A stretch of DNA of 64,000 nucleotides from assembly GCF_000949135.2 (NCBI RefSeq), contig NZ_JTAN02000021.1, positions 186,001 to 250,000 on the forward strand. Direction: 5' to 3'. The position numbers and the translations under genes are program-made. Position 1 is the stretch's first letter. Each line of letters begins with the position of its first letter. This document shows, in pieces, positions 1 to 64,000 of the stretch. The DNA comes from Burkholderia sp. USMB20 (lineage in GTDB: Bacteria > Pseudomonadota > Gammaproteobacteria > Burkholderiales > Burkholderiaceae). The notes below the pieces were generated by a model, which saw only the letters and a program-made list of their open reading frames with translations, was not told the DNA's origin and did not search any database.

Positions 1-2146
1 CGGGCCACGGCATCCACGCGATGCGGTCGGCGTGGCCGATCACCTTGTCGTCGAGCCGCCACGCGAACCGTGCGGCATGCCCGGAAGATCGCTCGAACCA
101 GATCCGCTGATTCTTCGGTGGAATGTCCGGATCGATCGCGAAGATCGTGCCGTCGGTCGGCGCACCGATCGTCAGCGGCGCGCGCGCGCCGTCCTTGCCC
201 GGCGTGACGGGCGCGGCGAGCCGGATCGTGTCGAGCGCGGTGCCTGCGACGAACCACTCGTTGCGCGACGGCTCGACGTCGCGCTCGAACGTGATGCGGC
301 GTGCTTCGACGCCGGCCGGCGGACGCGGCGCACGGCTCGGCAGGTCGCGGTGCAGGTAGCCGACGACGGCCGACCAAACCGGCGACGCGCCCGTGACCCC
401 CGATACATCCCACATCGGCGAGCCGTCCGCATTGCCGACCCACACGCCGACCGTATAGCGCGACGTGAAGCCGACGGTCCAGTTGTCGCGCATGTCCTTG
501 CTCGTGCCGGTCTTCACCGCCGAGAAGAAGCGCGTCGCGAGCGGATTGTCGAAGCCGAACGTGCGCACGCGCGCGTTGTTGTCGGCGAGGATGTCGGTGA
601 CGACGAAGCTGGCCGCTTCGCTGAACACGCGCGTGCCGTTGTCCGCACGCCCCGCTGCCGATGCGCCGGCAGCGGGCGACGGTGCAGGCAGGTCGACGAC
701 CTTGCGCGCGACGCCGCCGTTCGCGAGCGCGCGATACGCATTGGTCAGCGACAGCAGCGTGACGTCCGCGCTGCCGAGCGCGAGGCTGAAGCCGTAGTAG
801 TCGCCTTCCTGCGCGAGCGGCAGGCCGAGCGCGGTCAGCGTGCGCGCGAAGCGATGCGGCGTGACGAGCACGAGCGTGCGCACGGCCGGCACGTTCAGCG
901 AGCCGCCGAGCGCGCTGCGCACGCTCACCCAGCCCTTGAAATCCTTGTCGTAGTTCTGCGGAATGTAGAGGCCGCCGCCGGCCGCGAGGTTGATCGGCGC
1001 GTCGTCGAGCAGCGACGCGGCCGTCAGCCGCTTCTCGTCGATCGCCTGCGCATAGAGGAACGGCTTGAGTGTCGAGCCGGCCTGGCGCGGCGCGAGCACG
1101 GCGTCGACGTCGCGTGCGCTCGACAACGCGCCCGACGAACCGACCCACGCGCGAATCTCGCCGGTCGCGTTGTCGATCACGACGACTGCGCCGTCCTGCA
1201 CGTTGCGCCGGTGCGCGGGCGCGTTGAGCTCGGTCAGCGCGCGCGTGAGCGTGTCGCGCGCGAAGCGCTGCAGCGGCGCATCGAGCGTCGTGCGCACCTG
1301 CGCGCCGGCCGCGGGCCTGACCTCGGCCGCGATGCGGCGCGCGAAGTGCGGGGCGAGGGCGGCGCCGTCCGCCGTCAGGTCGTTACGCACGGCATTGGCC
1401 GGGCGCGCGATCACGAGCTGCACGTAGCCGTCGAGCGACGCGCAGGCCTGCTCCGCGTGCATGTCGCGCAGGATCCGGCACGCACGCTCGGCGACCTTCG
1501 CGCTCGCCGCGTTGGGCGCGCGCACCAGCGCTGCCGCGATCGCGGCTTCACGTGCGTCGAGGCCGGACGGCGCCTTGCTGAACAGCACCTGCGACAGCGC
1601 GGCGAGCCCGACCGTCTCGCCGCGGAACGGCACGAGATTCAGGTAGGCCTCGAGGATCTGGTCCTTGCGCCAGCCGCGTTCGAGCAGCAGCGCGTTCATC
1701 GCCTGCGTGGCCTTCTGCGGCAGCGAGCGCTGGCCCGAGCGGCGCGGTTCGTCATTGAGGAGCCCGGCGAGCTGCATCGTCACGGTCGACGCGCCGCGCG
1801 TGCGCTGGTTCCACAGGTTGCCCCATGCCGCACCGGCGATCCCGCGCCAGTCGACGCCGCTGTGTTCGTAGAAGCGCTTGTCCTCGGACACGACGATCGC
1901 CTCGCGGAACGCGGGCGACACGTCGGCGAGCGACACCCAGTCGCCGCGCCGTTCGGCGAGGTCGACGCGCGTGCGCTGCAGCGGCGTGCCGTCGCGCGCG
2001 AGCAGCACCCAGTCGGAACTGCGCCAGTTGCGGCGCACGTCGTCGTAGCCGGGCAGTGCGTGCGCGACGAGCGGCGCGGCCAGCACGACGGCGACGAAAA
2101 CGCGGCCGGCGAAGCGCGCCGGCCGCGGCAATCCATGATCGATCAT
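1..2146 (-). CDS. pbpC: Penicillin-binding protein 1C (C-terminus cut by the window edge)
   Basis: Bifunctional peptidoglycan glycosyltransferase/transpeptidase of the inner membrane. The N-terminus has an uncleaved hydrophobic segment (about residues 12-30). The glycosyltransferase domain follows, with EDKRFYEHSGVDW near residue 90 and RGASTVTMQLAG near 120, both hallmark motifs. The transpeptidase serine motif STLK lies near residue 357 and KTGTS near 543. About 715 residues are visible; the family is usually 750-800, so only the C-terminal tail domain is missing. The ATG lies 10 bp after the stop of the alpha-2-macroglobulin gene, so the two are co-transcribed. This pairing is conserved in many Proteobacteria and is thought to link wall repair with protease trapping. 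Confidence 0.95.
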   Translation of the reverse strand, partial: MIDHGLPRPARFAGRVFVAVVLAAPLVAHALPGYDDVRRNWRSSDWVLLARDGTPLQRTRVDLAERRGDWVSLADVSPAFREAIVVSEDKRFYEHSGVDWRGIAGAAWGNLWNQRTRGASTVTMQLAGLLNDEPRRSGQRSLPQKATQAMNALLLERGWRKDQILEAYLNLVPFRGETVGLAALSQVLFSKAPSGLDAREAAIAAALVRAPNAASAKVAERACRILRDMHAEQACASLDGYVQLVIARPANAVRNDLTADGAALAPHFARRIAAEVRPAAGAQVRTTLDAPLQRFARDTLTRALTELNAPAHRRNVQDGAVVVIDNATGEIRAWVGSSGALSSARDVDAVLAPRQAGSTLKPFLYAQAIDEKRLTAASLLDDAPINLAAGGGLYIPQNYDKDFKGWVSVRSALGGSLNVPAVRTLVLVTPHRFARTLTALGLPLAQEGDYYGFSLALGSADVTLLSLTNAYRALANGGVARKVVDLPAPSPAAGASAAGRADNGTRVFSEAASFVVTDILADNNARVRTFGFDNPLATRFFSAVKTGTSKDMRDNWTVGFTSRYTVGVWVGNADGSPMWDVSGVTGASPVWSAVVGYLHRDLPSRAPRPPAGVEARRITFERDVEPSRNEWFVAGTALDTIRLAAPVTPGKDGARAPLTIGAPTDGTIFAIDPDIPPKNQRIWFERSSGHAARFAWRLDDKVIGHADRIAWMPWP

Positions 2147-2156
2147 CGCGTACCCG

Positions 2157-5100
2157 TTACTTGCCCGCGTCGGCCGGCTTCACGGTCATCGGCGGGTTCG
2201 GCCACAGGCCGTACACGGACGGTGCGTACAACGCCTCGACGCGCGTCGGCGGCAGCCCGAAGGTGCCGACGTTGTTCAGCCGCACCGTGTACTCGACCGA
2301 GAGCTTGCCCTTCGGCAGATAGTCGTAATACGCGCGGTAGCCGTCGAAATCGCGTTCGATGAACGCCGGCCATGCGCCGTCCGGGGATTTCTCGCCTTGC
2401 GTCGCGGCTTCCGAATCGCGGCCGAGGCCCGATCCGAGGATCGTCGCGCCTGACGGGATCGGATCGTTGACGACGACCCACGTCATGTCGCTCTGCGCGT
2501 CGATGTCGAGATGCACGCGCACGACGTCGCCGCGCGTCAGCACGCCCTTGACGGCGGGCGACACGGGCGTGACGGTCTTCGTGATCCGGTAGCCGGCCGC
2601 GAACGGCGCGCGCAGCGGCACGGCCGCGAGGCTTTCGACGGTCGCCCACGGGCGGCCCGTGCCGTCCTGCGTGACGGACAGCGTGGCCGGCGCCTGGGCC
2701 GCACGCGGCCACGGCATCAGCACGCTGCGCGCGGCGGCGGCGCGGGTCGCGGGAGTGGCCGACGCGGGGCTGTCGGCGGGCGCGGTCGAGGGTGCCTGCG
2801 ACCACGAAATCGCGCGCTCGTTGCCGCCGAGCGCGACCTTTGTCGTGCCGGCCACGGGCGTGCTCTCGTAGGTGCGCGAGAAGCGCTCGATCGCGAGCTG
2901 GCCGAGTGCGTTCGACGTCGTCGTCTGCCATGCGCCCTGGCGTTGCAGCGCGAGCAGGCCGGTCGCCACGCGCGGCATCTCGTCCTTCCACGCCGGGTCG
3001 CCCGCGAATTCCAGCGCGAGACGCGCGGCGTTGGTCTCGTTGCTCGTCATCAGCCACCACAGGTCGTCGTCGCGCGCGGTCGAGAACACGAGCTGCGTGC
3101 CCTGGTACGTGAGGCGCGCCCGCAGGATCTGCTCGATCTGCGCGCGTTTCGCGTCGCGCTGCGGGATGTCCTTCACGCGCGTGAGGATCGCGTGATAGTC
3201 GAGCACCGCCGACGTCGGCCACTGGTTCGGCGCGATCTCGATCGAACCGAGCATGCGGCCCTGGGCTGCACCGTAGCGCGACAGCGCCTCGATCGCGGCA
3301 AGCTTGCGCAGGTCGCGATCCTGGCGCGGAGCCCACGCGTTGCGCTCGATGCGGCCGTCGACGAAACGCGCGAGCCCGGCCTCGAGCTGCGTGCGCAGGT
3401 CTTCCGGTAGCGCGAAGCGCGGGTCGAGGCGGCCGGCCTCGTCGGCGACCACGAGCAGATACGACGACAGCGTCGGGCTGCCGTAGTGCGCATCGTCGGA
3501 GGACGGCGGGAAGTAGTTCGCTAGTCCGTCGCTGTCGAGGTAGACGGGCATGCGCGCCACCAGCGCCTGCCATTGCGCGGCGTCGTGCAGGCCGATCGCG
3601 CGCGACGTCTGCTGTTCGAGGCAGCGGTACGGATAGCGCTCGAACCAGCGCCGCACGCCGGGCAGGCCGTCGGCGAGCTTCGACTGCAGCGACACGGCGA
3701 TGCCGCCGCGCGGCGCGCCCTGCGCGTTGTTGACGGCGCCGGCCGGGGCGGACACGGGCAGCGTCAGCGTGCCGTCGACCTGGGTGAGCGTGGCCTGCTG
3801 CACGGTGACCGGCAGCGCGGGCACGACCTTCTGCGCGACGGCCAGCGCGTCGGACGCGCGCTTGCCGCCTTGCTCGGCCGCCTCGATGCGCCAGTTCAGC
3901 GCGCCGGCCGCGTCGAGCGCCTGCTCGGGCACGGTGATCGTCCACGCGACCTCGGTCGCCGCATTGGCCGCGAGCGACACGGTTTGCGGCGCGACGTCGA
4001 GGCCCGTCACGCGCGGCGTCACGACGACCTGCATCGCGCGGTCGGTCGTGTTGCGCAGCGTGACCTGCGCGCGGAACGCATCGCCTTCGCGCACGAGCGG
4101 CGGCAGGCCGGAGATCAGCTGCAGGTCCTGCGTGCTGCGGATCGACGTGCTGCCGGTGCCGAAGCGGTCCGCGCCGACCGCCGCGATCGCGACGATCCGG
4201 AAGCGCGTGAGCGCATCGTTCAGCGGCACTTCGACGGTCGCGCTGCCGTTCGCGTCGAGCGTCACGCGCGGATTCCACAACAGCAGCGTGTCGAACAGCT
4301 CGCGCGTCGGCGCGCTGCCGCCGCCGCCGCCGGCCGGCACCGCCTTGCGGCCGAAGTGGCGGCGGCCGACGATTTCCATCTGCGCGGTGGCCGTCTCGAC
4401 GCCGTACGCGCGTCGCTGCAGCATCGCGTCGAGCAGGTCCCAGCTGTTGTTCGGCATCAGCTCGAGCAGCGCCTCGTCGACGGCCGCGACCGCGATCTGC
4501 GTGCCGGCCGGCGCGGGCTGCCCGTTCGGCAGCGTGACCTTCACGTGCGCCTGCGCCTTGCCGCGCACCGTGTAGCGCGTCGCGTCGGTCGTCACGGCCA
4601 CGCCGAGACGATGCACGCCGGTGCCGACCTTGATCTCGCCGAGGCCATAGCGGAACGCGGGCTTCGACAGGTCGACGAACGCGGTCGGCGCTTCATGGTA
4701 GCGGCCTTCGCGCCAGAACGCGCGGGCCCATTCGACCGGCGCCTTCCAGCCCCACGTGAAGAACGAGTACCACGGCACTTCGCGAATCCGGCCGCGCAAC
4801 GCGAGCACCGACACGTAGACGTTCGGCCCCCACGATTCGCCGACCTTCAGGTCGACGGTCGGGTTCTTGCCGTTCAGCTCGACGACGTGCGTTTCCATCA
4901 CGCCGCCGCGTTCGACCGCGACGAGCGCGCTCGCGTAGCGGAACGGCATGCGCACCTGGAAGCGGGCCGTTTCGCCCGGTTCGTAGGATGTCTTCTCCGG
5001 GATCACGTCGATCCGGTCGGTGTTGTCGCCGCCGAACCAGAGTTGGTCCTCGCGCGTGACCCAGACGGACGTCGACGCATTCGACGTGCGGCCGTCGCCG

Positions 5101-8100
5101 TCCTTCGCGACCGCGATCAACTGGACGTTGCCGGCCTGTTCGAGCGTCGCGTCGCAGGCCATGCGGCCCTTGTCGTCGGTCTTGCCCGAGCACAGCACGC
5201 CGAGGTCGCGCGTATCGCTCTGGTTGTCGTAAGCATAGAAGCCGCCGACCATCCGCTTGCGCGACGTCGTCGTGATGTGCGCGACGCCCTTGATCTCGAT
5301 CGACACCGAGGCACGCGGCTTGCCCTGCAGGTCGACCGCGAGCGCCTGCACCGGCACGCGCTGGCCGACCGACACCCAGCGGCCGGCCTTGATGCCGGCC
5401 ACCACCGCGGCCGGCCACAGGATCGTGTCGCCGCGGATCGTCTGCACTTCGCCGTTCGGGTCCGCGAACGTCGCCTCGAGCGCGATGCGCTTCGGCGCGT
5501 CGACGTCGGGCAGGCCCTTGAGCGTGACGGAACCCGCGCCGTTGCGGTCGAGCGTCAGCGGCAGCTTGTCCGCGATCAGCTTCGTCGCGTCGGGATCGTT
5601 GTTCGCGGCGGATGCGCTGTCGCCGTCCTGCGCATCGTCGTTGGCGTTGCCGTCGCTGTGCTCCGGACGATAGGGCGTGAAGCTGAAGTCCTCGAAGCGA
5701 TCCGCGAACGGCGGCGACGCCCACTTCATCAGCGCCGACACCTGCACGGGCAGGTTCGATGCGCCGCCGCCCGACACGTAGTCGATCTGCACCGCGAGCG
5801 GCGCTTCCTTGACCGCGACGAGCGGGCTCTTCTGCGCGTCGCGCGCGCCGATCGTCCCCTTGAGCACCGGCAGGCGGAACGCCTCGACGCGGAAGCTGCC
5901 GCCGTAGTAGCTGGCGGTCGGCGCATCGTCCGGGCCGCCTTCGAGCGACACGCTGTATTCGCCGAGCTTCGCCGCGGGCGGCAGCGTGAACTGCGTGTCT
6001 GCGCTATGGTCGGCCGACCACGTGAGCGGCAGCTTGTAGGTCTGGTCGGAGCCGAGATGGCGGATCGTCACGCGTGTCGGGTAGTGCGCCGGGAACGCGA
6101 GGCTCTGCAGCGTCTCGGTGCGCAGGAAGTGCTTCATCGACACGGTTTCGCCGGCCCGCAGCAGCGTGCGGTCGAACACGGTATGCGCGCGCACGGTCGG
6201 CGCGCTGTCGGTGTCGGTCGGCACGTTGAAGCGCCACGATTCGATCCCGCGGTTCCAGTTCGAGCTGACGAACGCCATGTCGCGGCCCGTCTTCGGATCG
6301 TCGACGCGTGCCGACACGAAGTAGTCGTCGAAGCGTTCCGACTGGCTGCATGCGTGTTTCGGCTCGAACGGGCGGTCGATCTTCAGCAGGCCTTGCGCAT
6401 CGGTCTTGCCCGACGCGATTTCGTCGCCATTGCAGTCCGACACGCGGATCTGCGCGTTCGGCACGGGCTTGCCCTTGTCGAGCGTCGTGACCCACACCAG
6501 GTTGTTCTCGCGGCCCTGTTTCAGGTGCACGCCGAGATTCGTGACGAGCACGGTGGTGCGCACGTACATGCTCGACGGCTTCGCGAGCAGCGAGCGGCCG
6601 AGCGCGGGCGACGCGAGTTCGAGCACGTAGAAGCCGGGCTTGTCGATCGGCACGCCGACGACCTCGAACGGACGCAGCGCCTTCGGGTCGGCCTTCGGCA
6701 GCGTCAGCGCCTGCGCACCCGGTTCGCCGGCGAGCAGCGACAGCGAGCGCACGTCGATGCGGCGGTTCTGCGGCGCGGGCATCTTCTCGCCGGCCTCGAG
6801 CGGCACGTAGACGGGGTGCTGGCCCTTGCGCCGCAGCAGGCCCGGGACGCGTTCGTCGATCGTGCCGGCCGTCATCGACCAGTTGTCGAAGCGCTCGACG
6901 GTGCGCATCCATTGACGGATCGCGGTGTCGTCGTCGACCTGCAGGTTCGAGAATTGCGCGCCGCTCGTGTTGAGGCCCGCGATGCGCAGGTCGGCCTCGA
7001 CGTTGCGCAGCGTGACGGGCACGAGTGCCGGCGTATCGGGTTCGGCGAAGCGCTCGACGATCCCGAACGTGCCCGACGAGAATTTCGCGAGCGGCGGCAT
7101 CGGTGCGGTGCGCGTCGCGAGCGGGAACAGGTCGGCGTTCGAGAGCGTGCGCTCGGTCACGTCGCGCAGGCCGGACGGCAGTTCGATCGTCAGGTTCACC
7201 TGCGCGGGCAGCGGCGGGTTGAACGTGACGGTCGTCACTTCGTCGCTGTGGTCGTCGGCCGCGAAGGTCGGCGAAAGCGAACCGTCAGGACCGCGCAGCC
7301 GGATCGCCTCGGCGTTCTTGCGCGAGATCGGTGCATTGAACGACAGCGTCAGCGGACGCAGCGGCGTGCAGGGCGCCTTCGCGTTCTCGCGCTCGCACGA
7401 GAAGCTCGCGGCGAACGGCGCACGCACGGTGAAGTCGAAGCGGCGCTCGGTGTCGTTCGCGATGCCGCTCGGGCTCGCGACGCCCTTGCCGTAGACGAGC
7501 TGCATCTTCGCGCTCGCGGGCAGCGCCTGCGCGCACGACAGCGTCAGCACGCGCGCGGCGTCCTTCTTCAGCCCGAAGTGATCGAGCAGCGCGTTGCGCG
7601 CATCGTCGTCGGCGGCCGTGACGGGGATGCGGTTGCCGATGCCGGCCGCTTCGCACCAGATGTTCGCGAGCGCGGAGCGCGGCTCGGCCGGGCCGTTCAG
7701 CTTCAGTACGAAGACCTGGCGCTCCTCGATCTCGCGCGAGCCGGGGCGCACCGTCACCGGGAACGGGCCGCCGGTTTGAAACGTGAAGCGGCGCGGGCCG
7801 CTGAGCGCATTGCCGGCGACCGAACGCAGCGTGTCGTTGAGCGCGACCGAGCAGCGCACGCCCGGCGGCAGGTCGTTCTCGAAATCGTAGACCCACGTCT
7901 TGTCGTCGAGCCAGCGGCCCTGGCCGCGTGCGGCGGTGGAATCGTTGCAGGTCATGCGCGCGGGACTCGGAGCGGTTGCCGAACCGAACGCGACCATCGG
8001 TTCGTCGAACTTGACGACGCTCTGCCGGACTTCGGTGACCGTGCCTTGCGGCGACACGCTCACGGTGCGTGCCGCGCCCGCATGCAGCGACAGTGCGGCG

Positions 8101-8195
8101 GCGCCGCCGAGCGCCGCGATGGCGCCGATGCGCCAGAGCAGCCGTGTGGTGTGATGGGTTGAATGCGTGTTGTTGTGCTTGTCGTGCTGCTTCAT
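2157..8195 (-). CDS. Bacterial alpha-2-macroglobulin (YfhM type)
   Basis: Large periplasmic protease-trapping protein of 2012 residues. It has an N-terminal hydrophobic export segment (about residues 16-40) and multiple macroglobulin domains. The thioester motif CLEQ starts at Cys1525 inside YRCLEQQTSRAIG, followed by the alpha-helical thioester domain and a receptor-like C-terminus. Retention of CLEQ implies covalent trapping of proteases. I see no lipobox cysteine after the export segment, unlike the lipoprotein of E. coli. The frame is open upstream to 8300, but the ATG at 8195 (MKQHDKHNN) directly precedes the export signal and has a GAGGG about 10 bp upstream. It heads an operon with pbpC. 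E. coli YfhM is thought to protect bacteria with breached outer membranes. Confidence 0.93.
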   Translation of the reverse strand: MKQHDKHNNTHSTHHTTRLLWRIGAIAALGGAAALSLHAGAARTVSVSPQGTVTEVRQSVVKFDEPMVAFGSATAPSPARMTCNDSTAARGQGRWLDDKTWVYDFENDLPPGVRCSVALNDTLRSVAGNALSGPRRFTFQTGGPFPVTVRPGSREIEERQVFVLKLNGPAEPRSALANIWCEAAGIGNRIPVTAADDDARNALLDHFGLKKDAARVLTLSCAQALPASAKMQLVYGKGVASPSGIANDTERRFDFTVRAPFAASFSCERENAKAPCTPLRPLTLSFNAPISRKNAEAIRLRGPDGSLSPTFAADDHSDEVTTVTFNPPLPAQVNLTIELPSGLRDVTERTLSNADLFPLATRTAPMPPLAKFSSGTFGIVERFAEPDTPALVPVTLRNVEADLRIAGLNTSGAQFSNLQVDDDTAIRQWMRTVERFDNWSMTAGTIDERVPGLLRRKGQHPVYVPLEAGEKMPAPQNRRIDVRSLSLLAGEPGAQALTLPKADPKALRPFEVVGVPIDKPGFYVLELASPALGRSLLAKPSSMYVRTTVLVTNLGVHLKQGRENNLVWVTTLDKGKPVPNAQIRVSDCNGDEIASGKTDAQGLLKIDRPFEPKHACSQSERFDDYFVSARVDDPKTGRDMAFVSSNWNRGIESWRFNVPTDTDSAPTVRAHTVFDRTLLRAGETVSMKHFLRTETLQSLAFPAHYPTRVTIRHLGSDQTYKLPLTWSADHSADTQFTLPPAAKLGEYSVSLEGGPDDAPTASYYGGSFRVEAFRLPVLKGTIGARDAQKSPLVAVKEAPLAVQIDYVSGGGASNLPVQVSALMKWASPPFADRFEDFSFTPYRPEHSDGNANDDAQDGDSASAANNDPDATKLIADKLPLTLDRNGAGSVTLKGLPDVDAPKRIALEATFADPNGEVQTIRGDTILWPAAVVAGIKAGRWVSVGQRVPVQALAVDLQGKPRASVSIEIKGVAHITTTSRKRMVGGFYAYDNQSDTRDLGVLCSGKTDDKGRMACDATLEQAGNVQLIAVAKDGDGRTSNASTSVWVTREDQLWFGGDNTDRIDVIPEKTSYEPGETARFQVRMPFRYASALVAVERGGVMETHVVELNGKNPTVDLKVGESWGPNVYVSVLALRGRIREVPWYSFFTWGWKAPVEWARAFWREGRYHEAPTAFVDLSKPAFRYGLGEIKVGTGVHRLGVAVTTDATRYTVRGKAQAHVKVTLPNGQPAPAGTQIAVAAVDEALLELMPNNSWDLLDAMLQRRAYGVETATAQMEIVGRRHFGRKAVPAGGGGGSAPTRELFDTLLLWNPRVTLDANGSATVEVPLNDALTRFRIVAIAAVGADRFGTGSTSIRSTQDLQLISGLPPLVREGDAFRAQVTLRNTTDRAMQVVVTPRVTGLDVAPQTVSLAANAATEVAWTITVPEQALDAAGALNWRIEAAEQGGKRASDALAVAQKVVPALPVTVQQATLTQVDGTLTLPVSAPAGAVNNAQGAPRGGIAVSLQSKLADGLPGVRRWFERYPYRCLEQQTSRAIGLHDAAQWQALVARMPVYLDSDGLANYFPPSSDDAHYGSPTLSSYLLVVADEAGRLDPRFALPEDLRTQLEAGLARFVDGRIERNAWAPRQDRDLRKLAAIEALSRYGAAQGRMLGSIEIAPNQWPTSAVLDYHAILTRVKDIPQRDAKRAQIEQILRARLTYQGTQLVFSTARDDDLWWLMTSNETNAARLALEFAGDPAWKDEMPRVATGLLALQRQGAWQTTTSNALGQLAIERFSRTYESTPVAGTTKVALGGNERAISWSQAPSTAPADSPASATPATRAAAARSVLMPWPRAAQAPATLSVTQDGTGRPWATVESLAAVPLRAPFAAGYRITKTVTPVSPAVKGVLTRGDVVRVHLDIDAQSDMTWVVVNDPIPSGATILGSGLGRDSEAATQGEKSPDGAWPAFIERDFDGYRAYYDYLPKGKLSVEYTVRLNNVGTFGLPPTRVEALYAPSVYGLWPNPPMTVKPADAGK

Positions 8196-8499
8196 CGCTC
8201 GATGCCCTCGGAGGGAAGCTTTCTGTTTGATTGCACGCGATTCTAACCGACGGGCATGCGAGCGGATGACGGGACGCGGCGTGTCGCCGGGTTGCGACAC
8301 GCCGGCATCCCGATACGGAATTGTCGCGTCGACGACACAAAGATGCCGCGAAATGTCGATTGTCTCGGATTGCGGAACATTAAATGGACTATAAAAGCAT
8401 TGTCCAATCCGAATTGAGCGCGTACATTTCAGGGCCGCGCGAAATTTTGAGAAATATCAAGCGTGGTTTTCCCGAATCCGGTGTTCGAGAGAAGGAAAC
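8196..8499. other. Divergent intergenic region between the macroglobulin and glucose dehydrogenase operons
   Basis: About 300 bp with no credible gene. It must hold promoters for both operons. The right half is AT-rich (around 8370-8460), in contrast to the flanking genes. Apart from the candidate promoter listed separately I see nothing specific. Confidence 0.6.
8400..8428 (+). promoter_or_regulatory. Candidate sigma-70 promoter of the glucose dehydrogenase operon
   Basis: TTGTCC (8400-8405) and TACATT (8423-8428) are separated by 17 bp, each two mismatches from consensus, leaving a leader of roughly 65 nt before the ATG at 8500. This is a visual match only. Confidence 0.3.
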
Positions 8500-9006
8500 A
8501 TGCACAACGACAACACCCCCCACTCGCGTCGCGATCGCGACGCAGCCGCATCCGGCATCACGCGGCGTCAATGGCTGCAGGGCGCACTGGCGCTGACGGC
8601 GGCGGGCCTCACCGGCTCGCTGGCGTTGCGGGCCCTGGCCGATAATCCCGGCACCGCGCCGCTCGATACGTTCATGACGCTCTCCGAAGCACTGACAGGC
8701 AAGAAAGGGCTGAGCCGCGTGCTCGGCGAACGCTTCCTGCAGGCCTTGCAGAAGGGCTCGTTCAAGACCGCCGACGGTCTGTCGCAACTCGCCGGCGCAC
8801 TCGCGTCCGGTTCGTTGACTCCCGATCAGCAAACGTCCGCGCTGTCGATTCTCGAAGCCTGGTATCTCGGCATCGTCGACAACGTCGTAATTACCTACGA
8901 AGAAGCATTAATGTTCAGCGTCGTGTCCGATACGCTCGTGATTCCTTCGTATTGCCCGAATAAACCCGGCTTCTGGGCCGAAAAACCGATCGAGAGGCAA
9001 GGCTGA
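8500..9006 (+). CDS. FAD glucose dehydrogenase, gamma (hitch-hiker/chaperone) subunit
   Basis: Small subunit (168 residues) of the membrane-bound FAD-dependent glucose dehydrogenase; gluconate 2-dehydrogenase subunit 3 family. A twin-arginine-like signal (ITRRQWLQGALALTAAG, residues about 20-36) precedes a hydrophobic stretch. In this family the subunit carries the folded, FAD-loaded catalytic subunit, which has no signal of its own, through the Tat pathway to the periplasm. Length and sequence correspond to the characterised B. cepacia gamma subunit. The stop overlaps the next start as TGATG (9004-9008), a translational coupling that suits an obligate partner. Confidence 0.95.
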   Translation: MHNDNTPHSRRDRDAAASGITRRQWLQGALALTAAGLTGSLALRALADNPGTAPLDTFMTLSEALTGKKGLSRVLGERFLQALQKGSFKTADGLSQLAGALASGSLTPDQQTSALSILEAWYLGIVDNVVITYEEALMFSVVSDTLVIPSYCPNKPGFWAEKPIERQG

Positions 9007-10625
9007 TGGCCGATACCGATACGCAAAAGGCCGACGTCGTGGTCGTCGGGTCCGGTGTCGCAGGCGCGATCGTCGCGCACCAGCTCGCGATGGCTGGCAA
9101 GTCGGTGATCCTGCTCGAGGCAGGCCCGCGCATGCCGCGCTGGGAAATCGTCGAACGCTTCCGCAACCAGCCCGACAAGACCGACTTCATGGCGCCGTAC
9201 CCGTCGAGCCCGTGGGCGCCGCATCCGGAATACGGCCCGCCGAACGACTACCTGGTCCTGAAGGGCGAGCACAAGTTCAACTCGCAGTACATCCGCGCGG
9301 TGGGCGGCACGACGTGGCACTGGGCCGCGTCGGCGTGGCGCTTCATCCCGAACGACTTCAAGATGAAGACCGTGTACGGTGTCGGCCGCGACTGGCCGAT
9401 CCAGTACGACGATCTCGAGCATTACTACCAGCGTGCCGAGGAAGAGCTCGGCGTGTGGGGCCCCGGCCCCGAGGAAGACCTGTATTCGCCGCGCAAGCAG
9501 CCGTACCCGATGCCGCCGCTGCCGTTGTCGTTCAACGAGCAGACGATCAAGAGCGCGCTCAACGGCCATGACCCGAAGTTCCACGTCGTGACCGAGCCGG
9601 TCGCGCGCAACAGCCGCCCGTACGACGGCCGCCCGACTTGTTGCGGGAACAACAACTGCATGCCGATCTGCCCGATCGGCGCGATGTACAACGGCATCGT
9701 GCACGTCGAGAAGGCCGAGCAGGCCGGCGCGAAGCTCATCGACAGCGCGGTCGTGTACAAGCTCGAGACGGGCCCGGACAAGCGCATCGTCGCCGCGATC
9801 TACAAGGACAAGACGGGCGCCGACCATCGCGTCGAGGGCAAGTACTTCGTGGTGGCCGCGAACGGCATCGAGACGCCGAAGATCCTGCTGATGTCGGCGA
9901 ACCGCGACTTCCCGAACGGCGTCGCGAACAGCTCCGACATGGTCGGGCGCAACCTGATGGACCACCCGGGCACGGGCGTGTCGTTCTATGCGAGCGAGAA
10001 GCTGTGGCCGGGCCGCGGCCCGCAGGAAATGACGTCGCTGATCGGTTTCCGCGACGGCCCGTTCCGCGCGACCGAAGCCGCGAAGAAGATCCATCTGTCG
10101 AACATGTCGCGTATCAACCAGGAGACGCAGAAGATCTTCAAGGCCGGCAAGCTGATGAAGGCCGACGAGCTCGACGCGCAGATCCGCGACCGCTCCGCGC
10201 GCTACGTGCAGTTCGACTGCTTCCACGAAATCCTGCCGCAGCCCGAGAACCGCATCGTGCCGAGCAAGACGGCCACCGACGCGATCGGCATTCCGCGCCC
10301 GGAAATCACGTATGCGATCGACGACTACGTGAAGCGTGGCGCCGTGCATACGCGCGAGGTCTATGCGACGGCGGCGCAGGTGCTGGGCGGCACGGACGTC
10401 GTGTTCAACGACGAGTTCGCGCCGAACAACCACATCACGGGCGCGACGATCATGGGCGCGGACGCGCGCGACTCGGTCGTCGACAAGGACTGCCGCACGT
10501 TCGACCATCCGAACCTGTTCATCTCGAGCAGCTCGACCATGCCGACCGTCGGTACGGTGAACGTGACGCTGACGATCGCGGCGCTCGCGCTGCGGATGTC
10601 GGACACGCTGAAGAAGGAAGTCTGA
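9006..10625 (+). CDS. FAD glucose dehydrogenase, alpha (catalytic) subunit
   Basis: GMC-family flavoprotein of 539 residues that oxidises glucose at C1 to gluconolactone in the periplasm. It shows the N-terminal ADP-binding motif VVVGSGVAGAIVAHQLA (residues about 12-28). A cysteine cluster, C212, C213, C218 and C222 in PTCCGNNNCMPIC, matches the 3Fe-4S ligand region of the B. cepacia enzyme. The GMC C-terminal active-site region (NHITGATIMG, then PTVGTVNVTLT) is intact. There is no signal peptide, consistent with co-export with the gamma subunit. GAGAGG lies upstream of the ATG. Electrons would pass FAD to the Fe-S cluster to the beta-subunit haems. Confidence 0.96.
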   Translation: MADTDTQKADVVVVGSGVAGAIVAHQLAMAGKSVILLEAGPRMPRWEIVERFRNQPDKTDFMAPYPSSPWAPHPEYGPPNDYLVLKGEHKFNSQYIRAVGGTTWHWAASAWRFIPNDFKMKTVYGVGRDWPIQYDDLEHYYQRAEEELGVWGPGPEEDLYSPRKQPYPMPPLPLSFNEQTIKSALNGHDPKFHVVTEPVARNSRPYDGRPTCCGNNNCMPICPIGAMYNGIVHVEKAEQAGAKLIDSAVVYKLETGPDKRIVAAIYKDKTGADHRVEGKYFVVAANGIETPKILLMSANRDFPNGVANSSDMVGRNLMDHPGTGVSFYASEKLWPGRGPQEMTSLIGFRDGPFRATEAAKKIHLSNMSRINQETQKIFKAGKLMKADELDAQIRDRSARYVQFDCFHEILPQPENRIVPSKTATDAIGIPRPEITYAIDDYVKRGAVHTREVYATAAQVLGGTDVVFNDEFAPNNHITGATIMGADARDSVVDKDCRTFDHPNLFISSSSTMPTVGTVNVTLTIAALALRMSDTLKKEV

Positions 10626-10627
10626 CC

Positions 10628-11905
10628 GTGCGGAAATCTACTCTCACCTTCCTCCTCGCCGGCTGTCTCGCGCTGCCGGGCCTCGTGCGCGCGGCCGATT
10701 CGGCCGACCCCGCGCAGGTCAAGCGCGGCGAATATCTCGCGGTCGCGGGCGACTGCATGGCCTGCCATACCGCGAAGGGCGGCAAGCCGTTCGCCGGCGG
10801 CCTCGGGATGCCGGTGCCGAAGCTCGGCAAGATCTACACGAGCAACATCACGCCCGACCCGGATACCGGCATCGGCAACTGGACGTTCGACGACTTCGAG
10901 CGCGCGGTGCGCCACGGCGTGTCGAAGAACGGCGACAACCTGTATCCGGCGATGCCGTACGTGTCGTACGCGAAGATCAGCGACGACGACGTGCAGGCGC
11001 TCTACGCGTACTTCATGCACGGTGTCGAACCGGTCAAGCAGACGCCGCCGAAGAACGAGATCCCCGCGCTGCTGAGCATGCGCTGGCCGCTGAAGATCTG
11101 GAACTGGCTGTTCCTGAAGGACGGCGCATACCAGCCGAAGCCGGCGCAGAGCGCCGAGTGGAACCGCGGTGCGTACCTGGTGCAGGGCCTCGCGCACTGC
11201 AGCACGTGCCACACGCCGCGCGGCGTCGCGATGCAGGAGAAGTCGCTCGACGAAACCGGCGGCAGCTTCCTGTCGGGCTCGGTGCTGGCGGGCTGGGACG
11301 GCTACAACATCACGTCCGACCCGAACGCGGGGATCGGCGGCTGGACGCAGCAGCAGCTCGTCCAGTACCTGCGTACCGGCAGCGTGCCGGGTGTCGCGCA
11401 GGCAGCCGGTCCGATGGCCGAGGCGGTCGAGCACAGCTTCTCGAAGATGACCGACGCCGACATCGGTGCGATCGCGACGTACGTCCGTACGGTGCCGGCC
11501 GTCGCCAACGGCGACGCGAAGCAGTCGCGCTCGTCGTGGGGCAAGCCGGCGGAAGACGGCCTGAAGCTGCGCGGCGTCGCACTGGCGTCGTCGGGCATCG
11601 ATCCGGCGCGGCTGTATCTCGGCAACTGCGCGACGTGCCACCAGATGCAGGGCAAGGGCACGCCGGACGGTTATTACCCGTCGCTGTTCCACAACTCGAC
11701 GGTGGGCGCGTCGAATCCGGCGAACCTGGTGCAGGTGATCCTGAACGGCGTGCAGCGCAAGGCCGGCAGCGAGGACGTCGGGATGCCCGCGTTCCGCAAC
11801 GAGCTGTCGGATGCGCAGATCGCCGCGCTGACGAACTACCTGACCGGCCAGTTCGGCAACCCGGCCGCGAAGGTGACCGAGCAGGACGTCGCGAAGGCGC
11901 GTTGA
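10628..11905 (+). CDS. FAD glucose dehydrogenase, beta (triple-haem cytochrome c) subunit
   Basis: Cytochrome c subunit of 425 residues that anchors the complex and passes electrons from the alpha subunit to ubiquinone. It has a Sec signal peptide (FLLAGCLALPGLVRAAD) and three haem c motifs: CMACH at 43-47, CSTCH at 191-195 and CATCH at 334-338. The start is GTG at 10628, only 2 bp after the alpha stop. The resulting 425-residue length equals that of the known B. cepacia subunit. It is the last gene of the gamma-alpha-beta operon. A C-rich/G-rich hairpin at 12003-12023 without a T-run lies downstream and may or may not end transcription. Confidence 0.95.
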   Translation: MRKSTLTFLLAGCLALPGLVRAADSADPAQVKRGEYLAVAGDCMACHTAKGGKPFAGGLGMPVPKLGKIYTSNITPDPDTGIGNWTFDDFERAVRHGVSKNGDNLYPAMPYVSYAKISDDDVQALYAYFMHGVEPVKQTPPKNEIPALLSMRWPLKIWNWLFLKDGAYQPKPAQSAEWNRGAYLVQGLAHCSTCHTPRGVAMQEKSLDETGGSFLSGSVLAGWDGYNITSDPNAGIGGWTQQQLVQYLRTGSVPGVAQAAGPMAEAVEHSFSKMTDADIGAIATYVRTVPAVANGDAKQSRSSWGKPAEDGLKLRGVALASSGIDPARLYLGNCATCHQMQGKGTPDGYYPSLFHNSTVGASNPANLVQVILNGVQRKAGSEDVGMPAFRNELSDAQIAALTNYLTGQFGNPAAKVTEQDVAKAR

Positions 11906-12083
11906 GGCCGGGTACGATGCAGTAAAGGCAGGGCAACTCTGACAAGAAGAGGAGGCACAGCACATCGGGCGGGCCCCGATGCCGGTTGTTGCAGAGCGGG
12001 GTGGGCGGCTTTGGCGGCCGCCCGCCCTGGTTCGTTGGCAATCCGGTGCGCGCTGTTCGCGTACCGCTTTCGTTGATCACACC

Positions 12084-12503
12084 ATGACACCGAATCAACC
12101 GTTTCTCGCGTCCCAGCGCGATGTGCTGCTGCTGTTGTCCCGGATCCTGCTCGTGATCCTGTTCGTGATGTTCGGCTGGAAGAAGATCGTCGACTTCTCC
12201 GGCACGATCGCGTTCATGGGAAGCGAGGGCGCGCCGGCGCCGATCATTTCGGCGGCGATCGCCGTCGTGATGGAGCTGTTCGCCGGCATCGCGCTCCTCG
12301 TCGGTTTCCAGACGCGGCCGCTCGCATTGCTGCTTGCGCTGTATACGATCGGCACCGGCTTCATCGGCCATCACTACTGGACGATGTCGGGCGGCGAGCA
12401 GATCAACAACATGATTCATTTCTACAAGAACATCGCGATCTCGGGCGGCCTGCTCGCGCTTTGCGCGGCGGGCCCCGGGCGTTTTTCGATCGATCGCGGG
12501 TAA
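12084..12503 (+). CDS. DoxX family membrane protein
   Basis: 139-residue integral membrane protein with four hydrophobic segments (about residues 14-32, 50-68, 75-93 and 113-131), the DoxX topology. The pattern LLLSRILLVILFVMFGWKK followed by MELFAGIALLVGFQTR is typical of the family. Members are linked loosely to redox or sulfur metabolism, but no reaction can be read here. The frame is open further upstream; the ATG at 12084 gives the usual family length. It lies 178 bp after the glucose dehydrogenase operon on the same strand; read-through is possible but not shown. Confidence 0.85.
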   Translation: MTPNQPFLASQRDVLLLLSRILLVILFVMFGWKKIVDFSGTIAFMGSEGAPAPIISAAIAVVMELFAGIALLVGFQTRPLALLLALYTIGTGFIGHHYWTMSGGEQINNMIHFYKNIAISGGLLALCAAGPGRFSIDRG

Positions 12504-12567
12504 ACGGCAACGCCGGTGCGCGCATGGGGCGTGTGCCGGATGGTCGAGACTTTGAGGGGGCATCATT

Positions 12568-13671
12568 TTGCGACTCAAACATTTCGCATCGCTGATCGTG
12601 GCCGCCGCACCGGCGGCCGCGTTCGCGCAGACGAGCGTGACGCTGTACGGCCGGATCGACGGCGGCGTCGAATACCTGAACCACATCGCGACGCCCAGCG
12701 GCAGCTCGACGCGCTGGAGCGCGGAAGGCGGCGACTGGGGCACCAGCATGTTCGGCCTGAAGGGCTTCGAGGATCTCGGCGGCGGGATGTCGACGGTCTT
12801 CAACCTGGAAACCGCGTTCCAGGTGATGAACGGCACGACGGGCGGCGGACGCATGTGGTCGCGCCGCGCGTATGTCGGCCTGAAGAGCGACACGTGGGGC
12901 CAGCTGCAGGCCGGCCGCAACCTGTTCATCGACAGCGACGGCGTGTGGGAATTCGATCCGTTCGTGCAGCAGGCGTTTTCGTCTGCATCGCTCGTGCGCG
13001 GCCGCAACTGGCAGCAGAGCAGCAACAACGTCGAATATCACAGCCCGGTGATAGGCGGCTTCGACGTGCAGGCGCAGTATGCGTTCGGCAACCAGTCGCG
13101 CGGCTTCAACTACGGCGCGGCCGACGACTTCGGCCGCTCGGACGGGATCATGATCTCGTATCACTCGCCGATGCTCGACGTGCGCGGCCTCTACGACGAG
13201 TTGCGCGACAACAACGGCAAGTTCAGCAACATCTTCACCGCGTCGCGCGAGTATTTCGTCGGCGCGAACGTGAAGGTGTCGAAGTTCAAGATCCAGGGCG
13301 CGTATACGCACTACCAGGCGCCGGACAGCCCGGCGGGCGTCGCCGATCGCGCCGATCACTACTGGCTCGGCGCGACCTATACGGCCAATCCGCAGTGGGC
13401 GGTGACGGGCGGCGGGTATTACGTGAAAGTCGGCGACGGCGGCGGCGACGCGTCGCACGATCCGTCGGGCCACGCGATCATGTACGTGCTCGGCACGACG
13501 TACAACCTGTCGAAGCGCACGTTCCTGTACGGGACGGTCGCGTACGTGCGCAACGGCGGGAATTCGAACTTCTCGCTGCTCGCGTCGCCGCGCGACGCGA
13601 CGTCGGGCACGAGCCCGATGACGGGCGAGTCGCAGACGGGCGCGTATGTGGGGATGATGCATACGTTCTGA
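12568..13671 (+). CDS. Gram-negative general porin (OmpC-like)
   Basis: Outer-membrane trimeric porin of 367 residues for diffusion of small hydrophilic solutes. A cleavable signal ends at AAFAQ (about residue 21). The mature start SVTLYGRIDGGVEYLNH is the classic Burkholderia porin N-terminus, and the protein ends in phenylalanine (MMHTF), the outer-membrane insertion signal. Translation probably begins at TTG 12568, with GAGGGGG 7 bp upstream; no ATG fits the signal peptide. It is followed by a strong terminator hairpin, so it is probably monocistronic. Confidence 0.93.
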   Translation: MRLKHFASLIVAAAPAAAFAQTSVTLYGRIDGGVEYLNHIATPSGSSTRWSAEGGDWGTSMFGLKGFEDLGGGMSTVFNLETAFQVMNGTTGGGRMWSRRAYVGLKSDTWGQLQAGRNLFIDSDGVWEFDPFVQQAFSSASLVRGRNWQQSSNNVEYHSPVIGGFDVQAQYAFGNQSRGFNYGAADDFGRSDGIMISYHSPMLDVRGLYDELRDNNGKFSNIFTASREYFVGANVKVSKFKIQGAYTHYQAPDSPAGVADRADHYWLGATYTANPQWAVTGGGYYVKVGDGGGDASHDPSGHAIMYVLGTTYNLSKRTFLYGTVAYVRNGGNSNFSLLASPRDATSGTSPMTGESQTGAYVGMMHTF

Positions 13672-13688
13672 GCGGGGCGGCGCGCACG

Positions 13689-13719
13689 CAAGGCACGGGT
13701 GAGGGTGGCCCGTGCCTTG
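13689..13719 (+). terminator. Rho-independent terminator after the porin gene
   Basis: Perfect 11-bp stem CAAGGCACGGG / CCCGTGCCTTG with a 9-nt loop, followed by the weak T-rich stretch TTGCGTTTA. It lies 17 bp after the porin stop and could also end the convergent cysteine hydrolase transcript. Confidence 0.75.
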
Positions 13720-13765
13720 TTGCGTTTACGGGGGCCGGCGTGCGGCGTGCCGTATGCGTTGCCGG

Positions 13766-14308
13766 TCAGAACCCGCACGCCTCGGTCGTCGTCAACGTCG
13801 CGAACGGCCCGCCGAGCGTCGCATTGTGATGCGCGACGATCCGCTCGGCCGGCAACGCGGGCGTATCCATGCAGGTATGCGCATCGGCGACGAGCACGGC
13901 GCGAAAGCCGAGATCGGCGGCCGCGCGGCACGCCGTGTCGATGCAGTACTGCGTCTTCATCCCCGCAATCACGATCTCGCCGATCCCGGCCGCGTGCAGC
14001 CACTCGGCAAGCCGCGTGCCCGCGAAACAACTCGGCCGGGTCTTGTCGAACACGATGTCGCGTGCCGTATCGATCGCGAGCGCCGGCAGCAATGCGGCGA
14101 GCGGCGCATCGGGCGCGATCGGCGTACCCGCCGGGCCGGTGTGGCGCACGGCGAACACGGGCGCGCCGGCTTCATGTGCGCGGCGAATCAGCCGGTTGAC
14201 GTTGGCCAGCACGCGTTCGCCGTCATGCGGACGATCGGGGCCATGGAACAACCCGACTTGCATGTCGACGACGAGCAGCGCACGTTTCGGGGATGGGGCT
14301 TCGGACAT
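13766..14308 (-). CDS. Isochorismatase-like cysteine hydrolase
   Basis: Cytosolic 180-residue member of the isochorismatase/nicotinamidase superfamily. The catalytic aspartate is in ALLVVDMQVG near the N-terminus, and the nucleophilic cysteine is in GMKTQYCIDTACRAA, where the family block GVxTxxCV..T is clear. The length fits single-domain members, but the substrate cannot be read from sequence. An AGGAG lies just upstream of the ATG at 14308, so the longer open frame to 14494 is not used. It is convergent with the porin gene and stands alone. Confidence 0.88.
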   Translation of the reverse strand: MSEAPSPKRALLVVDMQVGLFHGPDRPHDGERVLANVNRLIRRAHEAGAPVFAVRHTGPAGTPIAPDAPLAALLPALAIDTARDIVFDKTRPSCFAGTRLAEWLHAAGIGEIVIAGMKTQYCIDTACRAAADLGFRAVLVADAHTCMDTPALPAERIVAHHNATLGGPFATLTTTEACGF

Positions 14309-14550
14309 CGCGTTTCTCCTGAGTGGCCGATACGGACGGAGAAACGACGAGACCCCGTCCGGAACCGGCGGGGCCTGTGGAAATCGGTGAAGGGCGCTAC
14401 GACCTTGCGCGCACTGGCCGCACGGGCCCGCCGAAGGCGGTCGTGCGCGTAGTCGTCGAAAGGGTGAGCGTGGCGTCGTGCATGGAGCGATCATGCACGA
14501 TGCGCGTTCGCTGCGTCAATGACGTGTCGCACGTCCCGCGCCGCCACCGC

Positions 14551-15870
14551 TCAATCGAGCGCCTTCCCGGCCTTCTCGTCCATGCAGCGAATCGCGAGCA
14601 GCGTGAGCACGCCGCAGCCGATCGCATACCACGCGGGCGCATTCGGATTGCCGGTCGCCGCGATCAGCCACGTGACGAAGAACTGCGCGAAGCCGCCGAA
14701 GATCGCGACGCCCACGCTGTACACGAGCGCGCCGCCGGTCGCCCGCACCGCCCGCGGGAACAGCTCGCCGAGCATCGCACCCGTCGCGCCGATGTTGATC
14801 GCGTGCACGATCGACAGCGCGGCGATGATCGACAGCAGCGACGCGGCGCCCGGCCAGCGGTTCAGCGCGATGAACGCTGGATAGATCGCGGCCATCAGCA
14901 CGATGCGCGTCCACCAGACGATCCGGTTGCGGCCGAACACGTCGGACAGGTGCCCGCCGATCGGCGTCACGAGCATCAGGATCGCGCCGGCGACGCAGCC
15001 GGCCGTCATCGACAGCCAGGTCGGCAGATGCAGCACCTGCACGCCGTAGATCGCCATGTAGAACACGATGATGTAGTGGATCGACGTGCCGCCGATCGTC
15101 ACGCCGAGACCGGCGAACACGGCCTTGCCGTGATGGCGCAGCACGTCGGCGAGCGGCAGCGACGCGACGGGTTCGTCGTGCGCGGCGGCCGGCGTGGCGG
15201 CCGGCACTTCCTCGACGGTGCGGCGCAGCCAGTAGCCGAGCGGCACGAACAGCGTGCCGATGATGAACGGCACGCGCCAGCCCCAGCTCTCGAGTTGCGC
15301 GGCGTTGAGCGTCGACGTCAGCGCGACGCCCGTGAGCGCCCCGGCGAGCGCCGCGAGCCCCTGGCTCGAGAACTGGAACGACGCGTAGAAGCCGCGGCGA
15401 TGCTGCGGCGCCTGTTCGAGCAGCAGCGTCGTCGACGCGCCGACTTCGCCACCCGATGCAAACCCTTGCAACAGGCGCGCAAGCACGAGCAGCAGCGGCG
15501 CGGCGAGGCCGATCTGCGCGAAGGTCGGCGCGATCGCGATCGTCGCGGTGCCGAGCGCCATCAGCAACAGCGTCAGGATCATCGCCTTCTTGCGGCCGGC
15601 GCGGTCGGCATACATGCCGATCACGAGGCCGCCGAGCGGGCGTGTGACGAAGCCGACGCCGAAGCTCGCGACCGCGAGCATCAATTGCCCGAACGACGAG
15701 TGCACCGGGAAGAACAGCTTGCCGATCAGGATCGCGAAGAAGCTGTAGACCGTGAAGTCGTAGAACTCGAGCGCGTTGCCGACCGCGGCGGCCGCGATCA
15801 GGCGGCGTTTCTTCGCGGCGGCGCGGGCATCGGCCGGCGAGCCGGCGAACGGAAGGGCGGACGTTTCCAT
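14551..15870 (-). CDS. MFS transporter, metabolite:H+ symporter type
   Basis: 439-residue, 12-TM inner-membrane symporter. The N-terminus (AAAVGNALEFYDFTVYSFFA) and the loop 2-3 motif (GMYADRAGRKKAM) place it with the MHS subfamily, which imports organic acids such as citrate, shikimate, alpha-ketoglutarate and related compounds with protons. AGGGGA lies upstream of the ATG. The gene begins 43 bp after the M20 amidohydrolase stop, so the two form an operon. The pairing suggests import of an N-acyl amino acid or similar amide that the hydrolase then cleaves (inference). Confidence 0.9.
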   Translation of the reverse strand: METSALPFAGSPADARAAAKKRRLIAAAAVGNALEFYDFTVYSFFAILIGKLFFPVHSSFGQLMLAVASFGVGFVTRPLGGLVIGMYADRAGRKKAMILTLLLMALGTATIAIAPTFAQIGLAAPLLLVLARLLQGFASGGEVGASTTLLLEQAPQHRRGFYASFQFSSQGLAALAGALTGVALTSTLNAAQLESWGWRVPFIIGTLFVPLGYWLRRTVEEVPAATPAAAHDEPVASLPLADVLRHHGKAVFAGLGVTIGGTSIHYIIVFYMAIYGVQVLHLPTWLSMTAGCVAGAILMLVTPIGGHLSDVFGRNRIVWWTRIVLMAAIYPAFIALNRWPGAASLLSIIAALSIVHAINIGATGAMLGELFPRAVRATGGALVYSVGVAIFGGFAQFFVTWLIAATGNPNAPAWYAIGCGVLTLLAIRCMDEKAGKALD

Positions 15871-15913
15871 GAGGTTCCCCTGCTAAGGCGCGGAACTGCG
15901 TGATGAAGGGCCG

Positions 15914-17098
15914 TCAGGCCGCGAGCCAGGCTTCGGCGACGCGGACCCAGTAACTCGCGCCGATCGCGAGGATGTCGTCGTTGAAGTCGTAGCCGGGGTT
16001 GTGCACCATGCAGCCGCCCTTGCTGCCGATGCCGTTGCCGATGAACGCATAGCAGCCGGGGCGTGCTTCGAGCATGTAGGCGAAGTCCTCGCTGCCCATC
16101 AGCGGCGCGGCTTCGGTTTCCACGCGATCGGCGCCGAGCATCTGGCGGGCGATGTCGGCCGCGAATGCGGTCGGTTCGGGATGGTTCACGAGGACCGGAT
16201 AGCCGTAGTCGTAGTCGACTTCCGCCGTGATGCCGAAGCTTTCCGCCTGGCCCTTCGCGAGCGCGTCGATCCGGCGTGCGAGCAGCGCGCGCACGTCGGC
16301 GTCCAGCGCGCGCACCGACAGCTTCATCACGACGGTTTCCGGAATGATGTTGAAGGTCTCGCCGGCCTGCACGCTGCCGACGGTGATCACGGCCGCATGC
16401 TGCGCATCGACCTCGCGCGCGACGATCGTCTGCAGCGCGACCATGATGCTGCCCGCGGCCGACATCGGGTCGCGCGCGAAGTGCGGCATCGCGCCGTGAC
16501 CGCCGACGCCGCGCAGCGTGATCGTCACGCGGTCGGCCGACGCCATCGCGGCACCGGCGCGGAACGCCATGTCGCCGGCGGCGCGGCCCGGCATGTTGTG
16601 GATCGCGAAGATCGCGTCGCACGGGAAGCGCTCGAACAGGCCGTCGTCCATCATCGATTTCGCGCCGCCGAAGTTTTCCTCGGCCGGCTGGAAGATCAGG
16701 TTCAGCGTGCCCGAGAACTGGCGCGTGGCGGCGAGGTGGCGCGCCGCGCACAGCAGCATCGCGGTGTGGCCGTCATGACCGCATGCATGCATCTTGTTTG
16801 CGTGGCGGCTCGCGTACGGCAGGCCGGTGGCTTCGGCGAGCGGCAGCGCGTCCATGTCGGCGCGCAGGCCGACGGTGCGCGTGCCTTGTCCTTCGCGCAG
16901 CACGCCGACGACGCCCGTCTTGCCGATGCCGCGATGCACTTCATAGCCCCACCCCGTGAGCAACTCGGCGACGAGATCGCTGGTCAGCGTTTCCTCGAAC
17001 GCGAGCTCCGGATGCGCGTGGATGCGGCGGCGCACGTCGATCAGGTCGGGGGCGATCGCGGCGATGCCGGGGATGACGGGGTTCACGGCGTGCAGCAT
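15914..17098 (-). CDS. M20 family amidohydrolase (hippurate hydrolase/IAA-amino acid hydrolase type)
   Basis: 394-residue cytosolic metalloamidase predicted to release an amino acid from an N-acyl amino acid. Metal-binding and catalytic motifs are present in order: RRRIHAHPELAFEE near residue 25, MHACGHDGHTAML, IFQPAEENFGGAK, and the C-terminal MGSEDFAYML. These fit the hippurate hydrolase/HipO branch rather than ArgE or DapE. The ATG at 17098 has AGGAG upstream; the longer frame to 17152 lacks one. First gene of an operon with an MHS transporter, divergent from a LysR gene that probably controls it. Confidence 0.92.
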   Translation of the reverse strand: MLHAVNPVIPGIAAIAPDLIDVRRRIHAHPELAFEETLTSDLVAELLTGWGYEVHRGIGKTGVVGVLREGQGTRTVGLRADMDALPLAEATGLPYASRHANKMHACGHDGHTAMLLCAARHLAATRQFSGTLNLIFQPAEENFGGAKSMMDDGLFERFPCDAIFAIHNMPGRAAGDMAFRAGAAMASADRVTITLRGVGGHGAMPHFARDPMSAAGSIMVALQTIVAREVDAQHAAVITVGSVQAGETFNIIPETVVMKLSVRALDADVRALLARRIDALAKGQAESFGITAEVDYDYGYPVLVNHPEPTAFAADIARQMLGADRVETEAAPLMGSEDFAYMLEARPGCYAFIGNGIGSKGGCMVHNPGYDFNDDILAIGASYWVRVAEAWLAA

Positions 17099-17296
17099 GG
17101 TGTCTCCTGTGGAGCAGGTGAGGCAGGTGGGGCCGGTGGGCGTTTGACGCACATATGACGGCCAAGCATATAAATTTCTGTCGGGTACCAGAAGCTGCTA
17201 AATTGCTTTGGTGCTCACCACCGGTTGCCGCTCGGGAATACCCTGATCCGCTGCGCGTGGCCGGGCGTCGGGTTTCCACGAATCACGCATGCCGCC

Positions 17297-18199
17297 ATGA
17301 AATACCATCAGCTGAAAGCGTTCGTCACCGTCGCGGACGAAGGGAGCATCCGCGCGGCCGCGCGGCGCCTGAACGTGTCGCCGGCGGCGCTGACGAAGGC
17401 GGTCAAGGAGCTGGAGATCGCGCTCGGCGTGTCGCTCGTCGTGCGCACCGCGCGCGGCGTGCAACTCACCGCGTTCGGCCAGCAGCTGCAGGTGCGCGCG
17501 CGGCTGATCGTCGCCGAGATGCAGCGGGCGCGCGACGACATCGAGCAGGCGCAGGGCGCGATGACGGGCTCGGTCGCGGCGGCGATCACGCCGGCCGCGG
17601 CGGTGACGATCCTGCCCGACGCGTTTCGCGCGTTTCGGCGGCGCTTTCCGGTCGCGCGCGTCAATCTGATCGAAGGGTTTCCCGGCGTCGCGCTGCCGCG
17701 GCTGCACGACGGCTCGCTCGATTTCGCGGTCGCCGTCGTCGTGCCCGAACTGCTGGCGGCCGAGTTCGACCACGCGGAACTCTATGCGAGCCGATCGCTG
17801 ATCGTCGCGCGCAAGGGGCATCCGCTCGCATCGGCCACGTCGCTGGCCGATCTCGTCGAGGCCGACTGGCTGATGAATCCGTCGCCGGAAAGCTCGACCC
17901 AGGTGCTGTTCAACTCGTTCGTCGCGTACGGGCTGCCGGTGCCGCAGCGGGTCGTCGAATGCCCGAGCTTCGGGCTCGCGCACAGCCTGATGACGGGCTG
18001 CGACCTGATCGCGTCGATGCCCGAACAGCTGCTGCAGGGCGAGTGGGCGCGCGACCAGCTCGCGGTGCTGCCGATCCGCGAGCGGCTGCCCGGCGTGTCC
18101 GTGCAGGTCGTCACGCGTCGCGACAGCCCGCTCACGCCGGCCGCGTCGATGCTGCTCGACTGCCTGCGCGATTCCGCGCGGCGCAAGGGGCTCCGATGA
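17297..18199 (+). CDS. LysR-type transcriptional regulator
   Basis: 300-residue regulator with an N-terminal winged HTH (LKAFVTVADEGSIRAAARRLNVSPAALTKAVKELE, in two parts across residues 5-40) and a C-terminal effector-binding domain. It is divergently transcribed from the amidohydrolase/MHS operon across a 198-bp spacer, the standard LysR arrangement. It most likely activates that operon in response to its substrate (inference). The chosen ATG aligns the HTH at the usual position. Confidence 0.9.
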   Translation: MKYHQLKAFVTVADEGSIRAAARRLNVSPAALTKAVKELEIALGVSLVVRTARGVQLTAFGQQLQVRARLIVAEMQRARDDIEQAQGAMTGSVAAAITPAAAVTILPDAFRAFRRRFPVARVNLIEGFPGVALPRLHDGSLDFAVAVVVPELLAAEFDHAELYASRSLIVARKGHPLASATSLADLVEADWLMNPSPESSTQVLFNSFVAYGLPVPQRVVECPSFGLAHSLMTGCDLIASMPEQLLQGEWARDQLAVLPIRERLPGVSVQVVTRRDSPLTPAASMLLDCLRDSARRKGLR

Positions 18200-18362
18200 G
18201 TCGGGCAATGCATCGCGTAGTGATCCTGAACATCTGCCGCGCACCGCGGACCATTCCCGCTCGCGGCGCGCTCGCCGCGAGCCGGTATCATAGCGGCCGG
18301 CCCGCCGTTCCGGCCGGCTTCCGACAACACGCCATCCGGCATCCAGCAATCAGAGGCATCAC

Positions 18363-18683
18363 ATGACCAGTGCAACCCAATTCGACAACGTATCGGTCGT
18401 CAAGCGCGCGAACGTCTATTTCGACGGCAAGTGCGTGTCGCATACCGTGCTCTTCCCGGACGGCACGCGCAAGACGCTCGGCGTGATCCTGCCGTGCGCG
18501 CTCAACTTCGGCACGGACGCGCCCGAATTGATGGAAGTGCAGGCCGGCAAGTGCCGCGTGAAGCTCGACGGCAGCAGCGAATGGCAAACCTACGGCGCCG
18601 GCGAGTCGTTCTCGGTGCCGGGCAAGAGCCGCTTCGACATCGAAGTGCTCGAGACGCTCGACTACGTCTGCAGCTACCTGTAA
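18363..18683 (+). CDS. ppnP: Pyrimidine/purine nucleoside phosphorylase
   Basis: 106-residue single-domain cupin of the former DUF1255 family, now known as PpnP. It phosphorolyses a broad range of nucleosides to the base and (deoxy)ribose-1-phosphate in nucleoside salvage. The diagnostic block [19 protein letters not shown] and the cupin strand region [17 protein letters not shown] are present. Length matches the E. coli protein closely. AGAGG precedes the ATG, and a bidirectional terminator follows, so it is a single-gene unit. Confidence 0.93.
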
Positions 18684-18735
18684 GCGCATGAGCACCGGCC
18701 GCGGCATGCGCGCGCGGCCGATGCGCCCAAACAAA

Positions 18736-18758
18736 AAGCCCCGCTCGAAGCGGGGCTT
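18736..18758. terminator. Bidirectional intrinsic terminator
   Basis: A 10-bp stem AAGCCCCGCT / AGCGGGGCTT with a tiny loop, flanked on the left by an A-run (18733-18737) and on the right by TTGT. It lies between the convergent ppnP and small secreted protein genes, and the A-run gives the minus-strand transcript a U-tract. Confidence 0.85.
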
Positions 18759-18796
18759 GTCGCATGCGGACGGCGCAACGCTGTCCGGCGCGGAGC

Positions 18797-19129
18797 TTAC
18801 AGGCAGGCGTTGATGTCGCCCGCGGAAGCGGCGTCGCCACGCATGCCGACCCACGTCTTCGCGCCCGGCTTCGACGCCGGACGAACCATCGCGGCCGCGC
18901 CGTTCGGCGGTTGCTGGCCCGGTACGTAGACATCGGTCGCGAGGCCGTTGGCGAGCACGTTCTGCGTGACCACCTGTTGCTGCGACTTGTCGGCCCAGGT
19001 CTTTGCGATGCACGCCGACACGTCCTCCGCGGACTTCTGGCTTTGCCCCACGTTCTGCATGGCCGGATCGGCTGCGTGTGCGGAAATTGCCACGGTCAAT
19101 GCGATGAGCGGTAAGTATTTCACGTTCAC
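18797..19129 (-). CDS. Small secreted protein, function unknown
   Basis: 110 residues with a clear Sec signal peptide (KYLPLIALTVAISAHAADPA, cleavage after AHA near residue 20). The mature part of about 90 residues has two cysteines, one in DVSACIAKTW and one at the C-terminal ACL, probably a disulfide. I do not recognise a family. GAGGGAGA precedes the ATG, which supports a real gene. It is monocistronic, ended by the shared terminator with ppnP. Confidence 0.75.
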   Translation of the reverse strand: MNVKYLPLIALTVAISAHAADPAMQNVGQSQKSAEDVSACIAKTWADKSQQQVVTQNVLANGLATDVYVPGQQPPNGAAAMVRPASKPGAKTWVGMRGDAASAGDINACL

Positions 19130-19620
19130 GTTTTATCTCCCTCGAGTCGTGATTGATTGAGCGGGATGCGCAGCAGAACTTGAACTGCGTTCTTGTGAGA
19201 TTGCATCGGACAAATGCGGTTCCGGCGATTCCGAAACAAGTTGTTAACACGCTTGCCAAACGACAATCCGGATGCTGTCCGTTCTGTTGCGATGCGGCAT
19301 GGGTCGCGCACGGCCCGCGTGGAGGCGGGGACGCGGCGACGACGTCATGCGTCGTGAGGTCGGCTCGCTGCCCTGTGGTGTGGCGGATTGACGGCCGCGG
19401 CGCGCTGCATGTATCTGCATGTCGCGCCGCGACGCTTCTTTATTGGATGACGAAGTGGAATGGCTGAAAGGGTGGCCCCGTCGCATGAGCACCATGATGA
19501 CAAACTTTCGTCCGATGAATTGTCAACCAAGTTTAAACGCCGACGCGGCGGAATGCGAACCGGCGCGCAGGGTGCGCGCCGATCCGGAACGGCGGGGGAC
19601 GGTGAAGCGCGCGGTACGTA
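19130..19620. other. Gene-free spacer
   Basis: About 490 bp. It must contain the promoter of the secreted-protein gene (right of 19129) and the 3' flank of the ClC gene. A 7-bp GC hairpin (GGCGCGC 19562-19568 / GCGCGCC 19574-19580) could be part of a ClC terminator but lacks a U-tract. No other structure or coding signal was seen. Confidence 0.5.
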
Positions 19621-21408
19621 TCAGCTGGCCTTGCGCGCACCGGCGTCGCGCAGGTTGACCGGTACGACCGGGCGGAAGCGTTCGCGCTTGTGTTCGTCGT
19701 CGAAGTGCTGGAGCGCGGGCTTGATGAGATCGCTGCGCGACACGATGCCGATGATGCGCAGCGATTGCGGATCGTCGACGACCGGCAGGCGTTCGAGGCC
19801 GAGCATCGCGAGCCGCGACGCGACTACGCGGCACGTTTCGTGCGCGTGCGCGACGGCCGGCGCACGATCGATGAACGCGTTCGCGAGCGCCGCGCCGGGA
19901 CCGGCTTGCGCACGCTGCGCGTCGAGCGTCGCGCGATCGACGAGACCGAGCAGGCGTCCGTTCTGCACGACGGGGTACGCACGGTGCGTCTGCTTCGCGC
20001 CGAAGTACTGCGACTCGACGGCGTCGAGCGTCGTGGCGCCGTCGATCGCGACGAGCTCGTCGGCCGGCGTCATCACCTCGGCCACGTCATGGCGTTCGAG
20101 CGGATCGACGCCGTATTCCCGGTAGATGTGGTAACCGCGGCGCGCGATCTTTTCCGTCATGATCGAACGCTTCATCACGACGGTCGCGAAGCCGTGCGCG
20201 ACGAGCGTCGCCGCGAGCAGCGGCAGCAGCGCGTTCGCGTCGTGCGTGAGGCCGAACGCGAACACGATCGCGGTCAGCGGCGCACCGAGCGTGGCGCCGA
20301 GCGTCGCGGCCATGCAGACGAGCGGCCACAGCGCCGGATCGCCGCCGGGCAGCACCGGCGACAGCACGGTGCCGAGGCCCGCGCCGAGCATCAGCAGCGG
20401 GGCGAGTACACCGCCGGACGTGCCGGAGCCGAGCGCGATCACCCACATCACGGCCTTCACGGTCAACAGTGCGAGCGCGATCTTCAGCGCGATGTGCTGG
20501 TGCAGCAGGTCGCCGATCACGTCGTAGCCGACGCCGAGCGCGCGCGGCTCGAGCCAGCCGCCGATGCCGATCACGATCGCGCCGAGCGCCGGCCACCACA
20601 TCCAGTGCACCGGCAGCTTCGCGAAGGTGTCCTCGACGCGGTACAGCGCGGCCGACAGGCCGCACGCGAGCGCGCCCGACAGCAGGCCCGCGACGATGCA
20701 CGACAGCAGCGCGACGGGCGTCGGCGGCGCCGTGGTCAGCGCAAACAGCGGGTCGACTCCGAAGAACACGGCGCGGGCGAAACCGGCGACCGCGCAGGCG
20801 AGCGCGACCGGCAGGAAACTGCGCGGACGCCATTCGAACAGCAGCAGTTCGACCGCGAGCAGCACGGCGGCGACCGGCGTGCCGAACACGGCGGTCATGC
20901 CGGCGGCCGCGCCCGCGACGAGCAGCGTCTTGCGCTCGGCGGCGGTCACGTGCACGCATTGCGCGATCAGCGAGCCGAGCGCGCCGCCCGTCATGATGAT
21001 CGGGCCTTCGGCACCGAACGGTCCGCCGCTGCCGATCACGACACCCGACGACAGCGGCTTGAGGATCGCGACCTTCGGCGACATGCGGCTCTTGCCGAAC
21101 AGGATCGCCTCGATCGCTTCGGGAATGCCGTGGCCGCGGATCTTCTCCGAACCGAAGCGCGCCATCAGCCCGACGATCAGCCCGCCGATCACCGGCACGA
21201 CGATCACCCATGCGCCGAGCGTGTGGTGCGCGGGCGAACGGTCGGCGAACGAAAACTGCTGGAAGAAGAACAGGTTCGTGAACAGGTGGATCAGGCTCGA
21301 CAGCACGAACGCCGCCAGCGTGCCGAGCAAGCCGATCCCGGCAGCGAGCAACGCGATCCTGGGCAGGCGTTCGTTGGTCGAGAAGTCGCGTTTGTGTGGT
21401 GCGTTCAT
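19621..21408 (-). CDS. ClC-type chloride/anion transporter with C-terminal CBS domains
   Basis: 595-residue inner-membrane ClC protein. The pore motifs are recognisable: GSGGPFGAEGPIIMTGG, where the GREGP-like block keeps the gating/proton glutamate as GAEGP, and GSGTSGGVLAPLLMLG, where the usual GxFxP reads GVLAP with leucine for phenylalanine. The last 160 residues hold two CBS modules (VAEVMTPADELVAIDG and a second ending LRIIGIVSRSDL), which in ClC proteins usually sense nucleotides. It starts 30 bp after the MarR gene and forms an operon with it. Anion preference cannot be told. Confidence 0.92.
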   Translation of the reverse strand: MNAPHKRDFSTNERLPRIALLAAGIGLLGTLAAFVLSSLIHLFTNLFFFQQFSFADRSPAHHTLGAWVIVVPVIGGLIVGLMARFGSEKIRGHGIPEAIEAILFGKSRMSPKVAILKPLSSGVVIGSGGPFGAEGPIIMTGGALGSLIAQCVHVTAAERKTLLVAGAAAGMTAVFGTPVAAVLLAVELLLFEWRPRSFLPVALACAVAGFARAVFFGVDPLFALTTAPPTPVALLSCIVAGLLSGALACGLSAALYRVEDTFAKLPVHWMWWPALGAIVIGIGGWLEPRALGVGYDVIGDLLHQHIALKIALALLTVKAVMWVIALGSGTSGGVLAPLLMLGAGLGTVLSPVLPGGDPALWPLVCMAATLGATLGAPLTAIVFAFGLTHDANALLPLLAATLVAHGFATVVMKRSIMTEKIARRGYHIYREYGVDPLERHDVAEVMTPADELVAIDGATTLDAVESQYFGAKQTHRAYPVVQNGRLLGLVDRATLDAQRAQAGPGAALANAFIDRAPAVAHAHETCRVVASRLAMLGLERLPVVDDPQSLRIIGIVSRSDLIKPALQHFDDEHKRERFRPVVPVNLRDAGARKAS

Positions 21409-21438
21409 CGGCGTGAGGATAGGTCGGTAAAGCCAGGG

Positions 21439-21852
21439 TCAGTTATTGATCTGCGGAACCTGGAACGTGCCCTTGAGCGATTTCAGTTCCGCGCGATGCA
21501 TGGCCGCGAGGTGGGCGAGCAGCGTCTCGCCGGCTTCCTCGAGGTGGACCTCGACCTGCCGGCGGTCCGCTTCGCTCGTCTTGCGCTTCACGAGCCCGAG
21601 CGCCTCGCAGCGCGTCACCAGCGCAACGACGCCGTGATGCTGCGCCTGCAGGCGTTCCGCGAGTTCGCCGATGGTGGCCCATTCGCGGTGCGGATAGCCC
21701 TTGATGTGCAGCAGCAGCAGGTACTGCAGCGGCGTCACGCCTTCGCTTTGCGCGGCGCGTTCGGAGAAGCGCTCGAAACGGCGCATCTGGTAGCGGAACT
21801 CGGACAGTTGCTGGAAATCGCTTTTGGTCAGCGCGCGTCGGATATCGGTCAT
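21439..21852 (-). CDS. MarR family transcriptional regulator
   Basis: 137-residue winged-helix repressor. The recognition region IGELAERLQAQHHGVVALV and the wing VKRKTSEADRRQVEVHL carry the family D-x-R-x-x motif (DRRQ). It is first in an operon with the CBS-ClC gene. An AT-rich 7-bp-arm palindrome sits 37 bp upstream of its ATG, and a nearly identical palindrome lies upstream of the neighbouring HPP transporter gene. It therefore probably represses itself, the ClC gene and the HPP gene (inference). Confidence 0.9.
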   Translation of the reverse strand: MTDIRRALTKSDFQQLSEFRYQMRRFERFSERAAQSEGVTPLQYLLLLHIKGYPHREWATIGELAERLQAQHHGVVALVTRCEALGLVKRKTSEADRRQVEVHLEEAGETLLAHLAAMHRAELKSLKGTFQVPQINN

Positions 21853-21888
21853 TGCGGTCGGTCGGGCAGCAGTTTCGGTAACGCTAAA

Positions 21889-21907
21889 TATATCACAATA
21901 TGATATA
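21889..21907 (-). promoter_or_regulatory. Palindromic operator upstream of marR-clc
   Basis: TATATCA-CAATA-TGATATA: 7-bp perfect arms, 5-bp centre, 37-55 bp upstream of the MarR start and overlapping the likely -10 region. It shares the core TATATC-N7-GATATA with the site at 23203-23223. Confidence 0.65.
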
Positions 21908-21969
21908 AGTGGCCGAATTTCGGCGAAATGGATACATTGCGCTATCGTCGGCTCCGTTGAGCGTCCGCG

Positions 21970-23145
21970 TTACGCGGCTTCGAGCATCTGCGTCTGGCGG
22001 TACAGGCCGGTGACGAGATCCGTCTGCGTGATGATGCCGACGAGCCGACGCGATGCGTCGACGACCGGGATGTGGTGATGGCCCGAATGCGTAAACAGCG
22101 GCACCAGCGCGGTGATCGACATGGTCTGCGGCACGGATGCGACGTCGCGGGTCATCACGGTCGCGACGCTGGGCGGCCGGCCGCCGAACGATTGCGGCAG
22201 CCGCGCGGCCAGCCGCCGCCACAGCGGGACCGGGCGGCGCAACGGGCGCGTGAGGTCGGCGCGCGTGACGATGCCGACCAGGCGATCGCTGCCGTCCACG
22301 ACGGGCAGCGCCTTCACGCGATGGCGGTCGAGCAGCGTCAGCGCGGCCGTGACCGACGTCGACGGCGCGACTTCGATCGCGTTCGTCGTCATCAGGTCGG
22401 CGCACGTGAGCTGGCCGAACGTGCGCGCATAGGCTTGCATCTCGGTTTCGCGCAGCAGCATTTCGAGGTCGTCCGGGTCGACGTCGAGCCATTCGCCGCG
22501 GCGCTTCAGCACGGCGTCGAGATCGGCGCGCGTGAAGCCGCCGCGTGCCGGCGCGGCGCTGCCGCCTTGCGGCTTCGCGTCGTGGCGCACGCCGCCGTGC
22601 GGATAGCGGTGGCCCGTCAGCGCGTGGTACACGAGCGCGGCCGACAGCAGGATCGCCGATTGCAGTGCGATCGGCTCGACCACGAAGCGGAAGCCGAGCG
22701 CGTGGATCGCCGGGCCGCCGAGCACGGCCGTCAGCGCGACCGCGCCCGACGGCGGGTGCACGCAGCGCAGCGCGAACATGCCGCCGATCGCGAGGGCGAC
22801 CGCGACCGCGGCGGCCGTGATCGGATCGGCGATCCACTGCGCGCAGGCGACGCCGACGGTCGCCGCCACCAGATTGCCGCCGATGATCGACCAGGGCTGC
22901 GCGAGCGGACTCGCGGGCACCGCGAACAGCAGCACGGCCGACGCGCCCATCGGCGCGACGAGCAGCGGCACGAGGCCCGGCACGCCGGGCAGCAGCCGCA
23001 TCGTGACGCCGACCGTCGCGATCCCGACGAGCGCGCCCGCGCACGAGCGCATGCGCTCGCGCCAGCCGAGCGTCATCGGATGGGGAATGAAGCTGTGCAG
23101 CCATTGGCGGAAGGTGCGGCGCGACGGGGAGGAGCCTGACGACAT
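21970..23145 (-). CDS. HPP family transporter with two CBS domains
   Basis: 391-residue membrane protein. The N-terminal half holds four or so hydrophobic segments and the namesake motif, CVHPPSGAVAL (near residue 130). HPP proteins in chloroplasts and cyanobacteria act as nitrite transporters, so an anion transport role is likely here. The C-terminal half holds a CBS pair (ADLMTTNAIEVAPSTSV and VATVMTRDVASVPQTMS), giving a regulatory module like that on the nearby ClC protein. It lies 117 bp upstream of marR on the same strand, with its own palindrome at 23203-23223. Confidence 0.88.
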   Translation of the reverse strand: MSSGSSPSRRTFRQWLHSFIPHPMTLGWRERMRSCAGALVGIATVGVTMRLLPGVPGLVPLLVAPMGASAVLLFAVPASPLAQPWSIIGGNLVAATVGVACAQWIADPITAAAVAVALAIGGMFALRCVHPPSGAVALTAVLGGPAIHALGFRFVVEPIALQSAILLSAALVYHALTGHRYPHGGVRHDAKPQGGSAAPARGGFTRADLDAVLKRRGEWLDVDPDDLEMLLRETEMQAYARTFGQLTCADLMTTNAIEVAPSTSVTAALTLLDRHRVKALPVVDGSDRLVGIVTRADLTRPLRRPVPLWRRLAARLPQSFGGRPPSVATVMTRDVASVPQTMSITALVPLFTHSGHHHIPVVDASRRLVGIITQTDLVTGLYRQTQMLEAA

Positions 23146-23202
23146 GGACGATTGAGCGGTAAACGTGACGATGCGGATGACGCAGCGCGAGGACGTCGAG
23201 GA

Positions 23203-23223
23203 TTATATCGCGTCGTGATATAA
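23203..23223 (-). promoter_or_regulatory. Palindromic operator upstream of the HPP gene
   Basis: TTATATC-GCGTCGT-GATATAA: 7-bp perfect arms around a 7-bp centre, 58-78 bp upstream of the HPP start codon. The arms match those of the site before marR while the centres differ, which points to a protein-binding site and not a duplicated segment. Confidence 0.65.
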
Positions 23224-23511
23224 ATTGTCGCGCTGCATCAACGCGTTGCCTGCGCGCGCCGCATCCGTCTTGCAGGATCCTTTCATCGGATGAAAGCCTG
23301 GCGGCCCTGCGATCGCGCAAATTTGTCTGCAGCGGCGTACAATTCGGGCCACCGAATTCCCCGATACGCCACAACCACGCACGCGATGCCCGCTCTCCCG
23401 CCCGTTCCCCGGCATGGTGATCGCTTGCGCGTGGTTCGCGCGCACGCGCCGATTCCCGTCTGACGCGAGCGCCGCCGACGTTTCCCCACCGACACTCCCC
23501 AAGCCAATTCA

Positions 23512-24480
23512 ATGGACATGCTCGAAAACATGCGCCTGTTCGTGCGCGTTGTCGAAGCCGGCAGTTTCACCGCGGTCGCCAAAGAAATCGATGCGACCAC
23601 CGCGCAGGTGTCGCGCGCGGTGTCGAACCTCGAAGCCCACGTACAGACGCGCCTGCTGCATCGCACGACGCGCCATCTCGGCCTCACCGAAAGCGGCGAG
23701 CGCTACTTCGAGCGTGCGAAATCGATCCTCGCCGAATTCGACTACGCGAACGCCGAGGCCCGCAACGCGCTGCTGCGGCCGAGCGGCAAGATGCGGATCC
23801 ATGCGATGACGGGGCTCGGGCAGAGTCATGTCGTGTCGTCGATCGTGCGCTACCAGGAAGACAACCCGGACGTGTCGGTCGAGTTGACGCTCGCGCAACG
23901 GATGCCGAATCTCGTCGAGGAAGGCTATGACGTGTCGATCGTGACCGCGTCGCAGCTGCCCGATTCCGGCTACGTCGCGCAGACCTGCGGCACCAGTTGC
24001 AGCGTGCTGGTCGCGTCGCGCGAATATCTCGCGCGGCACGGCACGCCGAAGACGCCCGACGACCTGCCGAACCACGTGTGCCTGCGCCTCGATACGCCGG
24101 CATCGCCGGCCAGCGAGTGGCGGCTCGAGCGCGACGACGGCGAGGAGACGGTCTACGAACTGCAGCCGGCACCGTTCCAGGTCAACGTGCCGGATGCGCT
24201 GTGCGTCGCGGTGCGGGCGGGGCGCGGCATCGCGTGCGTCGCGCTGTATACGGTGCTCGACGACCTGCGCGCGGGGCGCCTGATCCGCGTGCTGCCCGAG
24301 TATCGGTTGCAGACCGTCAGCGTGTACGCGGTCTATGCGACGCGCCGCTATCTCGATGCGAAGATCCGCACCTTCCTCGACCATCTGCGCACGACGCTCA
24401 CGCCCGCGCTGGAGAACGACCTGCGCGAACTCGACCGGCTTGCGGTCGAGCCGATGCCGGGCAGCCGCCAGCGCGCCTGA
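23512..24480 (+). CDS. LysR-type transcriptional regulator
   Basis: 322-residue LysR protein. The HTH (FVRVVEAGSFTAVAKEIDAT then VSRAVSNLEAHVQTRLL) and substrate-binding domain are intact. The sequence resembles the AaeR/DsdC-like branch with the TTRHLGLTESGERYFERA linker. It is divergent from the HPP gene (366-bp spacer) and convergent with an MFS gene, so no obvious target is adjacent. Two in-frame ATGs (23512, 23518) could serve as the start; the first is listed. Confidence 0.88.
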   Translation: MDMLENMRLFVRVVEAGSFTAVAKEIDATTAQVSRAVSNLEAHVQTRLLHRTTRHLGLTESGERYFERAKSILAEFDYANAEARNALLRPSGKMRIHAMTGLGQSHVVSSIVRYQEDNPDVSVELTLAQRMPNLVEEGYDVSIVTASQLPDSGYVAQTCGTSCSVLVASREYLARHGTPKTPDDLPNHVCLRLDTPASPASEWRLERDDGEETVYELQPAPFQVNVPDALCVAVRAGRGIACVALYTVLDDLRAGRLIRVLPEYRLQTVSVYAVYATRRYLDAKIRTFLDHLRTTLTPALENDLRELDRLAVEPMPGSRQRA

Positions 24481-24481
24481 T

Positions 24482-24505
24482 GCCGCCGGTCGCACGCCCG
24501 GCGGC
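24482..24505. terminator. Hairpin between convergent genes
   Basis: GCCGCCGG / CCGGCGGC, an 8-bp perfect stem with an 8-nt loop, fills the 33-bp gap between convergent LysR and MFS genes. No T-run is present, so termination is an inference from position. Confidence 0.45.
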
Positions 24506-24513
24506 GCCCGGTA

Positions 24514-25899
24514 TCACGCGTCCGGCGTGACGCGAATCCGTTCGAAGCGGCCGGCGAGCCACGCGTAGGCGGCGATGCCGAGCAGCCCGTGCGCGGCGAC
24601 GAACCACAGTGCGCCCGCGAACGAGCCCGTGTGCGCGACGAAGTAGCCGATCACGAGCGGCGTGACGATCCCCGCGAGGTTGCCGAGACCGTTGAACACG
24701 CCGCCGCTCAGGCCGACCATCCCTTCGGGCGCGGTGTCGGCGAGCACGGCCCAGCCGACCGCCGCGAGCCCCTTGCCGAAGAACGCGATCGTCATCAGCG
24801 CGATCACGACGGCATTCGACGACGCGCCGTTCGCGAGCACGAGCAGCGTCGCCAGCGCCATCCCGACGACGAACGGCGTCTTGCGGGCGCGCGACGGATG
24901 CACGCCGCGCCGGATCAGCCAGTCCGACAGCACGCCGCCGAGCACGCCGCCCGTGAAGCCGCAGAGCGCCGGCAGCGCGGCCACCCAGCCGGCTTCCATG
25001 ATCGTCATCCCGCGCCCCTTGATCAGGTAGATCGGGAACCACGTGATGAAGAAGTAGGTGAGCGCGGTGATGCAGTACTGGCCGATGTAGATCGCCCACA
25101 GGTTGCGGTGGCGGAACAGCTGCGACGCGTCGCGCCACGACAGGCGCGAGCGCTCGCGGACGCGGTTCGCTTCGAGATCGACGAGCGCACCGTGCGCGCG
25201 CAGGTAGTCGCGCTCGGCGTCGCTCACGCGCGGATGGCCGTGCGGCTCGCGATACCACGCGAACCAGAGCGCCGACAGCGCGACACCGAGCATCCCCATC
25301 CACAGGAACACGTGTTCCCAACCGAGCGCATGCGTGAGCCACGCCATCGCGGGCGTGAACAGCACGACGGCCATGTACTGCGCGGAGTTGAACAGTGCGG
25401 ATGCGGTGCCGCGCTCCGCGGTCGGAAACCAGCACGCGACGATCCGCGAATTGGCCGGGAACGCCGGCGATTCGACGAGGCCGAGCATGAAGCGCATCGC
25501 GAACAGCGCGAGCGTCGCGGCCGCCCCCTGCACGGCGAACCAGCCGACCGTGCCCTGCAGCATCGTGAAGATCGACCACAGCAGCAGGCTCAGGCCATAC
25601 ACGCGGCGCGCGCCGAAACGGTCGAGCAGCCAGCCGCCCGGGATCTGGCCGAGCGCATAGGCCCACGCGAACGCGGAAAACACGATGCCGAGCTGCACGG
25701 GCGTGAGCCCGAGGGCGTGCGCGACGCCGGTTCCGGCGATCGACATCGTCGCGCGGTCCGCATAGTTGACGACGGTGACGGCGAAGATCAGCGCGAGGAC
25801 CGTGTAACGGACGCGGCCGATCGTGCGCGACGCTGTGGATGAGGCGGGAGAGGTGGAAGAGGCGGCGACGGCTGCGCCGCCGCTGGATCGATTGGGCAT
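24514..25899 (-). CDS. MFS transporter, anion:cation symporter (sugar acid) type
   Basis: 461-residue, 12-TM importer. The block FAVTVVNYADRATMSIAG near the start, with GWLLDRFGARRVYGLSLLLWS, is characteristic of the ACS family that imports D-galactonate, D-glucarate, tartrate and similar hydroxy acids. AGGAG precedes the ATG at 25899. It starts 74 bp after the 2-hydroxyacid dehydrogenase gene and is probably co-transcribed with it. That fits uptake of a hydroxy acid or sugar acid whose breakdown yields a 2-keto acid substrate (inference). Confidence 0.9.
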   Translation of the reverse strand: MPNRSSGGAAVAASSTSPASSTASRTIGRVRYTVLALIFAVTVVNYADRATMSIAGTGVAHALGLTPVQLGIVFSAFAWAYALGQIPGGWLLDRFGARRVYGLSLLLWSIFTMLQGTVGWFAVQGAAATLALFAMRFMLGLVESPAFPANSRIVACWFPTAERGTASALFNSAQYMAVVLFTPAMAWLTHALGWEHVFLWMGMLGVALSALWFAWYREPHGHPRVSDAERDYLRAHGALVDLEANRVRERSRLSWRDASQLFRHRNLWAIYIGQYCITALTYFFITWFPIYLIKGRGMTIMEAGWVAALPALCGFTGGVLGGVLSDWLIRRGVHPSRARKTPFVVGMALATLLVLANGASSNAVVIALMTIAFFGKGLAAVGWAVLADTAPEGMVGLSGGVFNGLGNLAGIVTPLVIGYFVAHTGSFAGALWFVAAHGLLGIAAYAWLAGRFERIRVTPDA

Positions 25900-25973
25900 G
25901 CGAGTCTCCTGGCCTCCGTCGTGCGGAGGCGTTTCATTGGATGTTGTCTTGGTCGGGGAGGGGCGTGCGGCGG

Positions 25974-26912
25974 TCAGCCTGTAACGCTCGTCGGCGGCCG
26001 CTGGCCCGCGAAGCACGCGGCGAGGTTGGCGAGCACGATCCGGCCCATTCGTTCGCGTGTCTCGTGCGTGGCGCTCGCGCGGTGCGGCTGCACGACGACG
26101 CGCTCGAGTTCGAGCAGCGCGGCCGGCACGCGCGGTTCGTCGGCGAACACGTCGAGCCCCGCGCCGGCGATCGTGCCGTCGGCGAGCGCGCGCACGAGCG
26201 CGGCTTCGTCGACGAGCTTGCCGCGCGCGACGTTGATCAGGAATCCTTTGCTGCCGAGCGCGGCGAGCACGTCGGCGGTCACGAGCACGTTGCCGTGATC
26301 GGCGGACGCCGCGAGCACGAGCACGTCGCTGTCGCGCGCGAGCGCGGCGAGGTCGGGCACGTAGCGATAGCCGCTGTCGCGGTGTTCGCGCGGGCCGAAA
26401 TAGCTGACCGGCATCCGGAACGCCTGCGCGCGCTGCGCGATCGCACGTCCTACGCGGCCAAGGCCGACGATGCCGAGCCGCTTGCCCGTCACCTGCGTCG
26501 CGAGCGGCTGCGCCGCCTTGCCCCAGCGGCCGGCGCGCACGATGCGCTCGCCGGCGCCGAGGTCGCGCAGCGTCATCAGGATCAGCCCCAGCGCCATGTC
26601 GGCGACGTCGTCGGTCAGCACGTCGGGCGTCGTCGTCACGTGAATGCCGCGTGCGCGGGCGAGCTCGAGATCGACGGCGTCGGTGCCGATACCGTTGATC
26701 GCGATGATCTCGAGCGCGCTCAGCCGCGCCATCAACGCGGCCGGCAACCCGTTCGCGCCGCCCGTGACGACGCCGCGGATGCGCGATGCGACGCGATCGA
26801 GCAGCGCGTCGGGCTGGTCGGCCGCATACAGCCGATGCACCGCGTAGCGGGCGGACAGTTCGGCGTCGATGGTGTCGGGAAGCGGCTGGGTGAGCAGAAG
26901 GTCGATGGTCAT
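25974..26912 (-). CDS. D-isomer-specific 2-hydroxyacid dehydrogenase (hydroxypyruvate/glyoxylate reductase-like)
   Basis: 312-residue NAD(P)-dependent reductase of 2-keto acids. The nucleotide-binding motif GLGRVG is in the centre (GKRLGIVGLGRVGRAIAQ). The catalytic arginine lies in INVARGKLVDEAAL, the glutamate in the DVFADEPRVPAAL stretch and the histidine in QPHRASATHETR, so the triad is complete. Family members reduce hydroxypyruvate or glyoxylate; the exact substrate is not readable. First gene of a two-gene operon with the MFS importer, divergent from a LysR gene 113 bp away. Confidence 0.9.
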   Translation of the reverse strand: MTIDLLLTQPLPDTIDAELSARYAVHRLYAADQPDALLDRVASRIRGVVTGGANGLPAALMARLSALEIIAINGIGTDAVDLELARARGIHVTTTPDVLTDDVADMALGLILMTLRDLGAGERIVRAGRWGKAAQPLATQVTGKRLGIVGLGRVGRAIAQRAQAFRMPVSYFGPREHRDSGYRYVPDLAALARDSDVLVLAASADHGNVLVTADVLAALGSKGFLINVARGKLVDEAALVRALADGTIAGAGLDVFADEPRVPAALLELERVVVQPHRASATHETRERMGRIVLANLAACFAGQRPPTSVTG

Positions 26913-27025
26913 GAGGGTCTCGGTCGGCGTGCGCGGCGCGGGCCGCGCATCAGGTGCAACCGAGTATAGGAATCGAATCGATATCGGTCTAACATCAAGA
27001 CGCTATCAATTGATTCAAGATTTGA

Positions 27026-27937
27026 ATGATTGAACTGAACCAGCTTCGCTGCTTCGTCGCCGTGGCCGAGGAACTGCATTTCGGGCGCGCGGCCAGGCGG
27101 CTCTTCATGACGCAGCCGCCGCTCAGCCGGCAGATCCAGTTGCTCGAGCACGCGCTCGGCATCGCGCTGCTCGAACGCAGCAGCCGGCAGGTCAGGCTGA
27201 CCGCGGCCGGCGAGCGCTTCTTGCGCGACGCACGGCACATCCTCGAGTTTTCCGCGCGGGCCGAACAGGCCGCGCAGCGCGTCGCGCATGGCGGGGCCGG
27301 CCGCATCACGCTCGGCTTCACGGCCGTCAGCGCGTACCGGATGATTCCGGCGCTGCTCGCGCATGCGGCGCACGCGCTGCCCGACGTCGACGTCGAACTG
27401 CGTGAAATGGTGTCGACGGTGCAGATCGACGCGCTGGCGTCGCGCAATGCTCGATGCGGGCTTCGTTGCGCGCCAGCGCGCGGCGGCGCATCCGCTCGAA
27501 TACCGGCTCGTGCAACGCGAGCCGATGCTCGTCGCGGTCGCGCAGGGCGCGCCGCTGGCCGCGTACGAGCGGATCGGCCCGGACCAGCTCGACGCCAGCC
27601 GTTCATCGCGTATTCGCCGAACGAAGGCAAGTACTTCCACGACATGATCTCGGGGATGTTCGCCGGCGCCGGGCGCTTGCCGAACTACCTGCATTACGTC
27701 GGGCAGACGCATACGATCCTCGGCCTGGTGCGTGCCGGGTTGGGTGCGGCGCTGGTGCCGGCGTCGGCGCGCGAGCTGCATGTGGACGGCGTGGTGTTCC
27801 GGCCGCTTGCGGACGTCGACGTCGCGGCGGAGCTGTATCTCGCGTGGCGAGCGGACAACGACAATCCGGCGCTGCCGGTGTTCAACGCGATGGTCGAGCA
27901 GTTTCTGACGGAAGGGACGGACGGCGGCGTCGTTTAG
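27026..27937 (+). CDS. LysR-type regulator with two compensating frameshifts in the effector domain
   Basis: 303-residue LysR protein, divergent from the 2-hydroxyacid dehydrogenase/MFS operon and so its likely regulator. The HTH (VAVAEELHFGRAARRLFM, PPLSRQIQLLEHAL) and C-terminus (NYLHYVGQTHTILGLVRAG) are normal. Residues about 141-190 are an arginine-rich nonsense stretch. In the +1 frame the same DNA reads LysR-like LDAGFVARQ...HPLEYRLVQREPMLVAV. An extra A near 27446-27447 and a missing G near 27593 would explain both shifts. Either the sequence has two errors or the effector domain is damaged. A 10-bp palindrome ATCAATTGAT (27005-27014) lies just upstream of the ATG. Confidence 0.8.
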   Translation: MIELNQLRCFVAVAEELHFGRAARRLFMTQPPLSRQIQLLEHALGIALLERSSRQVRLTAAGERFLRDARHILEFSARAEQAAQRVAHGGAGRITLGFTAVSAYRMIPALLAHAAHALPDVDVELREMVSTVQIDALASRNARCGLRCAPARGGASARIPARATRADARRGRAGRAAGRVRADRPGPARRQPFIAYSPNEGKYFHDMISGMFAGAGRLPNYLHYVGQTHTILGLVRAGLGAALVPASARELHVDGVVFRPLADVDVAAELYLAWRADNDNPALPVFNAMVEQFLTEGTDGGVV

Positions 27938-28531
27938 AGGCAGTCGGACCGAGCGCGGCGAATCGCTGCGTCGGCAACATCCTTACCGTTCCGAAAGCTG
28001 GCGCGTCGTGCACGCGTGCGCTCGCGAAAGGCAACGCATCGCGCCGACCGCTTGACGCTGCATGCCGGTCGGCGCAGGATACGTGCGTGCATTTGGAGCG
28101 GGGCGCGCTGGCCGCGCGTTCCCGCATCAGCGACGCGCACAAGAACAACGATGAGCCTTCACGCACTCGTACCGGAATCCCGGCGCCGCAGCCACCGGCC
28201 CGCCGGAACCACGATCCTCCCGACGCCCGTCGCGTCACGTATCCGTCATCCCGTTTCGTACCGTGCGTCGGTACACTTTCCCGTTCGCGCGCTGGCCGCG
28301 CCGATGAACGGTGCCGATCGGCGCCGCCGTGTCGCGCGCCAGCCCGCCGCACCTGAATATCGTATCGTGCATGACGCCTGCACCGGTGTCTCGTGACGCC
28401 GCCGCCACGCGTCCACGCATCGTGGCGCCGACCGCCCCGCGCGCGCGGCGCCACTGGAGTCCGAAGCATTTCGATTGAGCATGACGTAGCACACGCACGC
28501 AGTTCAGTTCGAGGTTCAAGGAGAGAAACTC
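27938..28531. other. Gene-free spacer
   Basis: About 590 bp with no coding signal I trust; open frames here have neither family motifs nor ribosome-binding sites. The right end carries the strong ribosome-binding site AAGGAGAG of the next gene and presumably its promoter. Confidence 0.5.
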
Positions 28532-29302
28532 ATGTCGCAGCTTTCGAATGAAGCAAACGGCAGTTCGGGGAGTGGCAAGGCAAGGCTGATCAAATGGGCG
28601 ATCATCGTCGCCGGCGTCGCGATCGCGGCACCGGCCGCGCTGTTCATCCTGAAGGGGGTGATCGCGCTGGTCACCGCGGCCGTGATCGGCCTCGGGGCGA
28701 TCTATTTCGCGCCGGTCGTCGCGATGAAGTTCGCGAACCAGAAGGTGAAGATGATCGTCGAGGAAGCACAGGCGAATCCGATCGAGACGCTGATCAACCA
28801 GCTCGCGGAAAAGCGCCACGCGGCGCAGAAATTCGCGGACAGCATCACCGCGTTCCGCACCGAAGTGAAGAACTTCGAGGACAAGACCGAGCTGTTCGAG
28901 AAGCAGTATCCGGACGACGCGCCACGCTTTCGCGCGCAGCTCGACACGATGAAGCAGCTGCTCGCGTTCCGCGAAGGCCGCTACAAGCAGGTGCAGGTCG
29001 AGCTGAAGAATTTCGCATCGGCGATCGACCGCGCGAAGGCGATGTGGGACATGTCGCAGGCGGCGCAGCACATGAACAAGCTCGCGGGCCGGCAGACGGC
29101 CGATACGTTCGAGCAGATCAAGACCGACGTGGCCGTCGATTCGGTGATGCGCTCGGTGAACAAGGCGTTCTCCGAAATGGAGACGTCGCTGCTGGACAAC
29201 CCCGAGGTCAAGCAGGCGCAACAGCAGGCGGTGATGAACGGCACCCCCGTGCCCGGCCCCGATGCGGCACGGGCCGCCGCATTGCCGTCGAAACAACAAT
29301 AA
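28532..29302 (+). CDS. Membrane-anchored coiled-coil protein, function unknown
   Basis: 256 residues. Two adjacent hydrophobic helices (about residues 21-41 and 43-64) are followed by about 150 charged, heptad-like residues (EEAQANPIETLINQLAEKR through AIDRAKAMWDM), predicted as coiled coil. The tail is Gln/Ala-rich and disordered. I do not recognise a named family; the look is of a PspA-like or envelope-associated scaffold. AAGGAGAG gives a strong ribosome-binding site. Only 20 bp separate it from the solute-binding/LysM gene, so the two are an operon and probably act together at the inner membrane. Confidence 0.8.
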   Translation: MSQLSNEANGSSGSGKARLIKWAIIVAGVAIAAPAALFILKGVIALVTAAVIGLGAIYFAPVVAMKFANQKVKMIVEEAQANPIETLINQLAEKRHAAQKFADSITAFRTEVKNFEDKTELFEKQYPDDAPRFRAQLDTMKQLLAFREGRYKQVQVELKNFASAIDRAKAMWDMSQAAQHMNKLAGRQTADTFEQIKTDVAVDSVMRSVNKAFSEMETSLLDNPEVKQAQQQAVMNGTPVPGPDAARAAALPSKQQ

Positions 29303-29322
29303 CTTTCCGCAGGCACGCAACC

Positions 29323-30456
29323 ATGAAAAAACTTCTCGGTGCAGTCGTGTTCCTGGTGGTGCTCGTCGGCGTATGGATCGTCCACCAGGGCGGCCTGTCG
29401 ACACTGATTCCCGCGCACGACGCGGCGCCTGACGCGGCCTCCGCGCAATCGGCCGGCGCAGGCCAGCCCGCGCAGCCCTCGGGGTCGGGCAACGTGCTGC
29501 CGGCCGGCTTCACGCCGCAGGCCGACACGCTGAAATCGATCGCGGAAAACGGCATCGTGCGGGTCTCGGTGCAGAACCCGAGCGAGCCGTTCTTCGGCGA
29601 GGACAAGGGCGCGCCGCACGGCTTCAACGTCGAATTCGCGCGGCTGCTGTTCGCCGATCCGTCGTTCTCGCGCGGCGGCAAGCCGATCGTCGTCGATACG
29701 CGTCACGAAGTCGACACGTATCCGGGCGTGCCGAAGCAACTGCTCGACACCGATGCGAAGGGCAATCATGTCGTCGACGTCGCGATGGACGGGCTGACGT
29801 TCCCGGACAACACGCCGGCGGGCGTCGTCTACTCGGTGCCGTACGTCGACGATTTCGGCTATTCGCTGATCGTGCGGCAAGGCTCCGCGATCCGCTCGGC
29901 GGACGATCTGGCCGGCAAGACGGTCGGCATCCTGAAGGGCGACCCGGACGTGCGTGCGTTCGTCACGCGCCAGTATCCGAACGTCCGTTTCGTCGAGATC
30001 GACGATTCCGATCCGGCATTCATCGCGAAGAGCCTCGACGGCCGTGCTGTCGACGCGTTCGTCTACGACTATCCGTTCGCGGTCAGCTCGATCAAGGGGA
30101 CCGACCTGAAGTTCGCGGTGACCAAGCTCGACGGCTCGAACATCGCGTACAAGATCGGCGTGCGCGCCGACGACCAGGACCTGCTGATCTACCTGAACGC
30201 CGCGATCGCGAAGCTCAAGCAGTCGCCGCAGTATCTGGACCTGCTGCGCAAGTACTTCGTCAGCGACCAGACGATGACGACCGCGGCCGCGTCCGGCGAG
30301 CATACGTACGTGGTGAAGGCCGGCGACACGCTGAACCTGATCGCGGCGAGCAAGCTCGGCAGCGGCCAGCGCTATCGCGAGATCCAGCGCCGCAACAACC
30401 TCGCGAACCCGAACCTGATCCTGGCCGGCCAGCATCTGGTGATTCCGGTCCGGTAG
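29323..30456 (+). CDS. Periplasmic solute-binding (type 3) protein fused to a C-terminal LysM domain
   Basis: 377 residues. An N-terminal signal anchor (LLGAVVFLVVLVGVWIV) and a Ala/Pro-rich linker precede a bacterial extracellular solute-binding type 3 domain (about residues 65-320). Its lobes show GIVRVSVQNPSEPFFG and DDLAGKTVGILKGDPDV, as in amino acid-binding proteins. The last 50 residues are a LysM peptidoglycan-binding domain (HTYVVKAGDTLNLIAASKLG to AGQHLVIPVR). No ABC permease or ATPase is nearby, so it may sense rather than transport. Second gene of an operon with a coiled-coil membrane protein. Confidence 0.85.
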   Translation: MKKLLGAVVFLVVLVGVWIVHQGGLSTLIPAHDAAPDAASAQSAGAGQPAQPSGSGNVLPAGFTPQADTLKSIAENGIVRVSVQNPSEPFFGEDKGAPHGFNVEFARLLFADPSFSRGGKPIVVDTRHEVDTYPGVPKQLLDTDAKGNHVVDVAMDGLTFPDNTPAGVVYSVPYVDDFGYSLIVRQGSAIRSADDLAGKTVGILKGDPDVRAFVTRQYPNVRFVEIDDSDPAFIAKSLDGRAVDAFVYDYPFAVSSIKGTDLKFAVTKLDGSNIAYKIGVRADDQDLLIYLNAAIAKLKQSPQYLDLLRKYFVSDQTMTTAAASGEHTYVVKAGDTLNLIAASKLGSGQRYREIQRRNNLANPNLILAGQHLVIPVR

Positions 30457-30463
30457 CGGCGGT

Positions 30464-30584
30464 GTGAAGCGAAGAAGGTGAAGCGAAGAAGGTGAAGCGA
30501 AGAAGGTGGAGCGAAGAAGGTGGAGCGGAGGAAGGTGAGCGGAGGAAGGTGAGCGGAGGAAGGTGAGCGGAGGAAGGTGAGCGG
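30464..30584 (+). repeat. 14-bp tandem repeat (minisatellite)
   Basis: Eight full units plus a partial one, starting 8 bp after the preceding stop codon. The first three are identical (GTGAAGCGAAGAAG), one is GTGGAGCGAAGAAG, one is 15 bp, and the last three read GTGAGCGGAGGAAG. The plus strand is almost purely purine. The gradient of variants suggests unit-by-unit duplication. Confidence 0.95.
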
Positions 30585-30587
30585 CGC

Positions 30588-30622
30588 GCGGGCCCCGGCG
30601 GAGAGGATCCGCCGGGGCCCGC
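30588..30622. terminator. Strong hairpin between convergent genes
   Basis: Perfect 15-bp stem GCGGGCCCCGGCGGA / TCCGCCGGGGCCCGC with a 5-nt loop, followed on the plus side by GCCGCTTT. It lies between the LysM gene and the convergent antiporter gene. Confidence 0.7.
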
Positions 30623-30633
30623 GCCGCTTTACA

Positions 30634-31722
30634 TCAGTGCGTGACCGACAGGAACAGGTACGCCGCGAACAGCGACAGATGCACGACGCCGTGCAGCACC
30701 GTCGTGCGTCCCTGGCTGAGCGTCAGCGTGCTGACGAGCAGCGTCAGCGACAGCAGCACGGTTTCCATCGCGCCGATGCCGAGCGTGAGCGGCTGGCCGA
30801 CCCAGATGAACACGGCCGCGACGGTCGGGATCGTGAGCCCGATGCTCGCGAGCGCCGAACCGAGCGCGAGGTTCATGCTGGTCTGCAGGCGATTCGCCCG
30901 CGCGGCGGTGACGGCCGCGAGCCCTTCGGGCAGCAGCACCAGCGCGGCGATCACGATGCCGACCGCCGCTTCCGGCGCGCCGAGCTTCATCACCGCATGC
31001 TCGACGGCCGGCGACAGCAGCTTCGCGAGCAGCACGACCGCGACGAGGCTCACGAACAGCAGCACGAGGCTGATCAGCGCGGTGCGGCCGCTCGGCGGTG
31101 CCGCATGCACTGATTCGTTCGCGCTGTCGTGCTCGGTGAGAAAGTAGTCGCGGTGGCGCACGGTCTGCACGAATACGAATGCGCCGTACAGCACGAGCGA
31201 CGACACGCCGGCGAACGCAAGCTGCGATTTCGAAAAGAACGGGCCCGGCGCGGCGTTCAGGTAGTTCGGCATCACGAGCGACAGCACCGACAGCGACGCG
31301 AGCACCGCGAGCGCCTTGCTCGCGCCGCGTCCCTGGAAATCCTGCTCGCCGTGCTTCCACGCCCCGACCAGCAGGCACAGGCCGACGATGCCGTTGCAGA
31401 TGATCATCACCGCGGCGAACACGGTATCGCGCGCGAGGCCCGATTTCTCGGGGCCGGCGCCGAGCATCACCGACACGATCAGCGCGACCTCGATGACGGT
31501 CACGGCGACTGCCAGCACGAGCGTGCCGAACGGCTCGCCGACGCGGTGCGCGACGACTTCGGCATGGTGGACGGCGGCGAATACGGAGCCGGCGAGGGCG
31601 GCGGCGAACACGGCGATGACGAGGCCTTCGGCCGGCACGACGCGCGACAGCGCGAGTACCAGCCACGCGGCAAGCGGGGCCACGAGGGTCCAGCGCGGGA
31701 GCTGGTTGGACGAGAGCGGCAT
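30634..31722 (-). CDS. chaA: Sodium/calcium:proton antiporter (ChaA family)
   Basis: 362-residue inner-membrane cation/proton antiporter with 10-11 hydrophobic segments. The two conserved acidic alpha-repeat motifs are clear: GEPFGTLVLAVAVTVIEVAL near residue 62 and LLPEGLAAVTAARANRLQTS near 262, each carrying the glutamate needed for ion exchange. E. coli ChaA expels Na+, K+ and Ca2+ at alkaline pH. AGGAAA precedes the ATG. It is a single-gene unit, convergent with the LysM gene. Confidence 0.92.
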   Translation of the reverse strand: MPLSSNQLPRWTLVAPLAAWLVLALSRVVPAEGLVIAVFAAALAGSVFAAVHHAEVVAHRVGEPFGTLVLAVAVTVIEVALIVSVMLGAGPEKSGLARDTVFAAVMIICNGIVGLCLLVGAWKHGEQDFQGRGASKALAVLASLSVLSLVMPNYLNAAPGPFFSKSQLAFAGVSSLVLYGAFVFVQTVRHRDYFLTEHDSANESVHAAPPSGRTALISLVLLFVSLVAVVLLAKLLSPAVEHAVMKLGAPEAAVGIVIAALVLLPEGLAAVTAARANRLQTSMNLALGSALASIGLTIPTVAAVFIWVGQPLTLGIGAMETVLLSLTLLVSTLTLSQGRTTVLHGVVHLSLFAAYLFLSVTH

Positions 31723-32215
31723 GGACGGTTTCCTATGCGAGTGGCGGCGCGCGACGCGCCGTCACGGGTTGACGAAGCCCGGCCGGATGATCCGCCGAAC
31801 GTGGACGATGATGCTGATGGGCGGCAGCGCGGAGCCGTGCTGCCCTGGATTCGCCGCCGTGAAGCGGCGAGGGGCGCGGGCGGGCCGAAGCCCGTCGCGG
31901 GATGAAACGGTTCGATGCGATCGGGTGCCGAGGGCGGGGCGCGGGTACGTCACGACATACGCGGACCGCTGGCGCGATTTCGACCCCGAAAGGATGGCAG
32001 GCGGTGGACGGCAGCGGCGTGACACGCGGTTTCCCCCCTGAAATCCGGCGATTTGTCGAATTTTATCAGGCGTTCGGGGGACACCATCTCATAATCGAAC
32101 GCTTTCATTGACCTTTCGGTTTCAAAAAAGTGCCCCGATCGTTCGATTTTTTGTTCTTGCGCTTTTCGTAACGGTCTCTTGCACGACAAATTCGGGCTCG
32201 CCCTGACATAAATCT
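31723..32215. other. Gene-free spacer upstream of the paa genes
   Basis: Nearly 500 bp. The left part holds the chaA promoter region; the right part (32040-32215) is unusually AT-rich for this genome. No gene or repeat was seen. Confidence 0.5.
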
Positions 32216-32236
32216 ACCGACCGGTCGGTTTATAAT
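32216..32236 (+). promoter_or_regulatory. TetR-type operator with adjoining -10 box (paaH promoter)
   Basis: ACCGACCGGTCGGT (32216-32229) is a perfect 14-bp palindrome followed one base later by a consensus TATAAT (32231-32236). This half-site is typical of TetR-family repressors that sense acyl-CoA. In Burkholderia the paa operons are controlled by the TetR-type repressor PaaR, induced by phenylacetyl-CoA. The position between the -35 and -10 regions implies repression. Confidence 0.7.
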
Positions 32237-32271
32237 CGCTCGCACTTCCACTTCATGACGGATCGCAAGCG

Positions 32272-33825
32272 ATGGCTGTTTCTTCTGCACATTCGGTGAA
32301 TTCGGGCGCGCTGGCGCCGTCGGCGGTCGTCGGCGTGATCGGCGCGGGCGCGATGGGCGCGGGCATCGCGCAGGTGGCCGCGGCGGCCGGTCATGCGGTG
32401 CTGCTGTACGACCTGAACGAAGCCGCATGCGACAAGGCGCTGGCCGGCATCCGCGCGCAGTTCGCGCGGCTCGCGGAAAAGGGCCGGATGGAACCGGCCC
32501 AGGCCGACGCGGCCGGCAGCCGGATTCGCGCGGTGCGCGCGCTGGCCGACTTCACGGGCGCCGCGCTGATCGTCGAGGCGGCGGCCGAGCGGCTCGACGT
32601 GAAGCGCGAGATCTTCGCGACGCTCGAACGCCATGTCGACGACAGCTGCGTGCTGGCGACCAACACGTCGTCGATCTCGATCACGTCGATCGCGGCCGGG
32701 CTGCGCGCGCCGCAGCGCGTGGCCGGCCTGCATTTCTTCAATCCGGCGCCGCTGATGGCGCTCGTCGAGGTGGTCAGCGGGCTCGCGACCGCACCGGACG
32801 TCGCACAGGCCCTCTACGACACGGCCGCCGCGTGGGGCAAGCGGCCGGTGCTGGCGAAGTCGACGCCCGGCTTCATCGTGAATCGCGTCGCGCGGCCGTA
32901 TTACGCGGAGGCGCTGCGCGTGCTGAACGAGCAGGGCGGCACGCCGGCCTCGATCGATGCGGTGATGCGTGACGCCGGCGGCTTCCGGATGGGGCCGTTC
33001 GAGCTGATGGACCTGATCGGCCACGACGTGAACTTCGCGGTGACCGAGTCGGTGTTCCGCGCGTACTTCAACGATCCGCGCTATACGCCGTCGCTGATCC
33101 AGCAGGAACTCGTGAACGCGGGCTTCCTCGGGCGCAAGTCGGGGCGCGGCTTCTATTCGTATGCGGACGGCGCGACGCCGCCCGCGCCCGCGTTCGAACC
33201 GCCGTGCGATGCGCCGGCCGACGTCGTGCTGTTCGCGCAGGACGGCCCGGCCGCCGCGCTGCATGCCCGCGTTGTCGAACGCATCGCGCTCGCGCGGCAG
33301 AACGGCGCGCATGCCGACGAACTGCTCGCCGTGGCCGGCCGCGCGTCGATTGCGCTGACCGACGGCCGCACCGCGACCGTGCGCGCCGCGCAAACCGGCG
33401 TGGCCGACCTCGTGCTCGTCGATCTCGCGCGCGATTACGCGCAGACCGGGCTCGTCGCGCTGGCGCGCGCGCTGCAGTGCAGCGACGCGGCCTATGCGGA
33501 TGCGGTCGGGCTGTTCCAGCAAGCGGGTTTTCGCGTCGTCGGCATCGCCGACGTGCCGGGCATGATCGCGATGCGCACCGTCGCGATGCTCGCGAACGAG
33601 GCGGCCGACACGGTGAACCAGGGCGTGTGCTCGCCCGCCGATCTCGATCTCGCGATGGAGAAGGGCGTGAACTACCCGTGCGGCCCGCTCGCGTGGGCCG
33701 ATGCGATCGGCATCGGCCGCGTGTTTCGCGTGCTGTCGAACCTGGCGGCGAGCTACGGCGAGGACCGCTATCGCGTGTCGCCGCGCATCGCCGCGCTGCA
33801 CGCGGCCGGCCGCACGTTCCGCTAG
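32272..33825 (+). CDS. paaH: 3-hydroxyacyl-CoA dehydrogenase of phenylacetate degradation
   Basis: 517-residue NAD-dependent dehydrogenase that oxidises 3-hydroxyadipyl-CoA to 3-oxoadipyl-CoA in the lower phenylacetate pathway. The Rossmann motif VIGAGAMGAGIAQVAA is near residue 22. TNTSSISITSIAAG and the catalytic histidine in GLHFFNPAPLMALVEVV follow. The C-terminus carries a second, degenerate HCDH domain (MEKGVNYPCGPLAWAD), the long architecture typical of PaaH/PaaC. It is first in a likely operon paaH-paaK-crotonase. Confidence 0.92.
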   Translation: MAVSSAHSVNSGALAPSAVVGVIGAGAMGAGIAQVAAAAGHAVLLYDLNEAACDKALAGIRAQFARLAEKGRMEPAQADAAGSRIRAVRALADFTGAALIVEAAAERLDVKREIFATLERHVDDSCVLATNTSSISITSIAAGLRAPQRVAGLHFFNPAPLMALVEVVSGLATAPDVAQALYDTAAAWGKRPVLAKSTPGFIVNRVARPYYAEALRVLNEQGGTPASIDAVMRDAGGFRMGPFELMDLIGHDVNFAVTESVFRAYFNDPRYTPSLIQQELVNAGFLGRKSGRGFYSYADGATPPAPAFEPPCDAPADVVLFAQDGPAAALHARVVERIALARQNGAHADELLAVAGRASIALTDGRTATVRAAQTGVADLVLVDLARDYAQTGLVALARALQCSDAAYADAVGLFQQAGFRVVGIADVPGMIAMRTVAMLANEAADTVNQGVCSPADLDLAMEKGVNYPCGPLAWADAIGIGRVFRVLSNLAASYGEDRYRVSPRIAALHAAGRTFR

Positions 33826-33884
33826 CCGCCGGCCCCGTCACCCCGATCACGATAACGACATCACTCCACTGGAGGAGCACCCCG

Positions 33885-35207
33885 ATGACTCACCCGACGC
33901 ACCCCGCCGCCGCCCTCGAGCCGATCGAGACGGCCAGCCGCGACGAACTGCAGGCGCTGCAGCTCGAGCGCCTCAAGCGGTCGCTGCGCCACGCGTACGA
34001 CAACGTCCCGCACTATCGCCGCACGTTCGACGCGGCGGGCGTGCATCCGGACGACCTGAAGACGCTCGCCGATCTCGCGAAATTCCCGTTCTCGACCAAG
34101 AACGATTTGCGCGACAACTATCCGTTCGGCCTCTTCGCGGTGCCGCGCGAGCAGGTCGTGCGCGTGCATGCGTCGAGCGGCACGACCGGCAAGCCGACCG
34201 TGGTCGGCTACACCGCGCGCGACATCGACACGTGGGCGAACGTGACCGCGCGTTCGATCCGCGCGGCCGGCGGCCGCCCGGGCGACACGCTGCACAACGC
34301 ATTCGGCTACGGGCTCTTCACGGGCGGCCTCGGGATTCACTACGGCGCGGAGCGGCTCGGCTGCATGGTCGTGCCGATGTCGGGCGGGCAGACTGAAAAG
34401 CAGGTGCAGCTGATCCGCGATTTCGAGCCGAAGATCATCCTCGTCACGCCGTCATACATGCTGAACCTGATCGACGAGATGGTGCGGCAAGGGATGGACC
34501 CGGCCGAGTCGTCGCTGAAGATCGGCATCTTCGGCGCGGAGCCGTGGACGCAGGCGCTGCGCGAGGAAGTGGAGACGCGCGTGGGCATCGACGCGCTCGA
34601 CATCTACGGGCTGTCGGAAGTGATGGGCCCGGGCGTCGCGTGCGAATGCGTCGAGACGAAGGACGGCCCGGTGATCTGGGAAGACCATTTCTATCCGGAG
34701 ATCATCGACCCCGTGACCGGCGAAGTGCTGCCGGACGGCAGCGAGGGCGAGCTCGTGTTCACGTCGCTGACGAAGGAGGCGATGCCTGTGATCCGCTACC
34801 GCACGCGCGACCTCACCGCGCTGCTGCCGCCGACCGCGCGCACGATGCGCCGGCTCGCGAAGATCACGGGCCGCTCCGACGACATGCTGATCGTGCGCGG
34901 CGTGAACGTGTTCCCGAGCCAGATCGAGGAAATCGTCGTCGCGCAGACGAAGCTGTCGGGGCAGTTCCAGATCACGCTTTCGCGCGACGGCCACATGGAC
35001 CGGCTGGATCTCGCGGTCGAGCTGCGCTCCGAGGCCGTCGCGTGCGTGACCGACGCCGAGCGCGCGGCGATCGCGCGCGAGCTGCAGCACCGGATCAAGA
35101 CGATGATCGGCGTGTCGGCCGGGGTGACGGTGCTCGCCGCGGGCGGCATTCCCGCGAGCGCGACCGGCAAGGCCCGGCGCGTGATCGACCGCCGGCAGGC
35201 CGCCTGA
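33885..35207 (+). CDS. paaK: Phenylacetate-CoA ligase
   Basis: 440-residue adenylate-forming enzyme that activates phenylacetate to phenylacetyl-CoA with ATP, the entry step of the aerobic hybrid pathway. The P-loop-like motif VHASSGTTGKPTVVGY is near residue 92, the YGLSEVMGPGVA adenylate motif is in the centre, and GRSDDMLIVRGVNVFPSQIE marks the hinge. A GGAGG lies upstream of the ATG at 33885, so longer frames are not used. Co-directional with paaH (59-bp gap). Burkholderia cepacia complex strains can carry two PaaK isoforms; this unit matches the paaH-linked one. Confidence 0.94.
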   Translation: MTHPTHPAAALEPIETASRDELQALQLERLKRSLRHAYDNVPHYRRTFDAAGVHPDDLKTLADLAKFPFSTKNDLRDNYPFGLFAVPREQVVRVHASSGTTGKPTVVGYTARDIDTWANVTARSIRAAGGRPGDTLHNAFGYGLFTGGLGIHYGAERLGCMVVPMSGGQTEKQVQLIRDFEPKIILVTPSYMLNLIDEMVRQGMDPAESSLKIGIFGAEPWTQALREEVETRVGIDALDIYGLSEVMGPGVACECVETKDGPVIWEDHFYPEIIDPVTGEVLPDGSEGELVFTSLTKEAMPVIRYRTRDLTALLPPTARTMRRLAKITGRSDDMLIVRGVNVFPSQIEEIVVAQTKLSGQFQITLSRDGHMDRLDLAVELRSEAVACVTDAERAAIARELQHRIKTMIGVSAGVTVLAAGGIPASATGKARRVIDRRQAA

Positions 35208-35246
35208 GTCGCCGTTCCCTGTTTCTACCCCGAGGAAACCTGTTCG

Positions 35247-36047
35247 ATGGATGGATTGAAGACCCTGGCCGTTGGCGTCGATGCGCGCGGCATCGCGACT
35301 GTCGCGCTGCAGCGCGGCGACGTGCTCAACGCGTTCGACGAGACGATGATCGCCGAGCTGACCGACGCGTTCACGACGCTCGGCCGGCGCGACGACGTGC
35401 GCGCGATCGTGCTGCGCTCGGACGGTCGCGCGTTCTGCGCGGGCGCCGACCTGCAGTGGATGCAGCGCGCGAGCGCGAACGACGCGGCCACGAACCTGCG
35501 CGACGCCGAGCGGTTCGCCGCGATGATGCGGGCGATCCGGCAGTGCCCGAAGCCGACGGTCGCGCGCGTGCAGGGCCACGCGTTCGGCGGCGGCGTCGGC
35601 CTGTGCGCGGCCTGCGACATCGTGATCGCGAGCGATCACGCGCGCTTTTCGGTCAGCGAGGCCCGTTTCGGGATCCTGCCGTCGGTGATCGGCCCGTATC
35701 TGGTCGAGGCGGTCGGTCAGCGCCAGGCGCGCCGGCTCGCGCTGACCGCGACGCAACTCGCGGCCGCCGAAGCCGTCGCGATCGGGCTGATCCACCAGGC
35801 CGTGCCGCTCGACGCGCTCGACGCCGCACTCGACAAGACGCTCGCCGAGCTGAGCCGCAACGGCCCGAACGCGCTGATGGAGATCAAGCGCTTTTTCGAC
35901 GCGATCGGCGAGTACCCGCCGTCGGACGAACGCGCGGCGTTCACCGCGCAGACGATCTCCCGCGTGCGGGCGACGCCGGAAGCGAAGGAGGGCTTCGCCG
36001 CGTTCTTCGCGAAGCGGCCGCCGGCCTGGGAGCCGGGCGCCGAATAA
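35247..36047 (+). CDS. Enoyl-CoA hydratase/isomerase family protein (LiuC-like)
   Basis: 266-residue crotonase, 39 bp downstream of paaK and likely co-transcribed. The oxyanion-hole block FCAGADLQWMQ and the second catalytic glutamate (SEARFG) are present. The first active-site glutamate of standard hydratases (GGGxE) is replaced: the sequence reads HAFGGGVGLCAACDI. The run FGGGVGL...SEARFGILPSVIGPYL resembles methylglutaconyl-CoA hydratases (LiuC) more than E. coli PaaF. It could still hydrate 2,3-dehydroadipyl-CoA here, given its operon. The exact step is therefore uncertain. Confidence 0.85.
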   Translation: MDGLKTLAVGVDARGIATVALQRGDVLNAFDETMIAELTDAFTTLGRRDDVRAIVLRSDGRAFCAGADLQWMQRASANDAATNLRDAERFAAMMRAIRQCPKPTVARVQGHAFGGGVGLCAACDIVIASDHARFSVSEARFGILPSVIGPYLVEAVGQRQARRLALTATQLAAAEAVAIGLIHQAVPLDALDAALDKTLAELSRNGPNALMEIKRFFDAIGEYPPSDERAAFTAQTISRVRATPEAKEGFAAFFAKRPPAWEPGAE

Positions 36048-36167
36048 GGCTGCGGCGCGGCCCGCCGGGCCCGGGGCGCGATTTGCGTCTCGGGCGCGGG
36101 CGCTTGCTCTACAATGCGTGACCCCCGGCGCGCCGCCGGCCCAGCCCCGACCGCTTCTTCGCACCCG

Positions 36168-36842
36168 ATGATCGTCAATCGCCTTATCTCCGAGATCCTG
36201 TTCGGCTTTACCGGCCTGATCGGCATCATCAATCCGATCGGCATCGCGTTCCTGTTTCTCGAACGCACCGAGGCGCTGACCGAGCACGAGCGCAACCTGC
36301 TCGCGAAGAAGGTGGCGTTCAACGCGTTCATCGTGTTGCTGGTCGCGTTCTTCGCCGGCACGCCGGTGCTGCATTTCTTCGGGATCTCGATGGAAGCGCT
36401 GCGGATCGGCGGCGGCTTCGCGGTCGCCGTCGCGGGCTGGCAGATGCTGAACGAGCCGGACGGGCCGGCGGGCGGCGGCGATACGCCGATCAAGCCGATC
36501 GATGCGAACGCGATCATGACCCGCGCGTTCTTCCCGCTGACCGTGCCGCTGACCGTCGGCCCCGGCTCGATCGCCACCGCGATCGCGCTGAACGCGAACC
36601 GCACGCACAAGCTGTCGGAATTCATGCTGTCGAGCATCGTGTCGATCTCGGTGTCGGCGCTCGTCGCGGTCGTGATCTGGCTGACCTACAGCCGTGCCGC
36701 GCTGCTCTCCCGCTATCTCGGCACCGAAGGCACCAAGGTCGCGAAGCGCGTGTCGGCATTCCTGCTGCTGTGCATCGGCGTGCAGATCATGCTGACCGGC
36801 TTCTCCGAATTCCTGCAGCCGCTCGCCGACCAGATCAAGTAA
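36168..36842 (+). CDS. MarC family integral membrane protein
   Basis: 224 residues with six hydrophobic segments and the signature regions FTGLIGIINPIGIAFLFLER at the start and MTRAFFPLTVPLTVGPGSIA in the middle. The family was once tied to antibiotic resistance, but its function is unsettled. The ATG at 36168 gives the usual length; no strong ribosome-binding site is visible. It follows the paa unit by 120 bp and seems separate from it. Confidence 0.9.
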   Translation: MIVNRLISEILFGFTGLIGIINPIGIAFLFLERTEALTEHERNLLAKKVAFNAFIVLLVAFFAGTPVLHFFGISMEALRIGGGFAVAVAGWQMLNEPDGPAGGGDTPIKPIDANAIMTRAFFPLTVPLTVGPGSIATAIALNANRTHKLSEFMLSSIVSISVSALVAVVIWLTYSRAALLSRYLGTEGTKVAKRVSAFLLLCIGVQIMLTGFSEFLQPLADQIK

Positions 36843-36891
36843 GCCGTTCGTCGTTCGCGAGTAATCCGTTCGTTCGTCGACGCGGCAACCG

Positions 36892-36910
36892 GCGCGGCGC
36901 CACGCCGCGC
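36892..36910 (+). terminator. Candidate terminator after the MarC gene
   Basis: GCGCGGCG / CGCCGCGC, an 8-bp perfect stem with a 3-nt loop, 50 bp after the stop, followed by ATTCTGAT. The remaining part of the 322-bp spacer (to 37164) shows nothing else. Confidence 0.45.
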
Positions 36911-37164
36911 ATTCTGATCATGGATGCTGCGTGGCGCGTTGGTGTGCGCCGTCGAAGCCTTGCTCGAGTGGGATTGGGCTGCGGTTCCGGCGCGTCGGCG
37001 TTCCTGGGCGACCCGGCCGCAGCAGGCCGTCGCGTCGACTACGCGTTTGCGCGCTGCGCGATACCATGCGACGTCTGGCCGATGCAGCGCACGGCGTTCG
37101 TACCCGGTGCACCGAACCGGGCCGCGCATCCGGCCGCAACCCCACTTCAATGACGAGGCGAGCG

Positions 37165-38145
<981 letters not shown>

Positions 38146-38161
38146 GTTCGACCGCGCGAAA

Positions 38162-38179
38162 GCGGCGGGATGCCGCCGC
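38162..38179. terminator. Hairpin between convergent genes
   Basis: GCGGCGG / CCGCCGC with a 4-nt loop, filling the 46-bp gap between the convergent aldo/keto reductase and CPBP protease genes. No U-tract; weak call. Confidence 0.35.
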
Positions 38180-38191
38180 CGCGCACGGCGT

Positions 38192-39058
38192 TCAGCGCGC
38201 GGCGGCGAGCATCGGGTAGGTGAACAGCGCGAAGTGGATCACGTTCAGCCCCGCATGCGCGAGCGCGGATGCGAGCAGTCCGCCGCGCCGCCATGCGAGG
38301 CCGTAGCCGATGCCGGCCACCGTGCCGAGCACGATCCAGGGCCAGCCGCCGGCCGCGTGCGCGGCGCCGAACAGCCCCGCGCCGATCGCGAGCGCGGCCC
38401 ACGGCCCCCAGCCGAACCGGCCGAGCACGCGCGTGAGCCCGCCTTGCACGTAGCCGCGGAACAGCGCTTCCTCGGCGAGCGTGACGAGCAGCACATTGTT
38501 GACGAGCCACATCCAGCCCGACGCCGGCCATTTCGGCGCCCAGCCGACCATGCCGAACGCGAGCGCGCCGGCCAGGCAGGCCGCCGCCGTCGCGACGGCC
38601 GCCACGGCGCCGGTGCGCAGCGCGCGTGCCGGGGCGACGTCCGGCGCCACCCACGGCAGCGCCCACAGCAGCCACAGGCCGACGAGCGGCTTGTCGAAAT
38701 TCAGGTACATCGTGAACGGCACGGCATCCGGCGTGAAACGCGTCGGCTCGATCACGCGCGGATTGTGGAAGCCGGGAAGCAGGTGCAGGCTCAGCGCGAT
38801 CGCGAGCGCGGCAAACACGACGTGCGCGACGATCCGCATCGCGAGCGGGCGGCCCGGCGCGACGCCCCAGGCGGCGGCCGCGAGCAGCGCGAGCGGCGCG
38901 AGCACGATCGGTTCGAGCTTGCCGAACGCCAGCGCGCCGGCATAGCCGAGCGCGGCAACGGCGATGCTCAGGCCATGCAGCGGGCGCTGCCACGCGAACG
39001 CGGCGGCCGCGAACAGTGCGAGCCAGATCGTGGCACACGGGAGAAGCGAGAGAGACAT
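38192..39058 (-). CDS. CPBP family intramembrane metalloprotease
   Basis: 288-residue polytopic membrane protein with about eight hydrophobic segments. The CPBP (Abi) motifs are present: EEALFRGYVQGGL (EExxxR), FGAAHAAGG (FxxxH) and ALAHAGLNVIHF (HxxxN), the metal and catalytic residues. Bacterial members are involved in processing of membrane or bacteriocin-like substrates, but no partner is seen here. Single-gene unit. Confidence 0.88.
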   Translation of the reverse strand: MSLSLLPCATIWLALFAAAAFAWQRPLHGLSIAVAALGYAGALAFGKLEPIVLAPLALLAAAAWGVAPGRPLAMRIVAHVVFAALAIALSLHLLPGFHNPRVIEPTRFTPDAVPFTMYLNFDKPLVGLWLLWALPWVAPDVAPARALRTGAVAAVATAAACLAGALAFGMVGWAPKWPASGWMWLVNNVLLVTLAEEALFRGYVQGGLTRVLGRFGWGPWAALAIGAGLFGAAHAAGGWPWIVLGTVAGIGYGLAWRRGGLLASALAHAGLNVIHFALFTYPMLAAAR

Positions 39059-39152
39059 GGGGCGATGCAGGGGGCGAACGAGAGCCGCGCATCATACCCC
39101 AGCGGCCGTGACGGCCGCCGGGCCGGCCGCGCGGGGCGGACGGGGCGGGCGC

Positions 39153-39809
39153 TCAGCGGCCGGCGATCTCGGTGACGCCGTCGCGGGTCGGGATGTCGAC
39201 GCTATTGCGCTCGCGCATCCGCCGCCGGTACCAGAAGGTCCACAGCAGCAGCGTGCCGAACACCGTGTAGCCCATGATCGGCGACACGACGAGCACGCGC
39301 TCGACGGGCCAGGTGACGACCATCCACAGGCGCAGCAGCATCTCCAGCGTCATGCAGGCGCCCCACACGAAGGTCATCAGGCGCAGCATCAGGCGCAGCC
39401 CCGGCTGCTCGGCCCAGACCGTCTCGAAACGCGCGGCGCCGCCGGCCATCTCGCGGGCCACCGTCGCGCGCGCGAGATAGAAGATCAGCGGACGATCGCG
39501 GAACAACGACAGCAGGAACACGACGCCGATCGTGCCGGACGCGAGCGATTCGCGCATCAGCAGCGTGCGCGCGCTGCCGCCGAGCGCCATGCCGGCGATC
39601 GACAGCGCGATGCCGAGCAGCACGACGGCGGCCACCGCATCGATGCGGCGCGAGCGGATGAATTCGACGACGGACCAGACGATGGGCGGAATCGCCGACG
39701 CGTACAGCGCGCCGGTTTCGCCGAAGTACGGGTGCGCGACCCGGTATGCGACCCAGGGCAGCAGCAGGTTGACGACGAGTTCGAGGATCAGGCCGGCTCG
39801 TGGTTTCAC
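39153..39809 (-). CDS. VC0807-like integral membrane protein
   Basis: About 218 residues, six hydrophobic segments, including ELVVNLLLPWVAYRVAHPYF near the start and the loop LFRDRPLIFYLARATVAREM. This matches the VC0807 family of uncharacterised membrane proteins. There is no in-frame ATG near the expected start. GTG 39809 (MKPRAGLILELVV) gives the normal length but has no good ribosome-binding site, so the start is tentative. A 6-bp-arm inverted repeat lies 41 bp upstream. Confidence 0.75.
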   Translation of the reverse strand: MKPRAGLILELVVNLLLPWVAYRVAHPYFGETGALYASAIPPIVWSVVEFIRSRRIDAVAAVVLLGIALSIAGMALGGSARTLLMRESLASGTIGVVFLLSLFRDRPLIFYLARATVAREMAGGAARFETVWAEQPGLRLMLRLMTFVWGACMTLEMLLRLWMVVTWPVERVLVVSPIMGYTVFGTLLLWTFWYRRRMRERNSVDIPTRDGVTEIAGR

Positions 39810-39849
39810 GGAAGCGGGCGCGCGGGTGGCGCGCGGGGCGGTGATGTCG

Positions 39850-39866
39850 CTTCGAGTATATCGAAG
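39850..39866 (-). promoter_or_regulatory. Inverted repeat upstream of the VC0807-like gene
   Basis: CTTCGA-GTATA-TCGAAG, perfect 6-bp arms, 41-57 bp upstream of the GTG start; a possible repressor site. No regulator is adjacent. Confidence 0.35.
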
Positions 39867-40023
39867 TCCGACCCCGCGCGCCGCACCCGGCGCGGTTGTG
39901 CACGCACCGAAAACGGGCGGAAACACGCGGCGACCGGGCGGCGGGGCGCGCCAGGGCTGCCCCGGGACCATTCGGCGCCGCTTCCGGCCGCCGCGCGGCC
40001 GTCATCGTCCTGTCAACGGTTCG

Positions 40024-41121
40024 TCAGGCGGCCGCGGGCTGGACGATGATCTTCACGTTCCGGTCCTTGTGGTTGACCAGCTCCTCGAAGCCGTGCGTGA
40101 CGATGTCGCCGAGCGTGATCCGGCCGGTGATCAGCGGCTGCACGTCGATGCGGCCGTCCGCGATGAAGCGGATCACGTCCGCGAATTCGCCGTTGTACGC
40201 GAGCGAGCCGATCACTTCCTTCTCGGTCGACACGATGTCGAAGAAGTTGAACGAAGTCGGTTCCTCGAAGATGCCGACCATCACCGACTTGCCGGCCTTG
40301 CGGATCACGTCGATCGCGAGCTGCGCGGTGGCCGTGTGCCCGATGCACTCGAACGACACGTCGGCGCCGTAGCCGCCCGTCAGCGCCTTGACTTCCGCGA
40401 CCGCGTCGGACGCCTTCGGATCGATCACGACCGTCGCGCCGACCTCCAGCGCCTTCTGCTTGCGCGCGGCCGACATTTCCAGCGCGATCACGCGTCCGGC
40501 GCCCGCGGCCTTCGCGCACATGATCGTGCACAGGCCGATCGTGCCGGCGCCGACCACGACGACGGTCTGGCCGACGATGTTGCCGGCCTTCTTCACCGCA
40601 TGCAGCCCGACCGCGAGCGGCTCGATCAGCGCGCCGGCCTCCGTCGGGAAGTTGTCGGGCAGCTTGTACAGCAGCTCGGCCGGCACGTTCACGAATTCGG
40701 CGAACGCGCCGTTGTTCATCAGCCCGGTGAACGCGAGGTTCTCGCAGATGTTGTACAGCCCGTGCCGGCAATACCAGCAGGTGCCGCAATGCTGGCAGGC
40801 GTCGGCCGTCACGCGCTCGCCGACCGCGAAGCCCGTCACGCCCGCGCCGAGCGCCGCGATCTCGCCGCTGAACTCGTGGCCGAGGATGCACTGGCCCTTC
40901 AGGCCCGTCAGCGGGTGCGGTGCGTCGACGGGAATGAACACGGGCCCGGCGACGTACTCGTGCAGGTCGGAGCCGCAGATCCCGCACCAGTGCACGCGGA
41001 TCTGGACCCAGCCGGCCGGCGGATGCGCCGGAACGGGAACCTCTTCGACGCGGATGTCGTGGCGGCCATGCCAGACGGCGGCCTTCATGCTGGGAGCGGG
41101 GTTCGATGCCGGTGTACTCAC
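40024..41121 (-). CDS. 2,3-butanediol dehydrogenase (zinc-dependent MDR family)
   Basis: 365-residue NAD-dependent dehydrogenase interconverting (R,R)-butanediol and acetoin. Zinc ligands: HWCGICGSDLHEY (catalytic Cys), GHEFSGE (His-Glu), the structural-zinc cysteine block DACQHCGTCWYCRHG; the NAD motif is VVVGAGTIGLCT. The pattern IPVDAPHPLTG...GQCILGHEFSG is typical of butanediol dehydrogenases. Translation probably starts at GTG 41121 with GGAGA upstream; the ATG at 41088 has none. A candidate sigma-54 promoter and clustered half-sites upstream imply control by an enhancer-binding activator, perhaps AcoR-like. Confidence 0.9.
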   Translation of the reverse strand: MSTPASNPAPSMKAAVWHGRHDIRVEEVPVPAHPPAGWVQIRVHWCGICGSDLHEYVAGPVFIPVDAPHPLTGLKGQCILGHEFSGEIAALGAGVTGFAVGERVTADACQHCGTCWYCRHGLYNICENLAFTGLMNNGAFAEFVNVPAELLYKLPDNFPTEAGALIEPLAVGLHAVKKAGNIVGQTVVVVGAGTIGLCTIMCAKAAGAGRVIALEMSAARKQKALEVGATVVIDPKASDAVAEVKALTGGYGADVSFECIGHTATAQLAIDVIRKAGKSVMVGIFEEPTSFNFFDIVSTEKEVIGSLAYNGEFADVIRFIADGRIDVQPLITGRITLGDIVTHGFEELVNHKDRNVKIIVQPAAA

Positions 41122-41202
41122 GTTGCTGTCTCCGTCAGGTTGTCGTCGGACGCGCGGCCAAGGACCGGTTCGTCCGTCGCGCGATTGCGCGAGCGACCGA
41201 CA

Positions 41203-41218
41203 TGCAGGAACGGGGCCA
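41203..41218 (-). promoter_or_regulatory. Candidate sigma-54 (-24/-12) promoter
   Basis: Read on the minus strand: TGGCCCCGTTCCTGCA, with GG and GC exactly 10 bp apart, and nine of twelve informative positions matching TGGCACG-N4-TTGCA. It lies 82 bp upstream of the butanediol dehydrogenase start. Confidence 0.5.
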
Positions 41219-41353
41219 GCTTGAATCGGCGCTCGGGTGGCGAAGGCGTCGGGCGGGCGGTGTGCGATGCAGCAGGCCGCCTTGCGTTGACATCAGCCGG
41301 AACCGAGCGAATCACATGCGAAATTTGCTGCGATTGCGACGGGGCGCGGTAGG

Positions 41354-41402
41354 TGAGACGCCGGGACATTCGTCTCAGCCGTTTGAGACGAAACGCGAGA
41401 CG
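41354..41402. promoter_or_regulatory. Clustered TGAGACG half-sites (possible enhancer)
   Basis: TGAGACG at 41354-41360, an inverted pair CGTCTCA (41371-41377) / TGAGACG (41384-41390) with a 6-bp centre, and CGAGACG at 41396-41402. The cluster is 135-200 bp upstream of the candidate sigma-54 promoter, the normal distance for an enhancer-binding protein. The 520-bp spacer (41122-41643) holds no gene. Confidence 0.5.
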
Positions 41403-41643
41403 CGCGGTTCGGTCGGGGTCGCCATAGCCGTAGCCGCGGTCGTTGCGGTCCATTGTGGCGATCAGCGAAACGCATCGTTGCGCATGTTTCCCCTTTACTT
41501 GAAGTTAACTTCAATTTGTATCATCTGCGGCAATGTCCGATCGCCATGCGTGCATGGTGGTTGCACCGGAAGCGGGGGCATGACCGAATCGGTCGTTGCT
41601 GCCGTGCGAACGGCCGAGCGCGGCTCGTCTCAATCTTCACGGA

Positions 41644-42138
41644 ATGTCGTCAAGCATGCCAAACGTTATCGAATGCCCCATCTGCGAGTACGTGTCGTAC
41701 CACATGCTGGTAGCCGACGAGCGGGACGCGATGCCGTTACCGGCAGACGTCAGGATGGCCCGGCCATCGGAGCGTGCCGATCGCGCGCCGACTCCGGAGC
41801 CTGTCGCACCGGGCGTTTCACCGTTGCGGCCGCAACTGTTCGTGTCGGTTCTGGAAGCGGGCGACGACGGCTTGCTGGTGCGCTGGAGCGAAAGCGGGCG
41901 CTGCCATTACGGCGAGCAACGCTGGCGCTTGCGCGTCGCGTTGCAGGCGGGCCGCTGCGCGATCTCCGGGCAGGCGATCGAGCCGGGCGAACCGGTGTAC
42001 CGGCCGGTGCGGCGGCCGGTGCCGGTCAACGGCGACGAGATGATCCACCCCGCGTCGGTGCCGCCTGCGGCTGGCGCCGCGTGTCGCGCGGCACCAGCCC
42101 GCGGCGAGGCGACGGATCCGGTCGATGCCCCGGGCTGA
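41644..42138 (+). CDS. DUF3331 domain protein
   Basis: About 164 residues of a family seen mainly in Burkholderia, of unknown function. The core GRCHYGEQRWRLRVALQAG followed by CAISGQAIEPGEPVYRPVRR looks like a small metal- or zinc-finger-like fold. An additional N-terminal pair CPICEY adds cysteines. ATGs at 41644 and 41656 are both possible. It is convergent with the tandem-GNAT gene (21-bp gap). Confidence 0.75.
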   Translation: MSSSMPNVIECPICEYVSYHMLVADERDAMPLPADVRMARPSERADRAPTPEPVAPGVSPLRPQLFVSVLEAGDDGLLVRWSESGRCHYGEQRWRLRVALQAGRCAISGQAIEPGEPVYRPVRRPVPVNGDEMIHPASVPPAAGAACRAAPARGEATDPVDAPG

Positions 42139-42159
42139 GCGACCGGTTGCACTCTCGCG

Positions 42160-43359
42160 TTACTTGAGATCCTTCCGGTACTGGATGAACCCCGCGTTGT
42201 TCGCGAGCTTGTCGTACAGCGCGCGGGCGGTCGTGTTGGTTTCGTGCGTGAGCCAGTACACGCGGCTTGCGCCGGCTTCGCGGGCCCGCTCGTACACGGC
42301 TTCGATCAGTGCGCCGCCCGCGCCTTGCCCGCGGGCGTCCGCCGCCGTGAACAGGTCCTGCAGATAGCAGTACGGCCCTTCGGTCCAGCACGAGCGGTGA
42401 TAGATCGCGTGCACGATGCCGACCAGCGTACCCGACGCGTCGAAGGCGCCGAGCGCGAACATCGGTTCGGCGGGATCCATCAGGCGCGCCCATGTCGTCG
42501 CGAACACGGCGTCGCTCAGCGCGGTCTCGTAGAAAGTCTGGTAGCCCTGCCACAGCGGGCGCCACGCGGCTTCGTCGGCTGCCACGAGCGGCCGGACCGT
42601 GACGCGCGTCGCGTCGTTCGCGCGGCCGGCCGCATCGCGCGCACTCGCCCGCGCGTGGCGGATCGCGACGAGCGTCTCGCGCTGCGTACCGCTGGCGTCG
42701 AAGTTCTCCGGCGCGAGCCAGGCTTCGAACGCGGCGCGTACGTCCGGCCATTCGCCGTCGACGATCGAGAACCATGCCGTGTCGCGGTTGCGGCCCTTGT
42801 AGATGATCGCCTGCCGGAACGTGCCTTCGTAACGGAAGCCGAGCCGCGCTGCCGCCTTGCGCGACGGTTCGTTGAGGTCGTCGCACTTCCATTCGTAGCG
42901 CCGGTAGCCGAGCGTGTCGAACGCGTACTTCATCAGCAGGTACTGCGCTTCGGTCGAAATCGGCGTGCGCTTCAGTAGCGGCGAGAAGGTGACGGAACCG
43001 ACCTCGATCACGCCGTTGGCCGGGTCGATGCGCATCAGCGCGAGCGTGCCGACGGCGCGGTTCGTCGCGCGGTCGATCACCGTGTAGTGCAGCGGATCGG
43101 CGCTGGCCGCCGCGCCGCGCGCGTAGTCGCGGTAGCTCGACTCGTCGGCGTACGGCCCGTGCGCGAGATAGGTCCAGTCGCTGCCGTCCGGCGCCTGCGC
43201 GTACGCGGCGTACAGGTCGGCGGCATGGCGGTCGGCGTCGAGCGGTTCGAGGCGGCAGTAGCGGCCCTCGAGCACGATGCGCTCCGGGCGGGGGCGCGCG
43301 GACCAGTCGGGAACGGGGTGGCCGATGGGCTGCTGGAAGTCGTTGGTGAGCGTGGACAA
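42160..43359 (-). CDS. Tandem GNAT acetyltransferase (two GNAT domains)
   Basis: About 399 residues with two fused GNAT domains. Domain 1 (residues about 15-215) is of RimJ/RimL type, with EGRYCRLEPLDADRHAADL, VGTLALMRIDPANGVIEVG and NEPSRKAAARLGFRYEG. Domain 2 (about 245-395) shows YLQDLFTAADARGQGAGGAL, the acetyl-CoA pyrophosphate loop, and NTTARALYDKLANNAGF. TTG 43359 (MSTLTNDFQQPIG) is chosen as the start by family pattern; ATG 43401 is an alternative. Divergent from a MocR regulator, which may control it. Acceptor substrates unknown. Confidence 0.82.
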   Translation of the reverse strand: MSTLTNDFQQPIGHPVPDWSARPRPERIVLEGRYCRLEPLDADRHAADLYAAYAQAPDGSDWTYLAHGPYADESSYRDYARGAAASADPLHYTVIDRATNRAVGTLALMRIDPANGVIEVGSVTFSPLLKRTPISTEAQYLLMKYAFDTLGYRRYEWKCDDLNEPSRKAAARLGFRYEGTFRQAIIYKGRNRDTAWFSIVDGEWPDVRAAFEAWLAPENFDASGTQRETLVAIRHARASARDAAGRANDATRVTVRPLVAADEAAWRPLWQGYQTFYETALSDAVFATTWARLMDPAEPMFALGAFDASGTLVGIVHAIYHRSCWTEGPYCYLQDLFTAADARGQGAGGALIEAVYERAREAGASRVYWLTHETNTTARALYDKLANNAGFIQYRKDLK

Positions 43360-43460
43360 GGTCGATCTCGCTTCGGTTGGCGGCCGGCGACATGCCGGCA
43401 TGCAGACGATCGTAGTCCCGGCGAGGTACCATGAGAAGCGCCAGCCGACAGCAAATTTAT

Positions 43461-43515
43461 GGTGCCACGAAGGTGCTGCCGAGGTGCCACGAACGCGCCA
43501 CGCCGGTGCCATGCC
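43461..43515 (+). repeat. 11-bp periodic repeat array (putative MocR operator)
   Basis: Five consecutive 11-bp units: GGTGCCACGAA, GGTGCTGCCGA, GGTGCCACGAA, CGCGCCACGCC, GGTGCCATGCC. Exact GGTGCCA copies sit at 43461, 43483 and 43505, precisely 22 bp apart, so all lie on one face of the helix. The array lies in the 208-bp divergent spacer, 53-107 bp upstream of the MocR start. Confidence 0.75.
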
Positions 43516-43567
43516 GGCGCCGCGCTCGACGCGCGATGCCCCGAGGCTTCCACACTGCGATATCCCG

Positions 43568-45040
43568 ATGACGACTGCCTTTCCTTCCGGCGACGCACCG
43601 CTGTTGCCGCTCGACGCGCCGCTCGCGCGCACGGCCGGCGCGCCTTCGTTGCAGCGGCAACTGCTGCGCCGCGTGCGCGACGCGATTCTCGGCGGCGCGA
43701 TGCCGGCCGGCACGCGGCTGCCCGGCACGCGCGCGCTGGCCGAGACGCTCGGCGTGTCGCGCAACACGACGGCGGCCGTCTACGAGCAACTCGTCGCCGA
43801 AGGCTTCCTGCAATCCGATCGCCGCGGAACGCGCGTGGTCGGCCTGTCGCGGCCGGCCACGCCGCGCCGGCGGGTCGCACCGGCCGGCGTCGCGCAGCGG
43901 CTCGGCCGGATTCGCCCGAGCCTGATCGGCGCCGGCGAGTCGGAAGGCTTCCGGCCGGGCGTGCCCGCGCTGTCGCATTTCCCGGTGGATGCGTGGCGGC
44001 ATGCGATCGACCGCGCGCTGCGCCGCGCCGGCCGCGACCTGCTCGCGTACGGCGACCCGCTCGGCGAACGCGCGCTGCGCGAGTCGATCGCGCGCCACCT
44101 GGCCGTGACGCGCGGCGTGCGCTGCGATCCGGAGCAGATCGTGATCACCGAAGGCGCGCAGGGCGCGATCGCGCTGTGCGCGCAGTTGCTGACGAACCCC
44201 GGCGACACGGTCTGGGTCGAGGAGCCCGGCTATCGCGGTGCGCGCACCGCGATGCAGGCGGCCGATCTCGACGTCGTGCCGATGCCGGTCGACGCGGAGG
44301 GGCTGCGCGCGGCAGACACGGACTGGCGCGAACGGACGCCCCGGCTCGTCTACACCACGCCGTCGAACCAGTTCCCGACCGGCGCGGTGCTGTCGATCTC
44401 GCGCCGGCTCGCGCTGATCGACGCCGCACGCCGGCATCGCGCATGGATCATCGAGGACGATTACGACAGCGAGTTTCGGCATACCGGCGAGCCGATCGGC
44501 GCGTTGCACGGGCTCGCGGCCGATTCGCCGGTCGTCTATCTCGGCTCGTTCAGCAAGACGATGTTTCCGGCCTTGCGGATCGGCTTTCTCGTGTTGCCCG
44601 ACGCGCTGCTCGCCGCAGTGCGGCCAGCGTTGCCGGAGATGCTGCGCGGCGGGACGCGCCACGTGCAGCTCGCGCTCGCCGATTTCATCGAGACGGGGGA
44701 GTACGGGCGCCATCTCGGGCGGATGCGACGGCTGTATCGCGACCGGCGGCGCTCGCTGCTCGCCGCGCTGGACGACGCGTTCACCGTGCCGCATCAGGTC
44801 GAGGGCGGGCCGTGCGGGCTGCATCTGGCGTTGCGGCTGCCGGCCCGTTTTCGAGACCGCGTGATCGTCGAAGCGGCGCGCACGCACGGGATCGGGCCGT
44901 TCCCGCTGTCGGGGTTCTCGATTCACGCGACGTCGCCGGCCAACGGGCTCGTGCTCGGGTTCGGCAATACGTCGGCCGATGCGTTCGCGCCGATGCTGCG
45001 GACGCTGTCGACGATCGCGCATCGGGTCGCGGGCGAGTGA
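43568..45040 (+). CDS. MocR/PdxR-type regulator (GntR HTH fused to aminotransferase fold)
   Basis: 490 residues. The N-terminal GntR winged helix (LRRVRDAILGGAMPAGTRLP, TRALAETLGVSRNTTAAVYE) is joined to a class I aminotransferase-like domain. It has the PLP-lysine motif YLGSFSKTMFPALRIGFLV, the preceding IIEDDYDSEFRH, and TTPSNQFPTGAVLS. Such proteins use PLP as effector and commonly control vitamin B6, GABA or amino-acid genes. It is divergent from the tandem-GNAT gene; the repeat array between them is a likely binding site. The ATG at 43568 matches the family start. Confidence 0.93.
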   Translation: MTTAFPSGDAPLLPLDAPLARTAGAPSLQRQLLRRVRDAILGGAMPAGTRLPGTRALAETLGVSRNTTAAVYEQLVAEGFLQSDRRGTRVVGLSRPATPRRRVAPAGVAQRLGRIRPSLIGAGESEGFRPGVPALSHFPVDAWRHAIDRALRRAGRDLLAYGDPLGERALRESIARHLAVTRGVRCDPEQIVITEGAQGAIALCAQLLTNPGDTVWVEEPGYRGARTAMQAADLDVVPMPVDAEGLRAADTDWRERTPRLVYTTPSNQFPTGAVLSISRRLALIDAARRHRAWIIEDDYDSEFRHTGEPIGALHGLAADSPVVYLGSFSKTMFPALRIGFLVLPDALLAAVRPALPEMLRGGTRHVQLALADFIETGEYGRHLGRMRRLYRDRRRSLLAALDDAFTVPHQVEGGPCGLHLALRLPARFRDRVIVEAARTHGIGPFPLSGFSIHATSPANGLVLGFGNTSADAFAPMLRTLSTIAHRVAGE

Positions 45041-45091
45041 CCCGGCGCGCGGGTGACGCCGCCCGGGAAGCGGCACGATTGTCGCGCGTCG

Positions 45092-45988
45092 TTACTTTTT
45101 CAGCATGTCGAGCACGGCATCGACCATCGGATGATGCCGGTTCGTATTCCAGACAGCGGCCGCCGTCACGACCATGACCTTTTCCTTCAACGGCCGCACG
45201 ACGACGTTCTCCGGCGCGAGCTTGCGGGTCGACGCAGGCACCAGCGCCACGCCCTGACCGCAGCCGACGTACGCAATCTGCGACGTCACCGAACGCACCT
45301 CGTGAATCACGCGCGGTGTCAGCCCATGCGTGCGGCAGACGGACGTCAACATGTCGAAGTAGACGGGGCTGACCTGTCGCGACGACATGATCAGCGGTTC
45401 GTCCATCAACGCGCGCAGCCGCACCCTTGGTATGGCCGCCAGTGGATGCTTCTTCGGCAACGCGACAGCGAGCCGGTCCTCGGCCATCGGCATCGTCGCG
45501 ATACCGTTCGCTACCTCGCCATCGACGCGTGCAAAGGCGAGATCAAGCTCGCCGGCCTCCAGCGCCGGAATCGCGTCGACGCTGTCGATCTCGTTGACGA
45601 ACACGGTCAGGTTCGGATGCGCGCGCTTGAGCGCGTCCAGTAGCGGCGGCACCGTGTCGAGCATCGCGGACGTGATCGCGCCGACGTGCAGCACGCCCGA
45701 CTGGCCGGCCGCTACCTCGCGCACGACACGCTGCAACCGCTCGGCCTGGCCGGCGAATTGTCGGACGGCCGGCAGGATCGCGGCGCCCGCCGGGCTCAGT
45801 TGGGTTCCCTGCCGCGAGCGGTAGAACAACTGGATCCTGAGCGACTGCTCCAGTACCTTGATCTGCTCGGTCAACGGCGGTTGCGACATGTTCAGCCGCT
45901 TCGCCGCGCGCCCGAAATGCTGCTCCTCGGCGACGGCGAGAAACATCCAGAGTTGCCGAATCAGCCGGTAGTCGATCGTGTTGCTCAT
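45092..45988 (-). CDS. LysR-type regulator of the RraA operon
   Basis: 298-residue LysR protein. The HTH is FGRAAKRLNMSQPPLTEQIK, and the effector domain is complete (GVLHVGAITSAML, GCGQGVALVPASTRKL), of the BenM/CatM-like branch. Divergent from the triple-RraA operon across 195 bp that contain matching inverted half-sites, so it is its likely activator. Convergent with the MocR gene. Confidence 0.9.
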   Translation of the reverse strand: MSNTIDYRLIRQLWMFLAVAEEQHFGRAAKRLNMSQPPLTEQIKVLEQSLRIQLFYRSRQGTQLSPAGAAILPAVRQFAGQAERLQRVVREVAAGQSGVLHVGAITSAMLDTVPPLLDALKRAHPNLTVFVNEIDSVDAIPALEAGELDLAFARVDGEVANGIATMPMAEDRLAVALPKKHPLAAIPRVRLRALMDEPLIMSSRQVSPVYFDMLTSVCRTHGLTPRVIHEVRSVTSQIAYVGCGQGVALVPASTRKLAPENVVVRPLKEKVMVVTAAAVWNTNRHHPMVDAVLDMLKK

Positions 45989-46084
45989 GGCGGGTATGCC
46001 CGGAGTGAAGCAGCGCGGAAAATGCCGCGGGGGAGGGCGGCGCGGCGCGACATGGTGGTTGCCGGCCGCGCGCGATGTGAGGTT

Positions 46085-46128
46085 TTTCGTATTCCGGAAA
46101 TCGTATCACGCAGATATGAAATACGAAA
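46085..46128. promoter_or_regulatory. Inverted half-sites in the LysR/RraA divergent promoter
   Basis: TTTCGTATT (46085-46093) and AATACGAAA (46120-46128) are perfect 9-bp inverted arms. A third copy of the core, TCGTAT, lies at 46101-46106. This fits the recognition plus activation half-site layout of LysR proteins. Confidence 0.55.
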
Positions 46129-46183
46129 TTTACTTGTCACGCTGCCGAAGCGACGATGGCTGCACTTGTCAACGGGAAACAGC

Positions 46184-46846
46184 ATGATGAACCAGCCTTC
46201 CTTGCTCGAGCGCCTTGCGTCGCTCGACACCAATACCGTATCCGACGCGCTCGACTTTCTCGGCATGCCTGGCGCAACGGTCGGCCTGCGCCCACTGTGG
46301 AACTGCCCGAAGATCGTCGGGCGTGCCAGCACCATTCAGCTCGGTCCGAAAGCCGATGCCAAACCGACCGTGCACCTGATCTCGCCGGTCGTCGACGCGA
46401 TCGCCACCGACGATCGCGTGCTGGTGATCGCCGGCGGCGCGGACGGAATTTCCTGCTGGGGCGACATTCTCGCGAACGCGGCGACCGCGAAGCGCATTCG
46501 CGGCTCGGTGATCGACGGCCTGAGCCGCGACATCGACGGAAGCGAATCGATCGGCTATCCGGTGTACGGACGCGGCATCACGATGATCAGCGCGCGCAAC
46601 CGCGTGATCCAGATCGATTCCGGCACACCGGTGCAGATGGCCGGTGTGACCGTCCATCAGGACGATTACGTGATCGCCGACCGATGCGGCACGGTGTTCA
46701 TACCGGCGCGGTGCATCGAGGACGTGCTCGATCTCGGCGAGCGTATCGCGAAGCGACAGGACGGGATGGTCGCCGCCGTGCGTGCCGGCCGCCCGGTCGC
46801 GGACGTGATGCACGACAAGGAATTCGAAGCCATCGCGGTGCGCTGA
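46184..46846 (+). CDS. RraA-family protein 1 (aldolase/decarboxylase-like)
   Basis: 220 residues, RraA/HMG-CHA aldolase fold. The family catalyses metal-dependent retro-aldol cleavage of 4-hydroxy-4-methyl-2-oxoglutarate-like substrates or decarboxylates oxaloacetate; other members inhibit RNase E. Metal and substrate residues are intact: SCWGDILANAA and GSVIDGLSRDIDG, with the Arg-Asp pair kept. It opens a five-gene cluster with two paralogues, an aminotransferase and an alpha/beta hydrolase, arguing for catabolism and not RNA control. ATG 46184 or 46187; the family start fits either. Confidence 0.88.
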   Translation: MMNQPSLLERLASLDTNTVSDALDFLGMPGATVGLRPLWNCPKIVGRASTIQLGPKADAKPTVHLISPVVDAIATDDRVLVIAGGADGISCWGDILANAATAKRIRGSVIDGLSRDIDGSESIGYPVYGRGITMISARNRVIQIDSGTPVQMAGVTVHQDDYVIADRCGTVFIPARCIEDVLDLGERIAKRQDGMVAAVRAGRPVADVMHDKEFEAIAVR

Positions 46847-46874
46847 CCGCTCATCCTTCTAGCGGAGTTTTGAT

Positions 46875-47555
46875 ATGACGAATCCCAACAAGGCTGCGGC
46901 GGAAGACCAGGAACTGGTCGCGCTGTTCGAAGGGCTCGATACGCCCGGCGTTTCCGATGCGATGGACAAGCTCGGGCTGCACGGACAGGCGCTCGGCGTC
47001 ATGCCGTTGGCCAACTACACGAAGGTCGTCGTCGGTCCCGCCTTCACGGTCAAGTACGTGCCCGCGAGCGTGCCGCCCGGCACCGTCGGCGACTTCATCG
47101 ACGATGTCGCGCAAGGCGACGTGGTCGTGATCGACAACGACGGCCGGACCGACTGCACGGTATGGGGCGACATCATGACCCAGTACGCCGGGCAGCGTGG
47201 CATTGCTGGCACCGTGATCGACGGCGTGTGCCGCGACGTGAACAAGGCGCTGGGCGACAACTATCCGCTGTTCACGGCAGGGCGCTTCATGCGGACTGGC
47301 AAGGACCGTGTGCAGGTCGAGTCGGTGAATACGACGGTCGCGATCGGCACTGTGCGCGTGGCGGCGCGCGACATCGTCGTCGCGGATGCGAACGGCGCCG
47401 TGATCGTGCCCCGCGGTCGAGCGCGCGAAGTCGCACGGGTTGCTCGCCGGATCGAAGAAGTCGAATCGCATATCCGCGAACAGATCGCACAGGGCAAGAC
47501 GCTTGGCGAAGCGCGAGCGGCGCTGGGCTATCACACACTGCAAAGCAAGGCCTGA
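46875..47555 (+). CDS. RraA-family protein 2
   Basis: 226 residues, second RraA paralogue, only distantly similar to its neighbours. Key motifs: TPGVSDAMDKLGLHG at the N-terminus, TVWGDIMTQYA and GTVIDGVCRDVNKAL, so the glycine-rich loop and Arg-Asp pair are kept. GGAG precedes the ATG; 28 bp separate it from the first paralogue. A longer C-terminal helix (EEVESHIREQIAQGKTLGEA) may aid oligomerisation. Likely a carboxylyase or aldolase on a related intermediate. Confidence 0.88.
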   Translation: MTNPNKAAAEDQELVALFEGLDTPGVSDAMDKLGLHGQALGVMPLANYTKVVVGPAFTVKYVPASVPPGTVGDFIDDVAQGDVVVIDNDGRTDCTVWGDIMTQYAGQRGIAGTVIDGVCRDVNKALGDNYPLFTAGRFMRTGKDRVQVESVNTTVAIGTVRVAARDIVVADANGAVIVPRGRAREVARVARRIEEVESHIREQIAQGKTLGEARAALGYHTLQSKA

Positions 47556-47558
47556 ACA

Positions 47559-48203
47559 ATGAACCCGACCCAGACTTATGAGCCGGCGCTGCTGGAGCAG
47601 GCGCGCAAACTCGGCACCTCCACGTTGTTCGAGGCCTCGGGCCTGTCCACCGGCGCCGTCGATCCGGCGATCCGCACGGTGTGGCCCGGCGCGTCGGTCG
47701 CCGGTCCTGCCTTTCCGCTCGAATGTTCGCCGGGCGACAACCTTTCGATTCATATCGCGATGGAGCAGGTGTCGCGCGGCAGCGTGCTCGTCATCTCGAC
47801 GGGCGGCTTCGTCGCCGGTTACTGGGGCGAGGTGCTGACTGTCGCCGCCGAGGCGGCCGGCGTGGCCGGGCTGGTCATCGACGGTGGCGTGCGCGATATC
47901 GCGGCGCTGACCGCACGGCGCTTTCCGGTATTCACGCGCGGCATTTCCATGCGCGGCACGATCAAGGCGAGCGCGCCGTCGGTCGGACAGTCGATCAGCT
48001 TCGCGGGAACGCCTGTAGCCGCCGGCGATCTGGTCGTGGCCGACGACGACGGCGTGCTGGTGATACCAGTTGCATATGTCGAGACGACGCTGGCCCAAGG
48101 GCAGGCGCGTGCTGACAAGGAAGCGCAAATGATGGACGCATTGCGCGCAGGGCGCAGCACGCTCGAGCTGATGGGTCTGACGAACTGGAGGAACGCTCAA
48201 TGA
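47559..48203 (+). CDS. RraA-family protein 3 (4-carboxy-4-hydroxy-2-oxoadipate aldolase-like)
   Basis: 214 residues, third paralogue and the closest of the three to class II HMG/CHA aldolases: GDNLSIHIAMEQVSRGSVLV, YWGEVLTVAAEAAGVAGLVI and DGGVRDIAALTARRFPVFTR all match. Catalytic Arg-Asp is intact. It starts 3 bp after the second paralogue stop and its stop overlaps the aminotransferase start (ATGA), so translation is tightly coupled. A retro-aldol step yielding pyruvate or oxaloacetate is the best guess. Confidence 0.88.
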   Translation: MNPTQTYEPALLEQARKLGTSTLFEASGLSTGAVDPAIRTVWPGASVAGPAFPLECSPGDNLSIHIAMEQVSRGSVLVISTGGFVAGYWGEVLTVAAEAAGVAGLVIDGGVRDIAALTARRFPVFTRGISMRGTIKASAPSVGQSISFAGTPVAAGDLVVADDDGVLVIPVAYVETTLAQGQARADKEAQMMDALRAGRSTLELMGLTNWRNAQ

Positions 48204-49417
48204 GCGCACCGATCGATACGCTGAACCGCTTCCTCGCAGCCGCGCGTCCGTCGGCGACCTACAAGGTGATGGATCGTGTGGCCGCCCGGCGCGCGAGCGG
48301 TGCCGCGGTGATTTCGCTGAGCGCCGGCGAGCCGGATTTCGACACGCCGGAACACGTGCGGGAAGCGGGCATCGCCGCGATCCGCGCGGGCCACACGCGC
48401 TACACGCAGGTGGCAGGGCTGCGTGCGCTGCGCGAGGCGATTGCCGAGAAGTTCCGGCGCGAGAACAGCGTCGACGTGGACTGGCGCGACACGCTCGTGT
48501 GCAGCGGCGGCAAGCAGGTGATCTTCAATGCGCTGGCCGCGACGCTGAACGAGGGCGACGAAGTCATCGTCCCGGCACCGTACTGGGTCAGCTATCCGGA
48601 GATCGTGCAGCTGTGCGGCGGTCGCTCCATCACTGTCGCATGCGGCGCGGAAAGCGGCTTCAAGCTCACACCGGACGCGCTGCTGGCGGCGATCACGCCG
48701 CGCACGCGATGGCTGATCCTGAACTCGCCGTCGAACCCGACCGGCGCGGTGTATAGCCGTGCGGAGCTGAAGGCGCTCGCCGAGGTGCTGCTCGCGCATC
48801 CGCACGTGCTGGTGCTGTCCGACGATATCTACGAGCACCTGATTTTCGATGGCATCGAATTCTTCACGATCGCCCAGGTCGAGCCGCGGCTGCGCGAACG
48901 CGTGCTGACGATGAACGGTGTGTCGAAGGCCTATGCGATGACGGGCTGGCGCATCGGTTTCGGTACCGGGCCGCGCTGGCTGATCGATGCGATGGAGAAG
49001 TTGCAAGGGCAGCAGACGTCCGGCGCGTCGACGATCTCGCAGCACGCGGCGGTGGCCGCGCTGACGGGGTCGCAGGATTTCATCGCGCATTCCCGCGTCG
49101 CGTTCCAGCGACGGCGTGATCTGGTCGTCGAACAACTGAACCAGGCGCCGGGTTTGCGCTGCGATGTTCCGCAGGGCGCGTTCTATGCATTCGCGTCGTG
49201 CGAGGGGGTGATCGGCAAGACGACCCGTGCGGGCGTGCAACTGGCGAGCGACGAGGATGTGGTGAATGCGTTGCTCGACGAAGCCGGCGTGGCCACCGTG
49301 CACGGGAGCGCTTTCGGGCTCGGCCCGTACATCCGGATCGCTTACGCGCTCGACGACAAGTCGTTGCTGCGTGCGTGCACCGCGATCCAGGATTTCTGCC
49401 GGATGCTGACGGCCTGA
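48200..49417 (+). CDS. PLP-dependent class I aminotransferase
   Basis: 405-residue fold-type I aminotransferase of the AspC/aromatic type (class I alpha-beta subgroup). The PLP-lysine motif is MNGVSKAYAMTGWRIGFG; LNSPSNPTGAVYSRAEL and SDDIYEHLIFDG give the cofactor aspartate-tyrosine region, and the arginine near FGLGPYIRIAYA binds the carboxylate. Coupled by a 4-bp overlap (ATGA) to the third RraA gene. In this setting it would convert an amino acid such as a substituted glutamate or aspartate to the keto acid that the aldolases cleave (inference). Confidence 0.92.
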   Translation: MSAPIDTLNRFLAAARPSATYKVMDRVAARRASGAAVISLSAGEPDFDTPEHVREAGIAAIRAGHTRYTQVAGLRALREAIAEKFRRENSVDVDWRDTLVCSGGKQVIFNALAATLNEGDEVIVPAPYWVSYPEIVQLCGGRSITVACGAESGFKLTPDALLAAITPRTRWLILNSPSNPTGAVYSRAELKALAEVLLAHPHVLVLSDDIYEHLIFDGIEFFTIAQVEPRLRERVLTMNGVSKAYAMTGWRIGFGTGPRWLIDAMEKLQGQQTSGASTISQHAAVAALTGSQDFIAHSRVAFQRRRDLVVEQLNQAPGLRCDVPQGAFYAFASCEGVIGKTTRAGVQLASDEDVVNALLDEAGVATVHGSAFGLGPYIRIAYALDDKSLLRACTAIQDFCRMLTA

Positions 49418-49507
49418 GCGTCGTTGCCCGGCGTCTGTCATTCCACCCCGGTCGACCCTGTCGCGCCGGGGCGGGCGCTACACCATCCTTACCCGGAATT
49501 CGATTAG

Positions 49508-50314
49508 ATGAATGATGAGTTTTCCCAATCGCGCCTGTCCTTCGCCGTCGACAGCACCGACCTGGATGTGTCGGCCATTCATCGCGGCGGCGAGCACGCG
49601 CCCGTCGTGTTTCTCCACGGCTTCGGCTCGACCAAGGAGGATTACGCGGACATCGTGCGCCATCGCGAATTCGACGGCCGGCCTTTCGTTGCATACGATG
49701 CGCCGGGCTGCGGTGAAACGCATTGCGCGGATCTGTCGAAGATATCGATTCCGTTTCTCGTCGAGACGGCGCTGAACGTGATCGACCGCCTGGGCTTCGA
49801 TCGATTCCATCTCGTCGGCCATTCGATGGGCGGGCTGACGTCGTTGATGCTCGCACATCTGTATCCGCGGCGCGTGCTGAGCTTCGTCGACATCGAGGGG
49901 AACATCGCGCCCGAGGATTGTTTCCTGAGCCGGCAGATCGTCGACCATCCGCGCGACAGCGCCGAGCGGTTCTTCGACGATTTCATCGACCGCACCCGTC
50001 GCGCGCCGGCCTACGCGAGCGCGCTGTACTCGGCGAGCCTGCGTCACAAGGTGCGGGCCGAAGCGGTCGGGGCGATCTTCCGCTCGATGGTCGACCTGTC
50101 CGACAACGGCGACCTGATGCGCAAATTCCTCGGCCTGCCGTTTCCCCGGATGTTCATGTACGGCGCGCAGAACGCGTCGCTGTCGTACCTGAGCGCGATC
50201 GAGGCGCACGGTGTCGTTCTGTCGGAAATCCCGGATTGCGGGCATTTTCCGATGTACTCGAATCCGGTGCTGATGTGGAAGGCGATCGCGAAGTTCCATG
50301 CGCGCGTGCGCTGA
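49508..50314 (+). CDS. Alpha/beta hydrolase
   Basis: 268 residues, serine hydrolase fold. The nucleophile elbow GHSMGGLTS is near residue 104, the oxyanion region VVFLHGFGSTKEDY is near 33, and the C-terminal histidine is in IPDCGHFPMYSNP. The strand-turn-acid region is less clear. No signal peptide, so cytosolic. Last gene of the RraA cluster (90-bp gap). It may hydrolyse an ester or lactone precursor feeding the pathway. Confidence 0.87.
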   Translation: MNDEFSQSRLSFAVDSTDLDVSAIHRGGEHAPVVFLHGFGSTKEDYADIVRHREFDGRPFVAYDAPGCGETHCADLSKISIPFLVETALNVIDRLGFDRFHLVGHSMGGLTSLMLAHLYPRRVLSFVDIEGNIAPEDCFLSRQIVDHPRDSAERFFDDFIDRTRRAPAYASALYSASLRHKVRAEAVGAIFRSMVDLSDNGDLMRKFLGLPFPRMFMYGAQNASLSYLSAIEAHGVVLSEIPDCGHFPMYSNPVLMWKAIAKFHARVR

Positions 50315-50352
50315 CGCGACGCATTTGGTGGCGGCGCATGTCGTGGAGGCGG

Positions 50353-51606
50353 TTACCGCACGCGTTCCGCGCGCATGATCCGGTGCGCCGCCGCCAGGCC
50401 GAGCACGAGCAGCACCGCGACATACGCGACGACCGCGCTCCACGCACCGTGTTGCCAGAACGAGCCGCCGATCGAGCCCAGCACGCTCGACCCGAGGTAA
50501 TAGGCCAGCAGGTAGAGCGACGCGGCGTGCCCCTTCGCGGAACCGGCGAGATGCCCGACCCAGCCGCTCGCGACCGCATGGGCGACGAAGAAGCCGATCG
50601 TGATCAGCACGATCCCGACGATGATCGCGACGAGCGAATGCGACAGCGTCAGCGCGAGGCCGGCCGCGAACACGAGCATGCCGCTGACGAGGACCGGCGC
50701 GCGCCCGAGACGGTCGGCGAGCGCACCGGCGCTCGACGAAGACACCATCCCGAACAGATAGGCACCGAAGATCAGCCCGCAGGCGGTCGCACTCAGGTTG
50801 AACGGCGCGGCCGTCAGCCGGAACCCGGCGTAGTTGTAGACGGTCACGAACGCGCCCATCACGAGGAAGCCGATCGCGAACACGTACGGCAGCCGCGCGT
50901 GATGCAACTGCGCGTTCCACAGCCGCAGATGGTGACGCAGCGTCAGGTCGGTGCGCTTCACGAAGCGTCGCGACTGCGGCAGCAGCATCACGAATGCGAC
51001 CGCCGCGACGAGGTCGACCACGCCGATCGTCAGCATCGCGGTGCGCCACGAGAAATACTCTTCGAGCGCGCTCATCCCGATCCGCCCGATCATGCCGCCG
51101 AACGCGGTGCCGCCGACGTAGAGTCCCATCGCCAGGCCCAGCCCGTCGGCGGCGATTTCCTCGGCGAGATAGGCCATCGCCACCGCCGGAACGCCGCCGA
51201 GCGCGAACCCTTCGAGCGCGCGCCAGAGCAGCAGCAGGTTCCAGTTCGGCGAAATCGCGGCGAGCAGGTTGAACAGCGCGGCCAGCGTCATCGACGCGAA
51301 CATCAGCCCGCGTCGTCCGACGCGTTCGGACAGCGCGCCCGCGCACAGGATGGAGACCGCCAGCAGCCCGGTCGACAGCGACAGGGACAGCGAGCTCGAC
51401 GCCGCGCCGATGTTGAACTCGCGTGCGAACGCGGGCAGCAGCGGCTGCACGCAGTACAGCAGCGAGAAGGTGGAAAAGCCGGCGAGGAACAGCGCGAGCG
51501 CGATGCGCTTGTAGGCTGCCGAGCGCGGCGACACGCCGATAGGCAGCGCATCCGGCGCGGCGTTCGCGGCGCGATTCGTGGCGGGTGACATTGCGGGAGT
51601 GGACAT
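50353..51606 (-). CDS. MFS transporter (YnfM-like)
   Basis: 417-residue, 12-TM transporter. The signature region FSTFSLLYCVQPLLPAFARE and the loop 2-3 motif GALSERVGRRGLMF place it near YnfM/arabinose-efflux-like exporters of the DHA1 group. Substrate unknown. Convergent with the alpha/beta hydrolase gene and divergent from a LysR gene (141-bp spacer), whose target it probably is. Confidence 0.9.
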   Translation of the reverse strand: MSTPAMSPATNRAANAAPDALPIGVSPRSAAYKRIALALFLAGFSTFSLLYCVQPLLPAFAREFNIGAASSSLSLSLSTGLLAVSILCAGALSERVGRRGLMFASMTLAALFNLLAAISPNWNLLLLWRALEGFALGGVPAVAMAYLAEEIAADGLGLAMGLYVGGTAFGGMIGRIGMSALEEYFSWRTAMLTIGVVDLVAAVAFVMLLPQSRRFVKRTDLTLRHHLRLWNAQLHHARLPYVFAIGFLVMGAFVTVYNYAGFRLTAAPFNLSATACGLIFGAYLFGMVSSSSAGALADRLGRAPVLVSGMLVFAAGLALTLSHSLVAIIVGIVLITIGFFVAHAVASGWVGHLAGSAKGHAASLYLLAYYLGSSVLGSIGGSFWQHGAWSAVVAYVAVLLVLGLAAAHRIMRAERVR

Positions 51607-51652
51607 GACAGGTGCCCGATGGGTCAGGGAATGCCCGAATTCTTGCGCACGC

Positions 51653-51680
51653 TCATGTATATGTCCAATATATGAAATGA
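51653..51680. promoter_or_regulatory. AT-rich near-palindrome in the LysR/MFS divergent promoter
   Basis: An AT-rich stretch with inverted TATAT (51658-51662) / ATATA (51668-51672) arms around GTCCA, flanked by TCAT on one side and ATGA on the other. It is in the middle of a 141-bp divergent spacer and could be both operator and promoter. Confidence 0.4.
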
Positions 51681-51747
51681 ACCGTAGCGATACGTTTTGC
51701 GACTGGCTTGAAAGCCGCCTCCATCTACCCCGGGATCACATCAACGC

Positions 51748-52623
51748 ATGGAACTTCGGCATCTCCGGTACTTTCTGGCCGTGGCGACCACGTCCAACTT
51801 CACGAAGGCCGCGGAAACGCTCGGCATGGGTCAGCCGCCGCTCAGCCAGCAGATCAAGGCGCTCGAGAACGAACTCGGCGTGGCGTTGTTCAAGCGGACC
51901 GCGCGCGGCGCCGAACTGACCGTGGCGGGAGAGGTGTTCGCGGAAGAGGCACGGCGCGTGCTCGACGACGCGGAGCGCGCGGCGCGGGCGGCAAGACGGG
52001 CGGCGCGCGGGGAGATCGGGCAATTGCGGGTCGGGTTCACCGGGACGGCGGCCTTCAATTCGAAGGTGGCGGACCTGATTCGCCGCTTTCGCGAGGCGTT
52101 TCCCGACACGGATCTGACGTTGCAGGAGGCGACCTCCGGCGTGCTGCTCGATGCGCTGGCGGCCGGGCGGCTCGACGTCGCGATCGTGCGTCCGGAGCGC
52201 CGCATCGCGGACACGCTGCTGGCAGCGGACTGGGACGAGGAGCCGATGTTCGTCGCGCTGCCGGTCGCGCATCGGCTCGCGCAGCGGCGTCGGATCGATC
52301 TGGCGGAGCTGGCCGACGAGGCGTTCGTGCAGGTGCCGCGCGAAGCGGGCAGCGCGCTGTTCGACGACATCGTCGCCGCGTGCAATGCCGCCGGCTTCCA
52401 GCCGCGCATGGCGCAGCCCGCGCCGCAAATCGCTTCGGCGGTGACGCTCGTCGCGGCCGGGCTCGGCGTGTCGATCGTGCCGAAGGCGATCACGCAGGTG
52501 CAGGTCGCGGGCGTCGTGTATCGGCCGGTCGCGGGCAACGGCCTGCGCGCGAGGCTCGCGATTGCGTCGCGGCGCGACGATCCGTCGGCGGTGGTGCGCA
52601 ATTTTCTGGCGCTGGCCTGGTAG
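51748..52623 (+). CDS. LysR-type transcriptional regulator
   Basis: 291-residue LysR protein of the BenM-like branch: HTH NFTKAAETLGMGQPPLSQQI, dimer linker and effector domain (GQLRVGFTGTAAFN, GLGVSIVPKAITQVQVAG). Divergent from the MFS gene, which it likely regulates. No defect seen. Confidence 0.9.
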   Translation: MELRHLRYFLAVATTSNFTKAAETLGMGQPPLSQQIKALENELGVALFKRTARGAELTVAGEVFAEEARRVLDDAERAARAARRAARGEIGQLRVGFTGTAAFNSKVADLIRRFREAFPDTDLTLQEATSGVLLDALAAGRLDVAIVRPERRIADTLLAADWDEEPMFVALPVAHRLAQRRRIDLAELADEAFVQVPREAGSALFDDIVAACNAAGFQPRMAQPAPQIASAVTLVAAGLGVSIVPKAITQVQVAGVVYRPVAGNGLRARLAIASRRDDPSAVVRNFLALAW

Positions 52624-52867
52624 CGCGGGACGCATTGCGTCGCGCCTCGCCGCCGCGTCGGGGGAATGTTCCGATTGACGAACCGCGAACTTTGTCCGGA
52701 ACGAACGCTGTCGCGGTTCCGCCGCTGCCCGATCACCCGGCATGCGGGTTTCGATTCGTATGTTCCGGAGGTGGCGTGGACTATAAATGGAGGGGTGTAC
52801 CGGTGCTTGTCGGGCGTCCGCGCGTCTCGCGCGGGTCGGCGCTGCGACTGCCCGGGGGAGGTGCACT

Positions 52868-54457
52868 GTGGTTCGCCAGACGCTTGCTCGCGCCGTGCTT
52901 CGCACCGCGTTGATCGGGGGCGTATTCGCCCTGGTTTTGGCGGCGCCGCCGGCCGCTGCCGGGACCGTCGCGCCGCCCGCCACGCCACCGGTGATGAAGA
53001 ACAGGCCCGCCGCACGGTCTTACTCGATGCCGGTCGACTTCTCGGCGATCGTCGACCGCTACGGCCCGGCGATCGTGACCGTCATGACCGCGGCGACCGA
53101 CCAGCAGGCCGGCGGGCCGTCCTTCGTGTACCTCGATCCCGACGATCCGCTTGCCGCGTTCTTCCGCCGCGGCGCGCCGCTGCCGCCCGCGCAAGGCGCG
53201 CAGGCGCCTGCGCCTGATTCGTCGCCGCGCGCGATCGCGGGCATCGGTTCGGGCTTCATCGTCGGGGCCGACGGGGTGATCCTGACTTCCGCGCATGTCG
53301 TCGCCGATGCGACCGACGTGACGGTGCGACTGGCCGATCGTCGAGAGTTGAAGGCGACGGTGGTGACCGTCGATCCGCAGAGCGACGTCGCCGTGCTGCA
53401 CATCGACGCGACAAAGCTGCCGGTCGTGCATATCGGCGATTCGTCGCGGGTGCGTGCCGGCGAACCGGTGATGACGATCGGCGCGCCGGACGGCTCGGGC
53501 AACACGGTCACGGCCGGCATCGTCAGCGCGACGTCGCATGCGCTGCCGGACGGCAGCGCGTTTCCGTTCTTCCAGACCGATATCGCGGTGAACCCCGACA
53601 ACTCGGGCGGCCCCGTGTTCAATCGCGCGGGCGACGTGATCGGCATCGCGGTGCAGGTCTATACGGACGCCGACCGCTATGCGAGCACGACATTCGCGAT
53701 TCCGATCGCGCTCGCCATCAAGGTGCGTGCGCAGGTGCAGGCGCAGATGCGGGCCAATGCGCAGGCGGCGCAGCGCACGTCGTCCGGCAATGCGCTGGGC
53801 GTCGACGTGCAGGATGTCGGCGTCGGGCTGGCCGCGGCGTTCGGCCTGCCGCGTCCGGCGGGCGCGCTCGTCAACGGCGTCGATGCCGGTTCGCCCGCCG
53901 CCGCGGCCGGCGTGAAGCCCGGTGACGTGATCGTGAAGTTCGGCGGCAAGCCGATCGGACGGTCGGCCGAGCTGAACGACCTGGCCGCCGCGTTGCCGCC
54001 CGGTGGAAAGGCGCCGCTGCGGCTGATCCGCAACCGCACGCCGATGATGCTGACGGTCACGGGAGCGGGAGCGGGGGCCGGCGACGCGATCGACAACGCG
54101 GCCGCGACGGGCAGCAGTGCGGGCAGCGCGGGCACGGTCGGCGCGGCCGGTGCCGCCGGCGTGGCGATGGCCGCCGCGCGGCCGGCAGACTCCGGCGATC
54201 GGCTCGGGCTGACGATGCATCCGCTGAGCGACGCCGAACGGCGTTCGACCGGGCTCGCGGTCGGGATGATGGTGGATGCGGTGCACGGGCCGGCCGCGAA
54301 TGCGGGCATCCGGCCCGGCGACGTCGTGCTCGAACTCAACGACACGCTGCTCGAAACGCCGGACGACGTGCAGGCGCTCGAAGCGAAAGGCGGCGTGATC
54401 GCCGTGCTGATTCAGCGCGAGAACGCACGCAAGTTCGTGTCGGTGCGGGCGCGCTAG
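52868..54457 (+). CDS. HtrA/DegP-like serine protease with two PDZ domains and altered active-site motif
   Basis: 529-residue periplasmic protease/chaperone. The Sec signal (LIGGVFALVLAAPPAAAG) is followed by a trypsin-like domain and two PDZ domains (about 315-395 and 440-525) separated by a Gly/Ala/Ser-rich linker. Catalytic His143 (TSAHVVADA), Asp173 (QSDVAVLHID) and Ser246 are in place. The usual GNSGGP reads DNSGGP (Asp244), changing the position two residues before the serine, and this may weaken the oxyanion hole. The loop between His143 and the N-terminus is Pro/Ala-rich, unlike DegP's LA loop. GTG start with GGAGG upstream; the preceding in-frame ATG at 52787 lacks one. Confidence 0.88.
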   Translation: MVRQTLARAVLRTALIGGVFALVLAAPPAAAGTVAPPATPPVMKNRPAARSYSMPVDFSAIVDRYGPAIVTVMTAATDQQAGGPSFVYLDPDDPLAAFFRRGAPLPPAQGAQAPAPDSSPRAIAGIGSGFIVGADGVILTSAHVVADATDVTVRLADRRELKATVVTVDPQSDVAVLHIDATKLPVVHIGDSSRVRAGEPVMTIGAPDGSGNTVTAGIVSATSHALPDGSAFPFFQTDIAVNPDNSGGPVFNRAGDVIGIAVQVYTDADRYASTTFAIPIALAIKVRAQVQAQMRANAQAAQRTSSGNALGVDVQDVGVGLAAAFGLPRPAGALVNGVDAGSPAAAAGVKPGDVIVKFGGKPIGRSAELNDLAAALPPGGKAPLRLIRNRTPMMLTVTGAGAGAGDAIDNAAATGSSAGSAGTVGAAGAAGVAMAAARPADSGDRLGLTMHPLSDAERRSTGLAVGMMVDAVHGPAANAGIRPGDVVLELNDTLLETPDDVQALEAKGGVIAVLIQRENARKFVSVRAR

Positions 54458-54646
54458 GGTGTCGACGGGGGCGCGGGCAAGAGCGGCGGCGCTCCGTCGA
54501 TTCGTCATGTAGACGATGCAGCGCATGCGACGGCTTGACCGGAAACGGCGAACAGGTTGCGACGCGCTTCATGGGCGCCCCTGATCGCGACGACGCGCAA
54601 CGCGTGGCACCGGAATCGAGCGCACGTCGGCCGATGTACGTTGCAC

Positions 54647-55615
54647 TCACGCCATGCCAGCAGTCGCATCGTTACGCATGCGATATTCAGTCGGCGTTGT
54701 CGACAGGTATTTCCGGAACAGCCTCGCCAGTTGGGCGCCACTGTTGATGCCGCAGCGACGCGCGACCTTGTCGACCGGCAAGCTCGATTCCACCAGCATC
54801 CTGCAGCTCATGTTCAAGCGCGCGCGTTGCAGGTAGTCGGATGGCGTCATGCCGATCTCGCTCTTGAACCTTCTCAGGAAGTTGCGCTCGCTCATGGCCG
54901 CGACTTGCGCCGCGGCATCGATCGAGACGGGCCGGTCGACGTTCGCCTCCAGCCAGCGCGCGGATGCCGTGATCTGCTCGCTCACACGTGGCGCGTTGCT
55001 CGCCGCAACGAACGCATCCGACGGTGCAGGCGCCGGCATCGCCAGAGACCCGGACACTTGCCGCGCGAGCTCGCCGCCCAAATCGTCTTCGACCACGCGC
55101 AACGCAATGCGAATGGCATCAGGCTCGCCGCCCGGCGATCTGGCGGCATGCATGTCGGGCGTGTCGTTGGCGGCACGAAATCCGCTCGGAAGACCGGCCG
55201 CATCCAGGAGAAGTTTTCCGTTTGCGATCGGATGAACGGTTTCGCATAGCTGATGCTGGCGGCGCAGCCAATCAATCAGCCGCTTGTCGCGACAGGCCGG
55301 ATCAGCAGCCGCTCCACCGGCGACGAACATGATCTGCTTGCCTTCCACGCGCCGCCGCGAATCGATGCTTTCCGTCCAGACGAAGACCGATGAAGAGGCG
55401 GCAATTCTGCCGCCGGCAGCGGACACCAGCGATACGTCATAGCGCGCCTCGCCGGACGGACGAGCTGTCGTCAGCGCACTTGCTTTATGAAAAATCTCGA
55501 TGATCGCCGCGACGTCGTGCAGTGCAAATCCGTTGGACAGCACAATGTCGACTCGCGTCGGCGCCCCTGCGGTGGGCATCCGCGAGCGAGACATGGTGGA
55601 GTGCTCCGATTCCAT
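54647..55615 (-). CDS. GlxA-like transcriptional regulator (DJ-1/PfpI domain + AraC HTH)
   Basis: 322 residues. The N-terminal DJ-1/PfpI-like domain (VDIVLSNGFALHDVAAIIEI, QIMFVAGGAAADPACRDKR) is followed by an AraC-type double HTH (DAAAQVAAMSERNFLRRFKS, VDKVARRCGINSGAQLARLF). In related regulators the first domain binds amino acids or their derivatives. ATG 55594 with GGAG 9 bp upstream is an equally good start. It is divergent from another AraC-type gene and convergent with the HtrA gene. Confidence 0.87.
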   Translation of the reverse strand: MESEHSTMSRSRMPTAGAPTRVDIVLSNGFALHDVAAIIEIFHKASALTTARPSGEARYDVSLVSAAGGRIAASSSVFVWTESIDSRRRVEGKQIMFVAGGAAADPACRDKRLIDWLRRQHQLCETVHPIANGKLLLDAAGLPSGFRAANDTPDMHAARSPGGEPDAIRIALRVVEDDLGGELARQVSGSLAMPAPAPSDAFVAASNAPRVSEQITASARWLEANVDRPVSIDAAAQVAAMSERNFLRRFKSEIGMTPSDYLQRARLNMSCRMLVESSLPVDKVARRCGINSGAQLARLFRKYLSTTPTEYRMRNDATAGMA

Positions 55616-56045
55616 CGGTGATTCCCCAAGGATGTTGTTGACCGGCAGCGGCCCGCTTCGGGCTCTGCAACTCGAAGCCGTTGACGCATGCCTTACAGGC
55701 GGCCTTCGACAACTATCGCGTGGCCGGATTCGACAGCCTGTGGCCGCCTGAAACAGGCAAGCACCCGCGGACATGCGGCCCCGAGAATTCTAGAAAGGGC
55801 GGTCGGGTCGGCTTGACACTCCGTCTCAAAAAATCGGAACTTCTATCGGATGCGCGGGGCCCGGTCGAATTGCCGAAAGCACGAGCGATCAGGCTCGCCT
55901 TCGCGCAGGTGGTGAAATCGCGATTCGCAAACGATTGCGTGATGCTGAAGAAGCGGGAGGGGACGCGCCGTGTGCTACGGCAAAGCACGTACTGGTATGC
56001 TTCCCATGCTGCACTAGCGCGTTCCGGGCGAGCGATTGGATCGAT
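55616..56045. other. Divergent spacer between two AraC-family genes
   Basis: 430 bp, somewhat AT-richer than the core. No gene or clear operator was recognised; small open frames here lack ribosome-binding sites and family motifs. Confidence 0.5.
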
Positions 56046-57191
56046 ATGGCGTTCAGGAGTGCTGGGCAGATCAAAGCCGGACGAAAATCAGCGAAGAGCG
56101 CCGCATTGAACGACGACCCACTACACACTGCGATACCGCCAGGCCGCCTGTTGTTGCCGCCGGAGCGGCCGGTGCTCGCGCCCGGCATCGTGCACAGCAG
56201 TTTCAGCGTTCACGGCGACGCCCGTCGAAGCTTGCTGGCCTGGCAAGAGCGTATGAGTCCCGTCTACGACATATTGCCGTCGTCGAAGCAAGCCGAGGAT
56301 ACGTTCGATGCATCGATGTCCCGTTACACGATCGAGAATCTGAGCATCTTCGACTTTCGCACGGGGCCGAACCTGGCCGTGCGATCGTTGGGTCGGGTTT
56401 CGACCGAGAGCGTGCGGGACGTCTCGTTCAGCATATATCTTGAAGGGTCGCCGGGGCAGTTCCTGGGCGGCAAACCACGGTCCGACGCGCCGCACGTGCC
56501 GCACGTGCCAAGTATCCTCGCCCTGGACATGGATCAGCCGTGCACGATCCGGAGTTTTCATAGCCGGATACTTCTCCTGTTTGTGCCACGCGCACTGGTG
56601 GAAAAGTCATTCCCCGATGCGGCCTCGCTGCATGGCCGCTGGATTCACGCCACCGATCCGCTGACGCGCATGCTGATCGAGCATGTGGTGGCGCTCAATA
56701 AGACCATCGTCGGACTGAGCAAGGATGAAGCGCATCGGTCCTTGCTCACGGCGGTAGAGTTGATCGTTGCAGCCTTCTGCCGCCAGGCGGGTCTTGCCGG
56801 CAATGCCCGCGCGGCGGTCCGCGCTGCTGTATACGGGCAAGTGCGGCGGCACGTCGAGGCAAATCTGCATGATCCGAATCTGTCGCCCGACAGCGTGTTG
56901 GCGTCGCTTAATCTCTCACGCGCCAGCGTGTACCGCATATTCGAGCATGAAGGGGGCTTGGCCGCTTATATCCGCAACCGCAGGCTGCGAATGGCGGCCG
57001 ATGAACTGGTGCGCTTTCCCCATGTGGAGGTACAGGACGTTGCCTCGGGGTTGGGCTTCAATGATGCGTCAAGCTTTACACGTGCATTCCGTCGCGCCTT
57101 CGACATCTCGCCACGGGAATTGCACGAGTACGCGCCGTTGTTCCAGCATGGGGATACAAAACGGGAGCGCTTCACGAAGAGGCAGGGTTGA
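56046..57191 (+). CDS. AraC family transcriptional regulator
   Basis: About 381 residues. An AraC-binding-like-domain type N-terminal sensor region (VSFSIYLEGSPGQFLGGKP, ILALDMDQPCTIRSFHSRI) resembles the FeaR/ChbR-like group. The C-terminus is an AraC HTH (LASLNLSRASVYRIFEHEG, VEVQDVASGLGFNDASSFTR). No adjacent target is obvious; the GlxA-like gene is divergent. The start at 56046 is the first ATG that keeps a normal length; no strong ribosome-binding site supports it. Confidence 0.85.
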   Translation: MAFRSAGQIKAGRKSAKSAALNDDPLHTAIPPGRLLLPPERPVLAPGIVHSSFSVHGDARRSLLAWQERMSPVYDILPSSKQAEDTFDASMSRYTIENLSIFDFRTGPNLAVRSLGRVSTESVRDVSFSIYLEGSPGQFLGGKPRSDAPHVPHVPSILALDMDQPCTIRSFHSRILLLFVPRALVEKSFPDAASLHGRWIHATDPLTRMLIEHVVALNKTIVGLSKDEAHRSLLTAVELIVAAFCRQAGLAGNARAAVRAAVYGQVRRHVEANLHDPNLSPDSVLASLNLSRASVYRIFEHEGGLAAYIRNRRLRMAADELVRFPHVEVQDVASGLGFNDASSFTRAFRRAFDISPRELHEYAPLFQHGDTKRERFTKRQG

Positions 57192-57371
57192 ACGGATTGG
57201 CTCGTCGACTGCGACGAACCTGGGTGGCAGCCGTGTTTCGATAGCTGCTCGAAGGCGGTGCCCCCGACCTGCACTCAGGGTGTTCAGAACCTGGTGAATG
57301 CTCAACCCGACGGATGGGCGCCGCGGCGACATGCTACGATCAATGCGATCCGACTTTCATCCCGACGCACC

Positions 57372-57974
57372 ATGACGACAATGTATGAATTGCTCGGTGT
57401 GCGCGAGAACGCCACCGACGAGGAAATCAAGCGCGGCTACCGGAAAGCAGCGATGAAAGCGCATCCCGACCGCAACGTCGGGTGCGAAGCGGACGCGCAT
57501 GCGCGATTTCAGGAGATCAAGGAAGCATACGCGATTCTCTCGGACCCGAAGCTGCGCCGCGTCTATGACACCGTTTACGCAGAGGAAATGCTCCGTCATG
57601 CACGGCTTCGCGAAGAAGAGGAACGCCTGAAGGCAGAGCGCGAAGCGGAATATGCGCGGTTCGTGGCATTGGCGATGCGCTTCGCCGAGCAAGGGCACAA
57701 TCGCGACGTCGTCTTCGGTGTTCTGCTCGGCCGTGATTGCGATGTTCAACTCGCCGAGCGCATTGCCGGCAGCGTGGTCGAGCTGCATGCGTCTCGCCAG
57801 CCGGACGCATCGCGGGACGGGCAGCGTGATGAGCAGATGCCGCAATGCGACGAGGGGGCGACACAGGAGGCATCGGAGCAGGCGCCAAAGAGCGACGCAC
57901 GAAGGAGTGACGAACACGCGCATACGGACTTTTTCAGCGCTCTGTGGCACGGCGTGTTCGGGCTGCGCCAGTGA
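57372..57974 (+). CDS. J-domain (DnaJ-like) co-chaperone, type C
   Basis: 200 residues. An N-terminal J-domain (residues 1-70) carries the HPD motif in [10 protein letters not shown] and the helix IV region [16 protein letters not shown] charged helix ([18 protein letters not shown]) and a low-complexity acidic tail follow; glycine/phenylalanine and zinc-finger regions of true DnaJ are missing. It would stimulate Hsp70 ATPase for a specific client. The tail ends [17 protein letters not shown], short and hydrophobic. First gene of the lower-GC island; no partner adjacent. Confidence 0.88.
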
Positions 57975-58099
57975 GTGCTGGTGGGGGACCGGGCTTGCGA
58001 ATGCGGAACTCGACCGCGATCGGTGGCATCTTCGGGGGAGGTTCTTCGAGCGACTGCTTCATGAATTGACGGCTAATTGGGCAGTATTCGGCTGCGGAT

Positions 58100-58261
58100 T
58101 CAACCCGTCGATGCAACGAATTGATGAAATTTCTCGATCGGTGTATCGAAGTCTAGTGTCTTTCGCGGACGTTCATTGAGCCGCCTGGCTACAGCGTTGA
58201 GCTTTCGCAGACGCTTCGCGACTGCGTAGCCAACCAATCCGATTGATTGACAAGCGTTCAT
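58100..58261 (-). pseudogene. IS30-family transposase remnant (C-terminus)
   Basis: On the minus strand the DNA reads AVARRLNERPRKTLDFDTP then IEKFHQFVASTG and a stop at 58100-58102. This matches the conserved C-terminal end of IS30-type transposases (LNxRPRKTLGFxTP). Upstream of about 58195 the similarity stops; the frame continues to an ATG at 58261 but reads as unrelated sequence. No inverted repeats were identified. The element is dead and marks past insertion at the island edge. Confidence 0.75.
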
Positions 58262-58382
58262 AACCGCCGCGAGTTTCGGTCGGTCGTTGGGCCATGGATG
58301 CCCGGATCGTAGACGATCAATGCTTTGCCGATCAACGATGCATGATTAACTGACGCGGCGTCTGGATTGATTCGAACATGGG

Positions 58383-58730
58383 ATGTCGGAGATGTATAGA
58401 AAATTGGTATGCGTGCTTGCCATAGGCCTGATTGTGACGCAGGGTTGTTTTGCCCTGACGGTTGACGAACTGATGCGCGGTCTGGATCAAGCACTTGGCG
58501 ACAAAGCATCTTCTACTACCCAACTCGCCGCCTACGTCACCGGCTACGTTCATGGAAGCGCAGAGTACGGGCGGACACTGGGGCTCGTCTGTGACGAATC
58601 TGGGCTGCGTTCAACGAACGACGAGCTGCGAGCGGTCCGAATCTATGTGGGCGCTAATCCAGACCAATGGCGTGACGGTGCACAAATATTGATTAATCGT
58701 GCGCTCATGTCACCCCGGTGCCGCCATTGA
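58383..58730 (+). CDS. Small secreted Rap1a/Tai-like protein
   Basis: 115 residues with a Sec signal (LVCVLAIGLIVTQGCFALT). The mature part resembles the Rap1a/Tai fold of type VI amidase immunity proteins: AAYVTGYVHGSAEYGRTLGL, a cysteine in LVCDESG, RIYVGANPDQWRDGAQIL, and a C-terminal cysteine in ALMSPRCRH for a disulfide. Those proteins are periplasmic and neutralise peptidoglycan amidases, but family members also occur without effectors. No amidase lies nearby. Start 58383 or 58392 (MYRKLVC). Confidence 0.6.
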   Translation: MSEMYRKLVCVLAIGLIVTQGCFALTVDELMRGLDQALGDKASSTTQLAAYVTGYVHGSAEYGRTLGLVCDESGLRSTNDELRAVRIYVGANPDQWRDGAQILINRALMSPRCRH

Positions 58731-58758
58731 TCGGTGCCTGCCGTACCTGACGGGCATC

Positions 58759-58787
58759 GGCCAGGAAGGGACATTCGGCGTCAGATC
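58759..58787 (+). repeat. Dispersed island repeat, copy A
   Basis: Begins GGCCAGGAAGGGACATTCGG and matches copy B (62203-62230) at all but a few positions over 26 bp. Copies lie only between genes of the island. Confidence 0.6.
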
Positions 58788-58846
58788 CGATGGTTGGGGT
58801 GCGTCGTTCAGAAACATTTCTTGACGTCTTGCCGCCGTCGCAGTCC

Positions 58847-58870
58847 GGCCAAGATCGGCCGTTCGCCTTT
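58847..58870 (+). repeat. Dispersed island repeat, copy C
   Basis: GGCCAAGATCGGCCGTTCGC and following bases; related to copies A and B in the GGCCA-R-GA...TTCG frame, 60 bp from copy A. Confidence 0.45.
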
Positions 58871-59162
58871 GCCGCCGTGTTGTCATTCGAGCGACGGCTC
58901 TGCTATCTGTTGACCGACATTTTCCGAACGTTGGATCGGCGCGCGCAGCTCGCTTCGCGTTGCAGCGGTAGAACCCTAAAAAAATGTAACCTTTTCGTCG
59001 CCGTAGCGGCATTGACGGTGATTGCGAAGGCGTCTCTTGTGCTAGGAAAACCGGGAACTCGGAGTCGTTATCGCGGAAACTCTGGCCGTCCATCTTCGCT
59101 GCACGGACGATCGGGTGACAAATGCATAACGCGCCGTAGCGGCAGGCATGGACAGGTAGCTT

Positions 59163-60080
59163 CTAATGTGGAGTGGCGCGGTCTCCAAATGCCTTGTGTA
59201 GCGCTTCTTGAAACTTTTCAGCGATTTTCGCGAATCCCTTGTGCGTAGGATGCAACTCGTTAGCCCAGTCTTCGTTATCAGGATTCAACGCCGATTGCGT
59301 TCTCACAACTATCACGTTCTCGGCAATGGTCGGAAGTTCGCCGAGCATCGTTGCGAATTTACAGAGGATCGTGGAGACGATGCTACGTCCCGCCGTGAAA
59401 AATCTAGGGTCCACCTCGAAAGTGGTCCACCCTCGATCGGCGAATGACGGATGTAGCCATGGTCCAACGAGTCCGTCGCAGATGGAAGCGTTCGTCGGCG
59501 TGGCGAAATCATATTGATGGAAGAAAAGGTAGGAGCTTCGAGCGTACTGATTACGTATATCGATTAAATCCAGATATGCCCGCTTCACTATGTCCATGAT
59601 ATCTTGCAGCGCGTCAGTATTGACAGCGTTCGCTGGGTCATGGCCGACGGATGCAGCATCTTTCAACCAGAACCGGAATGCATCGCCGACTAGGTCATTG
59701 CCACCGCCAGAGAAAAGGATCGCATCGAACGGCGCGAGCGCTGGATCTTTGAGCGTCGCTATCAACCTATCGCGCTTGGAGGCTCCGAGTAACGTAGTCG
59801 TAGCATCGCCATAATGCGCAAGCTTCAATGGTTTTGGGTGAAGGTTCATCAGCCCCGTCAGCGACACGATTACGTCCGTGGGAAGATGGCCGAGCGACGG
59901 CACCGGATAGTCGAACCATGAATCACCAACTGCCAGTAGATTCAGTGGCTGTACAAGCGCGCCAGCGAAGTTCTTTCGAGCGTCATCCAACTGACGTTTG
60001 TGCTCCACTCGACGCGCCTCGATGTCTGATTGAATCTGTTGCTGCAATTGACGATAGGCGTCTAACGTATCGCGAGCCAT
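59163..60080 (-). CDS. Cytosolic SGNH/GDSL-type hydrolase
   Basis: 305 residues. The SGNH blocks are visible: VGDSWFDYPVPSLGH (block I serine), FSGGGNDLVGDAFRF (block III Asn) and ELHPTHKGFAKIA (block V His). The first 40 residues form a charged helix (LQQQIQSDIEARRVEHKRQ). No signal peptide is present, so an intracellular esterase or acyl hydrolase is likely; the substrate is unknown. GGGAG precedes the ATG. Lower GC than the core genes. Confidence 0.85.
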   Translation of the reverse strand: MARDTLDAYRQLQQQIQSDIEARRVEHKRQLDDARKNFAGALVQPLNLLAVGDSWFDYPVPSLGHLPTDVIVSLTGLMNLHPKPLKLAHYGDATTTLLGASKRDRLIATLKDPALAPFDAILFSGGGNDLVGDAFRFWLKDAASVGHDPANAVNTDALQDIMDIVKRAYLDLIDIRNQYARSSYLFFHQYDFATPTNASICDGLVGPWLHPSFADRGWTTFEVDPRFFTAGRSIVSTILCKFATMLGELPTIAENVIVVRTQSALNPDNEDWANELHPTHKGFAKIAEKFQEALHKAFGDRATPH

Positions 60081-60636
60081 GTGCTACTCCCGGGAACAGA
60101 CGATCTGAATGACGATTTAGGATGTATGTACCGCCGAATTGAGAATAGGCGAGAAGCAGGTTAAGTCAATTCGTAGTGAAATAGCACGTCAAAGCCGCAT
60201 GGACATTCATACCTTCATCTAGGAGAACCACCAAGTCTGCCGGCATGGCAGCTCTCTCGAGATCGTCGGCGTTTGACCTTTCGATTCACAACGCTGCTCA
60301 ATGTAGAGCGGCGGTCCGAGCAATGACCGCATCGCTCTTACAATCGCCGTTCATCATCCATGCGGCACAATGTCAGAAACGGGTCGAGTTCTGCCGACCG
60401 TGTCGGGCGGTAGCCGGCCAAGAGCGGCCAATCACAATTCGCTCGCAAAGTCCGCTTACCAGTGGGGAGCCGCCCTCTACGCGGCGACGGCGAACAGCGG
60501 GTCGTCGGCCTAGACTTCGGTTCACAACCTTGCGTTCGCGCCTCCCGTCGGCTCGGTTATGCTCTAGCGGATACCTTGTTCGCGGACGGCGAGATACCCG
60601 AGCGCCGTCACGCGACGCTGGCAGGAGTACGGGCGA
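60081..60636. other. Gene-free spacer with one dispersed-repeat copy
   Basis: About 555 bp between divergent genes. It includes repeat copy D (60416-60430). The open frame over 60245-60640 has no family motif or ribosome-binding site and was not called. Confidence 0.5.
60416..60430 (+). repeat. Dispersed island repeat, copy D (short)
   Basis: GGCCAAGAGCGGCCA; shares its first nine bases, GGCCAAGAG, with copy E (62938). Confidence 0.4.
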
Positions 60637-62103
60637 ATGAATAACAACACGCAATCGGAACTCGCGTCAGACGCGCCGCATGATCGTACGCGCCGCAAGC
60701 TGTTGCAGGCGGGCATAGCCGGCGCCGGCGCCGCTACACTGCGCCCCTGGCTGTCGTGGGCTGCACCATCAGGCGTCGTCGTCAACGACGTGACGCTCCT
60801 CAACCCGATCTGGGTGGATCGTTTGCTCACCCCGCGTACGACGGACGAGATCCGGATGGCGCTCGCCACATGGACTGGCCCGGTCTGCATTGGCGGCGGC
60901 CGTTACAGCATGGGGGGACAGATTGCCACTGAACATAGCCTGCACCTTGATATGCGCCAGTTCAATCGAGTGCTTGATTACTCGCCTAAGGACAAGGTTG
61001 TGCGTGTGCAAAGCGGGATACGTTGGCGCGACCTACAGTCGGTCATCGACCCGCACGACCTCTCAGTGAAAATCATGCAGAGCTACGCCAACTTCACAGT
61101 GGGCGGGGCGCTGTCGGTCAACGCGCATGGGCGCTACGTTGGTGCGGGCCCGGTTATCAACTCCGTGCGCGCACTGCAAATTGTGCTCGCTGATGGCTCG
61201 GTGGTGGAGGCGTCCCGCAACACCAACGCCGACTTGTTCCACGCGTCCATTGGTGGCTATGGCGCGCTCGGGATTATCACCGAGGCCGAGTTTGACCTCG
61301 CGCCGAATGTCACCATGGAACGCCAGGTACACCGCATGCAGGTTGCCGACTACCCCAAATTCTTCGATGACCACGTACGCGGGAACGAACTGGCCGTCTT
61401 GCACAACGCTGATCTGGCGCCACCCGACTTCGAGCAAGCCACGTCCGTTACCTGGCTCACCACCGGAAAAGCCCTGACCGTCTCAGATCGGCTAGTCCCG
61501 CCGGGGCAATCGTACGAATTCGACCAAGCCGTCATGTGGGGCGTAGCCAAATTTCCTGGCGGCCAGTCGTTTCGCAAGGATGTGGTCGACCCATTGCGCT
61601 ACCTCAGCCACCCGGTCGTGAAGCGCAATTACGAGGCAAGCCAGGACGTCGCCTCACTCGGACCTATTGCCACCGGAAACAGCACCTACGCGCTGCAAGA
61701 GTATTTTGTGCCGATTACCCAGTTCGACGCCTTCGTATCGCGAATGGCCGCCATACTGCAGACGCATCGAACACACGCCGTCAACGTTTCCGTTCGGCAC
61801 GCACCCGCCGATCATGCCTCTTGGCTGGGCTGGGCACGCGAAGAGGTGTTTTCATTCGTACTCTATTACTGGCAACGGGTGTCCGCCGCGGATCGCGAGG
61901 AAGTGGGCACGTGGACACGCGAAGTCATCGACGCCGCGTTGTCGCTCGGGGGCACCTATTATCTGCCGTATCAACTGCATGCGACACGCGAGCAGTTTGC
62001 ACGTGCCTATCCCAACGCGCCGCGCCTTTTTACACTCAAGGCACAAGTGGATCCGAGCAATCGATTTCGGAACAAACTATGGGATAAGTACAGCCCTCGG
62101 TAG
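60637..62103 (+). CDS. Tat-exported FAD-binding oxidoreductase (VAO family)
   Basis: 488 residues. A twin-arginine signal (DRTRRKLLQAGIAGAGAATL, residues 17-36) directs export of a folded flavoprotein. The FAD-binding type 4 (PCMH) domain follows, with GGGRYSMGGQIA near residue 86 and NFTVGGALSVNAHGRYVGAG near 150; the lactone-oxidase-like C-terminal part ends VDPSNRFRNKLWDKYSPR. In covalent family members the first motif reads GxGHS; here the histidine position is arginine, so FAD is probably non-covalent. AGGAG precedes the ATG. Substrate unknown. Confidence 0.87.
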   Translation: MNNNTQSELASDAPHDRTRRKLLQAGIAGAGAATLRPWLSWAAPSGVVVNDVTLLNPIWVDRLLTPRTTDEIRMALATWTGPVCIGGGRYSMGGQIATEHSLHLDMRQFNRVLDYSPKDKVVRVQSGIRWRDLQSVIDPHDLSVKIMQSYANFTVGGALSVNAHGRYVGAGPVINSVRALQIVLADGSVVEASRNTNADLFHASIGGYGALGIITEAEFDLAPNVTMERQVHRMQVADYPKFFDDHVRGNELAVLHNADLAPPDFEQATSVTWLTTGKALTVSDRLVPPGQSYEFDQAVMWGVAKFPGGQSFRKDVVDPLRYLSHPVVKRNYEASQDVASLGPIATGNSTYALQEYFVPITQFDAFVSRMAAILQTHRTHAVNVSVRHAPADHASWLGWAREEVFSFVLYYWQRVSAADREEVGTWTREVIDAALSLGGTYYLPYQLHATREQFARAYPNAPRLFTLKAQVDPSNRFRNKLWDKYSPR

Positions 62104-62202
62104 CGTAGGTCCGTCTCATGCAGACAGCGGAGCGGACAGTCGTGGACATTGTCCGATTGGCTCTAACGGGTCGGCTACAGCCAAGCGCGTTGTGCTGCAG
62201 CA

Positions 62203-62230
62203 GGCCAGGAAGGGACGTTCGACATCAGCG
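62203..62230 (+). repeat. Dispersed island repeat, copy B
   Basis: GGCCAGGAAGGGACGTTCGA continuing CATCAGCG; closest relative is copy A. It sits in the 302-bp gap 62104-62405, which otherwise holds only the next gene's ribosome-binding site (GAGAGGT). Confidence 0.6.
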
Positions 62231-62405
62231 GTGAGATCGTCGACAATCCATGAACCCGTAGATGTTCACGGTTCGGTGGCAGGTCAGCGGAGGTTCGCTA
62301 CCGAGGAGGAGTCGACAGCCCCTGCCTAGCCTCCCGCTTATTGCGGTCACACGCGCATCCTGGCTACCAGTATTGTGCGCAACGCCCCAAATGAGAGGTA
62401 TATCG

Positions 62406-62873
62406 ATGACCTGGCTCGGGCCCCTCGCAAGTTTCGGCGGCAGTTTGATTATCGCAATCATTACCGCTCTCCTTACTGTTCGCCTCGCGCTGAAGCGCTT
62501 TTATGCTGAGAAGTGGTGGGAACGACAGGGCGCGGCCTACGAGTCGATCTTTGAGGCACTCCATCACGTTAGAAACTACGCGGATACTAATCTTTCATTC
62601 TCCCTTCGAGGTCGGGAATTGCCTGAGGAAGGCGAACGGGAGCTAACCGAAAAGCTTCAAGGCGCGATGGCTGAACTCCGAAAGCAAGTGGATATAGGCA
62701 GCTTTGTCCTGTCGGAAAGCGCCATTCGCGTTATGGTTAAGTTTATGTCCGATTTGGACGGATCAACCAAGACGACGTGCTGGCAGGAGCATCTTGAGCT
62801 AAAGCTGGCTTCTGTCGACAGTTGCTTATCGAGCATGCGTCTTATAGCAAGACAAGACTTGAGGCTCAAATAG
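62406..62873 (+). CDS. Membrane-anchored protein, function unknown
   Basis: 155 residues. One N-terminal transmembrane helix (LASFGGSLIIAIITALLTVR) is followed by a helical cytosolic domain (KWWERQGAAYESIFEALHHV, ELTEKLQGAMAELRKQ). I do not recognise it; the layout (TM helix, conserved WWERQGAAYE, helical domain) is common in uncharacterised island proteins. GAGAGGT gives a good ribosome-binding site. Codon use is unlike the core genome, fitting horizontal origin. Confidence 0.72.
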   Translation: MTWLGPLASFGGSLIIAIITALLTVRLALKRFYAEKWWERQGAAYESIFEALHHVRNYADTNLSFSLRGRELPEEGERELTEKLQGAMAELRKQVDIGSFVLSESAIRVMVKFMSDLDGSTKTTCWQEHLELKLASVDSCLSSMRLIARQDLRLK

Positions 62874-62937
62874 CGTTCTCATGTCCCCGTGACGTCTTGG
62901 TTTGACGCAAGCCCGCACTCGTCAATCGGCCGGGTTC

Positions 62938-62958
62938 GGCCAAGAGCCGACCTTCGCC
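62938..62958 (+). repeat. Dispersed island repeat, copy E
   Basis: GGCCAAGAGCCGACCTTCGC plus one base; lies in the 137-bp gap before the last gene. Confidence 0.4.
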
Positions 62959-63010
62959 AACGGCCGCCTTGCGGTTGGAAAATCACAAGGGCACTTACGA
63001 CCTCATCACT

Positions 63011-63862
63011 ATGACACCCGATCAGATTAACGCCATCTACCAGAATCTCTGCCAGAGGACGCTGAATCCTGCAGAACTTAAGCGGCAACTGGACAGCGTC
63101 GTAAACAATTCCACTGCTGTCGACGCTGTCCTCTACTTGCCGATGTATTCGATGGGAATGGGCCAGGCCGGCATAACTCGACGCATTGACGCGCTCCGAG
63201 CGCTGCCATTCACGATAGAAGATGCCGTCAGTGGTAGACAGACGGTTGCCGACATTGAGCAGCTCGCCGTTGTCGGCGGAAAAGAATTCGGGATGCGCAG
63301 GCGCGTCGAGGAACTCTTCATGCGGGCGAAAGAGATTTCCGCTTATGGAACGGACCGGCTCGCGACAGTTCTTCAACCGAAGAAGAATTGGTCACTCGAC
63401 GATATCGTAGATCCGTTCACGGTCCTCTATACCTTTACAGGTGTCGCAGACAAGGCGGCGCTTCATATCCTGATGGACCTGGGATGGGGAGTGGTAAAAC
63501 CGGATCGGCATATTTGTCGGTTCGTCAGCAGGCTAGGTGGCCAATGGAAACGATACTTTCCTTACGGCGCTACGGATGATCTCCGCCCAGCGCTCACGCT
63601 TCCGTTCGTGAGAGCATGGCAGGACGCTTGCGCACCCTTTTCTTCGAGTGCGCTGGCGCCACCGCCATCGCGCAACGGTGTGATGTTCCCAGGTGTCTCT
63701 GAGCTCAGCTCTCGCCAAGTCGATCGCTTGGTTATGTGGTACGCGCAGGACCGAGCGAAGGAGGAGCACGGGTGGCGCCCAAAGCCTGTTTGCGGCAAAC
63801 AACCGGACTGCCAAAGTTGTTCGGTTCAGGATTGTGACGCGCGCGAGCAAGACTCGGCATGA
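63011..63862 (+). CDS. Endonuclease III-like (HhH-GPD) DNA glycosylase with Fe-S-type cysteines
   Basis: 283 residues. The centre aligns with endonuclease III: TGVADKAALHILMDLGWG keeps the catalytic lysine (Lys148), and VVKPDRHICRFVSRLG keeps the aspartate (Asp165), spaced as in Nth. The C-terminus has four cysteines, 261, 267, 270 and 275 (C-X5-C-X2-C-X4-C), close to the 4Fe-4S loop of Nth (C-X6-C-X2-C-X5-C). The N-terminal 100 residues are not typical. A bifunctional glycosylase/AP lyase acting on damaged or modified bases is predicted. The start is uncertain (ATG 63011 or TTG 62969); no ribosome-binding site is clear. Confidence 0.75.
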   Translation: MTPDQINAIYQNLCQRTLNPAELKRQLDSVVNNSTAVDAVLYLPMYSMGMGQAGITRRIDALRALPFTIEDAVSGRQTVADIEQLAVVGGKEFGMRRRVEELFMRAKEISAYGTDRLATVLQPKKNWSLDDIVDPFTVLYTFTGVADKAALHILMDLGWGVVKPDRHICRFVSRLGGQWKRYFPYGATDDLRPALTLPFVRAWQDACAPFSSSALAPPPSRNGVMFPGVSELSSRQVDRLVMWYAQDRAKEEHGWRPKPVCGKQPDCQSCSVQDCDAREQDSA

Positions 63863-64000
63863 CACAACACTCGACGTGCGGAAGTGACATCAGGCCATAG
63901 TTTTCGGGAGGCTGCTTTTCGGCTTCGAATCCTGACCGCGGAAGTTCCGGATTGGGTCGGATAGCGCCCGCCGGTAGAGGTGCACACTCAATCTCCCTTT

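Follow-up and report, generated by a model that had tools for sequence, protein, structure and literature searches.

A LysR-linked operon with three diverged RraA-family enzymes in Burkholderia sp. USMB20, possibly for the catabolism of a C4-branched glutamate-type amino acid

The window analysed here is a stretch of 64,000 nucleotides from Burkholderia sp. USMB20. It contains a run of five genes (R1-R2-R3-AT-HY, positions 46184-50314) between a divergent regulator gene and a convergent transporter gene:

45092..45988, minus strand: divergent LysR-type regulator, LysA (PF00126/PF03466)
46085..46128, no strand: inverted repeat TTTCGTATT/AATACGAAA in the divergent LysA-R1 intergenic region
46184..46846, plus strand: R1, RraA-family enzyme, 220 aa (PF03737, E 1.1e-29, 104.1 bits)
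46875..47555, plus strand: R2, RraA-family enzyme, 226 aa (PF03737, E 1.4e-34, 119.9 bits)
47559..48203, plus strand: R3, RraA enzyme resembling HMG/CHA aldolase, 214 aa (PF03737, E 1.9e-37, 129.2 bits)
48200..49417, plus strand: AT, class I aspartate-type aminotransferase (PF00155, E 1.8e-79)
49508..50314, plus strand: HY, alpha/beta hydrolase with nucleophile S106 in GHSMGG (PF00561, E 6.9e-21)
50353..51606, minus strand: MFS transporter, convergent neighbour (PF07690)

This layout agrees with an initial annotation made from the letters alone, which had read a tandem RraA triplet with Arg-Asp pairs and WG(D/E) loops (borne out by the PF03737 matches and by our reading of the sequence), a divergent LysR gene and a stop/start overlap with the aminotransferase: R3 and AT share the 4 nt ATGA at 48200-48203. 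The remaining gaps measure 28 nt (R1-R2), 3 nt (R2-R3) and 90 nt (AT-HY). The span given there, 46085 to 50314, is right at its end; its start is the first base of the inverted repeat, the first gene beginning at 46184. The repeat encloses GTATC-N5-GATAT (46103-46117) and is the sole inverted repeat in the divergent intergenic region at the settings used. As, in an alignment of 13 upstream regions, the most strongly conserved block also holds a GTATC-N5-GATAC-like core, the repeat is probably the LysR operator. A promoter scan found 0 promoters (against 0.6 in shuffles) and a terminator scan 1 terminator (against 2.6).

R1 has orthologues (73-95% identity) in Beta-, Alpha- and Gammaproteobacteria, some of them plasmid-borne; among 65 Burkholderia genomes, 16 carry one (a fragment in one case). 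When 398 genomes from across the phylum were scanned with a profile of R1 and its sister R1' (see below), 6 had a match at 1e-45, in three of them (G001, G195, G402) below 1e-90 and so taken as R1 itself; the R1 cassette is sparse and patchily spread. We compared 91 loci, namely the best 80 of 196 relatives, 10 plasmid loci and the window, a set that leans to Burkholderiales because only the best 80 were kept. Gene presence was counted with tblastn, since ORF-based counts missed genes (e.g. R1 in L054, L063 and L085); spacing and the AcnX/tricarboxylate-protein count rest on the ORF-based data. Some loci end at contig or record ends, and absences are therefore upper bounds.

The LysR orthologue is present in 81/91 loci, adjoining R1 in most. 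R2 is present in 80, R3 in 60, AT in 71 and HY in 59, whereas R1 stands without R2 in 11 (among them L030 and L053, which end soon after R1), R3 is missing from 31 and the AT orthologue from 20, although in one of these (L026) another annotated aminotransferase adjoins R2. All three RraA genes are found in 60 loci and all five genes in 43, so that the search proposed in the initial annotation, for conserved RraA triplets with an aminotransferase, showed the triplet to be co-conserved. Partial sets are R1-AT-HY (6/91) and R1-R2 (7/91). By ORF-based counts, 47 of 58 loci have an R2-R3 gap no longer than 5 nt, and 37 of 47 an R3-AT gap within the same limit. Given that order and tight spacing recur in many genera, the gene set is more than a chance assembly. 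The MFS transporter, whose cluster is present in 4/91 loci, may or may not be part of the system.

R1, R2 and R3 all exceed the gathering score (24.5) of the RraA-like superfamily PF03737, with R2 and R3 each 30% identical to R1. In the annotated records examined, these genes are labelled 'RraA family protein' or 'dimethylmenaquinone methyltransferase'. The three proteins form separate, old clades. The Arg-Asp pair is intact in each (loops WGD, WGD and WGE, respectively), and the core reads D-X20-R-D in R1 and R2 and E-X20-R-D in R3. Class II pyruvate aldolases of the RraA family have such a core, in which an acid precedes the Arg-Asp pair (D-X20-R-D). Using the numbering of 3NOJ (HMG/CHA aldolase of P. 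putida F1), D102, R123 and D124 are found in 84/84 R1 and 80/80 R2 orthologues, while R3 has E (an acid, not D) at 102 and R-D in 50/50. PMC5065237 mentions two motifs and names residues of the HMG/CHA aldolase. R3 retains N71, H75, R123, D124, G144, T145, K147 and R195 in 50/50 orthologues, that is, the metal/pyruvate and most phosphate-site residues, but carries E for D102 and lacks conservation of R40. It aligns with 3NOJ over 193 residues (E 8.1e-32). Falling 7 bits short of the HMG/CHA aldolase model NF006731 (172 against 179) and well short of TIGR02798 (161.9 against 304.5), R3 looks like an enzyme that works like HMG/CHA aldolase without formal membership.

R1 and R2 retain mainly the metal/pyruvate core. 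Positions 144, 145 and 147 are A, R and R in R1, with I at 195 (84/84), whereas R2 keeps G144 and has K and R at 145 and 147, again with I at 195 (80/80); neither shows the full set of substrate-side residues of HMG/CHA aldolase. As most of these positions are unlike the aldolase, their reactions may differ. The alignment is gapped and uncertain at 71 and 75, and the invariant His64 of R1 might stand for H75. The best solved match of R2 is 3K4I, an uncharacterized protein. Redundant or decaying copies are rejected, as a distinct active-site pattern is conserved within every clade, in line with the initial view of three diverged enzymes with intact catalytic pairs.

AT has aspartate aminotransferase A as its best solved match (6F77, E 2.5e-148) and carries the residues of class I aspartate aminotransferases: K105, K243 and R379 are invariant in 68 orthologues. 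We take K243 to be the PLP lysine, R379 the C-terminal arginine for the carboxylate and K105 the GGK lysine for the distal carboxylate, presumably with a role with dicarboxylic substrates. AT stays under the cut-off of NF004769 (aspartate transaminase PRK06107; 525.1 bits against 617). HY, with S106 invariant in 55 orthologues, is possibly a lactone, ester or amide hydrolase.

The neighbours of the operon in relatives provide clues about the substrate. A split ThDP decarboxylase is linked in 24/91 loci, where its density across 65 Burkholderia genomes would predict 0.05. Of those genomes 15 are R1-positive, against 5/5 of those with a close ThDP homologue (>=83%) and 8/12 of those with any homologue at >=50%. 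The linked pair stays under the sulfopyruvate decarboxylase cut-offs (TIGR03845, 115.1 against 147.95 bits; TIGR03846, 138.1 against 221.5). PxpA, PxpB, PxpC and AccC adjoin the operon in B. cenocepacia, P. aeruginosa, Cupriavidus and others. The PxpABC 5-oxoprolinase opens the lactam of glutamate; its linked form occurs mostly with AccC and biotin-carrier genes, and we assume the PxpBC-AccC genes to be akin to urea carboxylase. Lactam-opening PxpA is found in 13/91 loci and AccC in 9/91; PxpA is confined to loci with AT (13/71 against 0/20, p 0.06). Amino-acid permeases (AnsP 5/91, AGCS 3/91) and glutamate-dehydrogenase-family genes lie near some copies. As related strains are not independent, our Fisher, hypergeometric and Poisson values are too small.

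In Pseudomonas fluorescens PS833 (L105), R1-R2-R3-AT-ThDP1-ThDP2-acyl-CoA dehydrogenase-CoA-transferase-FAS1-type dehydratase-RipC/Ccl-like lyase follow each other on one strand; HY was not found there. The CoA-transferase, dehydrogenase, dehydratase and lyase recall the itaconate/methylsuccinate cluster of Pseudomonas and Cupriavidus (PA0878-PA0886), with the same kinds of steps according to PMC9875883 and PMC12290011, and follow the operon partly elsewhere too. However, these lower-pathway proteins remain under the NCBIfam equivalog cut-offs for itaconate and sulfopyruvate enzymes, and ThDP, Pxp and CoA-ester genes, found in a minority of loci elsewhere, are absent from the operon and its recognised neighbours in the window. 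C. necator A5-1 has three copies of the linked acyl-CoA dehydrogenase (75-79% identity): copy L141 adjoins MmgE and a FAS1-type dehydratase gene, and L139 is part of a run that also holds genes for a CoA-transferase, a lyase and a dehydratase. The five-gene cluster of C. necator given in PMC12290011 was not matched intact in A5-1; with no copy in the complete cluster, this enzyme is at most a candidate methylsuccinyl-CoA dehydrogenase.

Our preferred, still tentative reading, to which we give somewhat less than even chances, is that this patchily shared operon, under LysR control, serves the breakdown of a C4-branched glutamate-type amino acid. Candidates would be 4-methyl-, 4-methylene- and 4-hydroxy-4-methylglutamate, either free or as lactam, lactone or amide. 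A 4-substituted glutamate had been suggested initially, and relatives of the operon back that choice with adjoining genes for a decarboxylase, for lactam opening and for itaconate/methylsuccinate-type steps; the absence of R3, the best aldolase, from 31/91 loci counts against the reading. HY would release the amino acid by hydrolysis of its lactone, ester or amide, a task that neighbouring Pxp or amidase enzymes may take over in relatives. AT would transaminate it, with a 2-oxo acid as acceptor, to a 4-substituted 2-oxoglutarate, and R3 could split its 4-hydroxy-4-substituted form by metal-dependent retro-aldol cleavage into pyruvate and a second 2-oxo acid (two pyruvates in the case of HMG). 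R1 and R2 would be pyruvate-enolate enzymes of related but different specificity, acting on another stereoisomer or substituent or in hydration/dehydration between methylene and hydroxy-methyl forms, possibly with an R1-R2 heteromer for part of the activity. Substrates without the hydroxyl might, in some relatives, be finished by the ThDP decarboxylase, aldehyde dehydrogenase and CoA-ester enzymes via a methylsuccinate/itaconate-like route. Monatin-type chemistry, a production process and not a natural operon, joins an HMG aldolase and an aminotransferase to make a 4-hydroxy-4-substituted glutamate, the same reaction pair as proposed for R3 and AT in the reverse direction. 4-Methyl(ene)glutamates occur in plants; bacterial use of them was not found in the literature titles and abstracts searched.

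A somewhat unlikely alternative, compatible with the C4-branched glutamate reading, is a single hetero-oligomeric aldolase built from R1 and R2, either alone or together with R3; the triplet would then amount to one enzyme instead of three steps. Eight loci (L114, L115, L117-L122) in Burkholderia, Aminobacter, Rhodococcus, Sphingobium, Bradyrhizobium, Polymorphobacter and Streptosporangium carry a sister triplet of R1', R2' and R3', orthologues in the same three clades (36%, 47% and 40% identity between the window's R1, R2 and R3 and the L114 copies). R1' and R2' are adjacent in 8/8 and the order R1'-R2'-R3' holds in 5/8; R1' has WGG in 8/8 where R1 has WGD. No functional description of these genes was found. 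Their surroundings look aromatic in 7/8 loci, with LigB dioxygenase and amidohydrolase-2 genes adjoining, and this diverged triplet in mostly aromatic-degradation settings indicates that the triplet is older than the window operon. Its retention in two different settings, its tight coupling and its presence alone behind a LysR gene on a Streptosporangium plasmid would suit a single enzyme. On the other hand, each protein has its own R-D core, and the loci with R1 but not R2, even allowing for the two cut at record ends, and those without R3 do not fit. That R2, R3, AT and HY are each absent from some members speaks against both alternatives first proposed, if taken as a complex strictly of three subunits or as a chain in which all three steps are obligatory; the initial interpretation is partly supported overall.

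We regard 4-hydroxyglutamate, free or as lactam or lactone, as an unlikely substrate; AT would convert it to 4-hydroxy-2-oxoglutarate, and the RraA enzymes would cleave this to pyruvate and glyoxylate, with no methyl branch. The enzyme logic and the aspartate-type AT would be the same, HY could open the gamma-lactone and PxpABC the 4-hydroxy lactam; moreover, AcnX, found in 11/91 loci with cis-3-hydroxy-L-proline dehydratase as its best model (309.6 bits, under the cut-off of 700), hints at hydroxylated amino acids. Yet such a substrate could be degraded without the L105 genes for a ThDP decarboxylase, an acyl-CoA dehydrogenase, a CoA-transferase and a citramalyl-CoA-lyase-like enzyme, and only 1/71 AT loci has AcnX. 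A broader proposal, to which we assign a rather low probability, sees the old module as a hetero-oligomeric hydratase-aldolase for 4-methylene/4-hydroxy-4-substituted 2-oxo diacids, into which at least three routes (ring cleavage, transamination and aconitase-X dehydration) would feed; the window would then hold an undescribed route from plant 4-methyleneglutamate-type amino acids to pyruvate and, through the ThDP branch, the itaconate/methylsuccinate pathway.

That the substrates are hydroxylated di- or tricarboxylic acids, with AT running in reverse to dispose of a 2-oxo acid product, seems improbable. It would account for AcnX in 10/20 loci without AT against the single AT locus (Fisher p 2.8e-07, uncorrected for kinship), and for the tripartite tricarboxylate binding proteins in 9/11 AcnX loci (ORF-based). 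Against this, AT mostly overlaps or abuts R3 where present, amino-acid transporters and glutamate-dehydrogenase-family genes lie near some copies, PxpA keeps to AT loci, and the best AcnX model acts on an amino acid, hydroxyproline. The concentration of AcnX in loci without AT, with its hydroxyproline-type model, indicates that part of the family serves another substrate, perhaps a hydroxyproline-like one, and this counts against the preferred reading.

A role in aromatic degradation of the protocatechuate-4,5/gallate type is very improbable, despite the likeness of R3 to HMG/CHA aldolase and the company kept by the sister triplets. HMG/CHA aldolase (LigK type) is tied to aromatic ring cleavage, R3 to an aminotransferase; the operon has no LigB or amidohydrolase-2 gene, and none of the queries used for these (five LigB, two amidohydrolase-2) hit the 91 R1 loci at E 1e-8, on which we reject a pathway operon of this type. 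An HMG-aldolase step belongs to lignin-fragment degradation (PMC12673573), and riboflavin degradation ends by retro-aldol cleavage (PMC12746152). Finally, non-catalytic RNase-regulating RraA proteins, for which the annotation habit speaks, are rejected as barely conceivable: R1, R2 and R3 score far under the RraA regulator model cut-offs, their catalytic core is invariant and they share an operon with metabolic genes.

Taken together, the operon may degrade an unusual branched relative of glutamate, by a pathway that appears to be new: no description was found among the papers listed in the open-access searches, and within that scope the triplet did not turn out to be a known catabolic operon. 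The present labels of these genes carry no functional information. If our reading is true, it would give these RraA genes a concrete job and reveal a reusable three-enzyme module for C-C cleavage common to different pathways. A vague annotation is thereby turned into a short list of testable compounds, and the possible use of branched glutamates by soil and plant bacteria would be explained.

Gene positions and family matches bear out the arrangement proposed in the initial annotation, in which three RraA-family genes (R1, R2 and R3), an aminotransferase (AT) and an alpha/beta hydrolase (HY) lie behind a divergent LysR gene:

45092-45988, LysR gene, divergent from the operon
46085-46128, single inverted repeat in the LysR/operon intergenic region, flanking a GTATC-N5-GATAT core
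46184-50314, operon R1-R2-R3-AT-HY (R1, R2 and R3, PF03737; AT, aspartate-type, PF00155; HY, alpha/beta hydrolase)

The R3 and AT reading frames share 4 nt. The core of the repeat falls in the best conserved block of an alignment of 13 upstream regions, and the natural reading is that of a putative LysR operator. Further along the window, positions 56000-64000 have a GC content of 0.55-0.62 (against 0.63-0.73 elsewhere in the window) and carry DnaJ-domain and FAD-binding genes; this is possibly an acquired stretch.

Gene presence was counted by tblastn over 91 loci (the window, 80 contig loci and 10 plasmid loci), all of which contain R1 by selection. R2 is found in 80, R3 in 60, AT in 71, HY in 59 and the LysR gene in 81. 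The initial annotation had allowed that the triplet might not be co-conserved elsewhere; R1, R2 and R3 occur together in 60 of the 91 loci (all five genes in 43) and are tightly spaced (R1-R2 at most 100 nt apart in 74/77, R2-R3 at most 5 nt in 47/58), so the triplet is indeed co-conserved. The R3-AT spacing is likewise at most 5 nt in 37/47. Neither R2 nor R3 is indispensable, as reduced forms are also present.

Reduced forms of the operon among the 91 loci; a few of these loci are truncated at a contig end.
R1-R2-R3-AT, 8
R1-R2-AT-HY, 7
R1-R2, 7
R1-R2-R3, 7
R1-AT-HY, 6
R1-R2-AT, 5
R1 alone, 3
R1-R2-R3-HY, 2
R1-AT, 2
R1-R2-HY, 1

Residues were compared for 84 R1, 80 R2 and 50 R3 sequences on the numbering of 3NOJ, the HMG/CHA aldolase (LigK type) of P. 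putida F1. G101, R123 and D124 are common to all three, and position 102 is D in R1 and R2 and E in R3. R3 keeps N71, H75, G144, T145, K147 and R195 in 50/50 sequences, but not R40; mutants at these positions have been studied in P. putida F1 (PMC5065237). Positions 144, 145 and 147 are invariantly A, R and R in R1 and G, K and R in R2 (the alignment of R1 and R2 is unsure at positions 71-75). On these residue patterns R3 looks like an HMG-type aldolase, whereas R1 and R2 retain the pyruvate/metal core with substrate pockets that differ from those of the HMG/CHA aldolase. R3 would work like the latter enzyme; its score with the CHA aldolase model, however, is 172 bits where 179 are required, and it is not counted as belonging to that family.

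Neighbourhoods were compared by gene calling and clustering. A split ThDP decarboxylase (ThDP1 and ThDP2), kin of sulfopyruvate decarboxylase though below the cut-offs of that model, is present in 24/91 loci; for ThDP1, 0.05 would be expected by chance in an equal amount of sequence (from its density in 65 Burkholderia genomes). R1 is present in 5/5 genomes with a close ThDP1 (at least 83%) and in 8/12 with a homologue of at least 50%, against a background of 15/65 (p about 4e-4 each, with a statistic that ignores kinship). In 4 of these 8 genomes the two genes are not found within 20 kb of each other, so proximity alone does not account for the link. The decarboxylase is independent of AT (20/71 AT loci against 4/20 others, p 0.57). 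Other genes near R1 in the 91 loci are PxpA (13), PxpB (13), PxpC (14), AccC (9), AcnX (11), acyl-CoA dehydrogenase (10), CoA-transferase (9), FAS1-type dehydratase (9), a RipC/Ccl-like lyase (4) and the amino-acid permeases AnsP (5) and AGCS (3). At genome level AccC coincides with R1 in 2/2 genomes (p 0.05), a number too small to carry weight. On two contigs (G001:C18 and G036:C3) a second AccC copy is separated by about 4 kb from a different RraA gene, remotely related to R1 (25-27% identity), which hints at an independent RraA-carboxylase link.

L105 (Pseudomonas fluorescens PS833) is the most informative locus: there R1, R2, R3, AT, ThDP1, ThDP2, acyl-CoA dehydrogenase, CoA-transferase, FAS1-type dehydratase and the RipC/Ccl-like lyase share one strand; HY was looked for in this locus and not found. 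Beyond a LysR gene the locus breaks off within a gene resembling succinate-semialdehyde dehydrogenase. In P. aeruginosa and C. necator, acetyl-CoA and pyruvate are formed from itaconate and methylsuccinate by the same enzyme kinds (PMC9875883, PMC12290011). The lower-pathway proteins near R1 score below equivalog cut-offs. A match to the characterised C. necator cluster was sought in strain A5-1 and not found. Judging from gene content, the combined action of AT and the ThDP decarboxylase would yield methylsuccinate semialdehyde from 4-methylglutamate and itaconate semialdehyde from 4-methyleneglutamate, both of which would feed this route, while a 4-hydroxy-4-methyl form would yield two pyruvates through R3.

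AcnX (aconitase-X) is present in 10/20 loci without AT (L032, L048, L057, L058, L059, L060, L062, L065, L068 and L074) against 1/71 with AT, and tripartite tricarboxylate binding proteins accompany most of these. The cassette therefore seems to take 2-oxo acids either from transamination or after dehydration, a pattern that speaks for the RraA enzymes working downstream of AT with the 2-oxo acid as substrate. The best model for AcnX is cis-3-hydroxy-L-proline dehydratase (below its cut-off). The same pattern would also be compatible with a hydroxyglutamate- or hydroxyproline-like substrate in place of the C4-branched glutamate that we favour.

Diverged sister copies (R1', R2' and R3') form an older module. 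R1' and R2' are adjacent in 8/8 diverged loci (L114, L115, L117-L122), and the order R1'-R2'-R3' is kept in 5/8 (L114, L115, L117, L118, L122). In a 41-protein tree (including one LigK-like row with a very long branch) supported branches (98/91, 97/96 and 100/96) set apart R1+R1', R2+R2' and R3+R3'+LigK, respectively, which indicates that the triplet predates its use in the window operon. Seven sister loci (all except L117) have aromatic-degradation-like surroundings, with varying combinations of LigB dioxygenase, amidohydrolase, RidA or ring-hydroxylating dioxygenase, and R3' in 5/7. Pfam confirmed LigB in all 5 loci with a candidate scanned (L114, L118, L119, L121, L122) and amidohydrolase-2 in all 3 scanned (L114, L119, L122). 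No LigK-like gene is annotated within the L120 and L121 stretches, and the aldolase of these two loci may therefore be R1'-R2'. In L117 (10341-12282, Streptosporangium roseum plasmid) the triplet follows a divergent LysR gene and has no further metabolic operon evident next to it. An aromatic-degradation role for the window operon is unlikely, since a search of the 91 R1 loci with the LigB and amidohydrolase-2 proteins of the sister loci gave no hit at E 1e-8.

A full R1 orthologue occurs in 15/65 Burkholderia genomes (76-95% identity), with a fragment in one more; any match at E<=0.001 is seen in 44/65, those beyond the orthologues being distant RraA proteins. The GTDB contig scan kept the best 80 of 196 relatives (75-95% identity). 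R1 matches 421 plasmid records, 15 of them with at least 60% identity. Among the matches listed, identity drops from 73-87% in the best 14 (hosts Burkholderia, Cupriavidus, Bosea, Pararhizobium, Diaphorobacter, Paraburkholderia, Rhizobium, Pseudomonas and Pantoea) to 42.5% in the next, marking R1 as a sharply bounded orthologue group. Across the phylum an R1/R1' profile matches 6/398 genomes at 1e-45 (3 of the 6 below 1e-90). From this distribution the cassette is patchy and probably mobile.

Single loci add some detail. On P. aeruginosa plasmid pCF39S (L029 1-3956) the cassette is, by annotation only, about 8-11 kb away from drug-resistance genes and the integrase of a class 1 integron. Neighbour proteins of L001 (B. 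cenocepacia plasmid NZ_CP091015, 266,568 bases) and L044 (B. latens LMG 24064 contig, 266,649 bases) are 99-100% identical, so that both species appear to carry one plasmid. Cupriavidus necator A5-1 has three R1 cassettes in one genome, namely R1-R2-R3 (L055), R1-R2-R3 with AcnX (L065) and R1-AT-HY with PxpABC-AccC (L103).

Summarizing, the scheme of the initial annotation (ester or lactone hydrolysis, transamination to a 2-keto acid and retro-aldol cleavage to pyruvate, perhaps from a 4-substituted glutamate) receives partial support and is sharpened: a C4-branched glutamate is favoured as substrate class and R3 as the aldolase of the operon. The enzyme kinds are known already, whereas their combination and the substrate appear undescribed within the open-access literature searched.
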